A stretch of 64,000 nucleotides of DNA from Pseudomonadales bacterium (GTDB lineage Bacteria; Pseudomonadota; Gammaproteobacteria; Pseudomonadales; Pseudohongiellaceae). Positions 1 to 64,000 of this stretch are shown in pieces. Location of the stretch: the NCBI GenBank assembly GCA_022822865.1, contig JAJDYJ010000048.1, positions 1-64,000 of the forward strand. The letters run 5' to 3'. The position numbers were made by a program, and so were the translations under genes. Numbering within the stretch: position 1 is the stretch's first letter; every line of letters starts with the position of its first letter. The notes below the pieces were generated by a model that saw only the letters and a list, made by a program, of their open reading frames with translations, made no database searches and had not been told where the DNA came from.

Positions 1-186
1 ACGATCGGGAATGGATGGATCGAGCCGCGCCAACGTCAGTTTGAAAGCACTGGCCGAAGCAGTAGCAACAGGAGAAAAACAGCGCCTTGACAACATGGAT
101 ACTTCGCGTTCGGCATCCATGCCTCACACGCCCGCTGCACACCGGCCATCAGACGGCGACTCACGTCGTACAGACATATGGAGTTG

Positions 187-717
187 TTACTCGGCGAGGA
201 AGCGTTTTATCAGGCGGGCGTCCTGGTCGACGCAGCCGGTGCTGTTGTCGTAGATGTATTCGGCGCTGGCCGCGGCGATGGCGTCGCCCTTGCGTACTGT
301 CTGCCGGAAGGTCTCGATCTCCATCGGGGGTACGCCTCGGTTCTGATAGATGCCGATCAGCAGGCGTAATTCCTTTTCGCTGAGATGGTCGGCCAGGATG
401 CGGGCGATACCCTCGGCGAAATTCTCCCACGCGTAGTTTCGGCTGTAGCATTCGGCGATGGCGTCGCGGACGTGCCGGGGCAGGGAACGGTCGGCGGAAC
501 TGGCGACGATGAGAGAATAGGTGCGGAGGATTTCCCTGGTCTGTTCCCGGGTGGCCGAATCGAATAATTCGCCGGTGCCCGTCACGCGCAACAGCCGGTT
601 GGCTTCTTCGATCGACTCTTCTTCGCCGGCGGCGGAAAGGCCGGCGAGACCGAAGACGCAAATCAGGGCCGCCCTCGCCCTGCCCGGCAATCGCGGGATG
701 ATCGGGTTCCAGAACAT
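187..717 (-). CDS. Secreted DUF2059-like protein
   Basis: The 176-residue product starts with a basic stretch and a hydrophobic segment (about residues 10-28) that ends near AAGEEE, which looks like a signal peptide. The remainder is helical. A segment near residues 105-130 with LSEKELRLLIGIYQ resembles the C-terminal motif of DUF2059 proteins (E-L-x-x-L-I-x-F-Y), a family of exported proteins of unknown function. The reading frame stays open upstream through the tRNA gene, so the long form cannot be real. I used ATG at 717; a TTG two codons upstream (723) has a better-spaced GGAGAGG and may be the true start. The function is unknown. Confidence 0.6.
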   Translation of the reverse strand: MFWNPIIPRLPGRARAALICVFGLAGLSAAGEEESIEEANRLLRVTGTGELFDSATREQTREILRTYSLIVASSADRSLPRHVRDAIAECYSRNYAWENFAEGIARILADHLSEKELRLLIGIYQNRGVPPMEIETFRQTVRKGDAIAAASAEYIYDNSTGCVDQDARLIKRFLAE

Positions 718-763
718 CAGCAAGGCATTCAGTCCTCTCCGACGGCAATTCGGGAACGGGAAG

Positions 764-840
764 TGGTCGGAATGGCAGGATTTGAACCTGCGACCCCTGC
801 CTCCCGAAGGCAGTGCTCTACCAGGCTGAGCTACACTCCG
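764..840 (-). tRNA. tRNA-Pro (anticodon CGG)
   Basis: The 77-nt gene folds as a class I cloverleaf. The acceptor strands CGGAGTG and CATTCCG pair, the discriminator is A, and CCA is encoded. The anticodon stem CTGCC/GGCAG encloses the loop TTCGGGA, giving anticodon CGG, which reads the proline codon CCG. The T arm carries GTTCAAATC. It lies between the DUF2059-like gene (same strand) and the divergent nnr operon. Confidence 0.95.
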
Positions 841-1068
841 ACATCCGCATTCCCGGCGGGAAAATCGCGAAAGCGAATTATAGGCATATTTGCCCGGGGC
901 ATTCGACATGCCCGATTTCGAATATTTTTTCCATAAAATTGCCATCCTTTGAATTTCCCGCCAATATGCGGGATCGCTGGCTCAAGCCGATTCTTCCGAT
1001 CCGGGAAGAAGATTGCCGGCTGTGCGGTAATATCGATCTGTCGACGATTCAGAACATCAGGTGCCCAA

Positions 1069-2649
1069 TTGAACAAAAATCTGCCGCGAGCCCTGTATCG
1101 GGCGGAGCAGGTTCGCGAACTGGACCGGCTTGCCCTAGAAGCGCTCGGCATTGACGAATTCGAACTCATGCGGCGGGCCGGCGCCGCGGCCTTTTCCCGC
1201 TTGCAGGAACGCTGTCGGCGCGCCGGCAGCCTTCTCGTTCTGGCAGGCGCGGGCAACAATGGCGGCGACGGCTATGTCATCGCGGCGCTGGCGGCCAAAC
1301 TCGGGCTGCGGGTCCAGCTCGTGTACCTGTCGAATCCCGACAAGCTCGGCGGCGCCGCCGCCCAAGCCTGGCGCATGGCGGTCGAGAACGATGCTCCGAT
1401 GTGCTCGTTTCAGGAGTTCAAGTCCCGGCAACGGCAGGACTTCGACCTGGTGGTCGACGCCCTGTTCGGCACGGGTCTGAATCGCGCGGCCGAAGGCGAA
1501 TGGCTCGAAGCGATCGATTGGATCAATGACAGCGGTCTGCCGGTGCTGGCCGTGGACATTCCCAGCGGACTGCATGCCGATACCGGCACGCCGATGGGCG
1601 CCGCGGTGCGCGCCCGATCGACGGTGACTTTCATCGGCATGAAGCGGGGGCTGCTCACCCACCGTGGTCCGGATTGCACGGGCGAGTTGATTTTCGAAGA
1701 TCTCGACGCGCCGGCGAAGATCCATGGCGCCGGCGCTGCCACCACGGCCGAAGTCAAACGTATCGACATCCATTCCAGCGCCGGATTTCTTCCACCGCGC
1801 AAACCTTCTTCTCACAAGGGCAGCAACGGCCATGTCCTGCTGCTCGGCGGCGATCACGGCATGGGAGGGGCCATTATCATGGCGGCCGAGGCGGCGCTGC
1901 GCAGCGGCGCGGGACTTGTCAGCGTAGTGACCCGCTCCGGACATCGCCCCGCCGTGCTTGCCAGACGGCCTGAGATCATGGTTACCGGCACCGAAGACAG
2001 CCGGGTGGATTTGCCGGCGCTGTTCGATCGGGCAAGCAATATCGTCATCGGACCGGGTCTCGGAATTGGCGAGTGGTCGCGGAATCTGCTGCGGGCCGCG
2101 CTCGCCGGTCATTCGACCCGCGGCCTGCCGTTGGTGGCGGACGCCGACGCCTTGCGGCTGCTGGCGCGAAACGCCGTGCCTGAAACCGATTTTCCGCGCA
2201 AGGACTGGGTGCTGACTCCGCACCCAGGCGAGGCCGCGGCCTTGCTCGGCATCGATGTGGCGGAAGTGCAACGGGACCGCTTCGCGGCGGTCGCCGAATT
2301 GCAGCGCCGCTTCGGCGCCCACTGCCTGCTCAAGGGAGTGGGCAGCCTGGTTTGCGTTCACGGTCATCCGCCGCGACTCAACCTCTGTTCCGAGGGCAAT
2401 CCGGGCATGGCGAGCGCGGGCATGGGAGATGTGCTCAGCGGTATCGTCGCGGGGCTGCACGCCCAGGGCCTGCCCCTGGAAGACAGCCTTTGCTGCGCGG
2501 TTTGCATTCATGGCGAGGCGGCGGACCTGGCGGCGGAGGAAGCCGGTCAGCGCGGTCTGATCGCCACCGATCTCATGCCTTTCATCAGGCGGCTGGTCAA
2601 TCCCTCAAGGCCTCACTACCCAAGGTCTCAATACCCAGGGTCTCAATAA
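1069..2649 (+). CDS. nnr: Bifunctional NAD(P)H-hydrate epimerase / ADP-dependent dehydratase
   Basis: This enzyme repairs damaged NAD(P)HX: the N-terminal YjeF domain epimerises the R and S hydrates and the C-terminal domain dehydrates the S form using ADP. The N-terminal half contains GAGNNGGDGYV near residue 60 and VDALFGTG, typical of YjeF_N. The C-terminal half starts at SSHKGSNGHVLLLGG and has the nucleotide site GMASAGMGDVLSG near residue 446. The length (526 aa) is normal. The frame is open back to 949, but homology begins at LYRAEQVRELDRLA, so I chose TTG at 1069, which has AGGTG just upstream. It is the first gene of the conserved nnr-to-purA cluster; the queG gene usually found upstream is absent. 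Confidence 0.93.
   Translation: MNKNLPRALYRAEQVRELDRLALEALGIDEFELMRRAGAAAFSRLQERCRRAGSLLVLAGAGNNGGDGYVIAALAAKLGLRVQLVYLSNPDKLGGAAAQAWRMAVENDAPMCSFQEFKSRQRQDFDLVVDALFGTGLNRAAEGEWLEAIDWINDSGLPVLAVDIPSGLHADTGTPMGAAVRARSTVTFIGMKRGLLTHRGPDCTGELIFEDLDAPAKIHGAGAATTAEVKRIDIHSSAGFLPPRKPSSHKGSNGHVLLLGGDHGMGGAIIMAAEAALRSGAGLVSVVTRSGHRPAVLARRPEIMVTGTEDSRVDLPALFDRASNIVIGPGLGIGEWSRNLLRAALAGHSTRGLPLVADADALRLLARNAVPETDFPRKDWVLTPHPGEAAALLGIDVAEVQRDRFAAVAELQRRFGAHCLLKGVGSLVCVHGHPPRLNLCSEGNPGMASAGMGDVLSGIVAGLHAQGLPLEDSLCCAVCIHGEAADLAAEEAGQRGLIATDLMPFIRRLVNPSRPHYPRSQYPGSQ
2617..2646 (+). repeat. Two 15-bp tandem units in the nnr 3' end
   Basis: The unit TACCCAAGGTCTCAA is followed directly by TACCCAGGGTCTCAA, one mismatch apart. 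They lie in frame and encode a short repetitive tail (YPxSQ twice) after the conserved dehydratase fold. The tail is probably slippage-derived and not needed for function. Confidence 0.75.
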
Positions 2650-2659
2650 GAGAAGAGAG

Positions 2660-3172
2660 ATGGGAGACTTCAACGGACAACTGGAAAACGAAGCCGCGAC
2701 CTTGCGTATCGGCAGGCTGCTTGCGGCCGCTGTGCTGGAAGGCCTGCAAGTCCGGGACGGAAGCGCGACCGTGATTCACCTGCATGGCGAACTCGGCGCG
2801 GGCAAGACCACTCTTGCGCGCGGAATCCTGCGCGGTTACGGCTATGAAGGACCGGTCAAGAGCCCCACGTATACCCTGGTCGAGCCATATGAATTCGACC
2901 GCCGCCGCATCTATCATTTCGACCTGTATCGCCTTGCCGATCCGGGCGAAGTGGAGTTTCTCGGCACGGAAGACTATTTCGCGGGCGGAAACCTGTGCAT
3001 CGTCGAATGGGCGCGGCGCGGCGGCGAGCGAATCCCTTCGGCGGATCTCGAAATAGAATTGCGCGGAGAAGGCGCGGGCCGCTCGATCGCCTGCACCGCG
3101 CAAACCGGCAAGGGAATTGAAATGGTCAAGAAACTGCGCGCAGGGGTCGATGTTATGAACACCGGGATCTGA
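2660..3172 (+). CDS. tsaE: tRNA N6-threonylcarbamoyladenosine biosynthesis ATPase TsaE
   Basis: TsaE is the ATPase that works with TsaB and TsaD to transfer threonylcarbamoyl to A37 of ANN-decoding tRNAs in the cytoplasm. The 170-residue protein has a Walker A motif GELGAGKTT at residues 43-51, followed by VKSPTYTLVEPY and the YHFDLYRL and CIVEWARR motifs typical of the family. The length is normal, with a slightly extended C-terminus. It lies 10 bp after nnr and 16 bp before the amidase gene, so it is probably co-transcribed with both. An AGAGAGA-type ribosome-binding site precedes the ATG. Confidence 0.95.
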   Translation: MGDFNGQLENEAATLRIGRLLAAAVLEGLQVRDGSATVIHLHGELGAGKTTLARGILRGYGYEGPVKSPTYTLVEPYEFDRRRIYHFDLYRLADPGEVEFLGTEDYFAGGNLCIVEWARRGGERIPSADLEIELRGEGAGRSIACTAQTGKGIEMVKKLRAGVDVMNTGI

Positions 3173-3188
3173 CGCTCTGAATGCCGCC

Positions 3189-4715
3189 ATGGAACTTTAC
3201 GGCCACCGGCTGAATGCATGGTTCGCGGCCGCGGGCTGCGCGCTCGGATTCTGCCTTGCGCCCGGCGGTTCCGCGGCGGGCGCCGAAGTCGAAGGAGTCA
3301 GAATCTGGCGCGCGCCGGACCGGACCCGCCTGGTATTCGATCTCGACGGCGAAGTCAGCTTCCAGTTGATCCGGCTCGACGAGGCCGGACAACTGCTCAT
3401 CGATCTGGAAAATTCCACTATCGCCCCAGCCTTCGACGACCTCGGCGATCGGGGCGTCGCGGACGGACCGGTAACCGGACTGCGTCTGGAAGAAGCGCCC
3501 GACGGCATCCTGCGTTTCGTCGTCGAACTCGCCGCCCCGGTCGAGCCCCGGGGATTCACCCTGCCTCCCATAGAACAGTACGGCGACCGGCTCGTGCTCG
3601 ATCTTTACGACGTCGTGCAGGAGCGGGCGCCGCCGGTTTCCATTCCCTTGCCCGCCGCGGACGAAACTTTTCCGGCTGCCGGGCCGATCGCGGCGGGTTC
3701 GGCGCCGCCTGTCCTGCGCGACATCGTCGTGGCGATCTCGGCCGGTCATGGCGGCGAAGATCCCGGCGCCGTGGTCGGCGCCAGTCTGGAGAAGGACATA
3801 AACCTTGCGATCTCGCGGCGCCTGAGCGAACGCCTGCGGGAAACGTCCGGTTATCGGCCGGTCATGATCCGCGAAGGCGACTATTACGTCCCCTTGCGGC
3901 AAAGGACCGAAATCGCCCGCGAGCAACGGGCGGACCTGCTGGTGTCCATCCACGCGGATGCCTACCGTTCGAGCAGCGCCAGCGGAATGACCGTCTATGC
4001 GCTCTCCGGTGAGCGCGCCGACCGGGAAAACGCCGCGAGAGTCGCGCGCAAGGCAAACTCAAGCGACCTGATCGCCGGCGTGCATAGCGACCTGCGTCTT
4101 GGGGACTTCGATGACGATGTGGCGCTGACGCTGGTCTCGGTTCACATGGGCTGGAGCCTCGAACAAAGTCAATTGGCCGGCTCTCATATTCTCGCGGCCT
4201 CCGGCGAAATCACAAGGGTGCGGCGTGACAAGGTGCAACAGGCCTCGCTGCAGGTGCTGAACTCGCCGGATATTCCATCGATTCTCGTCGAGACCGGCTA
4301 CATGACCAATCCCGCGGAACTGGAAAGGCTCAACTCGCCCGCGTTCCAGCGGCAGCTTGCCGACGCCCTGGCTTTCGGCGTCATGAGCTATTTCGACGAG
4401 CGGGCGCCGGACGGAACGCTTGTCGCCTGGCGAAAGTCGAACGGCGCCGGATCGGCCGCGGAACCGCCGGCGGACCAGGTCGCGGACATGGCGAGCGCGC
4501 TGGTCAACGCGCTGATCGGCGCCGAGTCTTCGCTTGCGCCGCGGGAAGGCGGCGCGCAGGCCGAACCCGCCGTTACCCATGTCGTTCGGCGCGGTGATAC
4601 ACTGTCCGAAATCGCGAACCGCTATTCGGTAAGCCTGTCGCGCCTGCGCGAGCTGAACGGCCTGACGAGCGACCGGATCGCCGTGGGCAGTGAGTTGAAA
4701 ATTCCCAGTCAATGA
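3189..4715 (+). CDS. amiB: N-acetylmuramoyl-L-alanine amidase (AMIN, Amidase_3, LysM)
   Basis: This periplasmic zinc amidase cleaves the amide bond between N-acetylmuramate and the stem peptide during cell separation. The order is a signal peptide (residues 1-31), an AMIN domain (about 34-135) for septal targeting, the Amidase_3 domain with zinc ligands in [10 protein letters not shown] (H187), EKDIN, SIHADA and ETGYMTN, and a C-terminal LysM repeat (about 462-506) starting [12 protein letters not shown]. One LysM and this position (between tsaE and mutL) match E. coli AmiB, which carries LysM repeats, whereas AmiC has none. Its stop codon overlaps the mutL start in ATGA, so the two are translationally coupled. 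Confidence 0.92.
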
Positions 4716-6511
4716 ATCGCATCAATCGACTGAGTCCGCGCCTGGCCAACCAGATAGCAGCAGGCGAAGTGGTCGAGCGCCCGGCTTCGGTACTCAAGGA
4801 ACTGCTTGAAAACAGCCTCGATGCCGGCGCGCGGCGCGTGGACATTGAAGTGGAGCAGGGTGGCAAGAAGCTGCTGCGGGTACGCGACGACGGCGGCGGC
4901 ATTCACAAGGACGATCTCGCGCTTGCCCTGAGCCGCCACGCCACGAGCAAGATTGCCCGTCCGGAGGACCTGGCGGCCATCGCCAGCCTTGGATTCCGCG
5001 GTGAGGCGCTGGCCAGCATCGGTTCGGTCTCGCGGCTGGAGTTGTCCTCCCGAGCCGCGGAGGCGGACAGTGAAACCGGTTGGACGGTGCGGGCCGAAGG
5101 CCAGCAGATGGAGACTTCGCTTGCGCCTTGCCAGCATGGCGTCGGCGCCACCGTCGAAGTGCGCGACCTGTTCTTCAACACGCCGGCGCGCAAGAAATTT
5201 CTCAAAACCGAAAGAACCGAATTCGGCCGCATCGACGAGGTGCTCAAACGTCTCGCGCTGAGCCGGTTCGATGTGCAATTCAATCTGCGCCACAATCAGC
5301 GCACGGTCCACGAATTGCGGCCGGCGCTGGACGAACTGGATCAGCGCCGCCGGATCGGCCTGGTGTGCGGCCCGGCCTTTCTGGAAAACTCGGTCGAGGT
5401 GGACCAGCGCGCCGCCGGATTGCGCCTGTGGGGCTGGATCAGCCTGCCGGCCTTCTCGCGCAGCCAGGCGGACTTGCAATACTTCTATGTAAACGGACGC
5501 ATCGTGCGCGACAAGATCGTCAGCCACGCGATCAGGCAGGCCTACCAGGATGTGCTTTACCACGGCCGCCATCCCGCCTATGTGCTTTTCCTTGAACTCG
5601 ATGCGGCCGCCGTGGACGTCAACGTGCATCCGACCAAGCACGAAGTGCGTTTCCGCGACAGCCGCCTGGTGCATGATTTCCTATTCCGCTCCCTGCACCG
5701 GGAACTGGCGGACGTAAAGCCGGAAGCCCGGGGTACGGATCAGGTTCTGCCGGAGACGTCCGGGGAAGCGTCCGAACGCGGCGTCGCCCAGACCGCGCTG
5801 CCTTTGCGCGATGCCGCTCCGGTACGCGAACCGGGCGGTGAATACCGCTTTGCCGCGCAGACGCCGCCGGCCAATCCCGCCGGCACGCCGGAGCAATACG
5901 CGAAGCTGTTCGGCGGCGGCGAGGAATCGCCGCCGCTCGGCTATGCCCTGGCGCAATTGCATGGCGTCTACATCCTCGCCCAGAACAGGGACGGCCTGAT
6001 CGTCGTGGACATGCACGCGGCGCATGAACGCATCACCTACGAGCGGATGAAGCAGGCGCTGGACGGGGAAAGCCTCAGGCGGCAGAACCTGCTGGTGCCC
6101 CTGTCGCTGGCCGTCAGCGAAGCCGAAGCGGATTGCGCCGAAGCCCATCGCGAAGGCCTGCTCGCCTTGGGCCTGGAACTTGAGCACGTCGCCGCGGAAT
6201 CCGTGGTCGTACGCCAGGTTCCGGCCTTGCTGAAAGACGGCGACATCGAGCGACTCGTGCGCGATGTATTGTCGGACCTGCTCGAATTCGGCAGCAGCGA
6301 CAGGCTGGAAAATCGCCGCAACGAGTTGCTGTCGACCATGGCCTGCCATGGCTCGGTGCGCGCCAACCGCCGGCTCGGCATCGACGAAATGAACGCCCTG
6401 CTGCGGGACATGGAAGCGACCGAACGCAGCGGCCAATGTAACCATGGCCGGCCCACCTGGGTGTGGCAATCCATGGACGAACTGGACAAGCTGTTCCTGC
6501 GCGGCCGCTAG
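4712..6511 (+). CDS. mutL: DNA mismatch repair protein MutL (endonuclease type)
   Basis: MutL links MutS recognition to strand incision in mismatch repair. The N-terminal GHKL ATPase shows the family motifs [32 protein letters not shown] and [12 protein letters not shown] variable linker runs from about residue 335 to 400, followed by the dimerisation domain. At residues 433-444 the sequence is [12 protein letters not shown], matching the metal-binding motif D(Q/M)HA-x2-E-x4-E of MutL proteins with latent nicking activity, and further motifs ACHGSVRA and CNHGRPT are present. This differs from E. coli MutL, which depends on MutH. The length of 599 aa is normal. The start overlaps the amidase stop. 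Confidence 0.96.
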
Positions 6512-6547
6512 GAGCCTGCGCCATGGGAATTCGCGAAGGCTCCTGAC

Positions 6548-7519
6548 TTGGCTTCATCGCGGCGCCAGTTCGAGGAAACCGGGGCGGACGTGATCTGCCT
6601 GACCGGCCCCACGGCGGCCGGCAAGACCGCGCTCGCGGTGGAACTGGCCCAGCGCCGCCCGCTGGAGATCGTCAGCGTCGATTCGGCCCAGATCTACCGG
6701 GACATGGATATCGGCACCGGCAAACCGGACGCGCGCACCCGTTCCCTGGCGCCCCATCGGCTGATCGACATCCGCGATCCCTCGGAGCCCTATTCGGCGG
6801 CGAATTTTCGCGACGACGCGCTCGCTGAGATGCGCGACATTCTCGGTCGGGGCAGGACGCCCCTGCTGGTCGGTGGAACCATGCTGTACTTCCAGGTATT
6901 GCGCAGAGGGCTCGCGGCGATGCCCGCGGCAAATCCCGAGGTGCGGCGGGAAATCGAGACGCAAGCGGCGCGGGAAGGCTGGGAAGCGATCCATCGCCGG
7001 CTCGCCGAAGTCGATCCGGAAGCGGCGGCGCGGATTCATCCCAACGATCCGCAGCGTCTGCAAAGAGCCCTGGAGGTCTATCTGGTCACCGGGGAAAAAA
7101 TCAGCAGCCTGCATCGGGAAAGAAAAAACCGGCCGAACCGGTCTACATCTTTCAAGCTGCATATTCTGGCAATCCACCCGGCCGAACGAAGCGTAATGCA
7201 CAAGCGTATAGACGCTCGATTCAAACGAATGCTGGCTGACGGACTGGTTGCGGAAGTGGAGCGGCTCTACCGGCGGGAAGACCTTCATCCAGGCCTGCCT
7301 TCCATGAAGTCGGTGGGATACCGCCAGATATGGCAATATCTCGATGGAAGGATGGCTTATCCCGAAATGGTGGAAAAAAGCGTTGCGGCTACCAGGCAGC
7401 TCGCGAAAAGGCAATTGACCTGGCTGCGGGGCTGGCCCGAGGTGCGCAACTTTGTCGGAAATTCGGAACGGAATCCGGATGAAGTATTGAAATTTGTAGA
7501 TTCGCTCGCAATCTGGTAA
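6548..7519 (+). CDS. miaA: tRNA dimethylallyltransferase MiaA
   Basis: MiaA transfers a dimethylallyl group from DMAPP to N6 of A37 in UNN-decoding tRNAs. The 323-residue protein has the P-loop GPTAAGKT at residues 20-27, the DSAQIYRDMDIGTGKP motif, VGGTMLYF and the C-terminal RQLAKRQLTWLR element. The start is a TTG at 6548, 36 bp after mutL; no in-frame ATG lies before the P-loop, so a non-ATG start is needed. It lies directly upstream of hfq, as in most gammaproteobacteria. Confidence 0.96.
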   Translation: MASSRRQFEETGADVICLTGPTAAGKTALAVELAQRRPLEIVSVDSAQIYRDMDIGTGKPDARTRSLAPHRLIDIRDPSEPYSAANFRDDALAEMRDILGRGRTPLLVGGTMLYFQVLRRGLAAMPAANPEVRREIETQAAREGWEAIHRRLAEVDPEAAARIHPNDPQRLQRALEVYLVTGEKISSLHRERKNRPNRSTSFKLHILAIHPAERSVMHKRIDARFKRMLADGLVAEVERLYRREDLHPGLPSMKSVGYRQIWQYLDGRMAYPEMVEKSVAATRQLAKRQLTWLRGWPEVRNFVGNSERNPDEVLKFVDSLAIW

Positions 7520-7587
7520 TCAGGGAGAAGGGATTTCCCTGAGAGTAGAGGTACTGCGAGGAACGCAGAGAGCATGGGAGAACAAAA

Positions 7588-7842
7588 ATGTCCAAGGGGC
7601 ATAGCTTACAGGATCCGTTCCTGAACGCATTACGCAAGAATCGCGTGCCGGTTTCGATTTATCTGGTAAGCGGCATCAAGTTGCAGGGGCAGATCGAGTC
7701 GTTCGATCAGTTCGTGATATTGCTAAAGAATGCCGTCAGCCAAATGGTCTACAAACACGCAATATCTACCGTGGTGCCAGGTCGGATGGTCAAGATCCAG
7801 GTAAATCACCCTGCCGAAGATCAGGATGACGAAGCTGACTAG
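7588..7842 (+). CDS. hfq: RNA chaperone Hfq
   Basis: Hfq is a hexameric Sm-like protein that helps small RNAs pair with target mRNAs. The 84-residue sequence contains the Sm1 region [20 protein letters not shown] and the Sm2 motif [10 protein letters not shown], both nearly identical to the family consensus. The short acidic C-terminal tail (AEDQDDEAD) is brief compared with E. coli Hfq. A ribosome-binding site GGGAG lies upstream of the ATG, and the gene sits between miaA and hflX in the usual order. Confidence 0.97.
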
Positions 7843-7920
7843 AGGCTAGGTTGAACGATACCGGACCGCTCTTCGACGATGCTTTATTGCGACCCGTGAT
7901 TTCGGGCGCGAGGCATTTCC

Positions 7921-9234
7921 TTGTTTCTTGAGCGGCCCGACTCCGGCGAAACCTGTGTGCTGGTGCACATCGACTTTGCCACAGGGCCTGATCAGGAAAA
8001 CTTGACCGAATTCGGGGAACTGGCGCTTTCCGCGGGAGCAGAGCCCGTGGCGATCGTCACGGGATCCCGCGACAGGCCGGAGTCCGCAACCTTTCTGGGC
8101 GCCGGCAAGCTGGCGGAACTGGCGGAAATCCGGCAGTCCCGGGACGCCGGACTGGTGCTGTTCAATCATTCGCTGACGCCGAGCCAGGAGCGCAATCTCG
8201 AACGGCGGCTGGGCTGCAGGGTGCTTGACCGGACCGGGCTGATCCTGGACATATTCGCCCAGCGGGCCCGGTCACACGAAGGCAAATTGCAAGTCGAACT
8301 CGCCCAGTTGCGGCACCTGAGTACGCGTCTGAAACGCGGCTGGTCGCATCTGGACCGGCAGAAAGGCGGTATCGGCTTGCGCGGCGCCGGCGAAAAGCAA
8401 CTCGAACTCGATCAGCGCATGATCGGGCAGCGCATCAAGTCCATTCGCAAGAGCCTTGCGCGAGTTCACGGCCGGCGCGAACTCGGCCGCGGCGCGCGAC
8501 GGCGGGCGGATCTGGCGACGATTTCGCTGGTCGGATACACCAATGCCGGCAAGACTTCGCTGTTCAACCTGCTGACGGGCGCGGAGAGTTACGCCGCCGA
8601 TCAGTTGTTCGCGACGCTGGACCCGCGCCTGCGGCGCGTCAGCCTGCCGGCCTATGGCGCCGCGATCCTGGCGGACACGGTGGGTTTCATCAGTCATTTG
8701 CCCCATCAACTGGTGGAAGCCTTCAAGGCGACCCTGGAAGAAACCGTGGCGGCGCAATTGCTGGTGCACGTCGTCGATGCGGCCGGGGGCAGAGTCGAGG
8801 ACCATGTCGAGCAGGTGCATGCCGTACTTGCGGAAATCGGGGCGGCCGATATTCCGCGCCTGCAGGTCCGCAACAAGATCGATCTTCGCGCCGGGATGAA
8901 ACCGCGTATCGACCGGGACCGCGAAGGTCGGCCAGTCCGGGTATGGATGTCCGCGCGCACCGGCGCCGGTGAAGACGAATTACGGCGCGCGCTGGGCGAA
9001 TTGCTCGGCAAGGACATGCGGCAACAGGCTCTGGTGCTGCCGCCGTCCCAGGCGGGTTTGCGCTCGCGCTTGCTGGCGCGCGGCCGTATCGACTCGGAAC
9101 GCGTGGACGAGCAGGGAAATTTTCATTTGCTCGCGCGGCTGGCTCCGGACGAGGCGCAGCGTATCGCCTCGCTCGAAGGCTGCCGCTTCGAGCAGTCCGA
9201 ATTTCGGTCTCCGGACACTGTGTCTGGAGGCTAA
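7921..9234 (+). CDS. hflX: Ribosome-associated GTPase HflX
   Basis: HflX is a translational GTPase that binds 50S subunits and splits stalled ribosomes. The 437-residue protein has the N-terminal HflX domain (FLERPDSGE to RSHEGKLQVELAQL), a Gly-rich linker near GGIGLRGAGEKQLE, and the G domain with G1 GYTNAGKTSLF starting at residue 205, G3 DTVGFISHLP and G4 NKID. The start is a TTG at 7921, matching the family N-terminus; CGAGG lies about 9 nt upstream. The last codons fall within a strong hairpin. Confidence 0.95.
   Translation: MFLERPDSGETCVLVHIDFATGPDQENLTEFGELALSAGAEPVAIVTGSRDRPESATFLGAGKLAELAEIRQSRDAGLVLFNHSLTPSQERNLERRLGCRVLDRTGLILDIFAQRARSHEGKLQVELAQLRHLSTRLKRGWSHLDRQKGGIGLRGAGEKQLELDQRMIGQRIKSIRKSLARVHGRRELGRGARRRADLATISLVGYTNAGKTSLFNLLTGAESYAADQLFATLDPRLRRVSLPAYGAAILADTVGFISHLPHQLVEAFKATLEETVAAQLLVHVVDAAGGRVEDHVEQVHAVLAEIGAADIPRLQVRNKIDLRAGMKPRIDRDREGRPVRVWMSARTGAGEDELRRALGELLGKDMRQQALVLPPSQAGLRSRLLARGRIDSERVDEQGNFHLLARLAPDEAQRIASLEGCRFEQSEFRSPDTVSGG
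9209..9229 (+). other. Near-perfect hairpin across the hflX 3' end
   Basis: The 21-nt stretch beginning CTCCGGACAC and ending TGTCTGGAG forms a stem of nine or ten pairs with one G-T wobble and a minimal loop. It ends three bases before the hflX stop codon and is not followed by a T-run, so it is not a standard intrinsic terminator. It may protect the upstream mRNA from 3' decay or reduce read-through into hflK. Confidence 0.5.
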
Positions 9235-9296
9235 AATTCGGTAAAATTCCGCATTTGAGCATTCGTGTTGACGAAAGTCTGACGACGGAGAACCCA

Positions 9297-10508
9297 ATGG
9301 CCTGGAATGAACCCGGCAACAATGGCAACGATCCCGATCCCTGGGGCAGCGGCGGCGGTCGCCGCGGCGGCAATCAGGGCCCGCCCGATATCGACGAGGT
9401 AATCAGAAATCTGCTGGGCCGCTTCGGCATCCTCGGCGGCGGCGCCAAGGGTGGCTCCGGTGGTGGCAAGCAGGGATCCGGCAAGGGCATGTCCGGCGGC
9501 CTGCTCGCGGGTTTCGTCGTCGTCGCCCTCGTGGTCTGGGGATTCCTGGGCTTCTATATTGTCGACGAAGCCGAGCGCGCCGTGGTGCTGCGCTTCGGCC
9601 GCGTGCTCGACAATACGGTGGGGCCCGGCCTGCACTGGAATCCGCCGCTCGTCGACGAGGTCAACAAGGTAAACGTTCAGGAACTCAACGCCAAGGAGTA
9701 TCAGAACCGGGCGATGTTGACCACCGACGAAAACATTGTCGATATCGTCGTCAATGTGCAATACCGCATCGACGATCCGGTGAAGTACGTCATCGCCGTG
9801 CAGGATCCCGAACGCAGTCTCGACAATGCAGCGGAGTCGGCGACCCGACACGTGGTCGGCGGCAATTTCATGGACCAGATTCTGAACACCCCCCAGATCC
9901 TGGCGGGCGCCGTACACGAGCGTTTGCAGGATTACATGGACTTGTACAACACTGGCATATTCGTTAGTCAGGTGAACGTTACCGACGCCCAGCCGCCGGA
10001 AGCCGTGCGTGATGCCTTCGAGGACGTGATCCGGGCGCGTGAGGACGAACAAAGGGCCCAGAATCAGGCTCAGCAATACGCCAACCGCGTCATTCCCGAG
10101 GCCCGCGGCGAAGCCCAGCGGCAGATCGAACAGGCCAACGCCTACAAGGAGGAAGTGATCGCCAGGGCGGAAGGCGACGCCTCGCGCTTCGACCAGTTGC
10201 TGTTCGAATATCAGAAGGCGCCCGAAGTGACGCGCCAGCGCATGTATATCGACTCGATCCAGGACGTGATGACCGCGTCGAGCAAGATCATGATCGACGT
10301 CGAAGGCGGCAACAACATGCTGTATGTGCCGCTCGACAAGATTCTCGAACAGAACGCGTCCGTCACGGGCGCGGCCAGGCCGCGCTCGGCGTCTGAATGG
10401 CGCGATTTCGCCGACGAACTGGCGCCGTATCTGCCGAACGTTTCCAGCGGCGGGGCGGTTGACGCCTCGCGCCTCTCCGACGCCAGAAGTGGAGTAACAC
10501 GACCATGA
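9297..10508 (+). CDS. hflK: FtsH-modulating membrane protease subunit HflK
   Basis: HflK and HflC form the large periplasmic SPFH cage around the FtsH protease in the inner membrane. The 403-residue protein has a Gly-rich cytoplasmic N-terminus (MAWNEPGNNGND...), one transmembrane segment at about residues 68-90, then a band-7/SPFH domain (DEAERAVVLRFGRV onward) and a long Ala/Glu/Gln helical region rich in EARGEAQRQIEQA. The frame is open back to 9255, but ATG 9297 follows GGAG at a proper distance and matches the family N-terminus. It overlaps hflC by ATGA. Confidence 0.95.
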   Translation: MAWNEPGNNGNDPDPWGSGGGRRGGNQGPPDIDEVIRNLLGRFGILGGGAKGGSGGGKQGSGKGMSGGLLAGFVVVALVVWGFLGFYIVDEAERAVVLRFGRVLDNTVGPGLHWNPPLVDEVNKVNVQELNAKEYQNRAMLTTDENIVDIVVNVQYRIDDPVKYVIAVQDPERSLDNAAESATRHVVGGNFMDQILNTPQILAGAVHERLQDYMDLYNTGIFVSQVNVTDAQPPEAVRDAFEDVIRAREDEQRAQNQAQQYANRVIPEARGEAQRQIEQANAYKEEVIARAEGDASRFDQLLFEYQKAPEVTRQRMYIDSIQDVMTASSKIMIDVEGGNNMLYVPLDKILEQNASVTGAARPRSASEWRDFADELAPYLPNVSSGGAVDASRLSDARSGVTRP

Positions 10509-11380
10509 AAAAATATTACGGTATAGGGCTGGCGGTACTGTTGCTGGTACTGGCCGCCAACAGCCTGTTCGTGGTGCGCGAAACCGAGCGCGCCGTCATG
10601 TTGCGCTTCGGCGAATTGGTGAACGCCGATATTCCGCCCGGACTGCACGTGAAGATTCCCTGGGTGAATCAGGTTCGCAAGTTCGACGCCCGTATCCAGT
10701 CCGAGGATTCGGTGCCGGCGCGTTTTCTGACCCTGGAGCAGAAAGCCCTCGTAGTCGATTCCTACGCCAAATGGCGCATCCTGGACGTCGGCCAGTTCTA
10801 TGTCAGCACCCAAGGCAATGAATCAAGGGCCGGTTCGCTGCTTGCGCAGCGTATCAACGACGGCTTGCGCGACCAGATCGGCGCACGCACCTTGCAGGAA
10901 GTCGTCGCCGGCGAACGCGACCAGCTCATGCTCGATCTGACCGCAAATCTAAACATGTCCGCCGCGCAGGACGTTGGCATTGAAGTCATTGACGTGCGCG
11001 TGAAGCGCATCGATTTGCCCGAGGACGTGCGCGGGTCCGTGTACGAACGCATGGTCACCGAGCGCAACCGGGAAGCCCAGGAACTGCGTTCCCGCGGCGA
11101 CGAACTCGCCATCGGCATCCGCGCCGACGCCGACCGGCAGGCAATCATCTTCGAAGCCGAGGCCTATCGCGACGCCGAGCGCATTCGCGGCGAAGGCGAC
11201 GCCCAGGCGACAGCGGTTTACGCCGACGCCTATAACAAGGATCCGGAATTCTATGCCTTCACCCGCAGCTTGACCGCCTATCGTGAAACGTTCAAGAACA
11301 AGGGCGATGTACTCTTGCTGGACCCGGAAAGCGAATATTTCAGATATCTGAAGGATCTCGATAACGGCGAGGAACAATAA
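10505..11380 (+). CDS. hflC: FtsH-modulating membrane protease subunit HflC
   Basis: HflC is the partner of HflK in the SPFH complex that regulates FtsH proteolysis. An N-terminal signal anchor (about residues 5-25, GLAVLLLVLAANSLFVV) is followed by the band-7 domain starting RETERAVMLRFGEL and a helical coiled region (AEAYRDAERIRGEGDAQA). The length of 291 aa is usual. The start codon overlaps the hflK stop, as expected for subunits made in equal amounts. Confidence 0.95.
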   Translation: MKKYYGIGLAVLLLVLAANSLFVVRETERAVMLRFGELVNADIPPGLHVKIPWVNQVRKFDARIQSEDSVPARFLTLEQKALVVDSYAKWRILDVGQFYVSTQGNESRAGSLLAQRINDGLRDQIGARTLQEVVAGERDQLMLDLTANLNMSAAQDVGIEVIDVRVKRIDLPEDVRGSVYERMVTERNREAQELRSRGDELAIGIRADADRQAIIFEAEAYRDAERIRGEGDAQATAVYADAYNKDPEFYAFTRSLTAYRETFKNKGDVLLLDPESEYFRYLKDLDNGEEQ

Positions 11381-11442
11381 AAAGATATCCGCTCTGATGC
11401 GGGCCGGGTCTCGCCGTTTCCCGCCGCTGGCCGAACTCTCCC

Positions 11443-11628
11443 ATGTGGCATGATCTCGCGGTGGCGTTCTGTTTGCTGCTGGTCATCGAGGGCTTGCTGC
11501 CCGCGCTCGGTCCGGGCTTGTGGAAGCGGATGGCGCTGACCCTGAGCGAAGCGCCCGAACGCCACATACGTCTGGCCGGGCTGGGTTTCCTGGTCACCGG
11601 CGCTTTCGTCTTGTACCTGATCAATTGA
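11443..11628 (+). CDS. DUF2065 (YjeT-like) small membrane protein
   Basis: This 61-residue protein has two hydrophobic segments (about residues 5-24 and 42-60) and the motif EGLLPALGPGLWKRM between them, which match the DUF2065/YjeT family. YjeT occupies the same place between hflC and the hisZ/purA region in many gammaproteobacteria. Its role is unknown; the location suggests an association with the HflKC complex, but this is inference. Confidence 0.85.
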   Translation: MWHDLAVAFCLLLVIEGLLPALGPGLWKRMALTLSEAPERHIRLAGLGFLVTGAFVLYLIN

Positions 11629-11640
11629 AGAGAAAACGGC

Positions 11641-12828
11641 ATGAGTTCCGCCAAAAGATGGCTGCTGCCCGACGGCGTCGAAGAGATTCTGCCGGAGGAG
11701 GCCCGCAAGCTCGAAAGCCTGCGGCGCGAGATACTGAATCTGTATCGCGGCTGGGGCTATGAACTGGTCATCACGCCGTTGATCGAGTTCCTCGATTCCT
11801 TGCTGGTGGGCTCGTCCCACGATCTCGATCTGCATACTTTCAAGCTCATCGACCAGTTGAGCGGGCAAACCATGGGCATTCGCGCGGATATTACGCCCCA
11901 GGCCGCCCGCATCGACGCCCATCGCCTCAATCGCAATGGCCCGGTGCGCCTGTGTTACGCGGACAACGTGCTGCACACCTTGCCGCGCGGCATCCAGACT
12001 TCCCGCGCGCCGATCCGGATAGGCGCCGAGTTTTACGGACACGCGGGCGCCGAATGCGACATCGAAGTGATCTGCCTGATGTGCGCGATGCTGCAACAAG
12101 CGGGCGTGGAGAACGTCCATCTGGTGCTCGGCCACGTCGGCATCTATCGTTCGCTACTGGAAGAGGCGGGAATGGACCCCGAATCCGAGGAGACCCTGTT
12201 CGACGCGGTGCAGCGCAAGGCCTATGGCGAAGTCGACCGGCTGCTTGCCGCGGGCGTGAATGACGGCGCCTTGCGCGAGATGCTGGCGCGGCTCGTGCGA
12301 CTGAGCGGCGGCGAGGAAGCGCTCGAACAGGCGCAAGCAGCTTTTTCCGGAGCGCCTGCCCCGGTGAAAGCCGAACTCGAGGAATTGCTGGCGATCGACG
12401 AAGGAGTCCGCAAGCGCGTGCCTGCCGTGCCCCTGAGCTACGATTTGTGCGAGCTGCGCGGCTATCAGTATCACACCGGCATCGTATTCGCCGCCTATAC
12501 GCCGGGTTACGGCCGCGCGGTCGCCAAGGGCGGGCGTTACGACAACATCGGCGAGGTATTCGGCCGGGCGCGGCCGGCGACCGGCTTCGACAGCGATCTG
12601 AAGACCCTGGCGCGCCTGACCGGCAGAAAGTTTCACCGGCAACCGGGCATTCTGGCGCCGGACAGCGATTGCGCCGAGTTGCGGGCGAAAGTCGAACACT
12701 TGCGTGCGTCGGGCGAAATCGTGATCTGCGACGTCAGCGGCGCCTGCGATGCCGCGGCGGCGCGGGAACTCGACTGCGACCGCCTGCTGCTGAGCCGGGG
12801 CGGCGAATGGCTGGTCGAGAAAATCTGA
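11641..12828 (+). CDS. hisZ: ATP phosphoribosyltransferase regulatory subunit HisZ
   Basis: HisZ is a histidyl-tRNA synthetase paralogue without aminoacylation activity. It binds short-form HisG and makes the first step of histidine synthesis responsive to histidine. The 395-residue sequence has the class II synthetase fold: WLLPDGVEEILPEEA at the start, motif-2-like ADITPQAARI, and a YHTGIVFAAYTPGYG region with GGRYDNIGEVFGR. It lacks the C-terminal anticodon-binding domain of HisRS. The position between hflC and purA is the standard one for hisZ. The presence of hisZ predicts a short-form hisG elsewhere in the genome. Confidence 0.93.
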   Translation: MSSAKRWLLPDGVEEILPEEARKLESLRREILNLYRGWGYELVITPLIEFLDSLLVGSSHDLDLHTFKLIDQLSGQTMGIRADITPQAARIDAHRLNRNGPVRLCYADNVLHTLPRGIQTSRAPIRIGAEFYGHAGAECDIEVICLMCAMLQQAGVENVHLVLGHVGIYRSLLEEAGMDPESEETLFDAVQRKAYGEVDRLLAAGVNDGALREMLARLVRLSGGEEALEQAQAAFSGAPAPVKAELEELLAIDEGVRKRVPAVPLSYDLCELRGYQYHTGIVFAAYTPGYGRAVAKGGRYDNIGEVFGRARPATGFDSDLKTLARLTGRKFHRQPGILAPDSDCAELRAKVEHLRASGEIVICDVSGACDAAAARELDCDRLLLSRGGEWLVEKI

Positions 12829-14142
<1,314 letters not shown>

Positions 14143-14257
14143 AATTTTTCAGTCAAGTTTAGGGTCAAACTAACAGATTCATTAAAGTACGGAATTCTTT
14201 AGTTTGCGGTGCGATGCTGCTACCGTTGGCGTTGAGAATCGAGCCTGGGTACCTGGT

Positions 14258-15598
14258 GTGACTGAACTCGCAAGATTGCATGACAGGAAGGTCGTCACCG
14301 AACTCCATCGGTTGTCGAAGTCCGATGACGAGTACTGGTCGTTTCGAGGACGCTCCACGCGGCATCGGATGCAGGGTTTGACCCAGTATCCCGCGATGAT
14401 GGTGCCGGCGATGCAAGCGGAACTCATGCACACCGTAACCGGCGCGGGCCGGGACATGAAGAGCGTGTTCGATCCGTTCGCGGGCTCCGGAACGACACTC
14501 GTCGAAAGCATGCGTTTGGGGTTGAACTATACCGGATATGACATCAATCCACTGGCGGTGCTGTTCTGCAAGACTAAGGCCGGCCCCTTCCACACGCGGA
14601 GGCTTGAAAAAGCAATAAGGGTAGTTCTGGAAAAGGCGAAAGCGGACCGGGGCAGAAAAGTCGAGGCGGACTTTCCTGGATTGAAAAAATGGTTTAGTCC
14701 CCTGGCCATAACGGAGCTCTCAAGAATCCGAAGAGCCGTTCGTGAGGTAGATCACAAATGGTGCAGACGGGTACTTTGGACAGGTCTCGCGGAAACCGTT
14801 CGGCTAACCAGCAACTCTCGAACATCGACTTTCAAGCTTCACATCCGAAGCAAGGAAGACCTTGATTCTCGTATCGTAAGCCCTCTTGAGACCTTTCATG
14901 AGGTAATGCGTGGAATCAGTGATCGCCTGGGAGAGGAAGCCGAAAAGCTCAAGGCGGCGGATCGTATTTCGGAGAACGGCCACTATCGCGGTAACGTCAC
15001 CATTCGGTTACGCAATTCCACCGAGCCGGACCCAAAGGGAGACGAGCATGACCTGCTGGTCACATCGCCCCCCTACGGAGACAACACCACAACGGTCCCA
15101 TACGGCCAGTATTCATTCCTTCCGCTTCAATGGATTGATCTGGAAGACATAGATGAGCAGGCAGGCACGGAGTGCATACAGTCGGCCTACTATATTGACG
15201 GACAAAGTCTGGGGGGATGCAGGAACAATGCAGCGCGGCGGATGGACGACATGCTGGAAATCAGCCCCAGTCTGAAGAAAACGCTGCACAAGCTGGAAAA
15301 GCTGCCTTCGGACAGGAAAAATCGAGTGGCGGCGTTCGTGCATGATCTGGACGCATCATTAGGCGCTATCGTCCCGTCGCTCCGTCAACACGGATACATG
15401 ATTTGGACGATCGGCAATCGACGCGTCGGCGGCAAGCCGGTTCCGACCGATAAAATTCTCAAGGAATTGCTGGAGGCCAAGGGAATTCGATGGGTGACCA
15501 AGCTTGAGAGAAAGATCCCAAGCAAACGGATGGCGACCAGAAACTCGATTGCAAGCACCATGCGTCGTGAAGCCATACTTGTGTTCAGGAAGACATAA
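14258..15598 (+). CDS. Amino-methyltransferase-type DNA methylase
   Basis: The 446-residue protein has the SAM-binding motif DPFAGSGTTL at about residue 72 and the catalytic motif TSPPYGD near residue 269, so it is a Rossmann-fold DNA methylase modifying adenine N6 or cytosine N4. Motif I comes first and about 190 residues lie between the two, giving an alpha-like order with a possible target-recognition region in between. I chose GTG 14258 because homology starts about 50 residues before motif I; a TTG at 14204 would add 18 residues. It is low in GC compared with purA and is followed 11 bp later by the dual-ATPase gene. No restriction nuclease is adjacent. The target site is unknown. Confidence 0.75.
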   Translation: MTELARLHDRKVVTELHRLSKSDDEYWSFRGRSTRHRMQGLTQYPAMMVPAMQAELMHTVTGAGRDMKSVFDPFAGSGTTLVESMRLGLNYTGYDINPLAVLFCKTKAGPFHTRRLEKAIRVVLEKAKADRGRKVEADFPGLKKWFSPLAITELSRIRRAVREVDHKWCRRVLWTGLAETVRLTSNSRTSTFKLHIRSKEDLDSRIVSPLETFHEVMRGISDRLGEEAEKLKAADRISENGHYRGNVTIRLRNSTEPDPKGDEHDLLVTSPPYGDNTTTVPYGQYSFLPLQWIDLEDIDEQAGTECIQSAYYIDGQSLGGCRNNAARRMDDMLEISPSLKKTLHKLEKLPSDRKNRVAAFVHDLDASLGAIVPSLRQHGYMIWTIGNRRVGGKPVPTDKILKELLEAKGIRWVTKLERKIPSKRMATRNSIASTMRREAILVFRKT

Positions 15599-15609
15599 GA
15601 AGTTCTGAC

Positions 15610-18138
15610 GTGTCGGACAACACTAAACCCATACGTTTCGATATCAATGCAGCAGTCGTCTTCCGGCTGGGCGAGGAGTTGATTACGGATTCCGTGCAGG
15701 CATTGGTTGAATTGGTGAAGAACAGCTACGATGCCGATGCTTCGTGGGTCACCGTAAAGATTGACACGGAGGGGGAGAATGAGCTGAAAAGAAAATTTGC
15801 CCAAGCAACAGGCACAATCGTCGTGGAGGATGACGGCCATGGAATGGATGAACCGGAGATTCGTAGGGGATGGCTGACCATTGCCAATTCGCCGAAAAGG
15901 GAGCAGAAAGCGGCCAAACAGGTTACGGAGAAGGGAAGGACTCCTATCGGAGACAAAGGACTGGGCCGTTTGGGTAGTCAAAGGTTGGCGCAACATGTGG
16001 AAATGGTCACTCGTCCCAAGTCAAGGCGGGACCAGGGCATCGAACACTATGTCGGGTTTTCCTGGAACGATTTCCGTGAGACCTCAAATCTGGGTGGAGT
16101 TCCCGTTGAGTGGGACGAGAAATTCGATTCCGGTAAAAAGCATGGGACAAAACTAGTACTTTCCGGTCTTAGAGAACCAGAGATTTGGCGGGCCGAAGGC
16201 TCTTTGAACGAACTCCAGCGAAAACTTTCCGGAATGATCTCGCCCTTTGAAGAATCGAAAGACTTCAAGGTCCATCTAGAGGTTGACGGAAAGCGCATGG
16301 AACTCGCTGAAATCACGAAGCGCGTGCGAGAGGCCGCGCTAGTGAAGTATGCATTTGAGTTCGATGGGGAGAGTATCCGAATACGAGGAATGGCGAAACT
16401 GAAGTACTTTAAACCAGTTTCTAAGCGAGATCAGGCACTATTCACAACGACTTGTCAAAATGACGATGGAAAAGCTCTTTATCGTTTTCTGCTTGACCGA
16501 CGCACAAAGGGGGGGCGCCCACCCATATTTGGCCTGGCAAGCAAAAAGGAGTGGTTTGTGGAGTTTGAAATTGCAAGAAAGCTTGACGATATCGACGGCG
16601 CGCGGCGTGACGAAGGTAAAGTCGTCGATCCTGGGCCATTTCGGGGAGAAGTCGATGCAGTATCGCTCGACAGTTCCGACTTTGACAGTTCGAAATTCGA
16701 AGGAACGGCAATAGGGCGTCAGTCCGAATACCGGAGGATGGTTCGGGATTTGGCTGGAATAAGAGTATACAGGGGCGGATTCGGAATTCGGGTAGGGGAG
16801 GACTGGCTGGAGTTGGGTAGGCAATGGACCGGAGGAGGCTCCTATTACGGTCTTCGCCCAGGAAATGTGTTGGGGTTTGTGGCGATAAGCGCATTCGACA
16901 ATCCCAACCTTGTGGAGACAACGAGCCGGGAAGGATTTCAAGTAACGCCGGCTTACGAAAACTTTTTCTTTCTATTGTCTCAGTTCGTCAAATTTGCCGG
17001 TGATACGCAGGAGTTTCTTCGACGCGGCGTTCTTGAGTTTCTCAAAGAACATAAGGAAAGAAGCGCGGGAATTAAACCGGAAGAGGACCATTCCAGTGTT
17101 TCGCGGCGAATTGACGATGTGGCGACCAGACTGTCGGCTCAGCAAGTCAAGGTGAAAAAGTTTTCTGGGCAACTGCGAAAGGCAGGAGCAGGCGCTGCAA
17201 AAACTCTTGATCGCGTAAGAAAGGAATTAGGGCCGGGCACAACCGAGAGTGCGTCGGTATCACATGTGTTAAAGGATCTGGAAGAGCAACTCGATCGCGT
17301 TTCGACCGCCGCGTCTACGGAAGAACGGGTGCTATATGAAGTCTCGTCCGTACTGGACGAGGCGTCAACTTTGAAGTCTACGCGAGAAATTCTCGATAAG
17401 CGGTGGGAGGTGCTCAACGAACAGGTCTCGGCGTTGTACGAGAGCGTTAGCTTGGGGCTGACCGCGGAAGTGCTGTCACACGAAATACACAACGTCGCGG
17501 ACCGCCTCGCCAAGAAAAGTTCAATCTTGTTGCGGCAGGTCAACAAAGGGGCGCGCAAGTCTTCAATCATCGCGTACATCGAGGAAGTGAGGTCTAGTGT
17601 CGCCACCATGCGGAAGCAGCTTTCTCACCTCACCCCGTCGCTTCGGTATCTGCGGGAGCAGAGGGACGAATTCGACCTTTCCGAGCTGATCGATAGTCAA
17701 ATTGAGTTCCATCAGACCAGACTTGAAGAAAACAATATCGAGGTTACAGCAGAAGTACTATCGCCTGGCGTCAAGATACATATGAACAAAGGAAAGATGA
17801 TGCAGGTATTCGATAACCTGATTCTCAATGCCGAATACTGGCTGAAAGAGGCGATCCGGTCTCGATCCGTTAAGCGTGGCGAGATAAAGATTGTCGTCGA
17901 TGGATGCTATGTACGAATTACGGACAATGGGAGAGGAGTGGACGAAAGTGTCGAGGAAACCTTGTTCGAGCCTTTTGTAACGATGAAAAGCAAGGGGGAA
18001 GGTCGTGGCCTTGGCCTGTTCGTTTGCCAGCAGCTACTCGATTCGGAATCTTGCCAAATTTCTCTTCTGCCTGATCGAAATGACCACGGAAGGCGCTTCA
18101 CATTTGAACTCGACTTTTCAGGGGCTGTAAATGGATGA
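15610..18138 (+). CDS. Dual GHKL ATPase: Hsp90/MORC-like plus histidine-kinase-like
   Basis: The 842-residue protein contains two Bergerat-fold modules. The N-terminal one has ALVELVKNSYDADASWV, DDGHGM and GDKGLGRLGSQRLA, as in Hsp90, MutL and MORC-type ATPases. A middle region and coiled-coil follow (about 490-620). The C-terminal part looks like a histidine kinase: an H-box-like LSHEIHN (H624), an N-box FDNLILNAEYW, DNGRGVD and the lid GEGRGLGLFVCQQLL. No transmembrane segment is visible, so it is cytoplasmic. It starts at GTG and overlaps the next gene by 8 bp. The likely role is ATP-dependent sensing with phosphotransfer to the downstream receiver-like protein; this is inference. Confidence 0.8.
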   Translation: MSDNTKPIRFDINAAVVFRLGEELITDSVQALVELVKNSYDADASWVTVKIDTEGENELKRKFAQATGTIVVEDDGHGMDEPEIRRGWLTIANSPKREQKAAKQVTEKGRTPIGDKGLGRLGSQRLAQHVEMVTRPKSRRDQGIEHYVGFSWNDFRETSNLGGVPVEWDEKFDSGKKHGTKLVLSGLREPEIWRAEGSLNELQRKLSGMISPFEESKDFKVHLEVDGKRMELAEITKRVREAALVKYAFEFDGESIRIRGMAKLKYFKPVSKRDQALFTTTCQNDDGKALYRFLLDRRTKGGRPPIFGLASKKEWFVEFEIARKLDDIDGARRDEGKVVDPGPFRGEVDAVSLDSSDFDSSKFEGTAIGRQSEYRRMVRDLAGIRVYRGGFGIRVGEDWLELGRQWTGGGSYYGLRPGNVLGFVAISAFDNPNLVETTSREGFQVTPAYENFFFLLSQFVKFAGDTQEFLRRGVLEFLKEHKERSAGIKPEEDHSSVSRRIDDVATRLSAQQVKVKKFSGQLRKAGAGAAKTLDRVRKELGPGTTESASVSHVLKDLEEQLDRVSTAASTEERVLYEVSSVLDEASTLKSTREILDKRWEVLNEQVSALYESVSLGLTAEVLSHEIHNVADRLAKKSSILLRQVNKGARKSSIIAYIEEVRSSVATMRKQLSHLTPSLRYLREQRDEFDLSELIDSQIEFHQTRLEENNIEVTAEVLSPGVKIHMNKGKMMQVFDNLILNAEYWLKEAIRSRSVKRGEIKIVVDGCYVRITDNGRGVDESVEETLFEPFVTMKSKGEGRGLGLFVCQQLLDSESCQISLLPDRNDHGRRFTFELDFSGAVNG

Positions 18139-19897
18139 TGTGAAAACGCAACAGAGACGCATTAAAGCGGATGCGGAAAAGTTACTTGAAAGTGTTGGGA
18201 TATCGCGGATCGTAGTAGTTGATGACGAGTATGCCGACAGTTTAGCGGACCTGCTTGGTATTTGTTCGGAGTTGGGAAGCCAAAATGCCGAAAAGCTACA
18301 ACACCTTGATGCGGTGAATTTCGAGAATACAGAAGAAGTATGGAAGCATGATGTCGGGGAAGTTTGGGAATCTCTCAGCCAGTCTGAACGACAAAGCTTG
18401 TTATTGCAGGCTCAATCCTTAGAAGCAAGTGTAAAGCCTCAAGAATTCGAGAAAGAAGCAAGTAATCCGCAGGAGGACGAAAGTACTGATGCTAGGGCAG
18501 CAAACTGCCTTGAGGAAGTGCTTGGCAATCTTTCCAATTGCGAATTCATCACGCTATCTCACGCCATGTGGAAGGAGAAATCCCAATCTCTGCTATGCGA
18601 TGAAAAAGCGTCGGAAACGATACTGTTATTTGATCGAAATCTGTTCAGAGAGGGTGGCTCGCCGGATGAAGGTTTGAAGTTGCTACAGAAAATACCATCG
18701 ACGTTTACAGGCTATTGTGGCTTGATAACCCACACGGTATCGGTAGGAGGAGAACCAGAGGCTTGGAAATCTCTTTCAGGTGAATACCGCCTTGATCGTG
18801 AGAAATTTGTAATCATTTCAAAAGGGCGCCTTAACAGCGACCCACCTGACTATTTCGGTTTCCTTGGCATGCTGTGGTTGGTAGCAATGAGTCGTAGGCA
18901 TATTCTTGTCAGGAGGCAGGCTTGGTCCATATTCGAGAACTCGGTTGCCCAGGCAAAGGAAGCAGTTGAGGGACTTTCGCCTCTGGATTTCGACAAAATT
19001 GTATTCGAATCTTCTCGAAAGGAAGGAGTCGCTGAATCTGACACGCTTTTTCGTGTCTTCAGCATCCTTGTGCGTCGAGCGGCCCAAGAGCAGTTGCGCG
19101 GAGATAGCAGTTTCAGAGAGGCAGTAGAGGATGTGCGCAATGTCAGTGCAAAGTCGACGAGTATTGTAAATTCGCTTAGAAACACGAAGTTCTCAGAAGA
19201 AGCTGTACGAATTCAAAGATTTGAAATGTACGAAAGCGGAAGTGAACTCAACGGTGTCCATGCCCCTTTAGAATTGGGCGACGTCTTTGAGAACGTTTCC
19301 AACGGAAAACTGTATGTTCTTCTTACGCAACCTTGTGACCTGATGGTGCGGAATAACGGAAAACGAAGTTACGACAATCGGTTGGGTCGCATGGGAGCAT
19401 TAGTCGAACTAGTTTTTAATTCTGAGAAAACTGGGAGTAAATGGGGAAAGTTGGAATTTTTCCATGCAGATACTGATAAGTCGGCGTATGCCAACTTCGC
19501 AAGGGCACATCAAGTTCAATTATTGGTGTTAGATCTTTGCGTTTTTTCCACAGATGGCGAAGCTAAATTAGATGTCGATGGTCAGTGTCCTGATTTAGTC
19601 ATCGAATCATGGAAATCGAGGCATGCTCACATTGTACAGCGCTTCAGAACTGCACTTAAGGATCATCAGCAGCTTGAAGAGAAAGATATCGGCAAATCAC
19701 TGTCGTTACTAGCGCTCCCGAACCTTTCTACTTCTATTCCTATTGTGCCGGATGTGAAATCCAATAGGGTGCATTACGGAATCAAGCGAGTGTTAAGGCT
19801 ACGTCGACCGTGGTCGTCGGCATTGCTCACCGCCTATTCCCACTACATGGCTCGGGCCGCATTCGACCCTCAGTTCGAACAACTCGACGTTTCCTAA
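18131..19897 (+). CDS. Receiver-like protein, large, unknown output
   Basis: The 588-residue protein starts with a helix and then GISRIVVVDDEYADSL (about residues 24-39), which resembles the first strand and acidic pocket of a response-regulator receiver. A later segment ETILLFDRNLF (about residues 160-170) could carry the phospho-acceptor aspartate, with a long insertion between. The remaining 400 residues match nothing I recognise; they contain LYVLLTQPCDLMVR and no obvious DNA-binding motif. It overlaps the upstream kinase-like gene, which supports a paired function. AGA and other rare codons are common, in line with horizontal transfer. It could be an effector rather than a transcription factor. 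Confidence 0.6.
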   Translation: MDDVKTQQRRIKADAEKLLESVGISRIVVVDDEYADSLADLLGICSELGSQNAEKLQHLDAVNFENTEEVWKHDVGEVWESLSQSERQSLLLQAQSLEASVKPQEFEKEASNPQEDESTDARAANCLEEVLGNLSNCEFITLSHAMWKEKSQSLLCDEKASETILLFDRNLFREGGSPDEGLKLLQKIPSTFTGYCGLITHTVSVGGEPEAWKSLSGEYRLDREKFVIISKGRLNSDPPDYFGFLGMLWLVAMSRRHILVRRQAWSIFENSVAQAKEAVEGLSPLDFDKIVFESSRKEGVAESDTLFRVFSILVRRAAQEQLRGDSSFREAVEDVRNVSAKSTSIVNSLRNTKFSEEAVRIQRFEMYESGSELNGVHAPLELGDVFENVSNGKLYVLLTQPCDLMVRNNGKRSYDNRLGRMGALVELVFNSEKTGSKWGKLEFFHADTDKSAYANFARAHQVQLLVLDLCVFSTDGEAKLDVDGQCPDLVIESWKSRHAHIVQRFRTALKDHQQLEEKDIGKSLSLLALPNLSTSIPIVPDVKSNRVHYGIKRVLRLRRPWSSALLTAYSHYMARAAFDPQFEQLDVS

Positions 19898-19958
19898 CGA
19901 TTTTAGCCGTTACGGGCTTGTAACGGTATAGAATAGCTTTTCGGAGAGCTTGTGGATA

Positions 19959-20048
19959 TGGCGGAGGGAGTGGGATTCGAACCCACGAAACGGGGAGACC
20001 GTTGCCGATTTAGAAGATCGGTGCAATTAACCACTCTGCCATCCCTCC
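19959..20048 (-). tRNA. Class II tRNA with UCU anticodon and serine-like body
   Basis: The 90-nt gene has a perfect 7-bp acceptor (GGAGGGA/TCCCTCC), encoded CCA, discriminator G, a 3-bp D stem with GGTTAA loop, and a 5-bp T stem (GTGGG/CCCAC). The anticodon stem CCGAT/ATCGG encloses CTTCTAA, so the anticodon is UCU, complementary to the arginine codon AGA. The 18-nt variable region contains a 5-bp stem (AACGG/CCGTT), as in tRNA-Ser or tRNA-Leu; G73 favours recognition by seryl-tRNA synthetase. Arginine tRNAs normally have short variable loops. It could charge with serine and mistranslate AGA, or be inactive. The 3' end faces the low-GC block at 14-20 kb, a common arrangement for islands inserted at tRNA genes. 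Confidence 0.8.
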
Positions 20049-20065
20049 ACAGTTCTTCGAGCGTT

Positions 20066-20105
20066 CTAGGGGCCTTTGGGTCCCTAGGGCGCACCTAACT
20101 TTTTT
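20066..20105 (+). other. Hairpin followed by a T-run
   Basis: CTAGGG at 20066-20071 pairs with CCCTAG at 20082-20087, and a run of seven T follows about 12 bases later (20099-20105). The gap to the T-run is long for an intrinsic terminator. It lies just upstream of the minus-strand tRNA and may instead be part of its promoter region. The rest of 20106-20282 shows no gene. Confidence 0.3.
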
Positions 20106-20282
20106 TAAACAGGAGTAATAGCAATCGATTAATTTAATATTCAACGGCGCGCACACTCATTGTCGCACAAATCTGCCTCGAGGGTGAAATTTGGTCCTGG
20201 CAACGTTCCGTAACGGGTGAGACCCTTTCCTAACTCAAGTCTATCGGGAATTACGAATCTTATTGGATCCAGGCCGTAACGA

Positions 20283-21212
20283 TCATTTTTCCGCGGCTTC
20301 TTCGAGGCTCCACAGACAAGCCGCCCCTCGCGCCCCGCTGGCGTCGCCGAAACGCGGCGGGGAAATTTTCGTAAGTGGATTGTCGGTGAAAACGTATTCC
20401 GGCAACATTTTCGGGACCAGCTTGTAGATCTGCTGGATGTTCGACAGTCCGCCGCCGAAAACGACCATTTCCGGGTCGATCACATTGATGACGGTGGCGA
20501 CGCATTGCGCGAGTTGCCGGCAATACAACTCCAGGCAGGCCGCGGCCGGCTGATCTCCCTTCGCCGCCAGACGCGCGATCTCGGACGCGTCGACTTCCGT
20601 GCCGTTCGTCTCCGCGAAAGTGCGCTTGAGTCCGGCGCCGCAAAGCACGGTTTCGATGCAATTCAAGCGGCCGCAATAGCATTTCCGATCCCCCTTGATC
20701 GAATCGCGCACACTTGCCGGAATGCAGTTGTGGCCCCATTCCCCGGCAATGCGGTTGGGGCCGGTGAGCAGCTTGCCGTCCACGACGATCCCGCCGCCGG
20801 TTCCCGTGCCGATGATGACGCCGAACACCGAGCGGCAGCCGCGCCCCGCGCCGTAATGCGCCTCCGACAGGGCAAAGCAATTGGCGTCGTTTTCCATCCG
20901 CACCTCGTAACCGAGCCGTTGCTCGATATCGCGCTTTAGCGGCTTGCCGTTGAAACAGGTCGAATTGGAGTTCTTGATCGTTTCCGACGGCGCGGCCAGG
21001 GCGCCCGGCGTACCGATGCCGACTTTCATCCGCCGGTCCTTTCGCAGGTCTGTTATGAGCCCGCAGATTTCGGTGAGCACTTCCTCATAGGATTCGGGTG
21101 GCGTGGGCCTCCGGATCAGATCGATCGCCTCGCCGTCCGCGGTCAGCACGATGCCTTCCATCTTGGTGCCGCCGATATCGACACCGATGCGCAATTGCCG
21201 TTCCTGTTCCAT
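20283..21212 (-). CDS. ROK-family sugar kinase (fructokinase / N-acetylhexosamine kinase-like)
   Basis: ROK kinases phosphorylate glucose-, fructose- or amino-sugar substrates in the cytoplasm. The protein (309 aa) has the phosphate loop VDIGGTKMEG near the N-terminus, ENDANCFAL, the second ATP loop GTGTGGGIV, and the ROK zinc site: GEWGHN followed by CYCGRLNCIE with three cysteines. The NDANC and H-C-x-C motifs are intact, so it should be active; the substrate cannot be told from sequence. ATG 21212 is used; a TTG five codons upstream is possible. It is monocistronic and not linked to a transporter or regulator. Confidence 0.88.
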   Translation of the reverse strand: MEQERQLRIGVDIGGTKMEGIVLTADGEAIDLIRRPTPPESYEEVLTEICGLITDLRKDRRMKVGIGTPGALAAPSETIKNSNSTCFNGKPLKRDIEQRLGYEVRMENDANCFALSEAHYGAGRGCRSVFGVIIGTGTGGGIVVDGKLLTGPNRIAGEWGHNCIPASVRDSIKGDRKCYCGRLNCIETVLCGAGLKRTFAETNGTEVDASEIARLAAKGDQPAAACLELYCRQLAQCVATVINVIDPEMVVFGGGLSNIQQIYKLVPKMLPEYVFTDNPLTKISPPRFGDASGARGAACLWSLEEAAEK

Positions 21213-21367
21213 CTTCGATACTGCCAATTTTCAATATATATGGTTTGACTTTGCCAATTGAACACTATATGTTGAGCCAATCGACCGCCGAATCATACAA
21301 CGGAAAGATTGCGGGATTCGCGATTCGGCGGCCGTCCGGCGCCGAATGGCCGATGAGGTTAGCAGGA

Positions 21368-21556
21368 ATGGCCCAATTAGCACAGAACACCGAAGCCGAA
21401 ATGAAGGAATCCGTCAAGAAGACGAAAAGGAAAGCCAGGGACCAGCTTCAGGTGATGCTCGAAAAACGCCGGCGCGAAGACGAAATCCGGCAGCAACTGG
21501 CGGATTTCGCCGAAGAAATGGAACGCGCCCGCGAGAAGCACGCCAGACTGCTGTAG
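21368..21556 (+). CDS. Small charged coiled-coil protein
   Basis: The 62-residue product is almost wholly helical and highly charged: AQNTEAEMKESVKKTKRKA followed by a heptad-like stretch rich in Glu, Arg and Lys. It has no signal peptide or cysteine. GAGG lies 9 nt before ATG 21368; an upstream in-frame ATG at 21269 would add 33 residues lacking the helical pattern. The stop is 12 bp before the CopC-like lipoprotein gene, so the two are probably co-transcribed. No family is recognised. Confidence 0.5.
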   Translation: MAQLAQNTEAEMKESVKKTKRKARDQLQVMLEKRRREDEIRQQLADFAEEMERAREKHARLL

Positions 21557-21568
21557 CAGGAACTGTGC

Positions 21569-21934
21569 ATGCATAGAATCCTTCCGGCAGTAATTTCCAT
21601 GCTGCTCGCCGCTTGCGCCAGCGAGCCCGAATACACGCCGATCATCAATTCCGAACCGGCCGCCGATTCCATCCAGACGCGCATGCCCCGCACCTTGCGC
21701 CTCTACTACAACGCGTTGCCCGACGTCGAACGCAGCAGCCTGAACCTGGTCGGCCCGGACGGTGAAGTCGAATTGCGCGGCCTGCACACCATGGCCGCCG
21801 ACGACCTCATGATTGAGATCATGGAGCCCCTCGCCAACGGCGACTATGCCGTCCATTGGACCGCCATCGTCGGCGACGACCCCGCCGAATACACCGGCGA
21901 AGTCCGCTTCCGGGTCCAGGTCGAACAGGAATGA
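21569..21934 (+). CDS. CopC-like lipoprotein
   Basis: The 121-residue protein has a lipoprotein signal with lipobox LLAAC (C at about residue 16) and then a small beta-rich domain. MPRTLRLYYNALPDVERSSL and the end pattern LANGDYAVHWTAIVGDDPAEYTG match the CopC/YobA immunoglobulin-like fold, which ends with G-x-Y-x-V-x-W-x-x-V-x-x-D-G-H. The copper-binding histidine of the DGH motif is replaced (DDP) and no N-terminal His is present, so copper binding is unlikely; a structural role in the envelope is possible. It runs convergent with the autotransporter gene, only 34 bp away. Confidence 0.6.
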   Translation: MHRILPAVISMLLAACASEPEYTPIINSEPAADSIQTRMPRTLRLYYNALPDVERSSLNLVGPDGEVELRGLHTMAADDLMIEIMEPLANGDYAVHWTAIVGDDPAEYTGEVRFRVQVEQE

Positions 21935-21968
21935 AAGACTAAAAAGGGACATGGCGTCCTGAAACACT

Positions 21969-24900
21969 CTAGAACCTCATCTGGAGGTCCAGGATGAGGC
22001 GTCGGTCGGCCGGCTCCGTCCATGGGATTTCGTTTGTCCATGTCCTTCCAGTGGTCGGCCTGGCCATGCCGTGGAATTCGTTGAACTCAGCCGAGACTCC
22101 GGCGTCGAGTTGGAATCCGCGCGTCCCCGGTCGCGACAGTTGGAGCCGTGCGCCGACCTTTGCGTATTCCCGGCCACTTGCGTCGCCGAACTCGACGAAG
22201 GGCGTAACCAGTCCGCCCGCGGCCATCGAGAACAATCCGTACCCGAGCCTGGCGTCGTAACCCGCCTGCGCCTGCGCCGGTCCGCCGAATCCGCGCGGCA
22301 TGGCGTCCTGCCACAGCATGCCCGTGCTCCGCGTCGACGCGCCCCAGCGCGGACCCAGCGTCAGCGAAAAGCCCAGCCCGTCCTCGCGCGGCCGCACAAC
22401 CACGGCGAGGCTTGCGCCTCGTTCCTTGTAGTCCTCAGCGAAGTCCGACGCTTGCAAGATCAGCGCTCGCCCGCGCAACTCTATCGCTATGCGGGACGCA
22501 CTGTAGCTCACACCGCTGGCGACCTCGAATCCCGATCCGACCATGCCGTCGCCGCCGTCGGCGCGCAGCGCCGCCTCGACGAACGGCGTCAATACCAGAG
22601 TCTCCTCCGCTATCCGCCACGGTCGCGACACCTCCAGGCCTAGCCGGACTCGCCAGCTATCGACGCTCAATCCGTTCACCGCACGATCGCCGTCATCGGT
22701 TTCCAGCCGTACCGCACCGCCGTCGGCGCGCAGGGCCATATCGATGCCACCTGCCACTGACGCAAGCGTGTGGCGCAATCCCATTGCCCCCATCCGCATC
22801 GACAAGTCGCTCTTCTCGCGACGGCTCTCTGCATTATCCGGGATATGCGCCGCCTCGCCGCTGCCGATGCCCAGCATCGCCCAGCCGTCCGTCCGCTTGG
22901 ACGGTGTCCAGCGCGCATACGGGTGTACCGCCGTCAGCATTGTCTCCAGGCGGCCATGATTGAAGTCGGCGCCGCTCCCGCTCAACTGGTAATTGCTGTC
23001 GCTCCAACTGTGCGCCAGTGCGGCTCCGGCAAGCCAGCGATTGGCCCGCGTGTCGATGCCCAGATACGCGGTCCGCAGTTCGCCGTCGTATGTCGTACCC
23101 GCTTCGGGGGCGGTATCGAACGACTGCGTGTCACCGCGTCCCCAAACGGCCCATTGCGGACGGTCCCATGCGCCGGAGGCAGAGCCTTCCGCAGAACCCG
23201 GATCAGAGCCATCGAGCGACCACGTAAAGGCGCTGCCGAGCAGGAATTCATCCAATGAAAGATCATTCCTCCTGGCCGCCCCGGCGCGCTGTCGCCGTTC
23301 AACCTCCCGGAAGCCGGGCGTGCCGAACCCGTTGCGGTGAAACTTCGTTTGAGGACCCAGGTCATCAAACGTCAGAAGCATGCCAGCCAGATTGACGCTT
23401 GACGCTCCGACATCGTCCACCGAGAAGCGAGCGTCGATAGTGTCCACCGCGCTGGTAAGCGCCAGGGAGCCGACGTTCGCCAACAATCGTTCGAGGCCCA
23501 TCCGGCGAGCTGTATCGTCGTCGGCGATCGTCCCCATACCAGTGTTGGCCGCCGCCACTGGCGCTATGGTATCCGACACCGCCAGGCTTACCGTGAACGT
23601 CTCTTCCTCCTCGACCACGGCGTCGTCGGTCGTGGTCACAGTGAAGCTCTGTGTTTCGCCGGCGGACCCGGCGAAGCTGACGGCGGACACGTTGCCGGCG
23701 TAATCGGCGCCAAACGTCGCGGTCCCGTCGACGAAAGAAGGCGTTATCGTGAAACCACCCTGCACCGCCTTGTCGACCGTTGCCGTGAAGGTCATCCGGT
23801 CGCCCTCGGCGGCGCTCGCGCCCATGATCGTCACCGTGGCGCTGCCGTCGTTGTCCAGGATCGTGCCTGCGCCGGTATCGGTCGCGGTAACCGGTGCTAC
23901 GGTGTCAGTCACCGTCAGGCTGACTGTGAACGACTCTTCCCCCTCGACCACGGCGTCTTCGGTCGTGGTCACCGTGAAACTCTGCGTTTCGCCGGCGGAC
24001 CCGACGAAGCTGACGGCGGACGCATTCCCGGTATAGTCGTCGCCGGATGTTGCGGTCCCATCGGCGAAGGCGGGCGTTATCGTGAAACCCCCTTGCACCG
24101 CCTTGTCCACCGCTGCCGTGAAGGTGATCCGGTCGCCCTCGGCGGCCCTCGCGTCCGCGATCGTCACCGCGGCGCTGCCGTCATCGTCGGTTATCGTTAC
24201 GTCAAGCGAAAGAACTTCGCCTTCCCTCACCGACCAAGGCAGCTCTCCCAGGGCCACGGTGAATGTTTCGTCAACTTCGACTACGCCGTCGTCCGTCGTC
24301 GTGATCGTCCCTGTGCCGGTCTTCGCGCCGGCGTCTATGGAGATACTCTCCAGCGAACCGTAGTCGCTGGTGTCGGCCGCGCCCGCTGTCAGATTCAGCG
24401 GGATCGTCACGCTGTTTTCGGACTCCTCCGACAGAGTGGCCGTCACCGTAATCGGCGAACCCTCTACTACCGGATTCGGCGAGACCGAGAGGCTCACCGC
24501 CGGATACGTCTCGGTAAGTTGTTCTATCAACCTGACGATCTCTTCAACCGAAAAGTTCACCGACGGGGAGCCTGATACCGTTACCGCGACTCTCAAGTAG
24601 GAAACCCTTTGGCGATCCGTGGACGCAAGGGAAATCGTCGTGCTGCCGGCGGCAGCCGCGGTGACCTGTACTGTCTGCGGCAAGTTCCAGTCAGACTCCG
24701 TGAACGTCAAACTCTGCGGAGAGACCGTGACATTCCTGTTGCTGGCCGCTACGTCCAGAACGTAGTCGTAAGAGGACGTCACGTACGGTTCGCTGTTCAG
24801 CGTAACCGTGTAGCTGTCGGACTCCCCCTCCTTCAGCGTCAACTCCGTCGGAGTCACCGTCACGTCGATGTCATTGTCAAACACGTTGACGGTGAACGGG

Positions 24901-25727
24901 CGAACAGGTTGGCCGTTGTAGTCGGATTCCGATCCGCTTAACGCAGCCCTGATTTTCACCTGGGCCCGGCGGGGAAGATTGGACTGCTCGTCCACATCGT
25001 TGTCGGCGACGGTGATACTCACGGGTTGCGGGACGTTCCAGTTCGTTGCCGTGAACTTCAGCGTAGTCGTATTCACGGTCACCAGTTCCGGGTCGTCGCT
25101 CGTCAGCGTCACCGTCGTATCGCCCCAGGGTTGCGTGGCGAGCGAAATCGAGTAACTTGACGAAGATCCTTCCCAGAGGCCGATCGCGGATCTTATAAAG
25201 ACCTCTTCTCCGTAGCTGTGCTGGTAAACGATGTCCCTGACCTCGTTGGTGAGCGTGGCGACCGATACGTCAGAGGCGGTAACGCCATCGTAATTGCCGC
25301 CGGCGACCGTATGCGTGATCTTGGTACGGCCGAAACCGCCTCCGGGCGCCCTGTCGTCTATGTCGTTGTCGACCGCGGTCACCGTCACAGTCTGCTTGGA
25401 GTTCTCGTTCCAACTGGTAGATGTGAAGGTCAGCGTAGCGGGAGACACCGTTGCCATGTCTGTGTTTTGGCTGGTAGGCGTTATCGTCACGTCGGCTGTC
25501 GGCGCCACGCTCAGCCACACGTCGTACGTTCCGGTGCTGCCTTCGTTAATGGCGGTAGGACTTAAATTTCCGATTCTTACGGAGGGCGTTTGGGCATCGG
25601 CGCTCATCGACACCCCCAGCCAGAGGAACCCGGTTGGCAGCAGGCATCCCGGCAGATACAGGCGGACCGTCAAACCGTTAAGTGAGCGATTCTTGGTCGC
25701 TGAAAGCACGCAGACCCCGGTTGCCAT
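21969..25727 (-). CDS. Calx-beta repeat autotransporter
   Basis: The 1252-residue protein starts with an extended signal peptide (to about residue 45, ADAQTP), followed by beta-rich repeats in which DNDID, TVTVTAVDND and DDG turns recur. Two Calx-beta-type units of 111 residues are nearly identical. After MGLERLLANVGSLALTSAVD the C-terminal 350 residues have the alternating pattern of an autotransporter barrel (RWLAGAALAHSWSDSNYQLS, YARWTPSKRTDGWAMLG), ending LDLQMRF with the terminal Phe typical of outer-membrane proteins. It is probably a surface adhesin. The frame stays open to 26093, but ATG 25727 has GGAG 10 nt upstream and gives a signal peptide. No protease domain is visible. Confidence 0.85.
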   Translation of the reverse strand: MATGVCVLSATKNRSLNGLTVRLYLPGCLLPTGFLWLGVSMSADAQTPSVRIGNLSPTAINEGSTGTYDVWLSVAPTADVTITPTSQNTDMATVSPATLTFTSTSWNENSKQTVTVTAVDNDIDDRAPGGGFGRTKITHTVAGGNYDGVTASDVSVATLTNEVRDIVYQHSYGEEVFIRSAIGLWEGSSSSYSISLATQPWGDTTVTLTSDDPELVTVNTTTLKFTATNWNVPQPVSITVADNDVDEQSNLPRRAQVKIRAALSGSESDYNGQPVRPFTVNVFDNDIDVTVTPTELTLKEGESDSYTVTLNSEPYVTSSYDYVLDVAASNRNVTVSPQSLTFTESDWNLPQTVQVTAAAAGSTTISLASTDRQRVSYLRVAVTVSGSPSVNFSVEEIVRLIEQLTETYPAVSLSVSPNPVVEGSPITVTATLSEESENSVTIPLNLTAGAADTSDYGSLESISIDAGAKTGTGTITTTDDGVVEVDETFTVALGELPWSVREGEVLSLDVTITDDDGSAAVTIADARAAEGDRITFTAAVDKAVQGGFTITPAFADGTATSGDDYTGNASAVSFVGSAGETQSFTVTTTEDAVVEGEESFTVSLTVTDTVAPVTATDTGAGTILDNDGSATVTIMGASAAEGDRMTFTATVDKAVQGGFTITPSFVDGTATFGADYAGNVSAVSFAGSAGETQSFTVTTTDDAVVEEEETFTVSLAVSDTIAPVAAANTGMGTIADDDTARRMGLERLLANVGSLALTSAVDTIDARFSVDDVGASSVNLAGMLLTFDDLGPQTKFHRNGFGTPGFREVERRQRAGAARRNDLSLDEFLLGSAFTWSLDGSDPGSAEGSASGAWDRPQWAVWGRGDTQSFDTAPEAGTTYDGELRTAYLGIDTRANRWLAGAALAHSWSDSNYQLSGSGADFNHGRLETMLTAVHPYARWTPSKRTDGWAMLGIGSGEAAHIPDNAESRREKSDLSMRMGAMGLRHTLASVAGGIDMALRADGGAVRLETDDGDRAVNGLSVDSWRVRLGLEVSRPWRIAEETLVLTPFVEAALRADGGDGMVGSGFEVASGVSYSASRIAIELRGRALILQASDFAEDYKERGASLAVVVRPREDGLGFSLTLGPRWGASTRSTGMLWQDAMPRGFGGPAQAQAGYDARLGYGLFSMAAGGLVTPFVEFGDASGREYAKVGARLQLSRPGTRGFQLDAGVSAEFNEFHGMARPTTGRTWTNEIPWTEPADRRLILDLQMRF
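23520..24187 (-). repeat. Two tandem 333-bp units coding Calx-beta domains
   Basis: Identical landmarks such as CGTGGTC recur at 23631 and 23964, a 333-bp period equal to 111 residues. Each unit encodes EGDR(I/M)TFTA, VDKAVQGGFTITP, GSAGETQSFTVTT and a closing DD or DN turn. The units differ at scattered bases, so the duplication is recent but not very recent. Variation in copy number between strains is possible. Confidence 0.8.
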
Positions 25728-25981
25728 CGACACTCGTCTCCGACTGGGCGGTGAACGATCTAAAAAGATAATCTTACGACGTTTTTTGAAATCTTTGGGT
25801 CCTATTTGGTGACCATCCCTTGATTTTTTATATCTTTTTGGTGTCTTTTCGCATCTTGACAGTATACTCCGCTTGCGAACCTGGCGAACGACCGCAACCG
25901 AAGGTGTCGAACCGCTGCGCACAAACAGCAACAAGATGGAAACTAAAAAACGGAGGCGGCTGGCGGGAGAACAGGGCAGCC

Positions 25982-26266
25982 GGAGAGAGGATCTCGGCGT
26001 TGTGTTCGGCGATGCTGCGCATCGGCGCGACACTGGATCTCGGCGCGGTGCTGCAGGAGGTGGTGGACAGCGCACGGACGCTGACCAGCGCACGCTACGG
26101 GATGATCACAACGATCACGGAGGCGGGCGATGTGGCCAACTTCGTCACCTCCGGGTTTACACCGGAGGAGACGCGCCGGTTCGCCGAGAGCCCCGACGGT
26201 CCGGAATTGATCTGGAGATTTGTGTTTGGGAATGGTGCCCAGGAGATGAATGATAAATTCCCCTAA
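25982..26266 (+). pseudogene. GAF-domain fragment
   Basis: The frame encodes GERISALCSAMLRIGATLDL, VLQEVVDSARTLTSARYGMI and TSGFTPEETRRF, a clear match to the start of GAF domains found in two-component sensors and LuxR-type regulators. It breaks off after about 75 residues in unrelated sequence and stops at 26266. The ORF has no plausible start of its own; an ATG at 25936 belongs to another frame. It looks like the remnant of a gene cut by rearrangement, near IS relics. I see no gene in the remaining 158 bases up to 26424. Confidence 0.65.
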
Positions 26267-26424
26267 CTAATTGTTAATTAAGGTATTTCTAGGATACCCA
26301 ACCCCACAGGGCAACAATTTGTGCAACACATGTTCAGGGAAAAGTTGGCAGGCATCGAATTCATCCCTTGGATCCATGCATACAGTATATCCAACGGCAA
26401 ATCCGAAATCTCACAAAGAACCCG

Positions 26425-26688
26425 TCAGCTACAGGACCGGGGTCGCTCCGCTGCGGATAGTACCGATGAAACCAGATCGCGAACTGTGGCGATCCTGGTC
26501 AGCTCGGCTTCGTCGAGTTCTACCGCAAAGCACTCCTCGATTTCAAAGACAACCTCGAACAGCGCGAGCGAGTCGAGTTCGAGACCGGCGATGTCGGTGT
26601 CGAGATCGATGCCGTCGCTGGCCGGAGCCTCCGCATACCGGGCGAGCAGTTGCAGAATTTTGGTGGTGATTTTCAGTTTATCGGACAT
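26425..26688 (-). CDS. Acyl carrier protein
   Basis: The 87-residue protein has the ACP fold: helix I (LKITTKILQLLARYAE), the phosphopantetheine site LELDSLALFE (Ser 40) and the acidic helix II EVVFEIEECF, ending in AATVRDLVSSV-like sequence. Acyl carrier proteins carry growing acyl chains on 4'-phosphopantetheine. No ketosynthase, acyltransferase or phosphopantetheinyl transferase lies nearby, so this is not the housekeeping acpP. It may be a relic of a secondary-metabolite or lipid-modification cluster. AGGAGG lies just upstream of the ATG, and radC follows 22 bp upstream on the same strand. Confidence 0.85.
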   Translation of the reverse strand: MSDKLKITTKILQLLARYAEAPASDGIDLDTDIAGLELDSLALFEVVFEIEECFAVELDEAELTRIATVRDLVSSVLSAAERPRSCS

Positions 26689-26710
26689 GATTGCCTCCTC
26701 CGGCTGTTGA

Positions 26711-27385
26711 TTACATTAATCCGCGCTCGGCCAGCGAGACGACCTGGGAACTGCCGACGATGAGGTGGTCGAGGACGCGGACGTCGATGGTTTCGAGGGC
26801 GACGCGCAATTTGCGCGTGATGGCGATGTCGGCCTGGCTTGGTTCGGCGATGCCCGACGGGTGGTTGTGGGCCAGGATCACCGCGGCGGCGTTATAGGTC
26901 AGGCAGCGTTCGACGACTTCCCGGGGATAGACCGCGGCACCGTCGATCGTGCCCTGAAACAGTTCGTCGAGCCGCAATATGTGATGCTGGTTGGTCAGGA
27001 AGATGCAACTGAAGATCTCGCTCTTGCAATAGCGGAAACGGGCGCGCAGATATTCCCTGGTCGCCTCGGAACTGCTCAGCACGTCTCGGTTCTGTACTTC
27101 GGCATACAACTGGCGGTGACCGAGTTCGCGCATCGCCGCCAGGCTCGCGGCCTTGGCCGGACCGATACCCGCCACGCGGGCGACCTGCCTGAAGTCGGTC
27201 GACAGCAAGCCAACGAGGCCGTCGAAGCAGCGCAGCAGATCCCTCGCCAGATCGAGCGCCGACTTGCCGTTCACGCCCCTGCACAGCAACAGTGATACCA
27301 GTTCGGCGTCGCTGAGATTCTTGGCGCCCACCTCGAACAGTTTTTCCCGCGGCCTTTCCAGCAAGGACCAGCTATTGTGCGTCAT
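26711..27385 (-). CDS. radC: RadC-family JAMM protein
   Basis: The 224-residue protein has the UPF0758 helix-hairpin-helix segment VARVAGIGPAKAASLAAM and the RadC JAMM domain with the metal motif HNHPSG(x)7D. Its biochemical role is unsettled; RadC genes are common on integrative elements and in defence islands. The frame stays open to 27568, but ATG 27385 has AGGAG 5 nt upstream and begins at the family N-terminus (SWSLLERPREKLFE). It sits between the ACP gene and an IS relic. Confidence 0.9.
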   Translation of the reverse strand: MTHNSWSLLERPREKLFEVGAKNLSDAELVSLLLCRGVNGKSALDLARDLLRCFDGLVGLLSTDFRQVARVAGIGPAKAASLAAMRELGHRQLYAEVQNRDVLSSSEATREYLRARFRYCKSEIFSCIFLTNQHHILRLDELFQGTIDGAAVYPREVVERCLTYNAAAVILAHNHPSGIAEPSQADIAITRKLRVALETIDVRVLDHLIVGSSQVVSLAERGLM

Positions 27386-27674
27386 GACAGCTCCTGTTAT
27401 TGGAAATGAATGAACCGGACACCCTCCGGTATCCCGAATGACACAGGAAGAAAGCTCAACGGCCTCTTTGTGGAGCAATGCATGGAAGGGGTGGAGGGAG
27501 GCTGGGAGTCTGCGCCGTAGAATGATTCGCGGTCGGGCGCATGGCGCCGCCTGACGATGAACCCGCACGGGCGACCGCGGAGCCGGTCGATGGCCGCGCG
27601 GGGGCTCGCGAAGACCTCCGGAAGCGCTTCGTCCGGCCGTCGCACGGCTTGATTTCGGGGGAGTATCGGCGTCT

Positions 27675-28040
27675 TTATGCCGCCCGAAGCCCCCGCATCC
27701 GCTTGACGTTCAACGCCAGACAGACCAGGTCCCACTCGCCCCGGATCTGCTCCAGCCCGTGCAGGCCGAACCGGCGGAAGCCAAGCGTCTCCTTGATCCA
27801 GCCAATGGGCACCTCGGCCCGCCACTTGCGTTGCGCGTATTGCACCCGCCCGGCTTCGGTGGCCAGTTTCGCGGCCATGCGAGCCTTCGCCGGATGTTTT
27901 TCCGCGTCGGCCTCGACCTGTCGCTTGCCCTCCCGGCCCAGGACCACATGCCCGTCCACTCCCCGATTCTCCAGCGCCGCCAGATCGGCCTCGTTGCAGT
28001 AGCCCGCGTCGGCCAGCACTATCGCCGCGGAAGACGATCT
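27675..28040 (-). mobile_element. 3' remnant of an IS1182/IS5-type transposase
   Basis: This part encodes the C-terminal half of a DDE transposase: ADAGYCNEADLAALENRG, VLGREGKRQ, then IGWIKETLGFRRFGLHGL and EWDLVCLALNVKRMRGL. These are typical of the IS1182-like group, and include the catalytic Glu region. The N-terminal half, including the first two aspartates, is missing, and the frame continues into the second remnant at about 28040. It is not functional. The 289 bases between radC and this remnant (27386-27674) hold no gene. Confidence 0.75.
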
Positions 28041-28460
28041 CCAGACCTGGCGCAAGCGCTTCGCCAGCAAGGCCAGAATCGCCCAGGCGTGCCGGACGCC
28101 GTCGCTGTTGCCCGGACGCAGCCAGGCCGCAAGCAGCCGGTCTTCGCAAAATACATGCAGGGGAAGAAAAACAATAACGGCCTTAGTACCCATGAAAAAA
28201 ACGGCCTTCCCACATGCCATGCACCGGATCGTCGGTGGCATCGAAGTCCAGCACCAGACGCGGGGTGGGCACGGAAAGGAAGCGATGAACGATTCCAGTA
28301 GCGCCTCGTGCAGGCGCACTGCGTCTTCCCGGCCCATCCCCTGCTCGAAACGGCACAGCGTGGAAGCGCCGGCCAGCACCGCGCCGCCGGAAAAAGAGGC
28401 CTCCACGAGGCGGCCTTTGCAACTTGGAAAACGAATGGGTTCCAGATTACAATCCGTCAT
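28041..28460 (-). mobile_element. Scrambled IS1380-type transposase fragment
   Basis: The start MTDCNLEPIRFPSCKGR, the PLHVFCEDRLLAAWLRPGN segment and HAWAILALLAKRLRQVW are the ends of an IS1380-family transposase. A long piece between FSGG and STLCRFE (about 60 residues in intact members) is deleted. In the middle, the DFDATDDPVHG catalytic segment is read in a different frame than its surroundings; a pair of opposite frameshifts restores the original frame. This and the IS1182-like 3' remnant form one 261-codon chimeric frame. Confidence 0.7.
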
Positions 28461-28553
28461 GGGCGCAGTCCTTCGATATCGGCTTAAGTAACTGAATTAT
28501 ATCGAAATACAGGGTGCCCCGCCCACCAACTCATGCAATATTCGGGCTAACCA

Positions 28554-29576
28554 ATGCACAGAAGACTAGCCGTTGATTTGTTCGCAGGTTCAGGAGGACT
28601 TACTGTCGGCCTGAAACAAGCTGGATTTTCCGTGGTCGGAGCCGTCGAATCGGACCCTCTTGCGGCTTCTACTTATCGTAAAAATCACCCTCGCGTTAAA
28701 CTTCTGGAAGAAGATATCAAGGTTCTCCAGCCAGCCGCGCTTGCAGAGTCTGCTCGATTCGTGATTGGCGAACTTGATTTGCTTTCCGGTTGCCCGCCCT
28801 GTCAAGGATTTTCGACTCTCAGAACACTGAACGGAAAAGTAGCAATCCATGATCCGCAGAATGATCTTGTCTTTGATTTCTTGCGGTTTGTCAGAGAATT
28901 GAAACCCAAAGCCGTAATGATGGAAAACGTGCCTGGTCTTTATGGCGATACCCGTTTAGCCTCCATACAAAAGCAGTTGTGTCGTGCTGGCTACCAGTCG
29001 GAAGCTAGAGTCTTGAATGCCCAGGATTTCGGTGTTCCTCAGCGACGCCTCCGAATGGTGCTAATTGCCTTGCGAGGCGCCAAACCTATATTTGCCAGAG
29101 GAAAAACACGCCGCCGAACTGTTCGCCAAGCTATCGGGCGCATGCCGGAGCCAGGACTAGGAAACGATCCACTTCACGACTACTCGGTCAAACGTTCTCC
29201 TCGCGTCAAGCAAATCATTGAGGCCATTCCACTGGACGGCGGCAGTCGAACCGCATTGCCCAAAAAACTCAAGCTAGACTGTCACACTAAAACAGATGGA
29301 TTTAAAGACGTGTACGGCCGAATGCGTTGGGCTTCCCAAAGCCCCACTATTACAGGAGGCTGCATAAATCCGTCAAAAGGCCGTTTTCTTCATCCAGAGC
29401 AGAACAGGCCGATTACCCTTCGCGAGGCCGCAATGCTCCAAGGCTTTCCCTTCAAGTACTACTTCAGCTTGGAACATGGACGATATCCAGCCGCTCAGAT
29501 GATTGGCAATGCGTTTCCACCCAAGTTTGCAGAACATCACGCTCGTGAAATTGCTGAATCTCTCGACGACCTCTAA
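28554..29576 (+). CDS. DNA (cytosine-5-)-methyltransferase
   Basis: The 340-residue enzyme has the C5-MTase motifs in order: I DLFAGSGGLTVGL, IV GCPPCQGFST with the catalytic Cys 83, VI MENVPGL, VIII QRRLRMVLI, IX RPITLREAAMLQGFP and X QMIGNAFPP. The target-recognition region between VIII and IX is short (about 90 residues). It methylates cytosine in DNA, probably to protect self-DNA. The gene is low in GC relative to the chromosome and lies 19 bp upstream of the helicase-nuclease on the same strand, which suggests a two-gene module. Confidence 0.95.
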   Translation: MHRRLAVDLFAGSGGLTVGLKQAGFSVVGAVESDPLAASTYRKNHPRVKLLEEDIKVLQPAALAESARFVIGELDLLSGCPPCQGFSTLRTLNGKVAIHDPQNDLVFDFLRFVRELKPKAVMMENVPGLYGDTRLASIQKQLCRAGYQSEARVLNAQDFGVPQRRLRMVLIALRGAKPIFARGKTRRRTVRQAIGRMPEPGLGNDPLHDYSVKRSPRVKQIIEAIPLDGGSRTALPKKLKLDCHTKTDGFKDVYGRMRWASQSPTITGGCINPSKGRFLHPEQNRPITLREAAMLQGFPFKYYFSLEHGRYPAAQMIGNAFPPKFAEHHAREIAESLDDL

Positions 29577-29595
29577 TAATCTAAATTACTTGAAC

Positions 29596-32535
29596 ATGCC
29601 AAACATTAACAAAATCCTGCGCCACGAGTTAAATCCCCAACAATTTGCTGCCGCTACTGATGCTGCCAGCGAAATCCTTACCCTGGCTTGCGCTGGCTCA
29701 GGAAAATCTAGAACGCTTGCTTATCGGATCGCGTGGCTTATCGCGGACCACGGTGCAAATCCTGACAGCATCGTTGCATTCACATTCACCCAAAAGGCTG
29801 CCGACTCTATCAAACTGCGTGTTTCCCAGGCTCTCGAAGCAACCGGTCTTAACCCGAATTACCTCGGCAGAATGTTCATCGGTACGATTCACTCATTCTG
29901 TCAGTACATTTTGGGAGATATCGACGCCCGTTACAGACAATTCGAAATTCTCGACGATAACAGGCTCAAACTCTTTCTTGTCGAGAACTACCCGGCCTTA
30001 GAATTGCATCGATTGAGATCTCGAGCGCGTGGCGGTGCCTATTTTGAAACTATCGCCGGAGCCGCACAGACCTGGAATCTCTACAACGAGGAACTCCTTT
30101 CACAGACTGACGTGGCATTCTATGACTCTAGACTGGGCACCTTCATCGCTACACTCAACGATTTGCTATTGGAAAAAGAGTTTCTAGACTTCTCATACAT
30201 GCAACGATTGGTCGTGGAAGCAATGCAGCAAGGCAAGGCAACTGATGTGGTATCCAGGATTCAACATCTCCTAGTGGATGAGTATCAGGACATCAACCCA
30301 GTTCAGGACGAACTGATAAAGCAACTCCACTCTTTTGGCAGTTCCCTTCTGGTCGTAGGCGACGATGATCAATCGATATACGGCTGGCGAGGTGCCGACG
30401 TTACACGAATACAATCATTCCTAACCCGGTTTAGTTCGGCAAGTTCTCATACAATTGGCACGAACTACCGCAGCACCGAACTGATTGTCAGAAGCGCTGA
30501 CGCGATGGCACACGCGGAACTGGGAGCCCAACGGAATGTGAAGAATCCCTCGGCAAATCCCTCTACTGAGCCAAACGAGTTTCGAAACCTCTGGTTTGAA
30601 GATCGATCAGACGAAGCGAGTTGGGTTGCCCAGACAATTAAAGCACTCATTGGTACCAAATATGTGGAAGACAACGGTCGAGTTCGTGGCTTGGCCCCGT
30701 CAGATTTTGCGATCCTTATGAGATCGACGCGCCAGCCAGAGCCTAATGACCATCCGCCACGTCATGTTGCCTATTCTGACGAACTGAAAGCACGAAGAAT
30801 TCCATACAGTCTGGAAGCTGGCGGTAGTTTGTTTGATCGAGAACAAGTAGCTGTAATGAAAACCGCTTTCGAGCACTTGCGAAACGATACGCCAGACCGA
30901 ACGACTGTTTCCGAATTTTTCATGTCAGAAGTACGGCCTGTATTTCCTTCTTCAGACTTCGCCAAACTCGCTTCAGTGTTTTCTGAATGGGGGCGAATGA
31001 TCCATGCACCCGTAACGCCTGGACAGCCGAGACGACGAGTGTATCCTCAAAACCTCGTATTTGACCTCCTTGAAGCCTTTGGACTAGCTCAATCAGATTT
31101 CGATCAAGCGATTGTTCAAAATCTTGGAGTATTCAGCCGCATCGTACAGGACGTTGAGACTGTCTTCCCAAGTGTTGACAGCAAAAAACGCTTCGAAAGC
31201 ATCCTAAACTTCCTTTCTGTCGTTGCAAATAAAGGCTATGACACCAGTTCGAATGAAATCCTCAGTCGGCCGGATGCAGTCACAGTTTCAACCGTTCACA
31301 AAATGAAAGGTCTTGAGTTTCCGGTAGTATTCGTAGTCGATGTAGAAGCACGACGCTTTCCCAAAGATCGAAGTGGGTACTCCGGCTGGATACCTGAGCC
31401 TCTATTGCAATCCTCTCTTTCTAGAGGAGCTTACCAATCCACGCGCGAAGAAGAAGCCCGGCTGTTTTACACAGCACTTACAAGAGCTGAGAGATACCTA
31501 TACGTAACCGGGTCCGAACAAGTTCCCGGTGGAAAGCGCCGTATGCGAGCATCACCATTTGCTGCCCTCCTCAATGATCCCGCTATTTCAACTGATCCTG
31601 GGATCGCACCACCCTCTGTCGGAAAGGCACCACCACAACAGAGAGTTGATGCGATCAATTTTCCAACCAGCTTTTCTGACATCAAATACTATCTTCGATG
31701 CCCAATGGATTATCGGTTTAGAAAGGTATTGGGATTCAGTCCGGCAATTCCCGACCTGTTCGGATTCGGATCCACGGTTCACGCTTCGATCGGGAAGCTT
31801 CACCAAAAATTTACCAATGCTGTTCCCAGTGTGTCCGACGCGGAAAGGATTGCGGAAGATATTTTCAACTTGAAGCACGTAATTCCAAGTCGCAATCCGA
31901 ACACCAACCCTGGCCCCTACGAGCGTGCGAAAAATAGGGCTAAAAGCTTGGTCATGGATTACGTAAAAGAGTTTGCTTCTGACTTTGCTCAAAGTAGGCA
32001 GCTTGAAGCGCGTTTTGAGATTCCCGCCAAAGGTACAGTTGTCTCAGGTGTAATAGACCTTATGATCAAGGAAGACAAAAATGGGAACATTGTCGATGCC
32101 TGTGTCATTGACTTCAAGACAATGGAAGGTGGTAAAAAACCTCAAAATAACTCGGCATTAGATTGGACAGAACTAGCCCTACAAGTTCAACTATATGCCA
32201 AGGCAGCTGTTGACATCTTGGGAAACGTTATCGATTCAGGCTTTGTTCACCTCCTTAAAGATGGTCAGCGGGTCCAAGTGCCAATTACGGACGATGCCGT
32301 TGATTCCGCAATTTCCAATATTGAATGGGCTGTGGACAGAATTGTAGATCAAGATTTTCCCATGCGTCCTTCTAAACCCAAGTGCGATGCTTGTGATTTC
32401 AATAAGATATGCTCCATGAAGCCGCAAAATTTTTCGGATCAAACCACACCGCCAGCTCTTCATACTCCTGTTCAATCCGGCAGAAAATTTGTCGCATGTT
32501 TCGATAACTTCGACAAGAATTTTTCTAACCGCTAA
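29596..32535 (+). CDS. UvrD-like helicase with PD-(D/E)XK Fe-S nuclease domain
   Basis: The 979-residue protein joins a superfamily 1 helicase to a nuclease. Helicase motifs are I (CAGSGKSRT, residues 31-40), II (LVDEYQDINP), III (VGDDDQSIYGWRG) and VI (LFYTALTRAE). After about residue 690 comes a Cas4/AddB-like nuclease: C702 in RCPMDYRF, then the PD-(D/E)XK site with D839-F-K841, then C930, C933 and C939 in CDACDFNKIC, giving four cysteines for a 4Fe-4S cluster. The length and order match AddA/AddB-type fusions seen in defence loci. The nearest in-frame ATG with homology is 29596; an upstream TTG is possible. With the adjacent methyltransferase it could form a restriction-like system acting on unmethylated DNA. 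Confidence 0.85.
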   Translation: MPNINKILRHELNPQQFAAATDAASEILTLACAGSGKSRTLAYRIAWLIADHGANPDSIVAFTFTQKAADSIKLRVSQALEATGLNPNYLGRMFIGTIHSFCQYILGDIDARYRQFEILDDNRLKLFLVENYPALELHRLRSRARGGAYFETIAGAAQTWNLYNEELLSQTDVAFYDSRLGTFIATLNDLLLEKEFLDFSYMQRLVVEAMQQGKATDVVSRIQHLLVDEYQDINPVQDELIKQLHSFGSSLLVVGDDDQSIYGWRGADVTRIQSFLTRFSSASSHTIGTNYRSTELIVRSADAMAHAELGAQRNVKNPSANPSTEPNEFRNLWFEDRSDEASWVAQTIKALIGTKYVEDNGRVRGLAPSDFAILMRSTRQPEPNDHPPRHVAYSDELKARRIPYSLEAGGSLFDREQVAVMKTAFEHLRNDTPDRTTVSEFFMSEVRPVFPSSDFAKLASVFSEWGRMIHAPVTPGQPRRRVYPQNLVFDLLEAFGLAQSDFDQAIVQNLGVFSRIVQDVETVFPSVDSKKRFESILNFLSVVANKGYDTSSNEILSRPDAVTVSTVHKMKGLEFPVVFVVDVEARRFPKDRSGYSGWIPEPLLQSSLSRGAYQSTREEEARLFYTALTRAERYLYVTGSEQVPGGKRRMRASPFAALLNDPAISTDPGIAPPSVGKAPPQQRVDAINFPTSFSDIKYYLRCPMDYRFRKVLGFSPAIPDLFGFGSTVHASIGKLHQKFTNAVPSVSDAERIAEDIFNLKHVIPSRNPNTNPGPYERAKNRAKSLVMDYVKEFASDFAQSRQLEARFEIPAKGTVVSGVIDLMIKEDKNGNIVDACVIDFKTMEGGKKPQNNSALDWTELALQVQLYAKAAVDILGNVIDSGFVHLLKDGQRVQVPITDDAVDSAISNIEWAVDRIVDQDFPMRPSKPKCDACDFNKICSMKPQNFSDQTTPPALHTPVQSGRKFVACFDNFDKNFSNR

Positions 32536-32770
32536 GTTTCTCTTGTCCATAAACTCCGTTTTATAATCGATCTTTTATTCACTGATTCCGGCAAAATTGG
32601 GGTGGTAAGGTATCGGAGAAGCAATTATCCTCTGATCCGGCGCGAGTTTGCAGGATTTTGACGTGATTTGGCCTGTCGGACCATGCTAGGGCCAAACCAG
32701 TCCGTCCTCCCAGGCTCCGCATTCCACCTGCATGTGGATTGGAAACAGCGTTGAAAATCCTCGTAAAGCT

Positions 32771-33472
32771 TCAAGCCTTCCTGACCGTCCAGAGCACCTT
32801 GCCGACAATGTGGGCGTAGTCCGCCCGGACCGTGTAGTCCCCGTACTCCGGATTGGTTGATTTCAGCTGCAGCACTGGTTCCCCGCGTCCGTCTGTGCCC
32901 ATTTCAACGCGCTTGACCACCAGGCCGTCCCCGTCCCACAGCACAAACAGTCCTCCCGCGGCGGGTTCCCGCTTGGACGTGTCGATCAGCAGACGGTCGC
33001 CATCGGACAGCTCCGGCTCCATGGACATTCCCCTGACCCGCAAAACCCGCACCGCGTCCACATCGCCGCCGGCCTCATAGCGGATCATCGCCTCCGGCAG
33101 ACGCCAGCGGGCCCTTTCCTCGATATGCCCGCTGGCAATAGCCCCGGGACCCGCCGCGGCGTCAACGATCACTTCCGGCACGGCGGCCAGGGGTTCCACC
33201 CGCATTTTGGGTTCATGGCCGCTTCGGGGCCGGGTCGATTTCCGCTTGCGCCGGGCCGGGCGTTCCGGATGGTGCAGCTCTTCCGCGTCGCAATCCAGCA
33301 ATCCGGCCAGATTCGCCGCGTCGCGGTGACTGAGCACTTTGGGCGAATTGCGCTCCAGAAAGCCGTGCATGTAGCTCACGTTGCGCCCGATGGCAACGGA
33401 CGCTTCGCGCATGGTCAGGCCGCGCTTCCAGAGCAGGTCGCGAATTTTTTGTCGTACCGGGTCGCTTTGCAT
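32771..33472 (-). CDS. LexA/CI-like repressor with S24 peptidase domain
   Basis: The 233-residue protein has an N-terminal HTH (RGLTMREASVAIGRNVSYMHGFL) and a C-terminal S24 domain with the nucleophile in RGMSMEP and the general-base Lys in LVVKRVE, so it should be able to self-cleave when RecA filaments form during DNA damage. It is a typical switch repressor of prophages and conjugative elements. ATG 33472 is chosen because an upstream in-frame ATG (33514) lies within the promoter. It is divergent from the transfer operon, 63 bp away. The stretch 32536-32770 downstream holds no gene. Confidence 0.88.
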   Translation of the reverse strand: MQSDPVRQKIRDLLWKRGLTMREASVAIGRNVSYMHGFLERNSPKVLSHRDAANLAGLLDCDAEELHHPERPARRKRKSTRPRSGHEPKMRVEPLAAVPEVIVDAAAGPGAIASGHIEERARWRLPEAMIRYEAGGDVDAVRVLRVRGMSMEPELSDGDRLLIDTSKREPAAGGLFVLWDGDGLVVKRVEMGTDGRGEPVLQLKSTNPEYGDYTVRADYAHIVGKVLWTVRKA

Positions 33473-33497
33473 GGTCTTGGGGCTCGCTGTTGGCGTA

Positions 33498-33533
33498 GAT
33501 AATAGCATTATCACTATAACAAACTATTGTCAA
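33498..33533 (-). promoter_or_regulatory. Repressor promoter with overlapping inverted-repeat operator
   Basis: On the minus strand, TTGACA (33528-33533) and TAATGC/GATAAT (33505-33512) form a strong -35/-10 pair about 16-17 nt apart. The -10 region lies within GATAATAGCATTATC (33498-33512), a perfect 6-bp inverted repeat with a 3-bp spacer, and ATAGT-like half sites recur beside it. Such a site would let the divergent S24 repressor control its own synthesis and transcription of the transfer genes. Confidence 0.6.
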
Positions 33534-33535
33534 CG

Positions 33536-34324
33536 ATGTTCCCAGCCTTTATGTTCCGTTCCATGCAAGTACTTCCACACCAGTTCCGGGACATCGTCAA
33601 CGCCTTTCTGGCGCGCACCGGCATGACCCCCGCGCGTCTGGGCAAACAGGCGCTGGGCGATCCGTCCTTTGTTTCGCGGCTGAATTGCGGACGCACGCCA
33701 ATACTGAGAACCGCCGACCGCGTCCTGGTATTTATGGGCGAAGCCCGGCTGGGTCCGGCGTTTCGGGCGGAGGTGGAGGCGTTCCTTTCGGTTACGGGGA
33801 CGAAGGCGTATCTGCTCGGCGCGGACGCGGTCGCCGATCCTTCTTTTGTGCCGCGTCTGCGGCAGGGGTCATCTCCACGGCTCGACAAGGCGCAGCAGGT
33901 GCGCGACTGGATGGCCGCCCATTGTTGTGAAGCCGACCGCGCGGCCATGGAGATTTCGATTGCCGAAATGCTTGCCAAGCCCTGTTCCCCCGCCTCTCTC
34001 ATGGATGGTGGTGGAGTCCCCCGACAGGAGTGCAATGACAAGGTCCACCAGAACGGGGAAAACGAGATCAACCAAAAAAGAGGAGGAGAAATCCCCATGA
34101 CCGGAAAAACCAAAAAGTTCCTGGACACCCGCGAAGCCGCGCGTGTGCTGAAACTTTCCCACAGAACGCTGGACCGCTACCGGGTGACCGGGGAGGGCCC
34201 GGTGTTCCACAAGTTCGGCAGCCGGATCCGTTACGCCCTGTCCGACCTGGAAGCCTGGGCCGAAGCGCGGCGGGTGCGCTCGACCTCGGACGACGGTTTG
34301 GCCGCCGGGAGGGCATCGTCATGA
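33536..34324 (+). CDS. HTH regulator with duplicated N-terminal domain
   Basis: The ORF carries two similar segments of about 55 residues: FRDIVNAFLARTG...DPSFVSRL and FRAEVEAFLSVTG...DPSFVPRL, with many identical positions. They look like tandem lambda-like HTH repeats. A Lys/Asn-rich linker follows, then a MerR/excisionase-type HTH. ATG 33536 is a guess; 33551 is also possible and no ribosome-binding site is obvious. An internal ATG (34097) with a very strong AGGAGGAG suggests that the C-terminal HTH is also made separately. It is the first gene of the transfer operon and overlaps traA by ATGA, so it is likely its activator. Confidence 0.55.
   Translation: MFPAFMFRSMQVLPHQFRDIVNAFLARTGMTPARLGKQALGDPSFVSRLNCGRTPILRTADRVLVFMGEARLGPAFRAEVEAFLSVTGTKAYLLGADAVADPSFVPRLRQGSSPRLDKAQQVRDWMAAHCCEADRAAMEISIAEMLAKPCSPASLMDGGGVPRQECNDKVHQNGENEINQKRGGEIPMTGKTKKFLDTREAARVLKLSHRTLDRYRVTGEGPVFHKFGSRIRYALSDLEAWAEARRVRSTSDDGLAAGRASS
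34097..34324 (+). CDS. AlpA/excisionase-like HTH protein (internal start)
   Basis: Within the previous frame, AGGAGGAG lies 8 nt upstream of ATG 34097. The 75-residue product is a complete MerR-like HTH_17 domain: LDTREAARVLKLSHRTLDRY, then GEGPVFHKFGSRIRYALSDLEAWAE. Such small proteins act as excisionases or activators on integrative elements. No stop codon separates it from the preceding domain, so translation as part of the longer protein is also possible. Confidence 0.65.
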   Translation: MTGKTKKFLDTREAARVLKLSHRTLDRYRVTGEGPVFHKFGSRIRYALSDLEAWAEARRVRSTSDDGLAAGRASS

Positions 34325-34659
34325 CGCGAAGGGGACCCAAACGGATCGCCCGGCGCTCGGTCGCCCCGGACATCCTGTCGTTCATCACCCTGGTCCTGCT
34401 GATCGCGGTGTTGGCGCTGATCGGCGAGGCCGCGCTGGCTTCCACGGACACGACCTTTCAGGGACCGCTGGACACGGTGGAGGGGATTGTCGGGGGCACG
34501 GGTGGCCAACTCGCCGCCTCGCTCGCGGTGGGCGCCGCCCTGGTGGGCTCGGTGTTGCGTTTCAACACCCAGCAGCTCATGGGCGCGGTGGGCGTCGGCA
34601 TCGCCGCCGGCGCCGGGGTGGGTATTGTCACCGGCCTGGTCGGCACCGCGATCATCTGA
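34321..34659 (+). CDS. traA: TraA/VirB2-like conjugative pilin precursor
   Basis: The 112-residue protein has a basic N-terminus, a hydrophobic helix (about residues 18-40) ending ALA, and two further hydrophobic segments with short Gly-rich turns. This is the usual form of F-type pilin precursors, in which the leader is removed and the two remaining helices pack into the pilus. No clear sequence match is needed for the call: it precedes traL, as in F-like systems. It overlaps the upstream HTH gene by ATGA. Confidence 0.7.
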   Translation: MTRRGPKRIARRSVAPDILSFITLVLLIAVLALIGEAALASTDTTFQGPLDTVEGIVGGTGGQLAASLAVGAALVGSVLRFNTQQLMGAVGVGIAAGAGVGIVTGLVGTAII

Positions 34660-34697
34660 CCAAAAGGCAAAGATGCCAATAGAAGGAAGGAAAGTCC

Positions 34698-34991
34698 GTG
34701 AAAGATTCCGCAAAGCATGTCATCCCCCGCCGCCTGGACGATCCGGAACGCTGGCTGTTCTGGACCATCGACGAGGCGGTGGTGTTTTTGGGGCCCGCGC
34801 TTCTGGGTCTGGCCGCCAACGCCTTTGTGACCGGTTTGGTAATCGGTCTGTTTGGCTGGCTGGCGCTGCGCCGCATCAAGCACGGCGGCGGGGCCCACGC
34901 CGTCCATTTCGCGCTGTACTGGTTTTTGCCGGATTTCGCGCTGCGGCTGGCCGGAACGCCGCCGAGCCATATTCGGCTGTATGTGGGCTGA
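34698..34991 (+). CDS. traL: Conjugative pilus assembly protein TraL
   Basis: The 97-residue protein starts VIPRRLDDPERWLFWTIDEAV, the TraL signature, and has two transmembrane helices. TraL is an inner-membrane part of the F-type type IV secretion system needed for pilus assembly (VirB3-like). GGAAGGAAAG precedes the ATG. It stands between traA and traE. Confidence 0.9.
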   Translation: MKDSAKHVIPRRLDDPERWLFWTIDEAVVFLGPALLGLAANAFVTGLVIGLFGWLALRRIKHGGGAHAVHFALYWFLPDFALRLAGTPPSHIRLYVG

Positions 34992-34996
34992 AGGCG

Positions 34997-35554
34997 ATGC
35001 GGCGGGAATTGCGCGATACCCACGCCCGCAACCTGCGCGACGCCCGGCTTGCGCTGGCGGTCCTGCTGGGCCTGTCGATCCTGTCCAATCTGGTCCTTTC
35101 GATCGGATTTGCGGACAACGGGACCACCACCGTGCTGGTGCCCGCCGTGGCGGGCCCGGTCTGGGAGGTGGGGGACGGCTGGGTGGGCCGGCGTTATCTG
35201 GAGGACGCGGGCCGCACCGCGGCGGCCACCCTGCTGACGCTCACGCCGGAAAACGCGAATTACGCCCGCGCGGCGGCGGCGCGGCTGAGCCATCCCTCCG
35301 CCCGGGGCGCGATCGAAGCCTGGCTGGCGGCGGAAGCGGAACGGATGTCCCGGCGCGACCTGGCCAGCGCCTTTTATCCCTCCACCGTCATTGCGGACCC
35401 CGGCGCCCTGGAAGTCGAGGTGCGGGGCGAACTGGCGACCTGGATGGGGCGGGAAGAGACATCCCGAACGCAAAAAACCTATCGTCTGGCATTCCGCATG
35501 GAGGGTGGAAGGCTGGGCCTGCTTCGGTTCGAAGACCTGGGGGAATCATCATGA
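34997..35554 (+). CDS. traE: Conjugative assembly protein TraE
   Basis: The 185-residue protein has a basic N-terminus, one transmembrane segment (about residues 17-36) and a periplasmic domain, the layout of TraE/VirB8. It supplies a scaffold bridging the inner membrane to the core complex. No catalytic site is expected. It starts 5 bp after traL and overlaps traK by ATGA. Confidence 0.85.
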   Translation: MRRELRDTHARNLRDARLALAVLLGLSILSNLVLSIGFADNGTTTVLVPAVAGPVWEVGDGWVGRRYLEDAGRTAAATLLTLTPENANYARAAAARLSHPSARGAIEAWLAAEAERMSRRDLASAFYPSTVIADPGALEVEVRGELATWMGREETSRTQKTYRLAFRMEGGRLGLLRFEDLGESS

Positions 35555-36327
35555 GGGGGAGCCTTGCGGCGTTCTTGGCGCCGCTTCTACTCAGTGTCGC
35601 GGCAACGATCGCGACAGCGGCATCGGTCCAGGCGCAATCGTCCAAAGTGCTGGACGCGACGGACCACGCCGAACTGCGTGCGGAAGTGCAACGGGACGGA
35701 CTGGTGCGCGTGGCGCTGCTGCATGACCGCATCGCGCGGGTCGTCCACGGGCCCAACGCATCTTTTGGTGTGGAACACGACGCCAGTGCCGGCGACATCT
35801 TTTTGCGGCGCGCCGAGCCCGTCGAATCCGTTGCGGATGCTTTGCCGGAAAAACTCTATATCGGCTCCGAACGCGGATTCACCTATGCGCTGCGTCTGAC
35901 GCCCGCCGCGGGCGGGGCCGCGCAATTGCTGATCCGGAATCCGGCTATCGACGAACCCGGAAATCCGGCTGCGGCTATTGGCGGCGATGCCCGCGTGTCC
36001 GAAATCGCGAACCTGGTCCGGGCGGTGGCGAACCGCGAGCCCCTGCCGGGGTTTTGGGTCGAGCCGGGCGGCCGGGACGCGGTTCCGTTGCCGGGCGTCG
36101 TCCTGTTCGAATCCTGGCGGGGCGCGCATTGGGAGGCGCTGGTGCTGGCGCTCGATCCCCAAAACGCCGTTTTCGATGCGGCGGCGCTGGCAGGTCATTT
36201 TCCATCCGGGATCGTGGCCGCCTGGATTGACGGGTTGGACGCATCCGGGACACGTCTGGCCGTGATCGTGCGCAACCGGCCCGAAGAACGCGCAATGCGT
36301 GGAGGAGCGGATCATGCCGGGCGCTAA
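35551..36327 (+). CDS. traK: Outer-membrane secretin-like protein TraK
   Basis: The 258-residue protein has a signal peptide (residues 1-29, ending VQAQS) and a beta-rich body. The placement between traE and traB and the length match F-type TraK (VirB9-like), which forms the outer-membrane ring with TraB and TraV. No distinguishing motif beyond order and size is visible, so this rests mainly on synteny. Confidence 0.75.
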   Translation: MRGSLAAFLAPLLLSVAATIATAASVQAQSSKVLDATDHAELRAEVQRDGLVRVALLHDRIARVVHGPNASFGVEHDASAGDIFLRRAEPVESVADALPEKLYIGSERGFTYALRLTPAAGGAAQLLIRNPAIDEPGNPAAAIGGDARVSEIANLVRAVANREPLPGFWVEPGGRDAVPLPGVVLFESWRGAHWEALVLALDPQNAVFDAAALAGHFPSGIVAAWIDGLDASGTRLAVIVRNRPEERAMRGGADHAGR

Positions 36328-37618
36328 TCCGAATCCATCCATCCCCGGGGGCGCCCAGACCGCCGATGGCGGCGCGGCGCGGGTGCGCAGCCGGCAGGTT
36401 GTGCTGTTTTGCGCACTGGTCGCCGTGGCGATGGTGGCGCTGGCGCTCTGGATGTCCGGCTCGGGCGGCGGGTCGTCGGCCCCGGTGGCGCGGATGTCCG
36501 CGGAAATCGCCGGATCCGACGCCGCCGAGGATAACTGGATCCAGCGTTCGGAAACCCGGCTCGGGGTGCTGGAAGGCGAGTTGCGGGAGTTCGAGCGGAG
36601 AAACGACGAGCTGGTCGAGCTGAACCGGCAACTGCGGGAGGAGATGGACGGCAATATCGAAAACGCGAGAAATGTCATCGACCGGCTTTCCCTGGTGATC
36701 GAGCAATCCGGGGATTCCGCTCCGCCGCCGGTCCCGCCGCGGATCGCGGCGCTTCCGGATCCCGGCGGCGATCCTTTCTTCACCGGCGGAAGCGCATTTG
36801 CGCCGCCGGTCTCGGCGGACCGGTCCACGGCGCCAACTCCCGGCGGCGGGATCGGTGCGCTGGAAGCCACACCCTCGCTGATCCGCCGCTTTGCGCTGGA
36901 CGAGGCGGCTTTTGCCCAACCGGAGGAGGCGGACGCCAAACCCCTTTCCCTATGGCTGCCGGCGGGCAGTCACGCCACCGCCATCGTGATCGCCGGGGTG
37001 GACGCTTCCGCGGGGGTGGTGTCCCAGGGCGATCCGCGCCCGGTGCTGCTGCGCGTCATCGGCCCCGCCTGGACCGCCGCCGAAGACGGCGCCGCCCAGT
37101 CGGTCGATCTCGCGGGCTGCACCCTCACCGGCGCCGCCTATGGCGAACTTTCCTCCGAAAAAGTCTATGTGCGCCTGCAAACGCTCACCTGTGCGGGACC
37201 GGAATCCGGGACGGTGGTGGAGACCTCCGTGGCGGGTTTTGTGGCGGGCATGGGCAAGGCTGGCGTGCGCGGTCCGGTGGTCAGCCGCGAGGGCGCGCTG
37301 GTGAAGCGGGCCTTTCTGGCCGGACTTGTGTCCGGCGCGGGCCAGGGGGTGGCGACCGCGTTTTCGCCAACGGCGATCGCCACGGGGGGCAACCGCGCCG
37401 CGGTGGCGAACACCGGAATGGCGGATATCGGTCGCGCCGGCATTGGCGCGGGGGCGGGTTCGGCCGGAACCCGGGTGTCGGACTACCTGATCCGCCGGGC
37501 CGAGCAGTACCAGCCCGTCATACAACTGCGGGCGGGCACGGAAGTGACCGTGGTGTTTCTGGAGGGCACGCGGCTCGACGGCCGGCCTGTATCCAACCCT
37601 GTGCGGAGTGAACAATGA
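36314..37618 (+). CDS. traB: Conjugative core protein TraB
   Basis: The 434-residue protein has a cytoplasmic N-terminus, one transmembrane segment (about residues 29-48), a helical coil (EGELREFERRNDELVELNRQL), a Pro-rich region, and a C-terminal VirB10-like beta domain with LLRVIGPA and a Gly/Ala-rich antenna helix (SGAGQGVATAF). TraB spans the inner and outer membranes as the core-complex scaffold. I used ATG 36314, preceded by GGAG; a GTG at 36299 is also in frame. It overlaps traK by 14 bases. Confidence 0.85.
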   Translation: MPGANPNPSIPGGAQTADGGAARVRSRQVVLFCALVAVAMVALALWMSGSGGGSSAPVARMSAEIAGSDAAEDNWIQRSETRLGVLEGELREFERRNDELVELNRQLREEMDGNIENARNVIDRLSLVIEQSGDSAPPPVPPRIAALPDPGGDPFFTGGSAFAPPVSADRSTAPTPGGGIGALEATPSLIRRFALDEAAFAQPEEADAKPLSLWLPAGSHATAIVIAGVDASAGVVSQGDPRPVLLRVIGPAWTAAEDGAAQSVDLAGCTLTGAAYGELSSEKVYVRLQTLTCAGPESGTVVETSVAGFVAGMGKAGVRGPVVSREGALVKRAFLAGLVSGAGQGVATAFSPTAIATGGNRAAVANTGMADIGRAGIGAGAGSAGTRVSDYLIRRAEQYQPVIQLRAGTEVTVVFLEGTRLDGRPVSNPVRSEQ

Positions 37619-38211
37619 ATACTGAATCCAGCCAAATCCCCTGCCGGTCCCTTTTTCCGGGATTGGGCTTGCTGCTGACCCTGGCAAGCTGCGGCGCCGG
37701 CCATGTGGGCGAGGCCTGGCAGTGTCCGCTCACCCAGGGCAGCCAATGCATCAGTGTCGAGCGGGCGGACCCGGCGGTCCGGCCGCTGGCGCAGCCCACC
37801 GCGTTGGCGCCGTTGGCGCTGGATTCGGCCCGGGTATCGGGTGCGGAAACGACCGGAACGGCGTCCGCGGCGGCAGCGGTCCAGGGACCTGATGCGAGAG
37901 ATGGGGCCGCATCGGAGAAACACGAATTCTGCTCATCGAGTTGCAATCCGGTGGGGCGGTTATGGCGCTGGCTGACTGGTGGCGACAGCCGCATATCGGC
38001 GGGCGCCGGCGATGTCGCCACGGAAGCGGCGCCGCCAGAGGAAACTTCATCGGCACACGTCACCGGAATCCCGACCGTCGCCGATGCCCGCATTCTGGAA
38101 AAAATCGGCCGCGTCTGGATCGCCCCCTGGGTGGACGCCGCCGGCGTGTACCGCGAAGGCGCCTGGGTGCGCATCGTGCTTTCTCCCGCAACCTGGCGGA
38201 GACCGCACTGA
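37615..38211 (+). CDS. traV: Conjugative outer-membrane lipoprotein TraV
   Basis: The 198-residue lipoprotein has a signal sequence with lipobox LASC (C26) and a Cys-containing periplasmic part, with DARILEKIGRVWIAPWVD near the C-terminus, the TraV pattern. TraV links TraK to the membrane through its lipid anchor (VirB7 analogue). It overlaps traB by ATGA and touches traC. Confidence 0.8.
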   Translation: MNTESSQIPCRSLFPGLGLLLTLASCGAGHVGEAWQCPLTQGSQCISVERADPAVRPLAQPTALAPLALDSARVSGAETTGTASAAAAVQGPDARDGAASEKHEFCSSSCNPVGRLWRWLTGGDSRISAGAGDVATEAAPPEETSSAHVTGIPTVADARILEKIGRVWIAPWVDAAGVYREGAWVRIVLSPATWRRPH

Positions 38212-40832
38212 TGCTTTCGCGCTTTCTGGAGTTGTTCGACGGCCCGGCGGGTCTCGCACCCTGGTCGCCGCCCCAATCCCCCGCGGCCCTTCCGGCCCTG
38301 CTGCCCTGGCGCGCTTTCGACGAGGTCAGCGGACTTTTTGTCAACGCGGCCAGCATCGGCTTTGTGCTGGAAATCCCCCCGTTCGCCGGCATCGAGGCGG
38401 AAACCCTCGAAGCGCTGTCCGGCGCGCTGGCCGACGCCGCGCCCACGAACTGCGCCATACAGGTCATTCACTGGGCGAGCCCAAGGTTCGGGGCGGCGCT
38501 GGCGGACTGGTCAAAACACCGCAAAAGTGCCGGGGCGGCCCAGGCGGCCATGGCGGGCTCGCGGGAGAGGATGCTGCAACACGCGGGGTGGCGTCCGCTG
38601 CGCGAAGGCGGTCCGCCTTTCACCTTGTCCGATTTTCGCGTGTTTTTGTGCGCCACGCTTGCCGGTGGGCCGGGACCCGCGCCGGAAACCGCCCTGCACG
38701 CCTTCCGGCGGGCGCTGGAGGGCACGCTGGCCTCGGTGGGCGCCGCGGCGCGGCGGATCGGGCCCGACGCGCTGCTTTCGCTGACCGCCGAATGGACCGC
38801 GCCCAACATAAAAGGCGCGGAAGACGGCGGATTGTTGCGCCCGCGCCGCCGCTGGTCGCCCCTGGATCCCATCCATGAACAATGCGCCGCGCCGGGCCAC
38901 GCGTTTTCGGTCACGCCAAGGGAACTGGTTTTTTGCCATCCGGACGGGGAAGACGTCGCCGCGCGGGTGCTTTCGGCCGCCGCTTTCCCCGAAGTCTGGC
39001 CCGGCTGGCGCGGCAACGCGCTGCTGGGGGATTTTTTCCGCGGCTTCCTGCAACCCGGCTGCCCGGTGCTCACCTGCCTGACGATCTTCACCGGCGGCGG
39101 GGACGCCGCGGAGCGCGCGTTCCTGAAAGCCGCGCGGGCGACCCAGCAGGCCGGAACCGGCATCGCGAAATACCTCCCCGGACTGCCCGAAAAAGCCCGG
39201 GACTGGCAGACCGTCACGACCCGCCTCAAGGAGGGCGAGCGCCTGGTCCGGGTCTTTTATTCCGTCTGCGCCTACGCCCCCAGAACCGCCATCGAAGAGG
39301 CCGAATCCGCCGTGCGGGCCATTTATCACGGCCAGGGCTGGCGTCTGGCCTCCGAGCGTTTTGTGCAACTGCCCGGCTGGCTCGCCTGCCTGCCCATGCT
39401 GCCCGCGGGCGGTCTGGATGCGGATTTTGAACGGATGGGGCGGCTCAAAACCCTGCCCAGCGGCGCCGCGATACATCTGGCCCCGATCCACGGCGAATGG
39501 CGCGGCCAGGGTTATTCGACCGAATCACCCCCCGCGCTGCTCCTGCTCGGCCGCCGGGGCCAGCCCGCCGGCTGGAGTCCTTTCGGGAACACCGCCGGCA
39601 ATTTCAATGTCGCGGTCACCGGAAAGTCCGGCTCCGGCAAATCCGTGCTGATGCAGGAACTGGTGGTGGGCATTGTCGGCGCGGGCGGGGAGGCCGTGGT
39701 CATCGACGACGGCCGCTCCTTCCAGCACACCGCCGAAGCCCTGGGCGGCGCCTTTATCGAATTCGGCCGGGACGCCGCCTGCCTGAATCCTTTCGGGATG
39801 ATCGACGCGGCCGCGGCGAAACGCGACGGCGATTACCGTGAAGAGTGTTTTGCCATGCTGGCCGGGGTGGTTTCCCGCATGTGCCGCAGCAAGGGGGCGG
39901 TCGACGACATCGAGGCGGCGTTGCTGAGCGAGGCTATTGCCGGAGCTTGGGATGCGGGCGGCAATGGAGCCGATCTCGGCGCCGTAAAGCGCCAACTGGA
40001 ACAAAAGGACGATCCGCGCGCCGCCGACATGGCCACCGCGCTGGGACCCTGGTGTCCGGGCGGGGCCATGGGGCGGTTGTTCGCGGGATCAGATGTGCCC
40101 GACCTGAAACGGGCGATCACGGTGTTTGAACTCGCCGAAATGAAGGGGCGGGGCGAGCTGCAGGCGGTGGTGTTGATGCTGGTGGTGTTTTTGGCCACCC
40201 AGCGGATGTACCACGGAAAACGGACAACACCCAAAACCATTGTCATCGACGAAGCCTGGGACCTGCTTTCCGGGGAGGGCAGCCGCGCCTTTCTGGAGGG
40301 CGCCGCCCGGCGCGCCCGAAAATACCGCGGCGCGCTCATCACCGGCACCCAGTCGGTGAACGATTTTTACGCCAACCCCGCCGCCCGGGCCGCCTGGGAA
40401 AACGCCGACTGGACGATCTTTCTGGCCCAGAAGGACGAGTCGGTGGAATTGCTGAAACAGGAGAAGCGGATTCACTGCGATCCGGGGATGGAGCAGGCCC
40501 TGAAAAGCCTGACGACGGTGGACGGGCAATTCGCCGAACTGGTGCTGCACGGCCCCGACGGCTGGCGCGTGGCGCGGCTGGCGCTGGATGCCTGGTCGGT
40601 GGCGCTGTTCTCGTCCCGGGGCCAGGTGTTCGCCGCGGTGGAGCAACTGAAGGAGCGGGGGCTTTCCACGGTGGAGGCTATCAACCGCATCGTGAACGGG
40701 GACCCGGCGAGCCAAACAGACGACGAAGACAAGTTTACCGCTTCCGGCACCGCCCAGGGCGCTGGCGCATTGTCCACCGCCACCCCGAATGAAGCCAAGC
40801 AAGAAATTGACAAGACAGGAGAACGCTTGTGA
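38211..40832 (+). CDS. traC: Type IV secretion ATPase TraC
   Basis: The 873-residue ATPase powers pilus assembly and DNA transfer (VirB4 analogue). After a Pro-rich N-terminal domain it has the Walker A loop TGKSGSGKSVLM starting near residue 470 and Walker B TIVIDEAWDLL (D680), followed by QSVNDFY and the C-terminal helical region. The preceding traV ends inside its start codon (TGATG). It is the largest ATPase in the set and ends in an overlap with the HD-like gene. Confidence 0.95.
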   Translation: MLSRFLELFDGPAGLAPWSPPQSPAALPALLPWRAFDEVSGLFVNAASIGFVLEIPPFAGIEAETLEALSGALADAAPTNCAIQVIHWASPRFGAALADWSKHRKSAGAAQAAMAGSRERMLQHAGWRPLREGGPPFTLSDFRVFLCATLAGGPGPAPETALHAFRRALEGTLASVGAAARRIGPDALLSLTAEWTAPNIKGAEDGGLLRPRRRWSPLDPIHEQCAAPGHAFSVTPRELVFCHPDGEDVAARVLSAAAFPEVWPGWRGNALLGDFFRGFLQPGCPVLTCLTIFTGGGDAAERAFLKAARATQQAGTGIAKYLPGLPEKARDWQTVTTRLKEGERLVRVFYSVCAYAPRTAIEEAESAVRAIYHGQGWRLASERFVQLPGWLACLPMLPAGGLDADFERMGRLKTLPSGAAIHLAPIHGEWRGQGYSTESPPALLLLGRRGQPAGWSPFGNTAGNFNVAVTGKSGSGKSVLMQELVVGIVGAGGEAVVIDDGRSFQHTAEALGGAFIEFGRDAACLNPFGMIDAAAAKRDGDYREECFAMLAGVVSRMCRSKGAVDDIEAALLSEAIAGAWDAGGNGADLGAVKRQLEQKDDPRAADMATALGPWCPGGAMGRLFAGSDVPDLKRAITVFELAEMKGRGELQAVVLMLVVFLATQRMYHGKRTTPKTIVIDEAWDLLSGEGSRAFLEGAARRARKYRGALITGTQSVNDFYANPAARAAWENADWTIFLAQKDESVELLKQEKRIHCDPGMEQALKSLTTVDGQFAELVLHGPDGWRVARLALDAWSVALFSSRGQVFAAVEQLKERGLSTVEAINRIVNGDPASQTDDEDKFTASGTAQGAGALSTATPNEAKQEIDKTGERL

Positions 40833-41536
40833 CCAGACAAACGCGGGAAATGAAGCGCGGCGGGGATATCGCAAATACGCTCCGGTGGCCGCAAAGCGCC
40901 GAAGGACTGACCGCCGATGCGGTGGATTTTGTGGCCCTTTCCCATGTGCTGGCCAATACCTGTCGCTGGGGCGGCCGGACAGTGAACTATTACTCCCTCG
41001 CCCAGCACGCGGTGCTGGCCAGCCGCGCGGTGGAATCCCTGGCTGGCTCCCAAAACCGCCGCAGGCTGGCGTTGCTGGCCTTGCTCGCCGAGGCCCGAAC
41101 GGCCTGGCTGGGAGACACGGGCGCGGGAGGGGCGGTATCCGCCCGCGCCATGGAGCGCATCCGCCGCGACGGCGGCGCCATCGACCGGGCCGTGCGCGAA
41201 GCCGCCGGTCTCGACGGCGGTCCCACCGACGGCGAGGCGGAGCTGTTGCGGTTCGCGACACACATGCTGGAGGCGGCGCTGCGGCGGGATTTCCCCAATA
41301 CGGATTTTGGCCAAAACCCCGCGGCGGCCTTTCCGCCGATGCGGGGGCGGATCCGTCCCCTGCAGCCAGGTCGCGCCGCGCTGGCGTGGCGAAAACGTTT
41401 TCGCGAACTCACCGTCCCGTCGCCGAAAGATGGCGAGCCGGGAACGGGTGGACCCGGACAACCGGAATTGCATCCGGTGAACCCCGCCGCAAACCAAGAG
41501 GAGCCGGAAGATGAACACGCGCCACCAGCAGCCTGA
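40829..41536 (+). CDS. HD-hydrolase-like protein lacking the HD pair
   Basis: The 235-residue protein resembles YfbR-type HD phosphohydrolases: WGGRTVNYYSLAQHAVLASR followed by a helix ending LGDT. In active members that helix begins L-H-D-A; here the His-Asp pair is replaced by Ala87-Glu88 (LLAEARTAWLGDT), which should remove metal binding. The first His (H60) remains. So it is probably a pseudoenzyme or a binding protein. It overlaps traC by GTGA and trbI by 26 bp, so it is a stable part of the transfer operon; its role in conjugation is unknown. Confidence 0.6.
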   Translation: MTRQTREMKRGGDIANTLRWPQSAEGLTADAVDFVALSHVLANTCRWGGRTVNYYSLAQHAVLASRAVESLAGSQNRRRLALLALLAEARTAWLGDTGAGGAVSARAMERIRRDGGAIDRAVREAAGLDGGPTDGEAELLRFATHMLEAALRRDFPNTDFGQNPAAAFPPMRGRIRPLQPGRAALAWRKRFRELTVPSPKDGEPGTGGPGQPELHPVNPAANQEEPEDEHAPPAA

Positions 41537-41966
41537 AACACCGAATGACCCCAATCCGGCGCCGCCCGATGGCGCCAGGGTGGATCTGCGCCCCCGGCCA
41601 GAAATCGGCGGCTGGCGCCTGCTCGCCTGCGCCGTGCTGCTCAACGCCGGCATTTCGGCGGTGATCGCGGCGGGGTTCGCCTTTTCCGCTGCGGGCAAGG
41701 CGCCGCGCGTCGTTACCGTGCGCCTGACGGACATCGTGGCGGAACGGGTGCGTGACGCGGCGCGGGAGGAAGCGGACGCGGGGAACGCCGCCAAGTCGGC
41801 CCGCGACTGGGCCTTGGCGCTGGAAGAGATCCTGGCCGGAGTTGCGGAGGCGAACCGCCTCGTGATCCTGCCCGCGCAGTCGGTGGCGGCCGGCGCGGCG
41901 GACATCACCGAATGGATCAAGACCGAGGTGGAATGGAAGCTTGAAAGGGAGCCTTTTGCGCCATGA
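41511..41966 (+). CDS. trbI: F-type conjugation protein TrbI
   Basis: The 151-residue protein has a Pro-rich cytoplasmic N-terminus, one transmembrane segment (about residues 36-56) and a helical periplasmic part with VVTVRLTDIVAERVRDAAREE, consistent with TrbI, which affects pilus retraction in F. It starts inside the HD-like gene and overlaps the S26-type gene by ATGA. Confidence 0.75.
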   Translation: MNTRHQQPETPNDPNPAPPDGARVDLRPRPEIGGWRLLACAVLLNAGISAVIAAGFAFSAAGKAPRVVTVRLTDIVAERVRDAAREEADAGNAAKSARDWALALEEILAGVAEANRLVILPAQSVAAGAADITEWIKTEVEWKLEREPFAP

Positions 41967-42538
41967 ACCGGGAATTTGCCTTTGCGGACCATCGCCGCAC
42001 CCGCCGCGGCTGGATCATCCTGGGCATCTCCATTGTCGCCCTGCTGATTTGGCTGTTCGCCCTCTCCAGGCTCCATGTGAACGCGAGCTGGTCCGACGCG
42101 GCCTGGGGGTACTGGCTGTTGCCGCTTTCGGGAGAGCCCGTCCTTGGCGATGAGGTGCTTTTCCGGCCACCCGAATCCGCGGGCTCGCCGGTGCCGTATC
42201 TCAAATCCATCCGGGGCCTGCCGGGCGACCGGGTTTCCGTCGATCCCGACCGCACGGTGCGGGTCAACGGCGTCGCCGTCGGCAGGGCCAAGACACACTC
42301 CCGAAACGGCAGGCCGCTGACCGCGATCACGAACGTGACCATTCCGCCCGGCCGCTTTTTCGTGTTCGCCGACCACCCGGACAGCCACGACAGCCGCTAC
42401 GCGGAGATCGGCTTGATCGCCCGCGAGGACCTGTTGGGCCGCGCCGTCACCCTGCCGGACCTCCCTTGGCTGGGGCTGGAAGGCCCGTGGGTGGGCCCGG
42501 ACACTATCCCTTCCCCCGATTTCGAGGCGCGGCCATGA
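41963..42538 (+). CDS. TraF/TrhF-type S26 peptidase-like protein
   Basis: The 191-residue protein has an N-terminal transmembrane anchor (about residues 15-33) and a periplasmic signal-peptidase S26C fold. The general-base Lys is in YLKSIRGLPGDRV (K81) and the closing HPDSHDSRY motif is typical. The nucleophile region NASWSDAAWG offers Ser 42 or Ser 44 but lacks the usual S-M-P-x-G pattern, so activity is uncertain. In conjugation systems such proteins mature pilin or process VirB-like parts. It overlaps traW by ATGA. Confidence 0.8.
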   Translation: MNREFAFADHRRTRRGWIILGISIVALLIWLFALSRLHVNASWSDAAWGYWLLPLSGEPVLGDEVLFRPPESAGSPVPYLKSIRGLPGDRVSVDPDRTVRVNGVAVGRAKTHSRNGRPLTAITNVTIPPGRFFVFADHPDSHDSRYAEIGLIAREDLLGRAVTLPDLPWLGLEGPWVGPDTIPSPDFEARP

Positions 42539-43290
42539 ACGCGCGCCGGAACGCCAAGATAAACAAAATACCCAAAATTGGGGTCGCGCTGGGATTGCTG
42601 CTTGCGATAGGGGGCGCCGCGGCAAAAGACCTGGGCACACGCGGCGCGTCCTGGCCGGTGACCGAATCGGACCTGCTGGACGAGATCGCCGCGCGGCTTC
42701 GGGACATGGACGCATCCGGCGAGTTGGCCCGGCTGGAAAACGAAGCGAGACAACAGGCCCGGCGCTCGCTGGAGGAACCGGCCCCGGTGGCGGGGATTGG
42801 TCCCGCCGTGGCGTGGAACACCCGCCTGTTCGATCCGTCGATCACCGTGGCGGAAGACCTCCCTGGCCCCGATGGCCAGGTCATCGCCGCGGCCGGAACG
42901 CGGGTCAACCCGTTCGATCATGCGCCGCTCACCGCGGAATTGCTGTTTATCGATGGCCGCCGCGCCCCGGAAGTCGCCTGGGCGATGTCCCGGGCGCTGG
43001 CGCCGGACGGGACACGGGCGGAAACGCCGGCCGTCAAGATCATCCTGCTCGCCGGACGCCCGCTGGATCTCATGCGGCGCCACGGCCACCCGTTTTACTT
43101 CGATATGGGCGGCAAACTGGCGGCGCGGTTCGGCATCCGGGCCACCCCCACGCTCGTGGTCCGGCACGGAAGACTCCTGCGGCTCACCGAAATCCCGGCG
43201 CCGGACGATCCTCCGGAACGCATATCCGAGGCGGAGCCCGCGTCCGCCCACACGAATCCATCAAGCAACAGGAGGCAACCGCCATGCTGA
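42535..43290 (+). CDS. traW: Pilus assembly protein TraW
   Basis: The 251-residue periplasmic protein has a signal peptide (residues 1-31, ending AAAKD) and then DLGTRGASWPVTESDLLDE, the TraW start pattern, plus a C-terminal TrbC-like thioredoxin fold with LARFGIRATPTLVV. In F, TraW and TrbC together are needed for pilus assembly. The ssb start lies within its last codons. Confidence 0.88.
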   Translation: MNARRNAKINKIPKIGVALGLLLAIGGAAAKDLGTRGASWPVTESDLLDEIAARLRDMDASGELARLENEARQQARRSLEEPAPVAGIGPAVAWNTRLFDPSITVAEDLPGPDGQVIAAAGTRVNPFDHAPLTAELLFIDGRRAPEVAWAMSRALAPDGTRAETPAVKIILLAGRPLDLMRRHGHPFYFDMGGKLAARFGIRATPTLVVRHGRLLRLTEIPAPDDPPERISEAEPASAHTNPSSNRRQPPC

Positions 43291-43679
43291 ATATCAACCG
43301 CGTCACCCTGCTCGGCCACGCCGGACGCAATCCCGAACTGATCCAGCTCAAAAACAACGCCCGCGCCGCGGTTTTCAGTCTGGCCACCACCGAGCGCTGG
43401 CGCGACCGGGAGATCGACGCCGCCCGACCCGGTCCGCTGCGCGAGCGCACCGAATGGCACCGCATCGTCGTTTACGGTCCCACGGTGGACATCGTGGAAC
43501 AGCGCGTGCGCAAGGGCAGCACGGTGCTGGTGGAGGGAAAACTGTCGATCCGCGAATACACCGACGGCAACGACAACGTTCGCAACGTGACCGAAATCAT
43601 CGTCGCTGGACCGAAAGCCATGATCAATGTGCTCAACGGCGGCGCTGCGAAAGATTCGGGGGAGGCTGCGCGGCCATGA
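43284..43679 (+). CDS. ssb: Single-stranded DNA-binding protein
   Basis: The 131-residue protein is an OB-fold SSB: MLNINRVTLLGHAGRNPEL, FSLATTERWRD and TEWHRIVVYG are the usual motifs. It lacks the acidic C-terminal DDDIPF-like tip, ending AAKDSGEAARP, so it may not recruit the host SSB partners. A strong AGGAGG lies 8 nt before the ATG. The gene is embedded between traW and traU; element-encoded SSBs coat transferred strands. Confidence 0.93.
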   Translation: MLNINRVTLLGHAGRNPELIQLKNNARAAVFSLATTERWRDREIDAARPGPLRERTEWHRIVVYGPTVDIVEQRVRKGSTVLVEGKLSIREYTDGNDNVRNVTEIIVAGPKAMINVLNGGAAKDSGEAARP

Positions 43680-44686
43680 ACCGGCTTTTTTTGCGGAATC
43701 TCGCCCAGCCGCTGCTTCTGCTGGCCTGCCTGCTCGCCGCAAACCAGGCCGCCGCGCAATCCTGTTCGGGACGATTCGTGAATCCCGTCACCGATGTCTG
43801 CTGGGAATGCCTGTTTCCCATATCCATCGGCCCGGTGGACATCACCGCCGTCGGCGGCGCCCCGGACACCCCAAACCCCGCCTCGCCGATCTGTTTTTGC
43901 GGCTCGCCCATCCCCCGCGTCGGTCTTTCGCTCGGGGTCTGGGAGCCGGCCCGGCTGGTGGATGTTTCCCGCGAACCCTGGTGCTTTCCGAACCTGGGTG
44001 GCCAGAACCTGAATCCGGGCATTCCCGCCGGGCGGGGCCGCACCGCCTCCTCCGGGGGCGATGGCGCGGGGGGTTCGGTCTGGCACGCGCACTATTACCG
44101 GTATCCCCTGCTCAACTGGATCGGCGCCCTGCTCGATCTCGGCTGCCTCGAAAGCGGCGGTTTCGACATCGCCTGGACCTCCGAGCTCGACCCCGCCTGG
44201 CTCGACGACGAGCTTTCCTTCCTGCTCAATCCCGAAGCCGCGCTCTTTGGCAACCTCCCCGCCCAGGCCGCCTGCGCCGCCGATTGCGCCGCGGCCTCCA
44301 CCGGCCTGCCCCTGGACCCGCTCTTCTGGTGCGCCGGCTGCCAGGGCGGCATGTACCCCCTCACGGGCAATGTCGCCGCCCACGTGGGCGGGGTGCAGGC
44401 CTCCCTGCTCGCGGCCCAGCGGCTGGTTTTCCGGCTCCACCGCCTCGGCCTGGCTTTTGGCACGGCCGGCCCCGCCGCGCTGTGCGCGGCCTATCCCATG
44501 CCCATCATGCAAAAAAGCCAGTACCGCTGGCAGATGACCCTGCCGGTCCCGACCACGACCCCATTTACCGGCTGTAATCCCACCGGGCGTTCTTCGGTGT
44601 TTTGGGAGTCGCTGCGCGAGGTCCCCGTGGCGGGCGAGAGTTTTGGCTACCTGCTGTGGAGGAAACGCACATGCTGTCTGTTGTAG
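43676..44686 (+). CDS. traU: Conjugation protein TraU
   Basis: The 336-residue secreted protein has a signal peptide (to about residue 27) and many cysteines (for example CWECLFPISIGP, CFCGSP, CCLL at the end), matching the Cys-rich periplasmic TraU of F, which needs disulphide bonds and supports DNA transfer more than pilus assembly. It overlaps ssb by ATGA and trbC by 16 bases. Confidence 0.92.
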   Translation: MNRLFLRNLAQPLLLLACLLAANQAAAQSCSGRFVNPVTDVCWECLFPISIGPVDITAVGGAPDTPNPASPICFCGSPIPRVGLSLGVWEPARLVDVSREPWCFPNLGGQNLNPGIPAGRGRTASSGGDGAGGSVWHAHYYRYPLLNWIGALLDLGCLESGGFDIAWTSELDPAWLDDELSFLLNPEAALFGNLPAQAACAADCAAASTGLPLDPLFWCAGCQGGMYPLTGNVAAHVGGVQASLLAAQRLVFRLHRLGLAFGTAGPAALCAAYPMPIMQKSQYRWQMTLPVPTTTPFTGCNPTGRSSVFWESLREVPVAGESFGYLLWRKRTCCLL

Positions 44687-45468
44687 CAAGGCGCATGGGG
44701 CAACTTTCCGGAATTTCCGGAAGGTTCATGTTGATGGTGGCGTGGAGTCTGTCGGCCGGTCTGGCCGTGGCCGCGGATTCGCCCAATATACAGGCGCAAG
44801 CCGCGGAAAAGACCGCCGCCGCCGCGGAAGCCGCCGCGAGAGAACTGGCCGCGGAAATCCTGTCCGGCGCCCGCGCCGACGACGCGGGTCTGGCGGACTG
44901 GACCAACCGGGTGCTCGATGAGGCATTGACCCGGGCCGGCCGGACCGCGGGGACCACGGTGGATGGCGCAAAACCGGAAGGCGCGGTGGAACCGTTGTCC
45001 GCCGAGCGCGAGGCGGATGCGTTCGCAACCCATATTTCGGGAAGGCAAAACTCCGCCCGGATACTCGTATTCATGAGTCTTGCCGTCCCAACACCCAGCT
45101 GGCGGCAATGGGCCGAAGAGGCGGCCCGGGCGGGCGTCCCGCTGGTGCTGCGCGGCCCCTCCCCCGATGGCATGCGGGCCACGATGGCCGAGGTCGGAGA
45201 ACGCCTGGATGGCGCCGGGGCCGGCGTCGCCATCGATCCCAGACTGTTCCGATTGTTCGATATCACCCGCGCGCCGACGGTGGTGGTCCTGCCGAAAGGC
45301 GTGCCCGCCTGCGCGAGCCGGGGCTGCGCCGACGACGCCCCGCCGCCGTTCGACCGGATCACCGGAAACATCGGCCTCGCCGCCGCGCTGGAGGCGGTCT
45401 CCCGCGAAGGCGCGGTGGGGCGCGAAGTGGCGCGGGCGTATCTGGAAGATCTCGGAGGTCGGCCATGA
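44671..45468 (+). CDS. trbC: F-type pilus assembly protein TrbC
   Basis: The 265-residue protein has a signal peptide (about residues 1-35), an Ala-rich helical segment and a thioredoxin-like domain with ILVFMSLAVPTPSWRQWA and DITRAPTVVVLP, as in F-type TrbC. It works with TraW in the periplasm. The start overlaps the end of traU. Confidence 0.88.
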   Translation: MLSVVARRMGQLSGISGRFMLMVAWSLSAGLAVAADSPNIQAQAAEKTAAAAEAAARELAAEILSGARADDAGLADWTNRVLDEALTRAGRTAGTTVDGAKPEGAVEPLSAEREADAFATHISGRQNSARILVFMSLAVPTPSWRQWAEEAARAGVPLVLRGPSPDGMRATMAEVGERLDGAGAGVAIDPRLFRLFDITRAPTVVVLPKGVPACASRGCADDAPPPFDRITGNIGLAAALEAVSREGAVGREVARAYLEDLGGRP

Positions 45469-46631
45469 ACCGTTCCCCCAACACAAAACAGGTCAAACAG
45501 GAAGAAGCGGGCAACTCGTCCTGGCTCTTTGTGAACCTGCTCTTCTGGCATGTGGCGCTGATCGTCTGGACCGTGGTCCTCCTGACCGCCTGCCCCAACA
45601 TCCTGTTCGCCGTGGCGGAAGCGGCGGGACCGCAACAGGACCCGCGCGCCGCGGCCCGGGCGGTTGGCCAGCACGGCTTGTCGGCCGCCGGCGCCATCGC
45701 CCGGGACGCGACCCGGGCCAACACGGTGCCGGGATATTCTGGAACGAATCCGCCCGAACGGAACCTCACCGGCGCGACCATCGAAAACGCCGCCCGGGCC
45801 CGGCTCGCAAACCGGAGCGATCCGGGCGGTTCCGCCGGACGCGACGTCATCGCCGGAACCACTTCCCGCCCCGCGCCGCCGAATCTCGCCAACGACGCCG
45901 GCATCGCGCGCGCGAACGCGATCCGGGTGACCCCGGATGATTCCTCCCACAGGGCGAATGGTTTGGCAACGGGAGGCGCCACAGATTGTCCCGCCGATGT
46001 CACAGACGCCTACCGGGGCGGAACCTGCGGGGGCGTTTCCTGGTGCGTGGGCGCCGATTGCGGGGGGACCGGCGCGCGGGCCAACACCGGCTTTGTGCGC
46101 TCGGTCGCCTCGCTCAACATGGTGCTGGAAATGGGCGGCGACGAATTCGACCGCCAGAGCATGGCGTTTTTCCCCGGAACGCGACAAGCCTGCCAAGTGC
46201 GCTTTGGGGGTCTGGCCAACTGCTGCGATGACAAGGGCCTTTTGGTCGATCTGTACCACTGCCCGGCCCACGAGCTCGCCATCGCCCGGGAACGCGACGC
46301 GGGCCGTACCGTGTTTTTGGGGGAACGCTGCGTGCAGCGCATTTTGAACGCCTGCCTGAAACGCGAGCGCGGCTGGTGCGTGTTCGGCTCCAAACTCGGC
46401 CGGATGCTGCACGAACAGGCCCGCCCCCGGCTCGGGATTGACTGGAGCAGTTGCCGCGGTTTTCTGGTGGCCGAGATCGAGCGGATCGATTTCGACCGGC
46501 TCGACCTTTCGGATTTTTTCCGCGAACTGGCCGACCCCGCCCGGGAACCCGGCGTCACCCTGCCGGAGCGGGATACGGTCGAAAACGACATGCGGAACCG
46601 CGTGCGGAATCTGGCGGGCGGCAATCCATGA
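45465..46631 (+). CDS. traN: Mating-pair stabilisation protein TraN
   Basis: The 388-residue protein has an N-terminal hydrophobic signal segment (about residues 19-50), a Pro/Ala/Thr-rich region and a Cys-rich C-terminal half (CPADVTDAYRGGTCGG, CQVRFGGLANCCDD). TraN is an outer-membrane protein that contacts recipient porins. It is shorter than F TraN (about 600 aa), which suggests a reduced receptor-binding part. Confidence 0.82.
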   Translation: MNRSPNTKQVKQEEAGNSSWLFVNLLFWHVALIVWTVVLLTACPNILFAVAEAAGPQQDPRAAARAVGQHGLSAAGAIARDATRANTVPGYSGTNPPERNLTGATIENAARARLANRSDPGGSAGRDVIAGTTSRPAPPNLANDAGIARANAIRVTPDDSSHRANGLATGGATDCPADVTDAYRGGTCGGVSWCVGADCGGTGARANTGFVRSVASLNMVLEMGGDEFDRQSMAFFPGTRQACQVRFGGLANCCDDKGLLVDLYHCPAHELAIARERDAGRTVFLGERCVQRILNACLKRERGWCVFGSKLGRMLHEQARPRLGIDWSSCRGFLVAEIERIDFDRLDLSDFFRELADPAREPGVTLPERDTVENDMRNRVRNLAGGNP

Positions 46632-47461
46632 AAACGCGGCGCGCGGTTTGTGGTCTGTGCGTGGCGCTCGCCTCGGCCGCGATGTTCACACGGCACGCCA
46701 GCGCGGAAACCGACGGCCGCGAGTGGCGCGCCTGGTGTGGACCGGAGGGCAATGAAACCTCCCTCGGCTGGCATTTTTACTGCGACCCGGCCCCAGATGC
46801 CGAAACCGATGCGCCTGATCCGGCCACCTCCCAACCCGCGCCTGTGGAGTGGGCGGACCCGCGGGCCCGGGTGGCCGCGTTGCAGCAGGAACTCGAAAAA
46901 AGCCGGGCGGCCGCGGTGCTCGATCCCACGCCCGAAAACGTTGCCGCGTATCTCGAACTGCAACAGGCCGCGCTGGCGCGGGCCGCGGCCTTTTCGGACG
47001 CCTTTCGCCGCGTGGTGTGGACGACGCCGGAACTCGATTACACGTTGACCCGCCCGGTGGGGGCGTTGGCAAAGCAGCTCTGGTCCGACACCCGCCGGGA
47101 AGACCGCGACGCGGCCCTGGCCGCGCTCGGCGAACGCTTTGGTCTGATCTACATCGGCCACCGCGCCTGCATGGGCTGCCAGATTTTCGGTCCCTTGCTG
47201 CGGGCTTTCGCCGTGCGCCACGGCTTTGACGTGCTCGCCGTCTCCCTCGACGGCGGCCCCCTGGAAGGCTGGCCCGAAGCCGTGCCCGACAACGGCCGCG
47301 CCGCCCAAATGGGCTTTGATGGCGCTTCCCTGCCTGCCGTGGCGCTCTTTGACGCCGCCACCGGCGAAGCCATGCCGGTCGGTTTTGGCGTGCTCGCCGA
47401 GGACCAGCTCGCCGAACGTATTTTTGTCCTCACCCAGACGGAGACGGGAAATGATTACTAG
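46628..47461 (+). CDS. traF: TraF thioredoxin-fold assembly protein
   Basis: The 277-residue periplasmic protein has a signal peptide (to about residue 26) and a thioredoxin-like domain with CMGC, an intact C-x-x-C pair, in IGHRACMGCQIFG. F TraF promotes pilus assembly; unlike many homologues, this one keeps the redox Cys pair and may catalyse disulphides in TraN, TraU and TraH. It overlaps traH by 11 bases. Confidence 0.9.
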   Translation: MKTRRAVCGLCVALASAAMFTRHASAETDGREWRAWCGPEGNETSLGWHFYCDPAPDAETDAPDPATSQPAPVEWADPRARVAALQQELEKSRAAAVLDPTPENVAAYLELQQAALARAAAFSDAFRRVVWTTPELDYTLTRPVGALAKQLWSDTRREDRDAALAALGERFGLIYIGHRACMGCQIFGPLLRAFAVRHGFDVLAVSLDGGPLEGWPEAVPDNGRAAQMGFDGASLPAVALFDAATGEAMPVGFGVLAEDQLAERIFVLTQTETGNDY

Positions 47462-48947
47462 CTCCCCCACTTATCCAAACAGTTGCGATCGGCGAAATAC
47501 GGGCCTGCCCACCGCAATCCGGCGCAAAACAGGCCCATTCCGTAAAACCGGTCGCATCTTCGCTGGTCTGGCGCTGCTATGGGCATGGGCCGGCATCCCC
47601 GCCCGCGCCGACGTCCTCACCGAAATGGAGTCTTTTTGGCGGGGCGCCGCCGTCAACGTCACCGCCCCCGCCGCGTTCCAGGGCCAGGCCTCCGGGCACT
47701 GGACCCTGGGCAACCTCTACCTTCGCGCCCCGGTGCGCTCCGAACCTATCGCCACCGTCAGCCTGCCGTCCTTCCGCGCCGGCTGCGGCGGCATCGACGC
47801 CTTCGCCGGGGCCTTCTCCTTCATCGACTCCGACCAGCTCGTCGCATTCGGCCGCGCCGTGGCCCAGAACGCCACCGGCTTCGCCTTCGAACTCGCCCTG
47901 GAAACCATCTCCCCGGTCATCGCCGAAACCATGTCAAAACTGCGGGCCCTGTCCACCTGGGTCAACAACCGGAACCTGAACTCCTGCGAAACCGCCCAGG
48001 CCCTGGTGGGCGCCGCCTGGTCCCGCAACGACCGCGCCGGCGAAGCCGTCTGCGCCGCCATCGGCACCTCCCAGGGCATCTTTTCGGACTACGCCGCCGC
48101 CCGCCACGGCTGCGGCGCGGGCGGCAACCGCAACTCGACCCTGGCCGCCGCGACCGGCCCCATGGCCGGCCAGTCGCCGGTCAACGTCAATCTCGCCTGG
48201 CGCGCCCTGCGGACCTCGCCCTTCCTGTCCGCCGACAACGAACTGGCGGAGTTCGCCATGTCGATCTCCGGCACGGTCATCGTCACCGCGCCCACCACCG
48301 ACGCCGACCCCTCCGGCCCCGCGGTTTCCATCCTGCAACCCCTGGCGCTGGACCGGCGGATCACCGAAACCCTGATGGAGGGCGGCGGGGATTTTCCCCT
48401 CTACCGCTGCGACACCCCCACCGCCTGCCTCAACCCCACCCTGGGGCAGGTTGCGATCCCCGCGGACCGGGGTTTCCGGGTGCGCGTGGCGGACCTGCTG
48501 ACCCAGCTGGCCGAATCGGTCCGCAACGACACCGCCCCGCCGCCCGCGGCGCTGGGACTGGTCAATCTGACCTCCATCCCCGTCTACCGCGTCATCAACG
48601 CCGCCGCCGCTTACCGGGGCGCGGTCATCGACGCCGAAATCAACGCCCTGGCCGAAGCCGTGGCCCTGGACCTGCTCGCGGTGTGGATTTCCGACCTGCA
48701 CCGGACGGTGGAGGAACGCGCGGGAAGCCTGGACATCGCCGATGGGGCGCAACTGGAGCAATGGCGCGAGGGGCTGCGAAACAACCGCGCCGCCCTGGCG
48801 GCCCGCCGCAACACGGGTCTCGCCCGATTCGACACCGCGCTGGCGGTGGTCGAAAGGCTGCGCCTGATCGAAACCGAACTCGCCGGCGCCCTGTCGGCCG
48901 ATCTGCGCGCCGCGCTGGCTTTCGCCCGCGGCGGCGGGTCGCGCTAG
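47451..48947 (+). CDS. traH: Pilus assembly protein TraH
   Basis: The 498-residue protein has a signal peptide (to about residue 54), GHWTLGNLYLRAP, CGGIDAFAGAFSFIDSDQL and a helical C-terminal part, as in TraH. In F it belongs to the outer-membrane pilus assembly subset with TraF and TraW. The 149 bases after it (48948-49096) show no gene, only an AGGA ribosome-binding site for traG. Confidence 0.92.
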   Translation: MITSSPTYPNSCDRRNTGLPTAIRRKTGPFRKTGRIFAGLALLWAWAGIPARADVLTEMESFWRGAAVNVTAPAAFQGQASGHWTLGNLYLRAPVRSEPIATVSLPSFRAGCGGIDAFAGAFSFIDSDQLVAFGRAVAQNATGFAFELALETISPVIAETMSKLRALSTWVNNRNLNSCETAQALVGAAWSRNDRAGEAVCAAIGTSQGIFSDYAAARHGCGAGGNRNSTLAAATGPMAGQSPVNVNLAWRALRTSPFLSADNELAEFAMSISGTVIVTAPTTDADPSGPAVSILQPLALDRRITETLMEGGGDFPLYRCDTPTACLNPTLGQVAIPADRGFRVRVADLLTQLAESVRNDTAPPPAALGLVNLTSIPVYRVINAAAAYRGAVIDAEINALAEAVALDLLAVWISDLHRTVEERAGSLDIADGAQLEQWREGLRNNRAALAARRNTGLARFDTALAVVERLRLIETELAGALSADLRAALAFARGGGSR

Positions 48948-49096
48948 GGCGCCGGCGGGATCCATTCCGAAAAAGACCAGAAAAGGACGGAGCGGGGAAG
49001 ATCCGGGAAAAGAAGCGGATAGGGAGGGATTGCAGCGAGGGGCACCCGTCACCAATCCACCCCATTTCAAGAATCAGCAACCGAACCAAAAAGGAA

Positions 49097-52000
49097 ATGT
49101 TCGAGATCTTCACATTGGGCGGTGGCGTCTATCTCGTCGACCTGCTGAACGCCGTCGCCGCCATCACCGGCGGCGGGGCCTATGTCATGCTCGCCCAGCT
49201 CGCCGGCGTGGCGGGTCTGGCCTGGGTCCTGTTCCGCACCGCTTTTGGCGGCTCCTGGCGCGACAACGCCAAATGGATTCTCCTGTTCGTCGCCGTCTGG
49301 GGCGCGATGATCGTCCCCAAAGCCACCGTGCGGGTGGTGGACCGCCTCGACCCGGCCCTGGCCCCGGCGGTGGTGGGCAACGTGCCCATGGGCCTCGCCC
49401 TGTTCGCCTCCCTCGCCAGCCAGGTGGGCGACGGCCTCACCCGCCTCACCGAACAGACATTCGCCCTCCCCGCCGATCTCGCCTACCAGCGCCACGGCAT
49501 GATCTTTGGGGCCCGCCTCGCCGCCGAAACCACCCGTTTTGAAATCACCGACGCCGTTTTTGGAACCAACCTCCGCAACTACGCCCGCCAGTGCGTTTTC
49601 TACGCCCTCCTCCTCGGCCATGTCTCCGCCGACGAACTGCGCGAGTCCGCCGACCTCTGGTCCCTGATCACCGACAACCGCTCCCCCTCCGCCGGCGCCT
49701 CGCCCTCCCGCATGGTGGCGTTTTCCACCCGCAACGCCGGCGGCGGGGTGGACCAGGCGATCACCACCTGCGCCGACGCGGCCATCCGGCTCGGGGCGCG
49801 GTGGAACAACGAAATCCAGCGCGCCGGGACGATCTTCGGCCAAAGACTCTTTCCCCAGGCCGCCACAGCCACCCTGGCCCGGGCCGAACTCATGGCGGCT
49901 CTGCCATCGGCGCACGCCTTCTTGACCGGCGCCTCCCGGTCCGCCGCGCAGATCATGCAACAGCAGATGCTCCTCAACACTTTTCAGGACGCCGGGGAGC
50001 AATGGTCCGCGGAAACCGGCAACGCCGCCGCGCTCCAGGCCTACACCGAGGCCCGGGCCGAAGCCCAGACCGTGGCGGCCTACCGCGCCATCGGCAGGCA
50101 GGCCGAAACCTGGGTACCGCTGCTGCGCGTCGTCTTCGAATGCCTGTATGTCGGCGCCTTCCCCATGGCGGTGCTCTTGATGCTCACCCCCGCCGGCGCG
50201 GCCATCTTCCGGTCCTATGTCACCGGCCTCGTTTGGCTACAGTCCTGGGGACCGCTCTATGCCGTCCTGCACCGCATCGCCATGGGCGAGGCCGCGGACC
50301 GCATGACGGCTTTCGCCGAAATGCCCGGCGGGGACGTGGGTATTTCGCTCATCGCCCAGGCGGGCGTCCGCGCCGCCGCGGCGGATATCGCGGTGATGTC
50401 CGGCTACCTGTCCATGTCGGTCCCCTTTCTGGCCGCCGCGCTCGCCTACGGGGTCTCCCGCGCCACCTCCCTGGCCACCTCGGTCCTCGCGGTGGGACAG
50501 GATGCCGCCGTCTCCGCCGCCGGGGAGGGCGCCACCGGCAACATCTCGCTCGCCAACACCAATATCGACAGCCACCGCCACGCCATGCTCGAAGGCAGGC
50601 AGATCCGCACCTCGGTTTCTGTTGATGACAGCCGGTACACAAGCTACGCCCCCGGCGGCGCCGCGTTCACGGTAACCGGAGACGGCACGGTGGTCGCCGA
50701 CGCCGCCGGGGCCACCAGCCGCATTCCCGCCGCCGGTGTGCGGCTGTCGGAATCTCTGGCCGCCTCCCACGAAACCCGCGCCGCGGACGCCCGGTCCATT
50801 TCCGGGCAGCTTTCCCTCGAAGCGGGCATCGCCCGCAGCGCCGCCGTAACCGACGCCATCCGGCTCAATGAACGCTACGCGAAGGACATCTCCACCGGGG
50901 AAACCCACGGCCGGGGAATCACCGAAAGCGAAAGCCAACAGGTGCAGGCGCTCCGGAACCATTATGACCGCATGGCGGAAACCACCGGCTTGAGCCGGGA
51001 CCAGATGGCGGCGCTGGCGGCGGAGGCGAAGATCGGGGGCGGTTTTGGGAAGGTCGCGCGTGTCGGCGCCGACGGTTCCGCCCGCTGGCGCGGCCAGACC
51101 ATCGAGTCCGGCGCGTGGAACCGGCTTCAGGAGTACGCCGAAAGCGAACAGGTGCTGGAGCTGTGGTCCGGCGTGCTGGAAGCTTCCCGTAGATACGCGG
51201 CGCAAAGCGGGGAAAGCGCCCACGCGGGACTGGATGAAAGTCTTTCCGCCAATCTCACCGACATGCGACGTTTCGAGGAGCGCGCCTCGCTGGCGCTACA
51301 GGAATCCCAAAACTGGTCGGAGCAGGCGGCGCGGGTGCGCGGCGAGGCCCAGGCCATCGACCGGGAACTGGGGCAGCCGTTCTTCGTGTGGCTGTCCGGC
51401 CGGGAGGACGCCACCGGCAGGATGCTCGGGACGGCGGGGGCCATCAAACTCGCTTCGCCGCAAACCCCGGAAGAGGCCGAAACCCTGCGGCAGTACGCGG
51501 CGGCGTTCGTGGAGCAGCGTTTTGCGCAGCCACAAGGTCCCGACCCCGAATCCGTGCCGGGGCGGGACGATTATCTGGACGCGAGAGACGCGGTGGCGCC
51601 CCGGCAGCTGCGGGAAACCGCGGGAAGTTACGCGGGCCAGGCGGCGGGCATCCAAAACCGGGCGGTGGCGGAAGGGGTGCCCACACCCGAATCCGTGGAG
51701 GAAGCCGTCCGCGCGGCGCGGTCGGAGACCCAGGCCACAATGGACGCGGGACGGGCGGAACGCGGGGCGCGGGCGGCCGATGTCGAAGGGGAAGTCGCGA
51801 CGGGTCGCGCGGAAGTGAAGGAGGAGCAGGAAAAGCCCCTGGTGCAAGGCGCCGCCGAGTCGGTATTGGGCCGGGGATTCTTTCAGCGGATCTTCGGCAC
51901 GGCGGACAATCTGGCCCCCGACAGCGCGGACACTGGGCTGCCTCCAGAGTTGGAATCGCAGCGGCAGCCGGATTCGGAGAATCCATCGGAGCCACTTGCG

Positions 52001-52144
52001 GAGAACCGCGAATCACCCACCCGGGAATCGTTCCAACCGGCGTCCGTGAGAGAACAAGCGGAAGAACCCTCCGCCGCGTCGGAACCGATCCCGGACGCCC
52101 CGGAACAACCCCCATCCATCAACCACAACCGGAGGGTACCGTGA
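49097..52144 (+). CDS. traG: Mating-pair protein TraG
   Basis: The 1015-residue protein has several transmembrane segments in the first 460 residues (VMLAQLAGVAGLAWVLF, WILLFVAVWGAMIV, FPMAVLLMLTPAGAAIF) and a long hydrophilic C-terminal domain rich in Glu, Ala and Arg. This is the TraG layout: the N-terminal part is needed for pilus assembly and the C-terminal part for mating-pair stabilisation and entry exclusion. The start ATG 49097 has AGGAA upstream. Its stop TGA (52142-52144) overlaps the ATG of a truncated traD copy. Confidence 0.88.
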   Translation: MFEIFTLGGGVYLVDLLNAVAAITGGGAYVMLAQLAGVAGLAWVLFRTAFGGSWRDNAKWILLFVAVWGAMIVPKATVRVVDRLDPALAPAVVGNVPMGLALFASLASQVGDGLTRLTEQTFALPADLAYQRHGMIFGARLAAETTRFEITDAVFGTNLRNYARQCVFYALLLGHVSADELRESADLWSLITDNRSPSAGASPSRMVAFSTRNAGGGVDQAITTCADAAIRLGARWNNEIQRAGTIFGQRLFPQAATATLARAELMAALPSAHAFLTGASRSAAQIMQQQMLLNTFQDAGEQWSAETGNAAALQAYTEARAEAQTVAAYRAIGRQAETWVPLLRVVFECLYVGAFPMAVLLMLTPAGAAIFRSYVTGLVWLQSWGPLYAVLHRIAMGEAADRMTAFAEMPGGDVGISLIAQAGVRAAAADIAVMSGYLSMSVPFLAAALAYGVSRATSLATSVLAVGQDAAVSAAGEGATGNISLANTNIDSHRHAMLEGRQIRTSVSVDDSRYTSYAPGGAAFTVTGDGTVVADAAGATSRIPAAGVRLSESLAASHETRAADARSISGQLSLEAGIARSAAVTDAIRLNERYAKDISTGETHGRGITESESQQVQALRNHYDRMAETTGLSRDQMAALAAEAKIGGGFGKVARVGADGSARWRGQTIESGAWNRLQEYAESEQVLELWSGVLEASRRYAAQSGESAHAGLDESLSANLTDMRRFEERASLALQESQNWSEQAARVRGEAQAIDRELGQPFFVWLSGREDATGRMLGTAGAIKLASPQTPEEAETLRQYAAAFVEQRFAQPQGPDPESVPGRDDYLDARDAVAPRQLRETAGSYAGQAAGIQNRAVAEGVPTPESVEEAVRAARSETQATMDAGRAERGARAADVEGEVATGRAEVKEEQEKPLVQGAAESVLGRGFFQRIFGTADNLAPDSADTGLPPELESQRQPDSENPSEPLAENRESPTRESFQPASVREQAEEPSAASEPIPDAPEQPPSINHNRRVP

Positions 52145-52234
52145 TGCGCAACATCGGAGGCTCCACCCTGCGCGGCGGCCAGACTGTCTTTTCCGGCCTG
52201 CACATGTGGGGTCAGTTCACACGGGTGGCTCTGC
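52127..52234 (+). repeat. Direct repeat copy A: truncated 5' end of traD
   Basis: From the ribosome-binding site CAACCGGAGG through ATG 52144 to GGGTGGCTCTG (52234) this stretch closely matches the intact traD start at 54714-54824, with about 10 scattered mismatches. Here the traD frame stops making sense after 30 codons (GSTLRGGQTVF, MWGQFTRVAL), because the cargo insert begins. It is the left-hand copy of the repeat flanking the insert. Confidence 0.85.
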
Positions 52235-53950
52235 CGACTCCGCAACCTGGACTATTGCGTCGAGCTTTTCGCCAATCTCCGGATCGATTTCGTTCTCGGG
52301 CACACAAACGGCAAGTTCATAAAAGTTCTTTTTCAACATCAGGTTGGGGATCTCCAACTTATCGAAGTAAGATTTGAATAAAGGTGTAAGAAAATCGTCA
52401 CTAGCCTTGACATTGGCGTCCCATGGGGAGCCTTTGCCCAGAGTTTTCATCGCTTGACTGACTTCCGCTATGGATTCGCGCATGGCCGCCAAGCGTCGAT
52501 TGGCCTCGGAAGCCGCGAACAACGGCATGGTCTCGAACTCGCTTGACGAAAGGCTGGCATAAGCCTCCAACGTTCTCTCGGTGCAAAGATGGTTTTCGAT
52601 CTCCCGCCGTTTCCAGAACATATGCCTGAGGAAAGGATTTTCGGCGGGCTCGTTCTCCAGTCGGTCGAAAATCGATATGCCTTTCAAGTTTGGCAACGCT
52701 TCCCTGAGCCCGAAAAAATGATGCTCCGCTTGGGCGGGCTGATTTATGACGTAATGCACGAAAGGCCTTTCGAGAGCGCGTTTGGCGCGCTCGTTGTCCA
52801 GCCGGTTTGCGAAGGCTCGAAGTATCGCCAGGTCCGTGGAACCTTCGAGGTAGAGAATCCATCCTGTCTGCTCCGCCTGATAGTATTGATCGTATCCGAT
52901 TTCAGCCAGGGCCTTTCTTAGCTGGCTGCTCCGGGAACCAAGCTGATGTGGCTTTCCGACAAAAGCTATGACCATGTCCCGGCCTGCGGCCTCGTTCAGC
53001 AATACCTCCGAATGGCTCGCGGCGATGATTTGGCTGCCGCTGTCTTGGGCGGCCTCGCTGATCATGTGGTAAATCTGGCGCTGCCGCAGAATCTCAAGGT
53101 GGGCATCGGGTTCGTCCAGCAAGATCACGGAACCGGGGTTTGCGCGCATGTATGCGAGAATCAACAGCGTCTGCTGCAAACCGCGCCCGCTGGATGACAG
53201 GTCCAGTGTGGCGCCCCGTTCACGGTAGCCCAGCGTGATCTCCCCTCTCGCCTCAATGTAGCGGGGTTCTTCCAGGCTGGCTCCGAACAAGTTCTCGATC
53301 TGGCTCACGAGCGTTTGCCACTGGTTTGGATCTTGCTCCAATATGCTGTAACAAAGGTTGCGCAGCACTTCGGCGGTTCGGCCTTCACCCACGCGCACAT
53401 TCACCGCGCCCTGATCCAGCCGGGTTTCGGTGGCGGCCAGTCCGGACATGGGCGGCAGGAAGGCAATGCGTACCGACTTCGCTTCAGGCGGAACGGCCAT
53501 TCTTTCGGGGTGTTTGCCGCCGCTCAGCCTGAGAGGGCGGCAGTAGAACGACTCGGCATTGGCGAAATCGAATTCCAGGCCGCACTTCCAGCACTTGTCG
53601 TTATTGACTCCCTCCACGATGAGGTCGATTCGCACGTTTCTTGTTTGTGTGCGACCTTCGATGTTCCGCACATCGCGCACATGCAGGCCATGCCACAGTT
53701 GATTGGCGCTGGGATGGGGAATGGAGAAAAGATCGCGGCGGTTGACCGTGACGCCAGGCCGCTTTTCGGGCGCGGTCTTGTCCGCGTGCTTCTCGTTCCA
53801 ACGCTTCAGGCCGATGTCCCACAGGGCCAGGGCCTGCATGGCCGAGGTTTTCCCCGAGTTGTTGGGACCGATGAAGACGACCGGATTGCCCAGTTCCACT
53901 TCGACTTCGTCAAAGCGCTTGAAGTTGCGTATGGTGAGCTTGGTAAGCAT
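52217..53950 (-). CDS. OLD/AAA-type ATPase with TOPRIM-like C-terminus
   Basis: The 577-residue protein has an SMC-like ATPase: GPNNSGKTSAM at residues 28-38, ABC-like signature LSSSGRGLQQ, Walker B VILLDEPDAHLEIL and a D/H-loop ASHSEVL. After about residue 370, LYLEGSTDLAIL resembles the first acidic motif of OLD TOPRIM nucleases. This fits OLD-type anti-phage proteins, but the later metal residues are unclear. It runs opposite to the transfer genes, and its last five codons (AEPPV) are read from the traD repeat, showing that the insert joined there. It probably defends the element or host; another AAA role is possible. Confidence 0.75.
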   Translation of the reverse strand: MLTKLTIRNFKRFDEVEVELGNPVVFIGPNNSGKTSAMQALALWDIGLKRWNEKHADKTAPEKRPGVTVNRRDLFSIPHPSANQLWHGLHVRDVRNIEGRTQTRNVRIDLIVEGVNNDKCWKCGLEFDFANAESFYCRPLRLSGGKHPERMAVPPEAKSVRIAFLPPMSGLAATETRLDQGAVNVRVGEGRTAEVLRNLCYSILEQDPNQWQTLVSQIENLFGASLEEPRYIEARGEITLGYRERGATLDLSSSGRGLQQTLLILAYMRANPGSVILLDEPDAHLEILRQRQIYHMISEAAQDSGSQIIAASHSEVLLNEAAGRDMVIAFVGKPHQLGSRSSQLRKALAEIGYDQYYQAEQTGWILYLEGSTDLAILRAFANRLDNERAKRALERPFVHYVINQPAQAEHHFFGLREALPNLKGISIFDRLENEPAENPFLRHMFWKRREIENHLCTERTLEAYASLSSSEFETMPLFAASEANRRLAAMRESIAEVSQAMKTLGKGSPWDANVKASDDFLTPLFKSYFDKLEIPNLMLKKNFYELAVCVPENEIDPEIGEKLDAIVQVAESAEPPV

Positions 53951-54138
53951 CGCTCCGTTCCTTCATGGCAGTATTTTGGATGTTAGCGCGAATATCGCGC
54001 CAATGGGTTGATTTGGCCCAGACTCCCCGGCTTTCGGGCTCTGTGCGGGCGTGATGGTTGGATCCAGGCGGAAACGGGAGTATTCCCGGTGGAGATTCCA
54101 TTGTTCGCCGTGATTTTGCAGTGCCTTGGAAGGGGCAA

Positions 54139-54235
54139 GGCCGACAGTCGGATTTGAACCGAATGCGACTGCGGGCGGAAACCGCCGAGTCGATAACAAG
54201 TGTGCCGGTGTGATTAACCAAGCCGCAATTTGGCC
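54139..54235 (-). other. Class II tRNA-like relic
   Basis: Read on the minus strand, the stretch contains CGG/CCG and GGTTAAT D-arm features, a variable-arm-like GGCGG-TTT-CCGCC stem, and a T arm TTCGGTTCAAATCCG. The anticodon stem (around CTTGTTA) and the inner acceptor pairs do not close, and no CCA follows. It is probably a degenerate tRNA or an unusual variant. It lies in the insert between the OLD-like gene and traD. Confidence 0.4.
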
Positions 54236-54713
54236 GCGGTCCTTCGGATCAGGCCTGAACGGCGGTAGACGCATCCGCCGGGGATTGTGCGGCACGACGG
54301 CGCCAACGTTCAGCGGCTTTAATCAGATTGCGCCGACATGGGCGTTGACGAGTTCGCCGCTGGCCAGGTCGATTTCCACCTGTACCGGGCTGAGCGCTTG
54401 GCATGGCGTGGTTCTTCCGCCTCGCGATGCGGCAAATTAGCCAGTTTCGCGTGTCCTGAAAGTGCCGCACCCCGGACAAGCCGCACTCGCAAAGTAGTGC
54501 GCAAAATTTTGCGCACCAGGTCGCTGGGCATCGCAGGCCTGTCATTGCATGGCGGGGAAGGGTAGGAATACCCCTGCCGAAACTGATTGGCAACGGTTGT
54601 TTTCGCTTTTATGTTGACTCCCATCCAAGCTATATGGCTACACCCCAAAACGCCGCGGCCGCCCTGCCGGGCCGTGCCGGACCCCGGATTCCATCCCGGA
54701 ACCCAAAACACAA
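54236..54713 (+). other. Non-coding tail of the cargo insert
   Basis: I see no supported gene here. Frames on both strands have no ribosome-binding site or recognisable domain. The stretch ends at the right-hand traD repeat. The part 53951-54138, upstream of the OLD-like gene, also shows no gene and probably holds its promoter. Confidence 0.5.
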
Positions 54714-54824
54714 ATCAACCGGAGGACACAGTGATGCGCAACATCGGAGGCTCCACCCTGCGCGGCGGCCAGACCGTCTTCCACGGCCTGCACATGTGGA
54801 GCCAGTTGATTCGGGTGGCTCTGC
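54714..54824 (+). repeat. Direct repeat copy B: intact 5' end of traD
   Basis: This is the right-hand copy of the ~100-bp repeat; the ribosome-binding site, ATG 54734 and first 30 codons of traD lie within it. It matches 52127-52234 apart from about 10 substitutions, then traD continues with its transmembrane domain. Confidence 0.85.
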
Positions 54825-57028
54825 TGGCGGTCGCGTTCTGCGTTGTCGCCGCGCCCGCCTGGCGCGTCTGGAACCAAACCACCGGCTACGATTGGTACAT
54901 CGCCATGATGGTCACCGTGGCCGAAGCCAAACTCGGGATCGGCTACCGGCGGGACGCGATGCAAACCGTCCGCTCGCGGGAAGGCCGCGAGGTGGTCCTG
55001 ACCCTCCCCCGAATCGCCGAAAACCGGGCGGCGCTGGATGTGCGGGAGAACCTGAAAAACCTGATCTTCGACAGCGCCATTCTTGGGGCAAAGCTCGCGG
55101 GCGGGGTCGTCGCGCTCATGCTCGTCCTGTTCTGGATCCGCGGCCGCAATCTCACCCGGGACCAGAACATCCGGGGTGTGGAGCTGGCCACCGCGCGCCA
55201 GCTCAAACGCCGCATCCGGCCCCCGCATCGCGCCATTTGGGGCGTATTTGCGGAGGCCGCCGCCGAAAAACCCCACCGCGTCGCCGGCGTCCCCTATCCA
55301 AAACACACTGAAACCCGCCACACCATCATCTCCGGCACCACCGGTTCCGGCAAGACTGTTTTGATCTCCGATCTTGTCTCCCAGATCCGCGACCGGGGCG
55401 GGCGCTGCGTCATTTACGACAAGATGGGCGGGTACACCCGCGCCTTTTATGATCCCTCCCGGGATGTATTGCTCAATCCCCTGGACGCCCGGAGTCCCCG
55501 GTGGTCCCCCTTCTTCGAGGCCCGCGGCCCCCGGGATTTCGACACCATGGCCGCGGCGCTGATTCCCCAGCAAAAGGACACCGTCGATCCCTTCTGGGTC
55601 ACCGCCGCAAGGCAACTGTTCGCCAACGGCGCGGGCGTGCTGCACCAAAAAGGCGTGACCGAAAACCGCATTCTGGTCGAACACCTGCTCAAGACCGACC
55701 TGTCCGATCTGGCAAAGGCCATGCAGGGCACGGTGGCCCAGTCCATCGTCGATCCCGACAATCCAAAAACCGCGCTGTCGGTGCGCGCCATGCTCACCGC
55801 CAACATCGGCGCCCTGGAGTTCCTGCCCGACACGGGCAACCCCTTCTCCATCCGCGAATGGACCGCCGACGACCGCGAAGAGGGTTTTCTGTTCCTCACC
55901 TCCCGGGGCGACCAGCACGCCAGTTTGCGGGGCCTCATCTCCACCTGGCTCGAAATCGCCGTCAACACCATGCTTTCCCTGGAGCAGGACGACCAGCGGC
56001 GCATCTGGGTGGTGCTGGATGAATTGCCCACCCTGCACCAGGTGCCCAGCCTCCAGCCGGGCCTGGCCGAATCGCGCCAGTTCGGGGGGTGTTTCGTGTT
56101 GGGCATCCAGGTCATCTCGGCCCTGCGGGACCTGTATGGCAGAAACGGCGCCGAAACCATTTCGGGCCTGTGCGGCACCAGGGTCGTGCTCGCCTCCCCG
56201 GACCGCGACACCGCCCAGTGGTCCGCCGACAGCCTTGGCCGGGGCGAGGTGGAGGAGATGAGCGAGGGCTTCTCCTATGGCGCCAGCACCATAAGGGATG
56301 GCGTCTCGCTGACCAGAAAGCGGGAACTGCGCCCGCTGGCCCTGGCCTCGGAGATCATGCAGCTCGACGCCCTGCACGGCTGGCTCCGCTTCCCCGGCCC
56401 GCTCCCGGTCGCCCCCATCCGGCTGAAATGGAAAAAGCGGCCCAAAATGGCGGAGCGGTTCGTGGCAAGGCCGAAGGGGATGGGGAGGGAAGAGTTGGTG
56501 GAAGACACCCGGCAAACCGATGAAGAAACAGCGGCAGGCATGGAAGGCATGGCGGAAGTCCATGCGGAAATTGTTTCGGATTCGGAGTTTTACGCCGACA
56601 CCAAACCGCCGGATTCGGGCAGCCAAACCGATACCGGCAGCGGACCAGGGAAGCCCCGACCACAAACCCGCAAGGAAAAAATCCCGCCCGCGCCGTCGCG
56701 GGTGATGGCCGATGCGCAGATTCCGCTGCTGCCGCCGCCGCCGGAAGCGGAAACCGCATCTTGTCCAGAGCCGGGAAAAGATGACAATGGCGCGAAACCG
56801 GATACGCGGGTCAATACCCAAGACAACAAGAAGGGCCAGCCAAAACCCGCGAGGAAGGCGGATGCCGAAACAAAGCACGGGGGCACGGACCAAAACCAGA
56901 ACGCGGAAGGCAATGAGCAAACCGGAACCGCGAAAACAGACACGGAAGAGCCCGAATCGACCAATGCGGACATAACCAAAGAGGGGCAGGATGTCGATTC
57001 CGGTTCGGATGACGAAGGCTGGCTGTAG
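54734..57028 (+). CDS. traD: Type IV coupling protein TraD
   Basis: The 764-residue coupling protein feeds DNA and the relaxase into the secretion channel. It has two transmembrane helices (about residues 27-45 and 115-135), Walker A GTTGSGKT near residue 201 with TIISG before it, Walker B WVVLDELPTLHQ, and the GVELATARQL motif. The C-terminal 170 residues are Pro/Lys/Glu-rich and low-complexity, ending in the acidic DDEGWL tail typical of TraM-binding coupling proteins. GTG 54731 is an alternative start; AGGAGG precedes both. It lies 2 bp before traI. Confidence 0.95.
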   Translation: MRNIGGSTLRGGQTVFHGLHMWSQLIRVALLAVAFCVVAAPAWRVWNQTTGYDWYIAMMVTVAEAKLGIGYRRDAMQTVRSREGREVVLTLPRIAENRAALDVRENLKNLIFDSAILGAKLAGGVVALMLVLFWIRGRNLTRDQNIRGVELATARQLKRRIRPPHRAIWGVFAEAAAEKPHRVAGVPYPKHTETRHTIISGTTGSGKTVLISDLVSQIRDRGGRCVIYDKMGGYTRAFYDPSRDVLLNPLDARSPRWSPFFEARGPRDFDTMAAALIPQQKDTVDPFWVTAARQLFANGAGVLHQKGVTENRILVEHLLKTDLSDLAKAMQGTVAQSIVDPDNPKTALSVRAMLTANIGALEFLPDTGNPFSIREWTADDREEGFLFLTSRGDQHASLRGLISTWLEIAVNTMLSLEQDDQRRIWVVLDELPTLHQVPSLQPGLAESRQFGGCFVLGIQVISALRDLYGRNGAETISGLCGTRVVLASPDRDTAQWSADSLGRGEVEEMSEGFSYGASTIRDGVSLTRKRELRPLALASEIMQLDALHGWLRFPGPLPVAPIRLKWKKRPKMAERFVARPKGMGREELVEDTRQTDEETAAGMEGMAEVHAEIVSDSEFYADTKPPDSGSQTDTGSGPGKPRPQTRKEKIPPAPSRVMADAQIPLLPPPPEAETASCPEPGKDDNGAKPDTRVNTQDNKKGQPKPARKADAETKHGGTDQNQNAEGNEQTGTAKTDTEEPESTNADITKEGQDVDSGSDDEGWL

Positions 57029-57030
57029 CG

Positions 57031-60000
57031 ATGGTCGTCTCGGTCGGCGCCGTGGCCTCCCCCTCCCAGGGCGTGTCCTACTATGAACGGGACGGCTACT
57101 ACGCGAAAGACGATCCCGAACACCGCAACGCCAGCGCGTGGCGGGGCAGGGGCGCCGAGGCCCTGGGCCTTTTTGGCGCCGTGGACCCGGACACTTTCCG
57201 GGCCGTGCTCGAAGGCCATGTCCCCGACGGCTCGGGAAGGCGTTTGGGCCGGCGCGACAAGGGCGGGGAAGTCACCCACCGCCCGGGACGCGACCTGACC
57301 TTCTCCGCGCCAAAATCCGTTTCCCTGGCCGCGTTGGTGGGCGGCGATGAACGGGTGGTGAAGGCCCACGACCGCGCCGTGGCGCGCACGCTCTCGTGGG
57401 TCGAGGAAAACACCGCCAAAACCCGCATGGCGGATCCAAGCAGCAAAAGGATGGTCCAGGTGGGGAACCAGAAAACGGTGGCGGCCACTTTCCGGCACGA
57501 CACCTCGCGCAACCTCGACCCCCAGCTTCACACCCACGCGGTACTCGCCAACATGCTCCTTGGCGAAGACAACAAATGGCGCTCGATGTCCAATGAATCC
57601 CTCTACCGCCAACAAAAGCTGATCGGCATGATCTATCGCGGCGAACTGGCCCACAACCTGTCGCGCCTGGGCTATTCCATCGAAAAAACCCACGCGGACG
57701 GACGTTTCGAGATCGCCGGAGTGTCCCGGGAAACCATCGAGGCGTTCTCCACCAGAAGGAAGGAAATCGAAATGGCGATGGCCGAAAGGGGCGACCAGAC
57801 TTCGGCGGAAAATCCAGGACTGGCGGAACGGGCCGCGCTCATGACCCGGGCGGGCAAGCGCGATGTGGACAAGGCGGCCCTGCGGGAAAGCTGGCAAAAG
57901 CAGGCGGAAGGTCTTGGCCTGGACGCCAGGGAACTGGTGGAAGAAGCCAGACAGCGGGAGGTTTCCCGGGAAGGGAAAGCATCGCAACCTGGTCATGCCA
58001 TTGGAAAAGACTCCGCAAGACAGGCGGAAGTTGCGGCGGGAGCCTCCAGGCCGGAACCGGAATTGCAACCGGAGTTGGATCTGGAACCGAAACCCGAATC
58101 GGAACCCGAAAAGACGGTCCCGCAACAAGCCGCCGAATGGGCGATGAGCCATCTCTCCGAGCGGGATGCCGTGTTCAGCCGCACCGATATTCTGAAGGCC
58201 GCGCTGAGCAGGGACCCCGGCGCCGTTCGCATTCTCGAGGCAAAGGAAGCGGTGGAGGAATTGCTCGCCGATGGACACCTGCATGCCGCGGAAGCCCATG
58301 CCTCGGGCGAAGGCCTGACCACGGACCAGGCCCTGGCCGACGAAAGGGAGAACATCTCGCTCATGCGGGAAGGCCAGAACCGGGTTTCTCCCCTGATGCG
58401 AAGCTGGATGGTGAGCGCGCGGCTGCACAGGGGCGCATTGACGAAAGGACAACAGGAAGCCGCCAAGCTGATTCTGGGGTCAAAGGACCGGGTGGTGGGC
58501 GTGCAGGGCTATGCCGGGACCGGCAAGACCACAATGCTGCGGCGGGTCAAACAGTTGGCTGAAAAGAACGAATACAAAATTGCAGGCCTTGCCCCTTCCG
58601 CCTCCGCCGCCCAGACACTGGCCTCGGAAGCGGGTATCGGAACCGAAACCCTGCAGCGCTTTCTGGCCCGCAACGCCGGGGTGGCCGAAGGCCGATTGAC
58701 CCCAAAGGGCGAAAGGGACATGCGCGCCGCTTTCGAGAAGACGGTATTGATCGTGGACGAGGGCTCGCTCGCCTCGACCACCCAGGCCCGGGACCTGCTC
58801 CGGATCGCCAACATCCTGCGCGTGCCGCGCCTGGTGCTGGTGGGAGACAAAAAGCAGCTGGACGCGGTGGATGCCGGAAAACCCTTCGCCCAGTTGCAGG
58901 CGGCGGGCATGCGAACCGCGGTCATGGACGAGATCATGCGCCAGCGCGATCCGGACCTGAAGGCCGCGGTGGAGGCCAGCCTGGCGGGGGAAATCCAACA
59001 GGCGTTCGAAAAGCTGGGAGACAGCATCGCCCAGGTCCAACCCGACAACATCGCCGGCGCGGTTGCCGCGAGATGGCTCAAACTCTCACGGGAAGGCCGG
59101 GAGCGCACCGGCATCATGGCGCCGAGCCACAAGCTGCGCAACGCCGTCAACGGGCACATCCGGGAACGTCTTGAAAAGGAAGGGCAAATCCAGGGTCCCG
59201 AAATCACGCTGGAGAGGCTGGTTTCCCAAGGGTACACCAACGCCGAAAAGTCCGTTGGCAAGAACTACCGGCGGGGAGACGTGGTTGTGTTCCACCGTCC
59301 CTACAGACGGCTTGGCGTGGAAAAGGGGGAAGAGCGGATCGTGATGGCCTCCGACCCGGACAGCAACCGGGTCTTTTTGCGGGGAACCGACGGGCAGCCC
59401 CTAAAATGGGACCCGCGCCAGATCGCGGGAAAACGGGGCGGCAGCGAGGTGTACCGGACCGAAGAAATCCAACTGCGCGCCGGGGACCGCATCCGCTGGA
59501 CCGCCAACGACAAAGCCCACGGCCTGGTCAACAGCCACACGGCTGAGGTAACGAAGATCACCCAGGACCGCATATCGCTAAAACTGGAGGACGGACGCGA
59601 ACTGAATCTCGACAAGAACAGCCAACAGATGCGCCATATCGACTACGCCTGGGCTTCGACCGTGCACGCCTTCCAGGGCCGCACGGTGGACAACGTGATC
59701 GCCGCCATGGAGGCAAAACATCCGAACCTGACCACCCAGAAAAGTTTTTATGTCGAAATCAGCCGGGCAAGGGACCGGGCGGAACTGGTCACCGATGACG
59801 CCAGGGCGCTGAAGGAACAGCTGGAAGCGGTCACAGGGGAGCGCATGGCGGCACTGGAGGGCATCGGGGAGGCGAAACGCGAAGAGCTGGAAAAGACCAC
59901 CGAACCCCCACCAAAAGAAGAATTGGCGTCAAGCAAGGAACCAGAGGCTCAACAGACCCGGGATCACCCCGACACGGCCATGGAAAGCCCTCCAACTGAC

Positions 60001-60132
60001 CACTGGCTATCAATCGAGGGCACAGTGCCGGATCTGGCCTGGGAACAGATGGAGCACACACGATCCGGGTCGGCGGAAAAGGAGCTGGGTCGCGAACAGA
60101 TCCGAAAAAGGGATTCCGGACTGGAACTGTGA
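57031..60132 (+). CDS. traI: MobF relaxase-helicase TraI
   Basis: The 1033-residue protein nicks the transfer origin and unwinds the strand. The N-terminal TrwC domain has the catalytic tyrosines (Y17, Y18 and Y23, Y24 in SYYERDGYY), and the HUH site around H156 with H167 and H169 in LDPQLHTHAV. A second region has the RecD-like helicase: GYAGTGKTTML (G493 onward), EGSLASTTQ and a UvrD-like VDYAWASTVHAFQGRT. It is smaller than F TraI (1756 aa), closer to TrwC. The stop lies in a perfect inverted repeat. Confidence 0.95.
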   Translation: MVVSVGAVASPSQGVSYYERDGYYAKDDPEHRNASAWRGRGAEALGLFGAVDPDTFRAVLEGHVPDGSGRRLGRRDKGGEVTHRPGRDLTFSAPKSVSLAALVGGDERVVKAHDRAVARTLSWVEENTAKTRMADPSSKRMVQVGNQKTVAATFRHDTSRNLDPQLHTHAVLANMLLGEDNKWRSMSNESLYRQQKLIGMIYRGELAHNLSRLGYSIEKTHADGRFEIAGVSRETIEAFSTRRKEIEMAMAERGDQTSAENPGLAERAALMTRAGKRDVDKAALRESWQKQAEGLGLDARELVEEARQREVSREGKASQPGHAIGKDSARQAEVAAGASRPEPELQPELDLEPKPESEPEKTVPQQAAEWAMSHLSERDAVFSRTDILKAALSRDPGAVRILEAKEAVEELLADGHLHAAEAHASGEGLTTDQALADERENISLMREGQNRVSPLMRSWMVSARLHRGALTKGQQEAAKLILGSKDRVVGVQGYAGTGKTTMLRRVKQLAEKNEYKIAGLAPSASAAQTLASEAGIGTETLQRFLARNAGVAEGRLTPKGERDMRAAFEKTVLIVDEGSLASTTQARDLLRIANILRVPRLVLVGDKKQLDAVDAGKPFAQLQAAGMRTAVMDEIMRQRDPDLKAAVEASLAGEIQQAFEKLGDSIAQVQPDNIAGAVAARWLKLSREGRERTGIMAPSHKLRNAVNGHIRERLEKEGQIQGPEITLERLVSQGYTNAEKSVGKNYRRGDVVVFHRPYRRLGVEKGEERIVMASDPDSNRVFLRGTDGQPLKWDPRQIAGKRGGSEVYRTEEIQLRAGDRIRWTANDKAHGLVNSHTAEVTKITQDRISLKLEDGRELNLDKNSQQMRHIDYAWASTVHAFQGRTVDNVIAAMEAKHPNLTTQKSFYVEISRARDRAELVTDDARALKEQLEAVTGERMAALEGIGEAKREELEKTTEPPPKEELASSKEPEAQQTRDHPDTAMESPPTDHWLSIEGTVPDLAWEQMEHTRSGSAEKELGREQIRKRDSGLEL

Positions 60133-60178
60133 TGCCTTTACTTCGGGAAGGTACGTACGGCCTTGTCAAAAGGCATCA
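60130..60178. repeat. Inverted repeat across the traI stop
   Basis: TGATGCCTTT (60130-60139) pairs with AAAGGCATCA (60169-60178), a perfect 10-bp inverted repeat including the traI TGA. The loop contains the palindrome GTACGTAC. No T-run follows, so it may be a terminator variant, an mRNA stabiliser or a recombination site. Confidence 0.6.
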
Positions 60179-60288
60179 TCCACCCCGGCTATAGAACTAT
60201 CCTGCGGCAGCTATGCGTGGTGTAGGTTCAAAATCTTGGGTTTGGCTCAGACTTGCAACGCAATGCATTGCGGGGGGAGAATTGCATC

Positions 60289-60559
60289 ATGCGAATAAAG
60301 CACAAGGGATTGCGGGCTCTGGCCGAGGACGATAATCCCCGCAAGTTGGCGGCAGATTTGGCACCGAGGCTGAGGCGGATTCTGACTGCGTTGGAAGAGG
60401 CGCAAGGCCCGTCTGATATCGCAACCCGGCCTGGTTACCGGCTGCATCCATTGAAAGGAGACAAGGCTGGCTACTGGAGCATCAGCGGGTAATTGGCGTG
60501 TGGTGTTCCGATTCGAAGATAATGAGGCAGTGGATGTGGATTTGCTCGACTACCACTGA
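60289..60559 (+). pseudogene. higB: HigB-like toxin, frameshifted
   Basis: MRIKHKGLRALAEDDNPRKL, LAPRLRRILTALEEAQ and GYRLHPLKGD are the HigB (RelE-fold) toxin pattern. After GYWSISG the frame meets TAA at 60490-60492. Removing one base there (T60490) restores NWRVVFRFEDNEAVDVDLLDYH and a stop at 60559, exactly the HigB ending. So a 1-base insertion breaks the toxin. The ATG has GGGGGGAGA upstream. Confidence 0.85.
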
Positions 60560-60577
60560 GACCGAGGAGAATTGAAA

Positions 60578-60835
60578 ATGGCAATGCTGAATCCCTGCCA
60601 TCCTGGCGAAACCATCCGTGACGACCTGGAAGCGGAGGGGCTGACAATTACCGCGGCCGCGGCGCGGCTGGGATGCACCCGGCAGGCATTGTCTCGGTTG
60701 TTGAATGGCAATGCGGGGATCTCACCGGCTATGGCCTTGGCGCTGGAGCGTCTTGGATGGAGCAATGCGGCTTATTGGATGCGGCTGCAGGCAGCCTACG
60801 AACTGGCGCAGGAGCGCCAAAGGCAGGCGGCTTGA
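60578..60835 (+). CDS. higA: HigA-like antitoxin
   Basis: The 85-residue protein is an XRE-type antitoxin: CHPGETIRDDLEAEGLTITAAA, CTRQALSRLLNGNAGISPAMAL. HigA binds and represses the higBA promoter and neutralises the toxin. ATG 60578 has GAGGAG about 8 nt upstream. The paired toxin gene is frameshifted, so HigA now probably acts only as a repressor. Confidence 0.9.
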   Translation: MAMLNPCHPGETIRDDLEAEGLTITAAAARLGCTRQALSRLLNGNAGISPAMALALERLGWSNAAYWMRLQAAYELAQERQRQAA

Positions 60836-60876
60836 GTTCGTGCAATCCCCTTTCATCTATCGGCCCCAATCACTTG

Positions 60877-61752
60877 TCACCGGCGAAAGCGCACGGTCCA
60901 CGATTCTTCCAGTTCGGCTTCTTCGTCCTCGAATTCGTTCGGGGCTTCCATGCCGGTGAGCACGGTCAATGTCTTGCCATAGCTGCCCAGGCCGACTACC
61001 TCCTCGTAGATTTCCTGCCGGTGCGGCCCATTGAACCAGTCCTGAAGACTGGATTGGCCTTCTGCTCGCCGCCCTCGGGCGATGTTGTTGGTATCGGCAT
61101 TGAAGGCGGACGTTACGGTGCCGGAAGGCAATTTCGAGCCTTTCCGAACCCAGTCAATATTCGGAAACTCCTTCAGCCGATCAGACAGGTACGCGTAGTC
61201 GACAACCGCGCCTTCACTCCGAATAACGGCCACGGGATCGCGGCTGACCTGCGCGTATCGGATGGCGGTAGATTCAAGCGATGTTTCGCACGTAGCCTGG
61301 AGGCCTTCTATGGCCTTGAGCCCATCCTCGAGTCGGTTCATGGCAGCGGTGAAGGGGGCGACGGGCATCAACAACGCTGCTGCGAAATGATCCGCTTCCT
61401 GTTCGTATCGATCTCCGCTGCGAAATCCTGCCCTTGAAAAGTGCTGACCGCGGTCATCCACGACAGCATCGACATGTCCGGGCAACCGAAAGTGCCCTAT
61501 CTCATGGGCGACGGAAAAACGCTTGAAGCCCTCGTTTTTGATGTGAGTCGGGTAGCCGATGCCGAAAACACCGGCAACATGAATTAGCATGCCGGAGGCC
61601 CCGCCGGCGGACGCAGGCATGGCTTTCAATTTGATGTCAAGGAGACTAGCTATTTCGAAAGGATTGACTGGGAGTGAGGCTATGCCGAGTTCGCTGAGAA
61701 GTCGCCCCGCCTCCTGCTGTGCCATGGAGAACTGATCGCGTCGCATAAGCAT
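60877..61752 (-). CDS. ImmA/IrrE-type metallopeptidase
   Basis: The 291-residue protein has the zinc motif HEIGH (H83-E-x-x-H87) in FSVAHEIGHFRLPGH, and a helical C-terminal region. ImmA-type peptidases cleave the repressor encoded beside them and start a transcriptional switch. The ATG directly follows the TAG of the XRE gene, which lies upstream on the same strand. The likely target is that repressor. Confidence 0.88.
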   Translation of the reverse strand: MLMRRDQFSMAQQEAGRLLSELGIASLPVNPFEIASLLDIKLKAMPASAGGASGMLIHVAGVFGIGYPTHIKNEGFKRFSVAHEIGHFRLPGHVDAVVDDRGQHFSRAGFRSGDRYEQEADHFAAALLMPVAPFTAAMNRLEDGLKAIEGLQATCETSLESTAIRYAQVSRDPVAVIRSEGAVVDYAYLSDRLKEFPNIDWVRKGSKLPSGTVTSAFNADTNNIARGRRAEGQSSLQDWFNGPHRQEIYEEVVGLGSYGKTLTVLTGMEAPNEFEDEEAELEESWTVRFRR

Positions 61753-62115
61753 CTACTCGGACCATTCAGTTCCCTGTTTGGCCTTTCGCGACAGCATCTC
61801 GATGAACTCGTCCGCCATCTCCTGGTGCTCTGCCGACAGTCCGGAGTAGTGGCGATGGAGTTGATCGACAGTGGCCGTTGACGCCTCCATGTTATCGGAG
61901 CGGCCGACCAGGTAGTCAGTCGTCACCCGCAGTGCGTCCGCAAGGCGCCTGAGGTTGTCGAATGATGGTTTGCGAGTCCCCGTCTCGAAGTGCGAAACGG
62001 CAGACGCCTGAAGATCAGCTCGACTCGCCAATTCGCTTTGACTTAGATCTCGGGCGCTCCGTGCGCTACGCAGCCTTAACGGAAAAATCTCGGTTGGTTT
62101 GCTTGACGAATTCAT
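61753..62115 (-). CDS. XRE-family repressor
   Basis: The 120-residue protein has an N-terminal HTH (ARDLSQSELASRADLQASAVSHFETG) and a helical C-terminal part. The frame stays open further upstream, but ATG 62115 has a proper N-terminus (NSSSKPTEIFPLRLRSAR) and lies within the palindrome TTACGATATCGTAA. It is probably cut by the ImmA-like peptidase and represses the divergent DUF2188-ubiquitin-like operon; this is inference. Confidence 0.85.
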   Translation of the reverse strand: MNSSSKPTEIFPLRLRSARSARDLSQSELASRADLQASAVSHFETGTRKPSFDNLRRLADALRVTTDYLVGRSDNMEASTATVDQLHRHYSGLSAEHQEMADEFIEMLSRKAKQGTEWSE

Positions 62116-62198
62116 TACGATATCGTAAATTCCTAAATGACGATTGTGACAGGGGCCAGTGGCCCTTTGTTTTTGGCCATACTCATGACGATTTCGTC
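62115..62198. promoter_or_regulatory. Divergent promoter region with two palindromic operators
   Basis: TTACGATATCGTAA (62115-62128) is a perfect 14-bp palindrome across the start of the XRE gene. A related site GACGATTTCGTC (62187-62198) has the same CGAT-n-CG core. Both look like operators for a dimeric HTH protein and control both directions. The XRE repressor is the obvious candidate. Confidence 0.6.
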
Positions 62199-62252
62199 GC
62201 ATTATGCATTACGAAGGTCATCGCCACAAGGAGAATAACAGGAGAATTGAAC

Positions 62253-62528
62253 ATGCCAAAAGGACCGAAAACGCACCATGTGGTGCCGAATCCCAAAGGT
62301 GGATGGGACGTCAAGCGAGGCGGAGCAGGGTGCGCCAGCAGCCACCGCGAAACCAAGAGGGATGCGATCCATCACGGTAGAGTGCTTTGCCGCAATCGAA
62401 ATACCGAACTGCGCATCCACCACAAGAATGGACAGATCAGCCGAGGCGATAGCCTCGGCAATGATCCGTTCCCACCCAAAGGCTTGCATTGCCTTGAGAT
62501 TGAAGTACCGAACGGAGGTAAACAATGA
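62253..62528 (+). CDS. DUF2188 protein
   Basis: The 91-residue protein has the DUF2188 pattern THHVVPNPKGGWDVKRGGA, SSHRETKRDAIHHGR and HHKNGQIS, a small beta-alpha-beta domain common in genomic islands, of unknown function. AGGAGA lies 7 nt upstream of ATG 62253. It overlaps the ubiquitin-like gene by ATGA, so the two belong to one operon. Confidence 0.85.
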   Translation: MPKGPKTHHVVPNPKGGWDVKRGGAGCASSHRETKRDAIHHGRVLCRNRNTELRIHHKNGQISRGDSLGNDPFPPKGLHCLEIEVPNGGKQ

Positions 62529-62776
62529 AGCATCCCCAAGGACCACAACAGATCGTTATTGCCGGTCGAGAGTTAAAGTGGGATCGAGCGAGAATCAGCT
62601 ACGAAGAGATTGTGGCTGAATGGAACAAGCTCGACCCTTCGCGGGCCATTGAGGGGCAACCTGGAATCGATTGGAGGAACGACTACGCAGGGGGTAGCGG
62701 GATACTGTATCCGGGCGAATCCGTGGACGTAAAGGACGGCTTGGTCATAACGGTTGATCCCTCGCATTTGTCGTAG
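62525..62776 (+). CDS. Ubiquitin-like protein (multiubiquitin-type fold)
   Basis: The 83-residue protein begins with IVIAGRELKWDRARISYEE, which fits the first strand-helix of the bacterial multiubiquitin domain (PF14452): I-x-I-x-G-x-x-x-W, then I-x-x-x-E-I. A loop rich in Asp/Gly (DWRNDYAGGSG) follows, then two strands (VDVKDGLVITVDP). It has one copy of the domain and no C-terminal Gly-Gly (ends DPSHLS), so processing or conjugation by a different C-terminus would be needed. It lies directly before the ThiF-type E1 gene, the standard neighbour of bacterial ubiquitin-like proteins. Confidence 0.7.
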   Translation: MKHPQGPQQIVIAGRELKWDRARISYEEIVAEWNKLDPSRAIEGQPGIDWRNDYAGGSGILYPGESVDVKDGLVITVDPSHLS

Positions 62777-62786
62777 GCGGACAACG

Positions 62787-63983
62787 ATGTCGGAACATGG
62801 CGCGACAAATGGACTGGAAGCGTGTAGGAAGAGCGTTGGCATGACGACAGAGGTTATGCTCCGCGCAGATGCGGAAAAACGCGGTTGGAGCATCGTGCGT
62901 AGGTCGCGAGAACTCGGGGCCGTAGGCGTTCCATGCTTCGTCGCGCCCGGTGTTCCGGGGCGTTGTGAGATTTGGGTCGGAATCGGGAGAGACTCCGACG
63001 AACTTCAAGGAGGCCTTGAGTGGCAGGATGGCAACACCCATGTTGCGAACATTCGCGGACTGGCGCAGGGTGGAGTCTATGACCGGCATGGTGAACCGAT
63101 CGGAAACTCGGTCAAAACGGGTGAAAACAATTGCACCATATCGATTAAGAAAGATAGCGGGGAATATGTCAACGCATGGGACGCGCTGAAGACATACATC
63201 AGCGCGGTCTACAGCGGCTTTAGGGCCGGCGAAACGAACGATGGACGGGACTTGGAACGGCCGTACACGTTTCAAATATCGGAAGAGAGGAGTCGCGAGG
63301 AGGTGGAGTGGCTTGATCTCGTCCGCGGTGAGCGAGTAGCAATCATTGGCCTCGGCGGTGTTGGATCATGGATCGCCGATTTGGTTGCCAAGGCAGATGT
63401 CGCGGAGGTTCACGGCTGGGATGCTGACAAAATCGAAGCAAAGAACATCATTCGGATGCCCGGAGCCGTCAATCCAGACTGGATTGGGAAACCCAAAGCG
63501 GTTTGGTTCGAAGAAACCTACAGGGAATTTCGTAAAGGTGTATTTGGTCACCAGGAAAATGTCGGCGAGCAAAATATAGAACAAGCGCTCTCCGGCATTA
63601 CGTATTGTTTTATGGCCGTGGACGATGACGAAGCAAGGAGCATCGTGTGTAGCGCAATGGAGGATGTCGGAATCCCCTTTGTTGATGTGGGTCTATCTCT
63701 GAGCCGTACAGATAATTCTCAAGTCTACGGCTCAATTCGGATTGTCAACGCTCTCTCTCACGACGCGGCGTGGCGCAAAGCCATACCTCAGGTGGGACAA
63801 TCTGGACAGGAAATATATGGAAGGCTGGAACTTCCCGATATGGGAGCCCTTGCTGCCGGACTGGCAGTTCAATCGTGGCGCAAGATGCGTGGGCAAATGT
63901 TACCAGGATGCGCGCTAGAATGCCTGCTGTATCGCTTGGAAACCGACCAAATTACGCCTCGCGAGCGAGGTGGTTCCCAATGA
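62787..63983 (+). CDS. E1-like ThiF adenylyltransferase with DUF6791-like N-terminus
   Basis: The 398-residue protein has an N-terminal domain of about 150 residues (YDRHGEPIGN, YVNAWDALKTYISAVY) that resembles DUF6791, and a ThiF/E1 domain with IIGLGGVGS (G188-S194), D212/D214 in HGWDAD, N220 and R223 in the adenylation site. E1-type enzymes activate ubiquitin-like C-termini with ATP. No obvious catalytic cysteine follows the ATP site; C60 in the N-terminal part and C655-like positions are absent from the usual E1 location. ATG 62844, with AGGAAGAG, is a possible shorter start. It begins 10 bp after the ubiquitin-like gene. Confidence 0.8.
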   Translation: MSEHGATNGLEACRKSVGMTTEVMLRADAEKRGWSIVRRSRELGAVGVPCFVAPGVPGRCEIWVGIGRDSDELQGGLEWQDGNTHVANIRGLAQGGVYDRHGEPIGNSVKTGENNCTISIKKDSGEYVNAWDALKTYISAVYSGFRAGETNDGRDLERPYTFQISEERSREEVEWLDLVRGERVAIIGLGGVGSWIADLVAKADVAEVHGWDADKIEAKNIIRMPGAVNPDWIGKPKAVWFEETYREFRKGVFGHQENVGEQNIEQALSGITYCFMAVDDDEARSIVCSAMEDVGIPFVDVGLSLSRTDNSQVYGSIRIVNALSHDAAWRKAIPQVGQSGQEIYGRLELPDMGALAAGLAVQSWRKMRGQMLPGCALECLLYRLETDQITPRERGGSQ

Positions 63984-64000
63984 ACGGGGTTGGCGGCCAG
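63980..64000 (+). CDS. Start of a further operon gene (truncated by the edge)
   Basis: The E1 stop overlaps ATG 63980 in ATGA, followed by NGVGG in frame, so another gene of the operon starts here. Only seven codons are visible. In known relatives the next gene is often DUF6527 or a JAB-type isopeptidase, but this cannot be seen. Confidence 0.5.

What the first reader, a model, noticed from the sequence alone, without database searches (positions are those of the whole stretch)
19959..20048. Serine-type class II tRNA with arginine anticodon UCU
The gene has an 18-nt variable arm with a stem, G73 and a full cloverleaf with CCA, all serine identity features, but an anticodon for AGA. Seryl-tRNA synthetase ignores the anticodon, so it could insert serine at AGA. 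Unusual serine-type tRNAs (allo-tRNAs) exist, but a 7/5-type version with UCU beside a low-GC, AGA-rich block is notable.
Basis: seen in the sequence. Interest (0 to 1): 0.65.

Follow-up and report, generated by a model that had tools for sequence, protein, structure and literature searches.

The report
Serine-type tRNA carrying arginine anticodon
One bacterium carries, on a small acquired piece of DNA, an extra serine-type transfer RNA whose anticodon reads an arginine codon; if it is made it should occasionally put serine where arginine belongs, but the genome still reads that codon as arginine and the gene looks like a one-off, so it is an oddity rather than a new genetic code.

Summary
Confirmed: 20048-19959 (minus strand) is an intact 90-nt class II tRNA (RF00005, 59.5 bits) with anticodon UCU and a serine-type body. 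With the anticodon masked it scores 57.8 bits to a Ser profile, against 22.3 for the next isotype and 15.8 for Arg. It lacks A20, the main bacterial Arg determinant. Its nearest relatives are tRNA-Ser(UGA), at most 81% identical, with stems intact.

The genome also has a normal tRNA-Arg(UCU) and normal Ser(UGA), Ser(GCU) and Ser(GGA). AGA codons align with Arg in homologues, in core genes and in the neighbouring low-GC genes, so AGA has not been reassigned.

The gene lies inside a 6.1-kb insertion between purA and a ROK kinase, which are adjacent in four close relatives. The insertion also holds a methyltransferase / double-GHKL-ATPase / unknown cassette. Three other copies of that cassette have no tRNA beside them.

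Only this one of 84 genomes of the genus has the gene. Best reading: an acquired, anticodon-shifted tRNA-Ser that, if expressed, is charged with serine and competes weakly at AGA. Expression, charging and function are untested. It resembles Streptomyces tRNA-ProX in principle; it is not an allo-tRNA (7/5 stem).

The parts
19959..20048 (-). Class II tRNA gene, Ser-type body, anticodon UCU, encoded CCA
   Evidence: ARAGORN, Rfam RF00005 59.5 bits, isotype profiles
20012..20014 (-). Anticodon UCU (AGA on the + strand)
   Evidence: sequence, ARAGORN
19987..20004 (-). 18-nt variable region; 5-bp stem AACGG/CCGUU, loop UCUCC, one unpaired U before C48
   Evidence: sequence, ARAGORN drawing, fold
20115..20144 (-). 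Weak promoter-like TTGAAT-N18-TATTAC in an AT-rich stretch (29% GC) 66 nt upstream of the tRNA; 8 of 12 consensus bases
   Evidence: read from the sequence; GC of stretch; below the threshold of the scan, which found no promoter
14158..20282 (.). Approximate extent of the inserted segment (50.2% GC) between purA and the ROK kinase gene; the tRNA lies near its right end
   Evidence: purA and ROK adjacent in G104, G021, G056, G119; GC
14204..15598 (+). N6/N4 DNA methyltransferase (neighbour, same insertion)
   Evidence: PF01555 E 6.8e-10; PADLOC MTase_II E 2e-105
15610..18138 (+). Protein with two GHKL-type ATPase domains (neighbour, same insertion)
   Evidence: PF13589 and PF02518; partial N-terminal match to BbrUII/HgiDII restriction enzymes
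18131..19897 (+). 588-aa protein of unknown family (neighbour, same insertion)
   Evidence: no Pfam, PADLOC or NCBIfam match; homologues in the same gene order elsewhere

Best explanation
This is an extra, horizontally acquired tRNA-Ser gene whose anticodon has shifted to UCU. It lies in a 6.1-kb low-GC insertion next to purA. If transcribed, SerRS should charge it through the variable arm, G73 and acceptor stem, and it should then compete with the normal tRNA-Arg(UCU) at AGA (and weakly AGG), giving low-level Arg-to-Ser missense. AGA is rare in the host's core genes sampled, so the cost would be small. Shown here: the tRNA structure, the Ser-type body, the presence of normal tRNA-Arg(UCU), the insertion, and that AGA means Arg. 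Inferred: transfer from elsewhere, transcription, charging with serine, decoding in the cell, and any benefit. A dedicated function seems unlikely.
For: Anticodon-masked isotype profiles: Ser 57.8 bits, next Met 22.3, Arg 15.8; the genome's own Ser tRNAs score 42.5-74.7 with the Ser profile and its class I Arg(UCU) 51.5 with the Arg profile. Nearest bodies are tRNA-Ser(UGA), up to 81.1%; its own Ser(UGA) 73.0%; its own Arg(UCU) 48.4%. Position 20 is U, not A20; the bacterial Arg set is A20, C35, U/G36, A/G73 (PMC9976931). All stem pairs intact. Normal tRNA-Arg(UCU), Arg(CCU), Arg(ACG), Ser(UGA), Ser(GCU) and Ser(GGA) present. The same intergenic site is about 10-210 bp in four close relatives. 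Only this one of 84 genomes of the genus has it; no other true match in order or phylum samples. AGA aligns to Arg in the cassette (33/61 Arg, 3/61 Ser) and in core genes (19/20).
Against: No expression data; a simple scan finds no promoter or terminator, so it may be silent. The anticodon carries C35 and U36, two Arg determinants, and G73 is allowed for Arg, so some Arg charging cannot be excluded. The donor is unknown: best identity is only 81%. That the tRNA and the three genes came in one event is inferred from their sharing one insertion.
Confidence: 0.66

Rival explanations
1. Silent relic: the gene is not, or hardly, transcribed and the anticodon drifted without consequence after transfer.
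For: No promoter or terminator found by the scan; single genome; long end branch in the tRNA-Ser tree (0.28 against a median of 0.092).
Against: All stem pairs intact, with paired changes relative to relatives, and CCA encoded, unlike a decayed gene.
Confidence: 0.2
2. Arginine tRNA with a long variable arm: charged by ArgRS through C35/U36 and used as a helper for AGA codons of the low-GC genes.
For: C35, U36 and G73 present; viral contigs do carry UCU tRNAs with long variable arms; neighbouring genes use more AGA/AGG.
Against: No A20 here, whereas the long-armed viral examples read commonly show the GGATA D-loop of Arg tRNAs; the Arg profile gives only 15.8 bits.
Confidence: 0.08
3. AGA is partly or wholly reassigned to serine in this organism or in the island.
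For: Only the tRNA itself.
Against: Normal tRNA-Arg(UCU) present; AGA aligns to Arg in cassette and core genes.
Confidence: 0.01
4. Island-borne missense or decoy tRNA with a role in defence (mistranslating AGA-rich invaders, or bait for a tRNA-cutting nuclease).
For: It sits in the same insertion as a putative DNA-modification cassette.
Against: The cassette in R. etli, Hymenobacter and G159 has no tRNA beside it; the cassette's own genes are AGA-rich and would be damaged too.
Confidence: 0.05

Closest known systems
tRNA-ProX of Streptomyces/Kitasatospora (PMC11415595)
   Same: A bacterial tRNA whose body belongs to one amino acid and whose anticodon belongs to another; extra to the normal set; expected to mistranslate
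   Different: Pro body, A33 and A34, co-encoded with its own ProRSx and found across a group of species; here Ser body, normal U33, no synthetase gene seen in the insertion, one genome
Allo-tRNA (Mukai et al. 2017, via PMC7609411)
   Same: Class II, SerRS identity elements, non-serine anticodon; some insert Ser in E. coli
   Different: Allo-tRNAs have an 8/4 or 9/3 acceptor branch; this one is a standard 7/5 tRNA-Ser
tRNA-Ser(UGA) of the same order
   Same: Body, length and arm layout; up to 81% identical
   Different: Anticodon UGA, two changes away from UCU
Viral-contig tRNA-Arg(UCU) with long variable arm
   Same: UCU anticodon and long variable arm
   Different: Arg-type D-loop with A20

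Membership tests
tRNA-Ser (bacterial, class II, 7/5) | Long variable arm, G73, Ser-type body by profile | tested here: met
tRNA-Ser (bacterial, class II, 7/5) | Serine anticodon | tested here: not met
   UCU
tRNA-Ser (bacterial, class II, 7/5) | Charged with serine | not testable with these tools
   needs an aminoacylation assay
tRNA-Arg | A20 plus C35, U/G36, A/G73 | tested here: not met
   U at position 20; C35, U36, G73 present
Allo-tRNA | 8/4 or 9/3 acceptor branch | tested here: not met
   7-bp acceptor and 5-bp T stem
tRNA-ProX | Pro body, A33/A34, paired ProRSx | tested here: not met
   Ser body, U33, U34; no synthetase among the genes of the insertion
AGA codon reassignment | AGA found at positions where homologues have the new amino acid, and loss of the old tRNA | tested here: not met

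The most novel reading that the evidence does not exclude
A mobile island carries a deliberate missense tRNA that puts serine at AGA, hitting AGA-rich foreign messages (phage, plasmid) harder than the host's AGA-poor core genes.
Probability: 0.04. Interest if true: 0.8.

Novelty: new variant of a known kind. Interest (0 to 1): 0.36.

Why it matters
Few natural bacterial tRNAs are known whose body and anticodon disagree, and the known Ser-type ones (allo-tRNAs) have unusual stems. A standard 7/5 Ser tRNA with an Arg anticodon in an otherwise normal genome would be a simple, testable case of built-in missense and of how a codon reassignment might begin. As it stands it is a single gene with no evidence of expression.

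Tried and rejected
(1) Loss of the normal tRNA-Arg(UCU) or of tRNA-Ser(UGA), as in a true swap: both present. (2) AGA as serine in the cassette: homologues have Arg. (3) The tRNA as a conserved part of the cassette: absent beside three other cassettes. (4) The tRNA as an integration site: no stretch of 14 or more bases of it recurs elsewhere in the window. (5) A related mobile or phage copy: phage and plasmid matches are Ser-type at 60-80% identity; those whose anticodon I read are UGA, CGA or GCU. No match in E. coli genomes. (6) An 18-base exact scan of genome contigs gave 8 hits with no tRNA in them. (7) The G261 pattern hit is not a tRNA. G693 has a different class II UCU tRNA whose Ser score (28.4 bits) is hardly better than what the host's tRNA-Tyr gets with the Ser profile (25.1), so its type is open.

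Full report
What is there. The window holds an intact tRNA gene at 20048-19959 on the minus strand (ARAGORN; Rfam RF00005 59.5 bits, E = 2.4e-10). It is 90 nt with an encoded CCA, a 7-bp acceptor stem, 5-bp T stem, 5-bp anticodon stem, and an 18-nt variable region with a 5-bp stem. The anticodon is UCU. The cloverleaf is also the minimum-energy fold, though its energy is only modestly better than shuffled sequence.

What type it is. I collected the tRNAs of all fetched loci, masked the anticodon and compared. The nearest 25 bodies are all tRNA-Ser, the best at 81.1% and of the UGA type; the host's own Ser(UGA) is 73.0%, its Arg(UCU) 48.4%. Profiles built for each isotype without the host's own genes give Ser 57.8 bits, Met 22.3, Cys 20.6, Arg 15.8. 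The control is imperfect: 29 of the host's 37 tRNAs were assigned to the expected isotype, but all 3 Ser and all 5 Leu were right; Tyr was wrongly put to Ser, at only 25.1 bits. In a tree of Ser tRNAs the gene falls beside a UGA type with weak support and a long end branch (0.28; median 0.092). Changing UGA to UCU needs two substitutions; GCU to UCU would need one, but GCU bodies are less similar (at most 75.8%).

Identity elements. The bacterial arginine set is A20, C35, U/G36 and A/G73; serine identity rests mainly on the variable arm and not on the anticodon (PMC9976931). Here position 20 is U, the arm is serine-like, and G73 is present; C35 and U36 are there as part of the anticodon. The host's normal tRNA-Arg(UCU) has the A20 D-loop (sequence). 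Serine charging is therefore the prediction; it was not measured.

The rest of the genome. Thirty-eight tRNA matches were found. They include normal Arg(UCU), Arg(CCU), Arg(ACG), Ser(UGA), Ser(GCU) and Ser(GGA). The gene is an extra one. The genome is 96% complete in 105 contigs, so absences would mean little, but none is relied on.

Setting. In G104, G021, G056 and G119 purA and the ROK kinase gene lie about 10 to 210 bases apart. Here they are 6.1 kb apart. The segment between has 50.2% GC and holds a DNA methyltransferase, a protein with two GHKL ATPase domains, a 588-aa unknown, and the tRNA near its right end. The same three genes in the same order occur on a Rhizobium etli plasmid, a Hymenobacter plasmid and in G159, without a tRNA in the stretches read. 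The tRNA is therefore not a fixed part of that cassette.

Is AGA still arginine? At AGA codons of the three cassette genes, homologues have Arg in 33 of 61 cells and Ser in 3; CGN codons give 153 Arg and 8 Ser of 316. In four core genes against four relatives AGA aligns to Arg in 19 of 20 cells. This is a small sample but clear: no sign of reassignment.

How common. A class II UCU pattern found only this gene among 84 genomes of the genus, and among 390 of the order one further hit that is not a tRNA. A Ser D-arm plus UCU pattern found this gene and G693 in 369 genomes of the class, and only this gene in 398 of the phylum. These exact patterns miss divergent cases, so the counts are lower bounds. 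Viral contigs hold UCU tRNAs with long variable arms, commonly with the Arg-type GGATA D-loop.

Expression. A sigma-70 and terminator scan found nothing. By eye there is a weak TTGAAT-N18-TATTAC in an AT-rich stretch upstream. Transcription is open.

Judgement. Most likely an acquired, anticodon-shifted tRNA-Ser that would act as a weak missense tRNA at AGA if expressed, or a silent relic. It works like, but is not a member of, the tRNA-ProX family (PMC11415595), and it is not an allo-tRNA because its acceptor branch is 7/5 (PMC7609411).

Noticed in passing
window 14204-19897: Three-gene cassette (methyltransferase, double-GHKL ATPase with a BbrUII/HgiDII-like N-terminus, 588-aa protein with no family) kept in the same order in another genome of the order (G159), Rhizobium and Hymenobacter; possibly an undescribed restriction or defence system.
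   Followed up: partly
window 28554-32535: Low-GC pair: cytosine-5 DNA methyltransferase followed by a UvrD-like helicase with a PD-(D/E)XK domain; possible second defence locus.
   Followed up: no
window about 36299-40832: F-type conjugation genes (TraB-like and TraC), suggesting an integrated conjugative element in the right part of the window.
   Followed up: no
L282 8097-8192 (G693): Another class II tRNA with anticodon UCU, a very long variable arm and no encoded CCA reported, in a different genome of the same class; isotype unclear.
   Followed up: partly
L283 and L284: Large viral contigs (342 and 246 kb) with a run of nine tRNA genes, including a Ser(UGA) similar to the one studied here.
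   Followed up: no
window 20208, 20274, 31010: The octamer CCGTAACG occurs twice near the right end of the insertion; meaning unknown.
   Followed up: no

Follow-up and report, generated by a model that had tools for sequence, protein, structure and literature searches.

A second F-type conjugative element, related to the one studied here, has probably recombined into it, and the insert between traG and traD would be the left end of that second element. The insert combines, as a mosaic, an OLD-like ATPase gene, the end of an insertion sequence (IS) and a relic of a control region; it is flanked by two direct copies of the start of traD, and relatives of the element carry a single copy. It is a readable example of an already known kind of event. 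The features of the window (the whole 64-kb stretch of DNA that was analyzed) on which this reading rests are as follows:

29503-32535, plus strand: native slot cargo, UvrD helicase and PD-(D/E)XK nuclease, defense-type (domain models)
32771-33514, minus strand: native S24 repressor of the tra-cluster control region (Peptidase_S24, 2.5e-15; kept in relatives)
33527-34324, plus strand: native g1, which opens the tra cluster and diverges from the repressor (HTH_17; kept in relatives)
49109-52144, plus strand: traG (TraG_N, 7.1e-101); its stop codon and the start codon of the left traD copy overlap in TGATG
52126-52234, plus strand: left copy of the traD 5' end, with ribosome-binding site, start codon and ~30 codons, ended by the joint with the ATPase gene (repeat search, alignment)
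52217-53950, minus strand: OLD-like AAA ATPase gene, lacking ~7 C-terminal residues (Pfam, match in genome G820, alignment)
53983-54373, minus strand: 3' end of an IS, by our assignment IS1380-type (matches to IS copies; terminus at 53983/4)
54362-54633, minus strand: control-region relic, with the N-terminal half of an S24 repressor (minus), the operator region and the first ~15 codons of g1 (plus)
54634-54715, no strand: 82-base stretch from the relic to the right traD copy (no match found)
54716-54824, plus strand: right copy of the traD 5' end with ribosome-binding site, running into intact traD (repeat search, alignment)
54734-57028, plus strand: traD, F-type coupling protein, intact (TrwB_AAD_bind, 2.3e-140; TIGR02759)
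57031-60132, plus strand: traI relaxase/helicase, adjoining traD (TrwC, 1.2e-85)

The original prediction had placed a ~100-bp copy of the traD start on either side of a ~2.5-kb insert with an OLD-like ATPase gene on the other strand, followed by an intact traD, and all of these elements were borne out. A repeat search located two copies of 109 nt (52126-52234 and 54716-54824; 89% identical) that are separated by 2481 bases (52235-54715, ~2.48 kb), Pfam matches identify the ATPase gene within the insert on the strand opposite to traG and traD, and the traD frame at the right end (54734-57028) is open and full length, its product scoring slightly below the TIGR02759 cut-off (516.9 vs 521.35 bits). 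The prediction is refined in that the copies differ from each other, the stop codon of the ATPase gene falls within the left copy in antisense orientation, and the insert holds the IS end and the control-region relic besides the ATPase. Both copies carry the ribosome-binding site CCGGAGG, the TGATG overlap and ~30 traD codons. Within the first 91 coding bases of traD, 82 agree between the copies, and the nine differences fall on codon positions 1/2/3 in the proportions 2/2/5. When the differing sites are compared with 35 relatives, the base of the right copy is mostly the one common to them, the exception being codon 23, where the base of the left copy prevails; judged from these sites, the left copy seems to have changed more than the right, though both have changed. 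A target-site duplication by an integrase or transposon was considered and rejected as the main cause, as the copies are ~10% apart and the IS end lies internally; no integrase was recognized by eye among the insert ORFs.

Searching the window's whole genome with the right copy and traD as the query recovered the left copy (E 5e-34) and no third copy of the traD start. These results bear on whether two molecules were joined in the contig at the insert by the assembly process. Such a chimera is conceivable in a 105-contig draft genome, and assemblies that contain related elements are often multi-copy, but this assembly holds no second copy of traD or of the repressor to prompt a misjoin, and the decay within the insert (a truncated IS and a gapped repressor relic) is not expected of a fresh one. 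We consider it very unlikely that the insert arose in this way.

The ATPase comprises 577 residues and matches Pfam AAA_21 (1.7e-19) and AAA_15 (7.8e-19); together with a PDB match (6p74) at the ATPase domain, these reveal the ABC-type ATPase domain that is a trait of the OLD family. The protein also carries an E-x-x-TD motif, and the DGD motif of three distant homologues is absent from it and from its G820 counterpart; both are candidates for the acidic motif of a Toprim domain. Its predicted structure is too poor (mean pLDDT 60, with fold matches of low TM-score) for a functional claim to be drawn from it. The closest match is the G820 protein (83% amino acid identity), whose gene lies inside a row of type I restriction-modification (R-M) genes on one strand: an hsdM-like gene (TIGR00497, 178 bits, under the cut-off of 243), a gene for a nucleotidyltransferase-binding protein, a nucleotidyltransferase-HsdS ORF (Methylase_S, 4.6e-18), the ATPase gene and hsdR (TIGR00348, 566 bits). 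Some AAA ATPases are linked to type I R-M loci, with Campylobacter RloA as an example. The G820 gene, located between hsdS and hsdR, resembles such loci in its setting, whereas the window ATPase stands alone in an insert without hsd genes. Positions 52232-53953 of the window are 80% identical in DNA to G820:C21:6608-8329, and the match is bounded by the gene ends. Since dS is 0.95 and dN is 0.11, the ATPase gene was kept under selection during most of the divergence, although the dN/dS of this pair says nothing on the time since insertion. At the left joint, the ATPase gene and traD have three bases (TGC) in common.

The IS end adjoins the start of the ATPase gene. The stretch 53983-54373 matches the ends of IS copies in G823, G029, G018 and the window's own genome, and the end common to these copies, 53983/4, is ~32 bases from the ATPase start codon. 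A related transposase (Pfam DDE_Tnp_1_4) is encoded in the window at 27675-28460; we take the family to be IS1380. To the right, the relic (54362-54633) is collinear with the native control region (33228-33569) in three blocks that are 73%, 70% and 75% identical. A control-region profile built from the relatives A (G864:C692), B (G858:C79) and C87, with the window left out, scored 2.9e-111 on the native region, detected the relic twice (3.8e-4 and 2.7e-3) and gave no match on the reversed window at E up to 1. The S24 repressor and divergent g1 are present in nine of nine control loci (A, B, C87, C73, C10, C44, C66, C19 and C14), which are picks from the better repressor matches, weaker ones existing in other contigs. 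The collinearity of the relic, its detection by a profile built only from relatives, the IS end next to the ATPase start, the R-M setting of the G820 ATPase and the constancy of the repressor-g1 pair all argue for a fusion of two elements. A 20-bp perfect palindrome (54497-54516) was rejected as an operator, as it lies inside the repressor coding relic; no second copy was found in the window (up to 3 mismatches) or in the genome (18-bp core, up to 1 mismatch). The 82 bases at 54634-54715 were matched by none of the genus genomes, plasmids and related loci searched, were rejected as a homologue of the traG 3' end (86 of 1000 shuffles scored as well), and are left unaccounted for by the fusion.

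The far side of the repressor is a slot of variable content. Defense-type genes adjoin the repressor in A, C44, C14 and the window (4 of 10 loci, the window included): a methylase, Vsr and an EcoRII-type enzyme in C14, DrmA and DrmB in C44, a ShosA-like protein in A, and in the window the UvrD helicase-nuclease, matched best by the models of a DRT helicase and GajB. A defense-model scan at 1e-10 gave no match for two further ORFs (A and C19) and one C44 ORF, and the other control loci hold other or unassigned slot genes, such as an integrase-like ORF in C66 that was recognized by eye. Because the slot beside the repressor is variable and partly defense-type, the order ATPase-IS-repressor in the insert could be the left end of another member of the family.

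We infer that a single donor element contributed all of the pieces, and the events may have run as follows. The second element would have sat beside or inside the first, its slot holding an ATPase gene of the R-M-operon type with an IS1380-type element beside it. One joint would have cut the first element's traD after ~91 coding bases and joined it to the last codons of the ATPase gene through the three shared bases, and a further deletion would have stripped the second element of its tra genes between codon ~15 of g1 and a point shortly ahead of traD, such that deletions flanked its left end on both sides. A single working tra set would have been left, with the repressor-to-traG part from the first element and traD, presumably with traI, from the second.

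The divergence of the pieces counts against this picture in its plainest form, as the traD copies are 89-90% identical vs 73% for the control regions; the donor would therefore itself have been a mosaic, or two events took place. The same values bear on an internal duplication, in which the gap between traG and traD received copies of parts of the control region and of the traD start from the same element, and these copies later decayed. It would fit that the closest matches of the relic among the searched control regions are the window's own and A's (73%), and that the left traD copy departs from the relatives more than the right. A joint origin nevertheless predicts about equal divergence of the relic and the traD copies, and the source of the ATPase and the IS is not covered, making an internal duplication quite unlikely.

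To place the insert among related elements, 40 loci with TraD relatives, mostly from alphaproteobacterial MAGs, were obtained from a genome-contig scan, and A and B, added through a repressor search in 10 genomes, brought the set to 42. The traD start is single in all 35 loci in which it is readable, which also argues for the fusion, and two additional matches are at chance level (E 0.91 and 0.68). The expectation that sites without the insert would have one copy therefore held, while the companion expectation, that sites with other cargo would show the same repeat, failed, as gaps bearing an SSB gene do so without a repeat. The gap is complete, from the traG end to the traD start, in 25 loci and measures 469-1032 nt there. 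A minus-strand gene of ~118 aa fills the gap in 27 of 27 cases (these 25 loci plus A and B), although its match in L028 spans 45 residues only. The SSB gene is also in the gap in 9 of the 25 loci, and in L038; cargo other than SSB was found in none of the 27 complete gaps, and no relative has the ATPase there. The window's traG-traD interval is without an SSB gene, which instead is located at 43284-43637, and the small gene had no match in the window (six queries) or in the window's genome, the latter a weak negative that rests on a single query.

These data allow a cargo hotspot to be weighed, in which the traG-traD interval repeatedly gains cargo and the repeat was left by uptake, for example through homology-facilitated illegitimate recombination anchored in traD. 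The interval does vary in its SSB gene, a duplicated traD start is what homology on one side and an illegitimate joint on the other would produce, and just three bases are common to both sides of the left joint; events of this kind have been described in conjugating E. coli, where they are very rare (PMC3240628). However, the repeat is absent from the relatives, SSB carriers included, the gap otherwise holds the same small gene, and the relic beside traD is left unexplained, so that we regard a hotspot as unlikely. The SXT/R391 hotspots HS1-HS5 are described as intergenic, with borders that are nearly fixed across differing cargo (PMC2791158). The window shares with them variable DNA between core transfer genes that remain intact, but only one element here has cargo, and neither varied cargo at one site (27/27 relatives share the small gene) nor a repeat wherever there is cargo (35/35 lack a second traD start) was observed. 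The original prediction, a cargo hotspot created by recombination between related elements, is upheld as to the involvement of related DNA, as seen from the relic beside the right copy, and not as to the hotspot; a fusion scar is more likely than a favored landing site for new genes.

Comparison with A and B complicates the fusion. In 500-base bins between the repressor and ~49.0 kb, identity of the window to A is mostly 82-97% (the lowest bins being 0.73, 0.76 and 0.79), and it falls at the start of traG (49109), 3 kb left of the insert. By gene, identity to A is 92% for TraC, 91% for the ORF before traG, 82% for TraG-N, 56% for TraG-C and 72% for TraD, and B is nearest for both TraG-C (64%) and TraD (78%). 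The diverged second control region and the second traD start represent pieces of two distinguishable related elements, as in a hybrid, but the lineage switch against A is at the traG start and not at the joint. We therefore speak of a fusion scar and not of a proven hybrid with a crossover at the insert, and the simplest two-element picture is weakened. Judged from these alignments, either A or the window may be the recombinant element. A 1.27-kb flank of A is 95.6% identical to window positions 26233-27503, and also 96% in G823, of the window's genus; the A contig may therefore stem from a host near the window's and not from its filed MAG.

Wider searches found no close relative of the element among 97 relatives, 390 genomes of the order and 369 of the class. 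TraD was matched at 36% in one same-genus genome, with only short matches in 20 others; a plasmid collection yielded TraD relatives below 60% identity, weak ATPase relatives and no match to the right part of the insert, and viral contigs yielded no match. Neither an intact second element nor a tandem array was detected, and the insert has no counterpart in any relative, both of which count against the fusion. At least two related traD loci occur in 11 of 19 assemblies by our own tally, in which binning could have mixed genomes, and meetings of such elements would therefore be common. Tandem SXT/R391 arrays yield hybrid ICEs, some of them without RecA (PMC2786100). As in those ICEs, two related elements in one cell would have recombined here into a product that keeps genes of both; unlike them, the window has an illegitimate, scarred joint with cargo and control-region debris inside, and its assembly has no second element. 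Among the titles listed on sponge-symbiont ICEs and on defense cargo with ICE repressors, none concerns this element family, which may nonetheless have been described.

It had also been predicted that traD regulation is unchanged, for which we found no support, as 2.5 kb including an antisense gene now separate traG from the working traD. The sequence upstream of traD is the relic of another control region, and traD may be transcribed apart from traG. Consensus promoter- and terminator-like sites are no more frequent than by chance (2 found vs 1.0 expected; 5 vs 3.3).

In F, the gene order is traG-traS-traT-traD. The small gap gene of the relatives shares traits of an entry-exclusion gene, as it adjoins traG (27/27 gaps) and encodes a small predicted inner-membrane protein with two hydrophobic segments (4/4 examined); no Pfam match above the cut-off was obtained for the two proteins scanned. 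In SXT/R391, traG and eex form one exclusion unit (PMC2791158), and in both F and SXT/R391 the gene for the exclusion factor neighbors that for its target, TraG (PMC11493245). The position next to traG resembles the traG-eex and traG-traS loci, whereas the small gene lies on the other strand from traG, matches no family and is missing from the window. Co-evolution of the small gene with TraG is not claimed, because their correlation (0.70) is hardly over that with TraD (0.64). If the small gene is an entry-exclusion factor, its loss, before or during the fusion, could have made the element receptive to a relative. The left end of that relative would then be fossilized at this site, with traD-traI placed behind its repressor-operator relic and uncoupled from the rest of the transfer operon; we offer this scenario as speculation that is unlikely at present.

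The analysis recasts an apparent gene-capture hotspot as the probable, still readable scar of two merging conjugative elements. It also points to a defense-gene slot beside the repressor in this element family, and to a candidate exclusion gene next to traG, absent from precisely the place that seems to bear the trace of a second element.

Comparison of the window with the related element A revealed a sharp loss of identity at position 49109, at the start of traG, where amino acid identity falls from ~91% before this point to 56-82% after it; this step reads as a recombination breakpoint, located either in the window or in A. Other features of the window are as follows:

26233-27503: RadC/acyl-carrier-type cassette (named by eye)
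60253-60835: HigB/HigA-type toxin-antitoxin pair, just past traI
60877-62202: repressor-protease-type pair, just past traI (HTH_3 at 61753-62202; other member named by eye)

The first of these is 95.6% identical to sequence flanking A, and is present in several same-genus genomes, some of which carry more than one copy.

Two cargo genes, encoding a GajB-like UvrD (29503-32535) and a GajA/OLD-like ATPase (52217-53950), resemble the two halves of Gabija; they are located 20 kb apart and are apparently of different origin; their pairing is probably due to chance. The repressor relic contains a perfect 20-bp palindrome (54497-54516), whose 18-bp core has no second copy in the genome at ≤1 mismatch. 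At L078 8410-10451, within the type I R-M row of G820, the genome with the closest match to the ATPase, a nucleotidyltransferase domain and HsdS are read as a single ORF, which adjoins an NTase-binding protein (MntA/HepT-like).

In all relatives compared, namely the 25 loci within L006-L045 that retain both the traG end and traD start, A (L118/L119) and the related element B (L120/L121), traG is followed, in the interval before traD, by a minus-strand gene of ~118 codons. Its product contains two hydrophobic segments (4/4 examined) and evolves faster (mean amino acid distance 0.49) than the TraG middle (0.34) or TraD (0.18). This gene is a candidate entry-exclusion factor.
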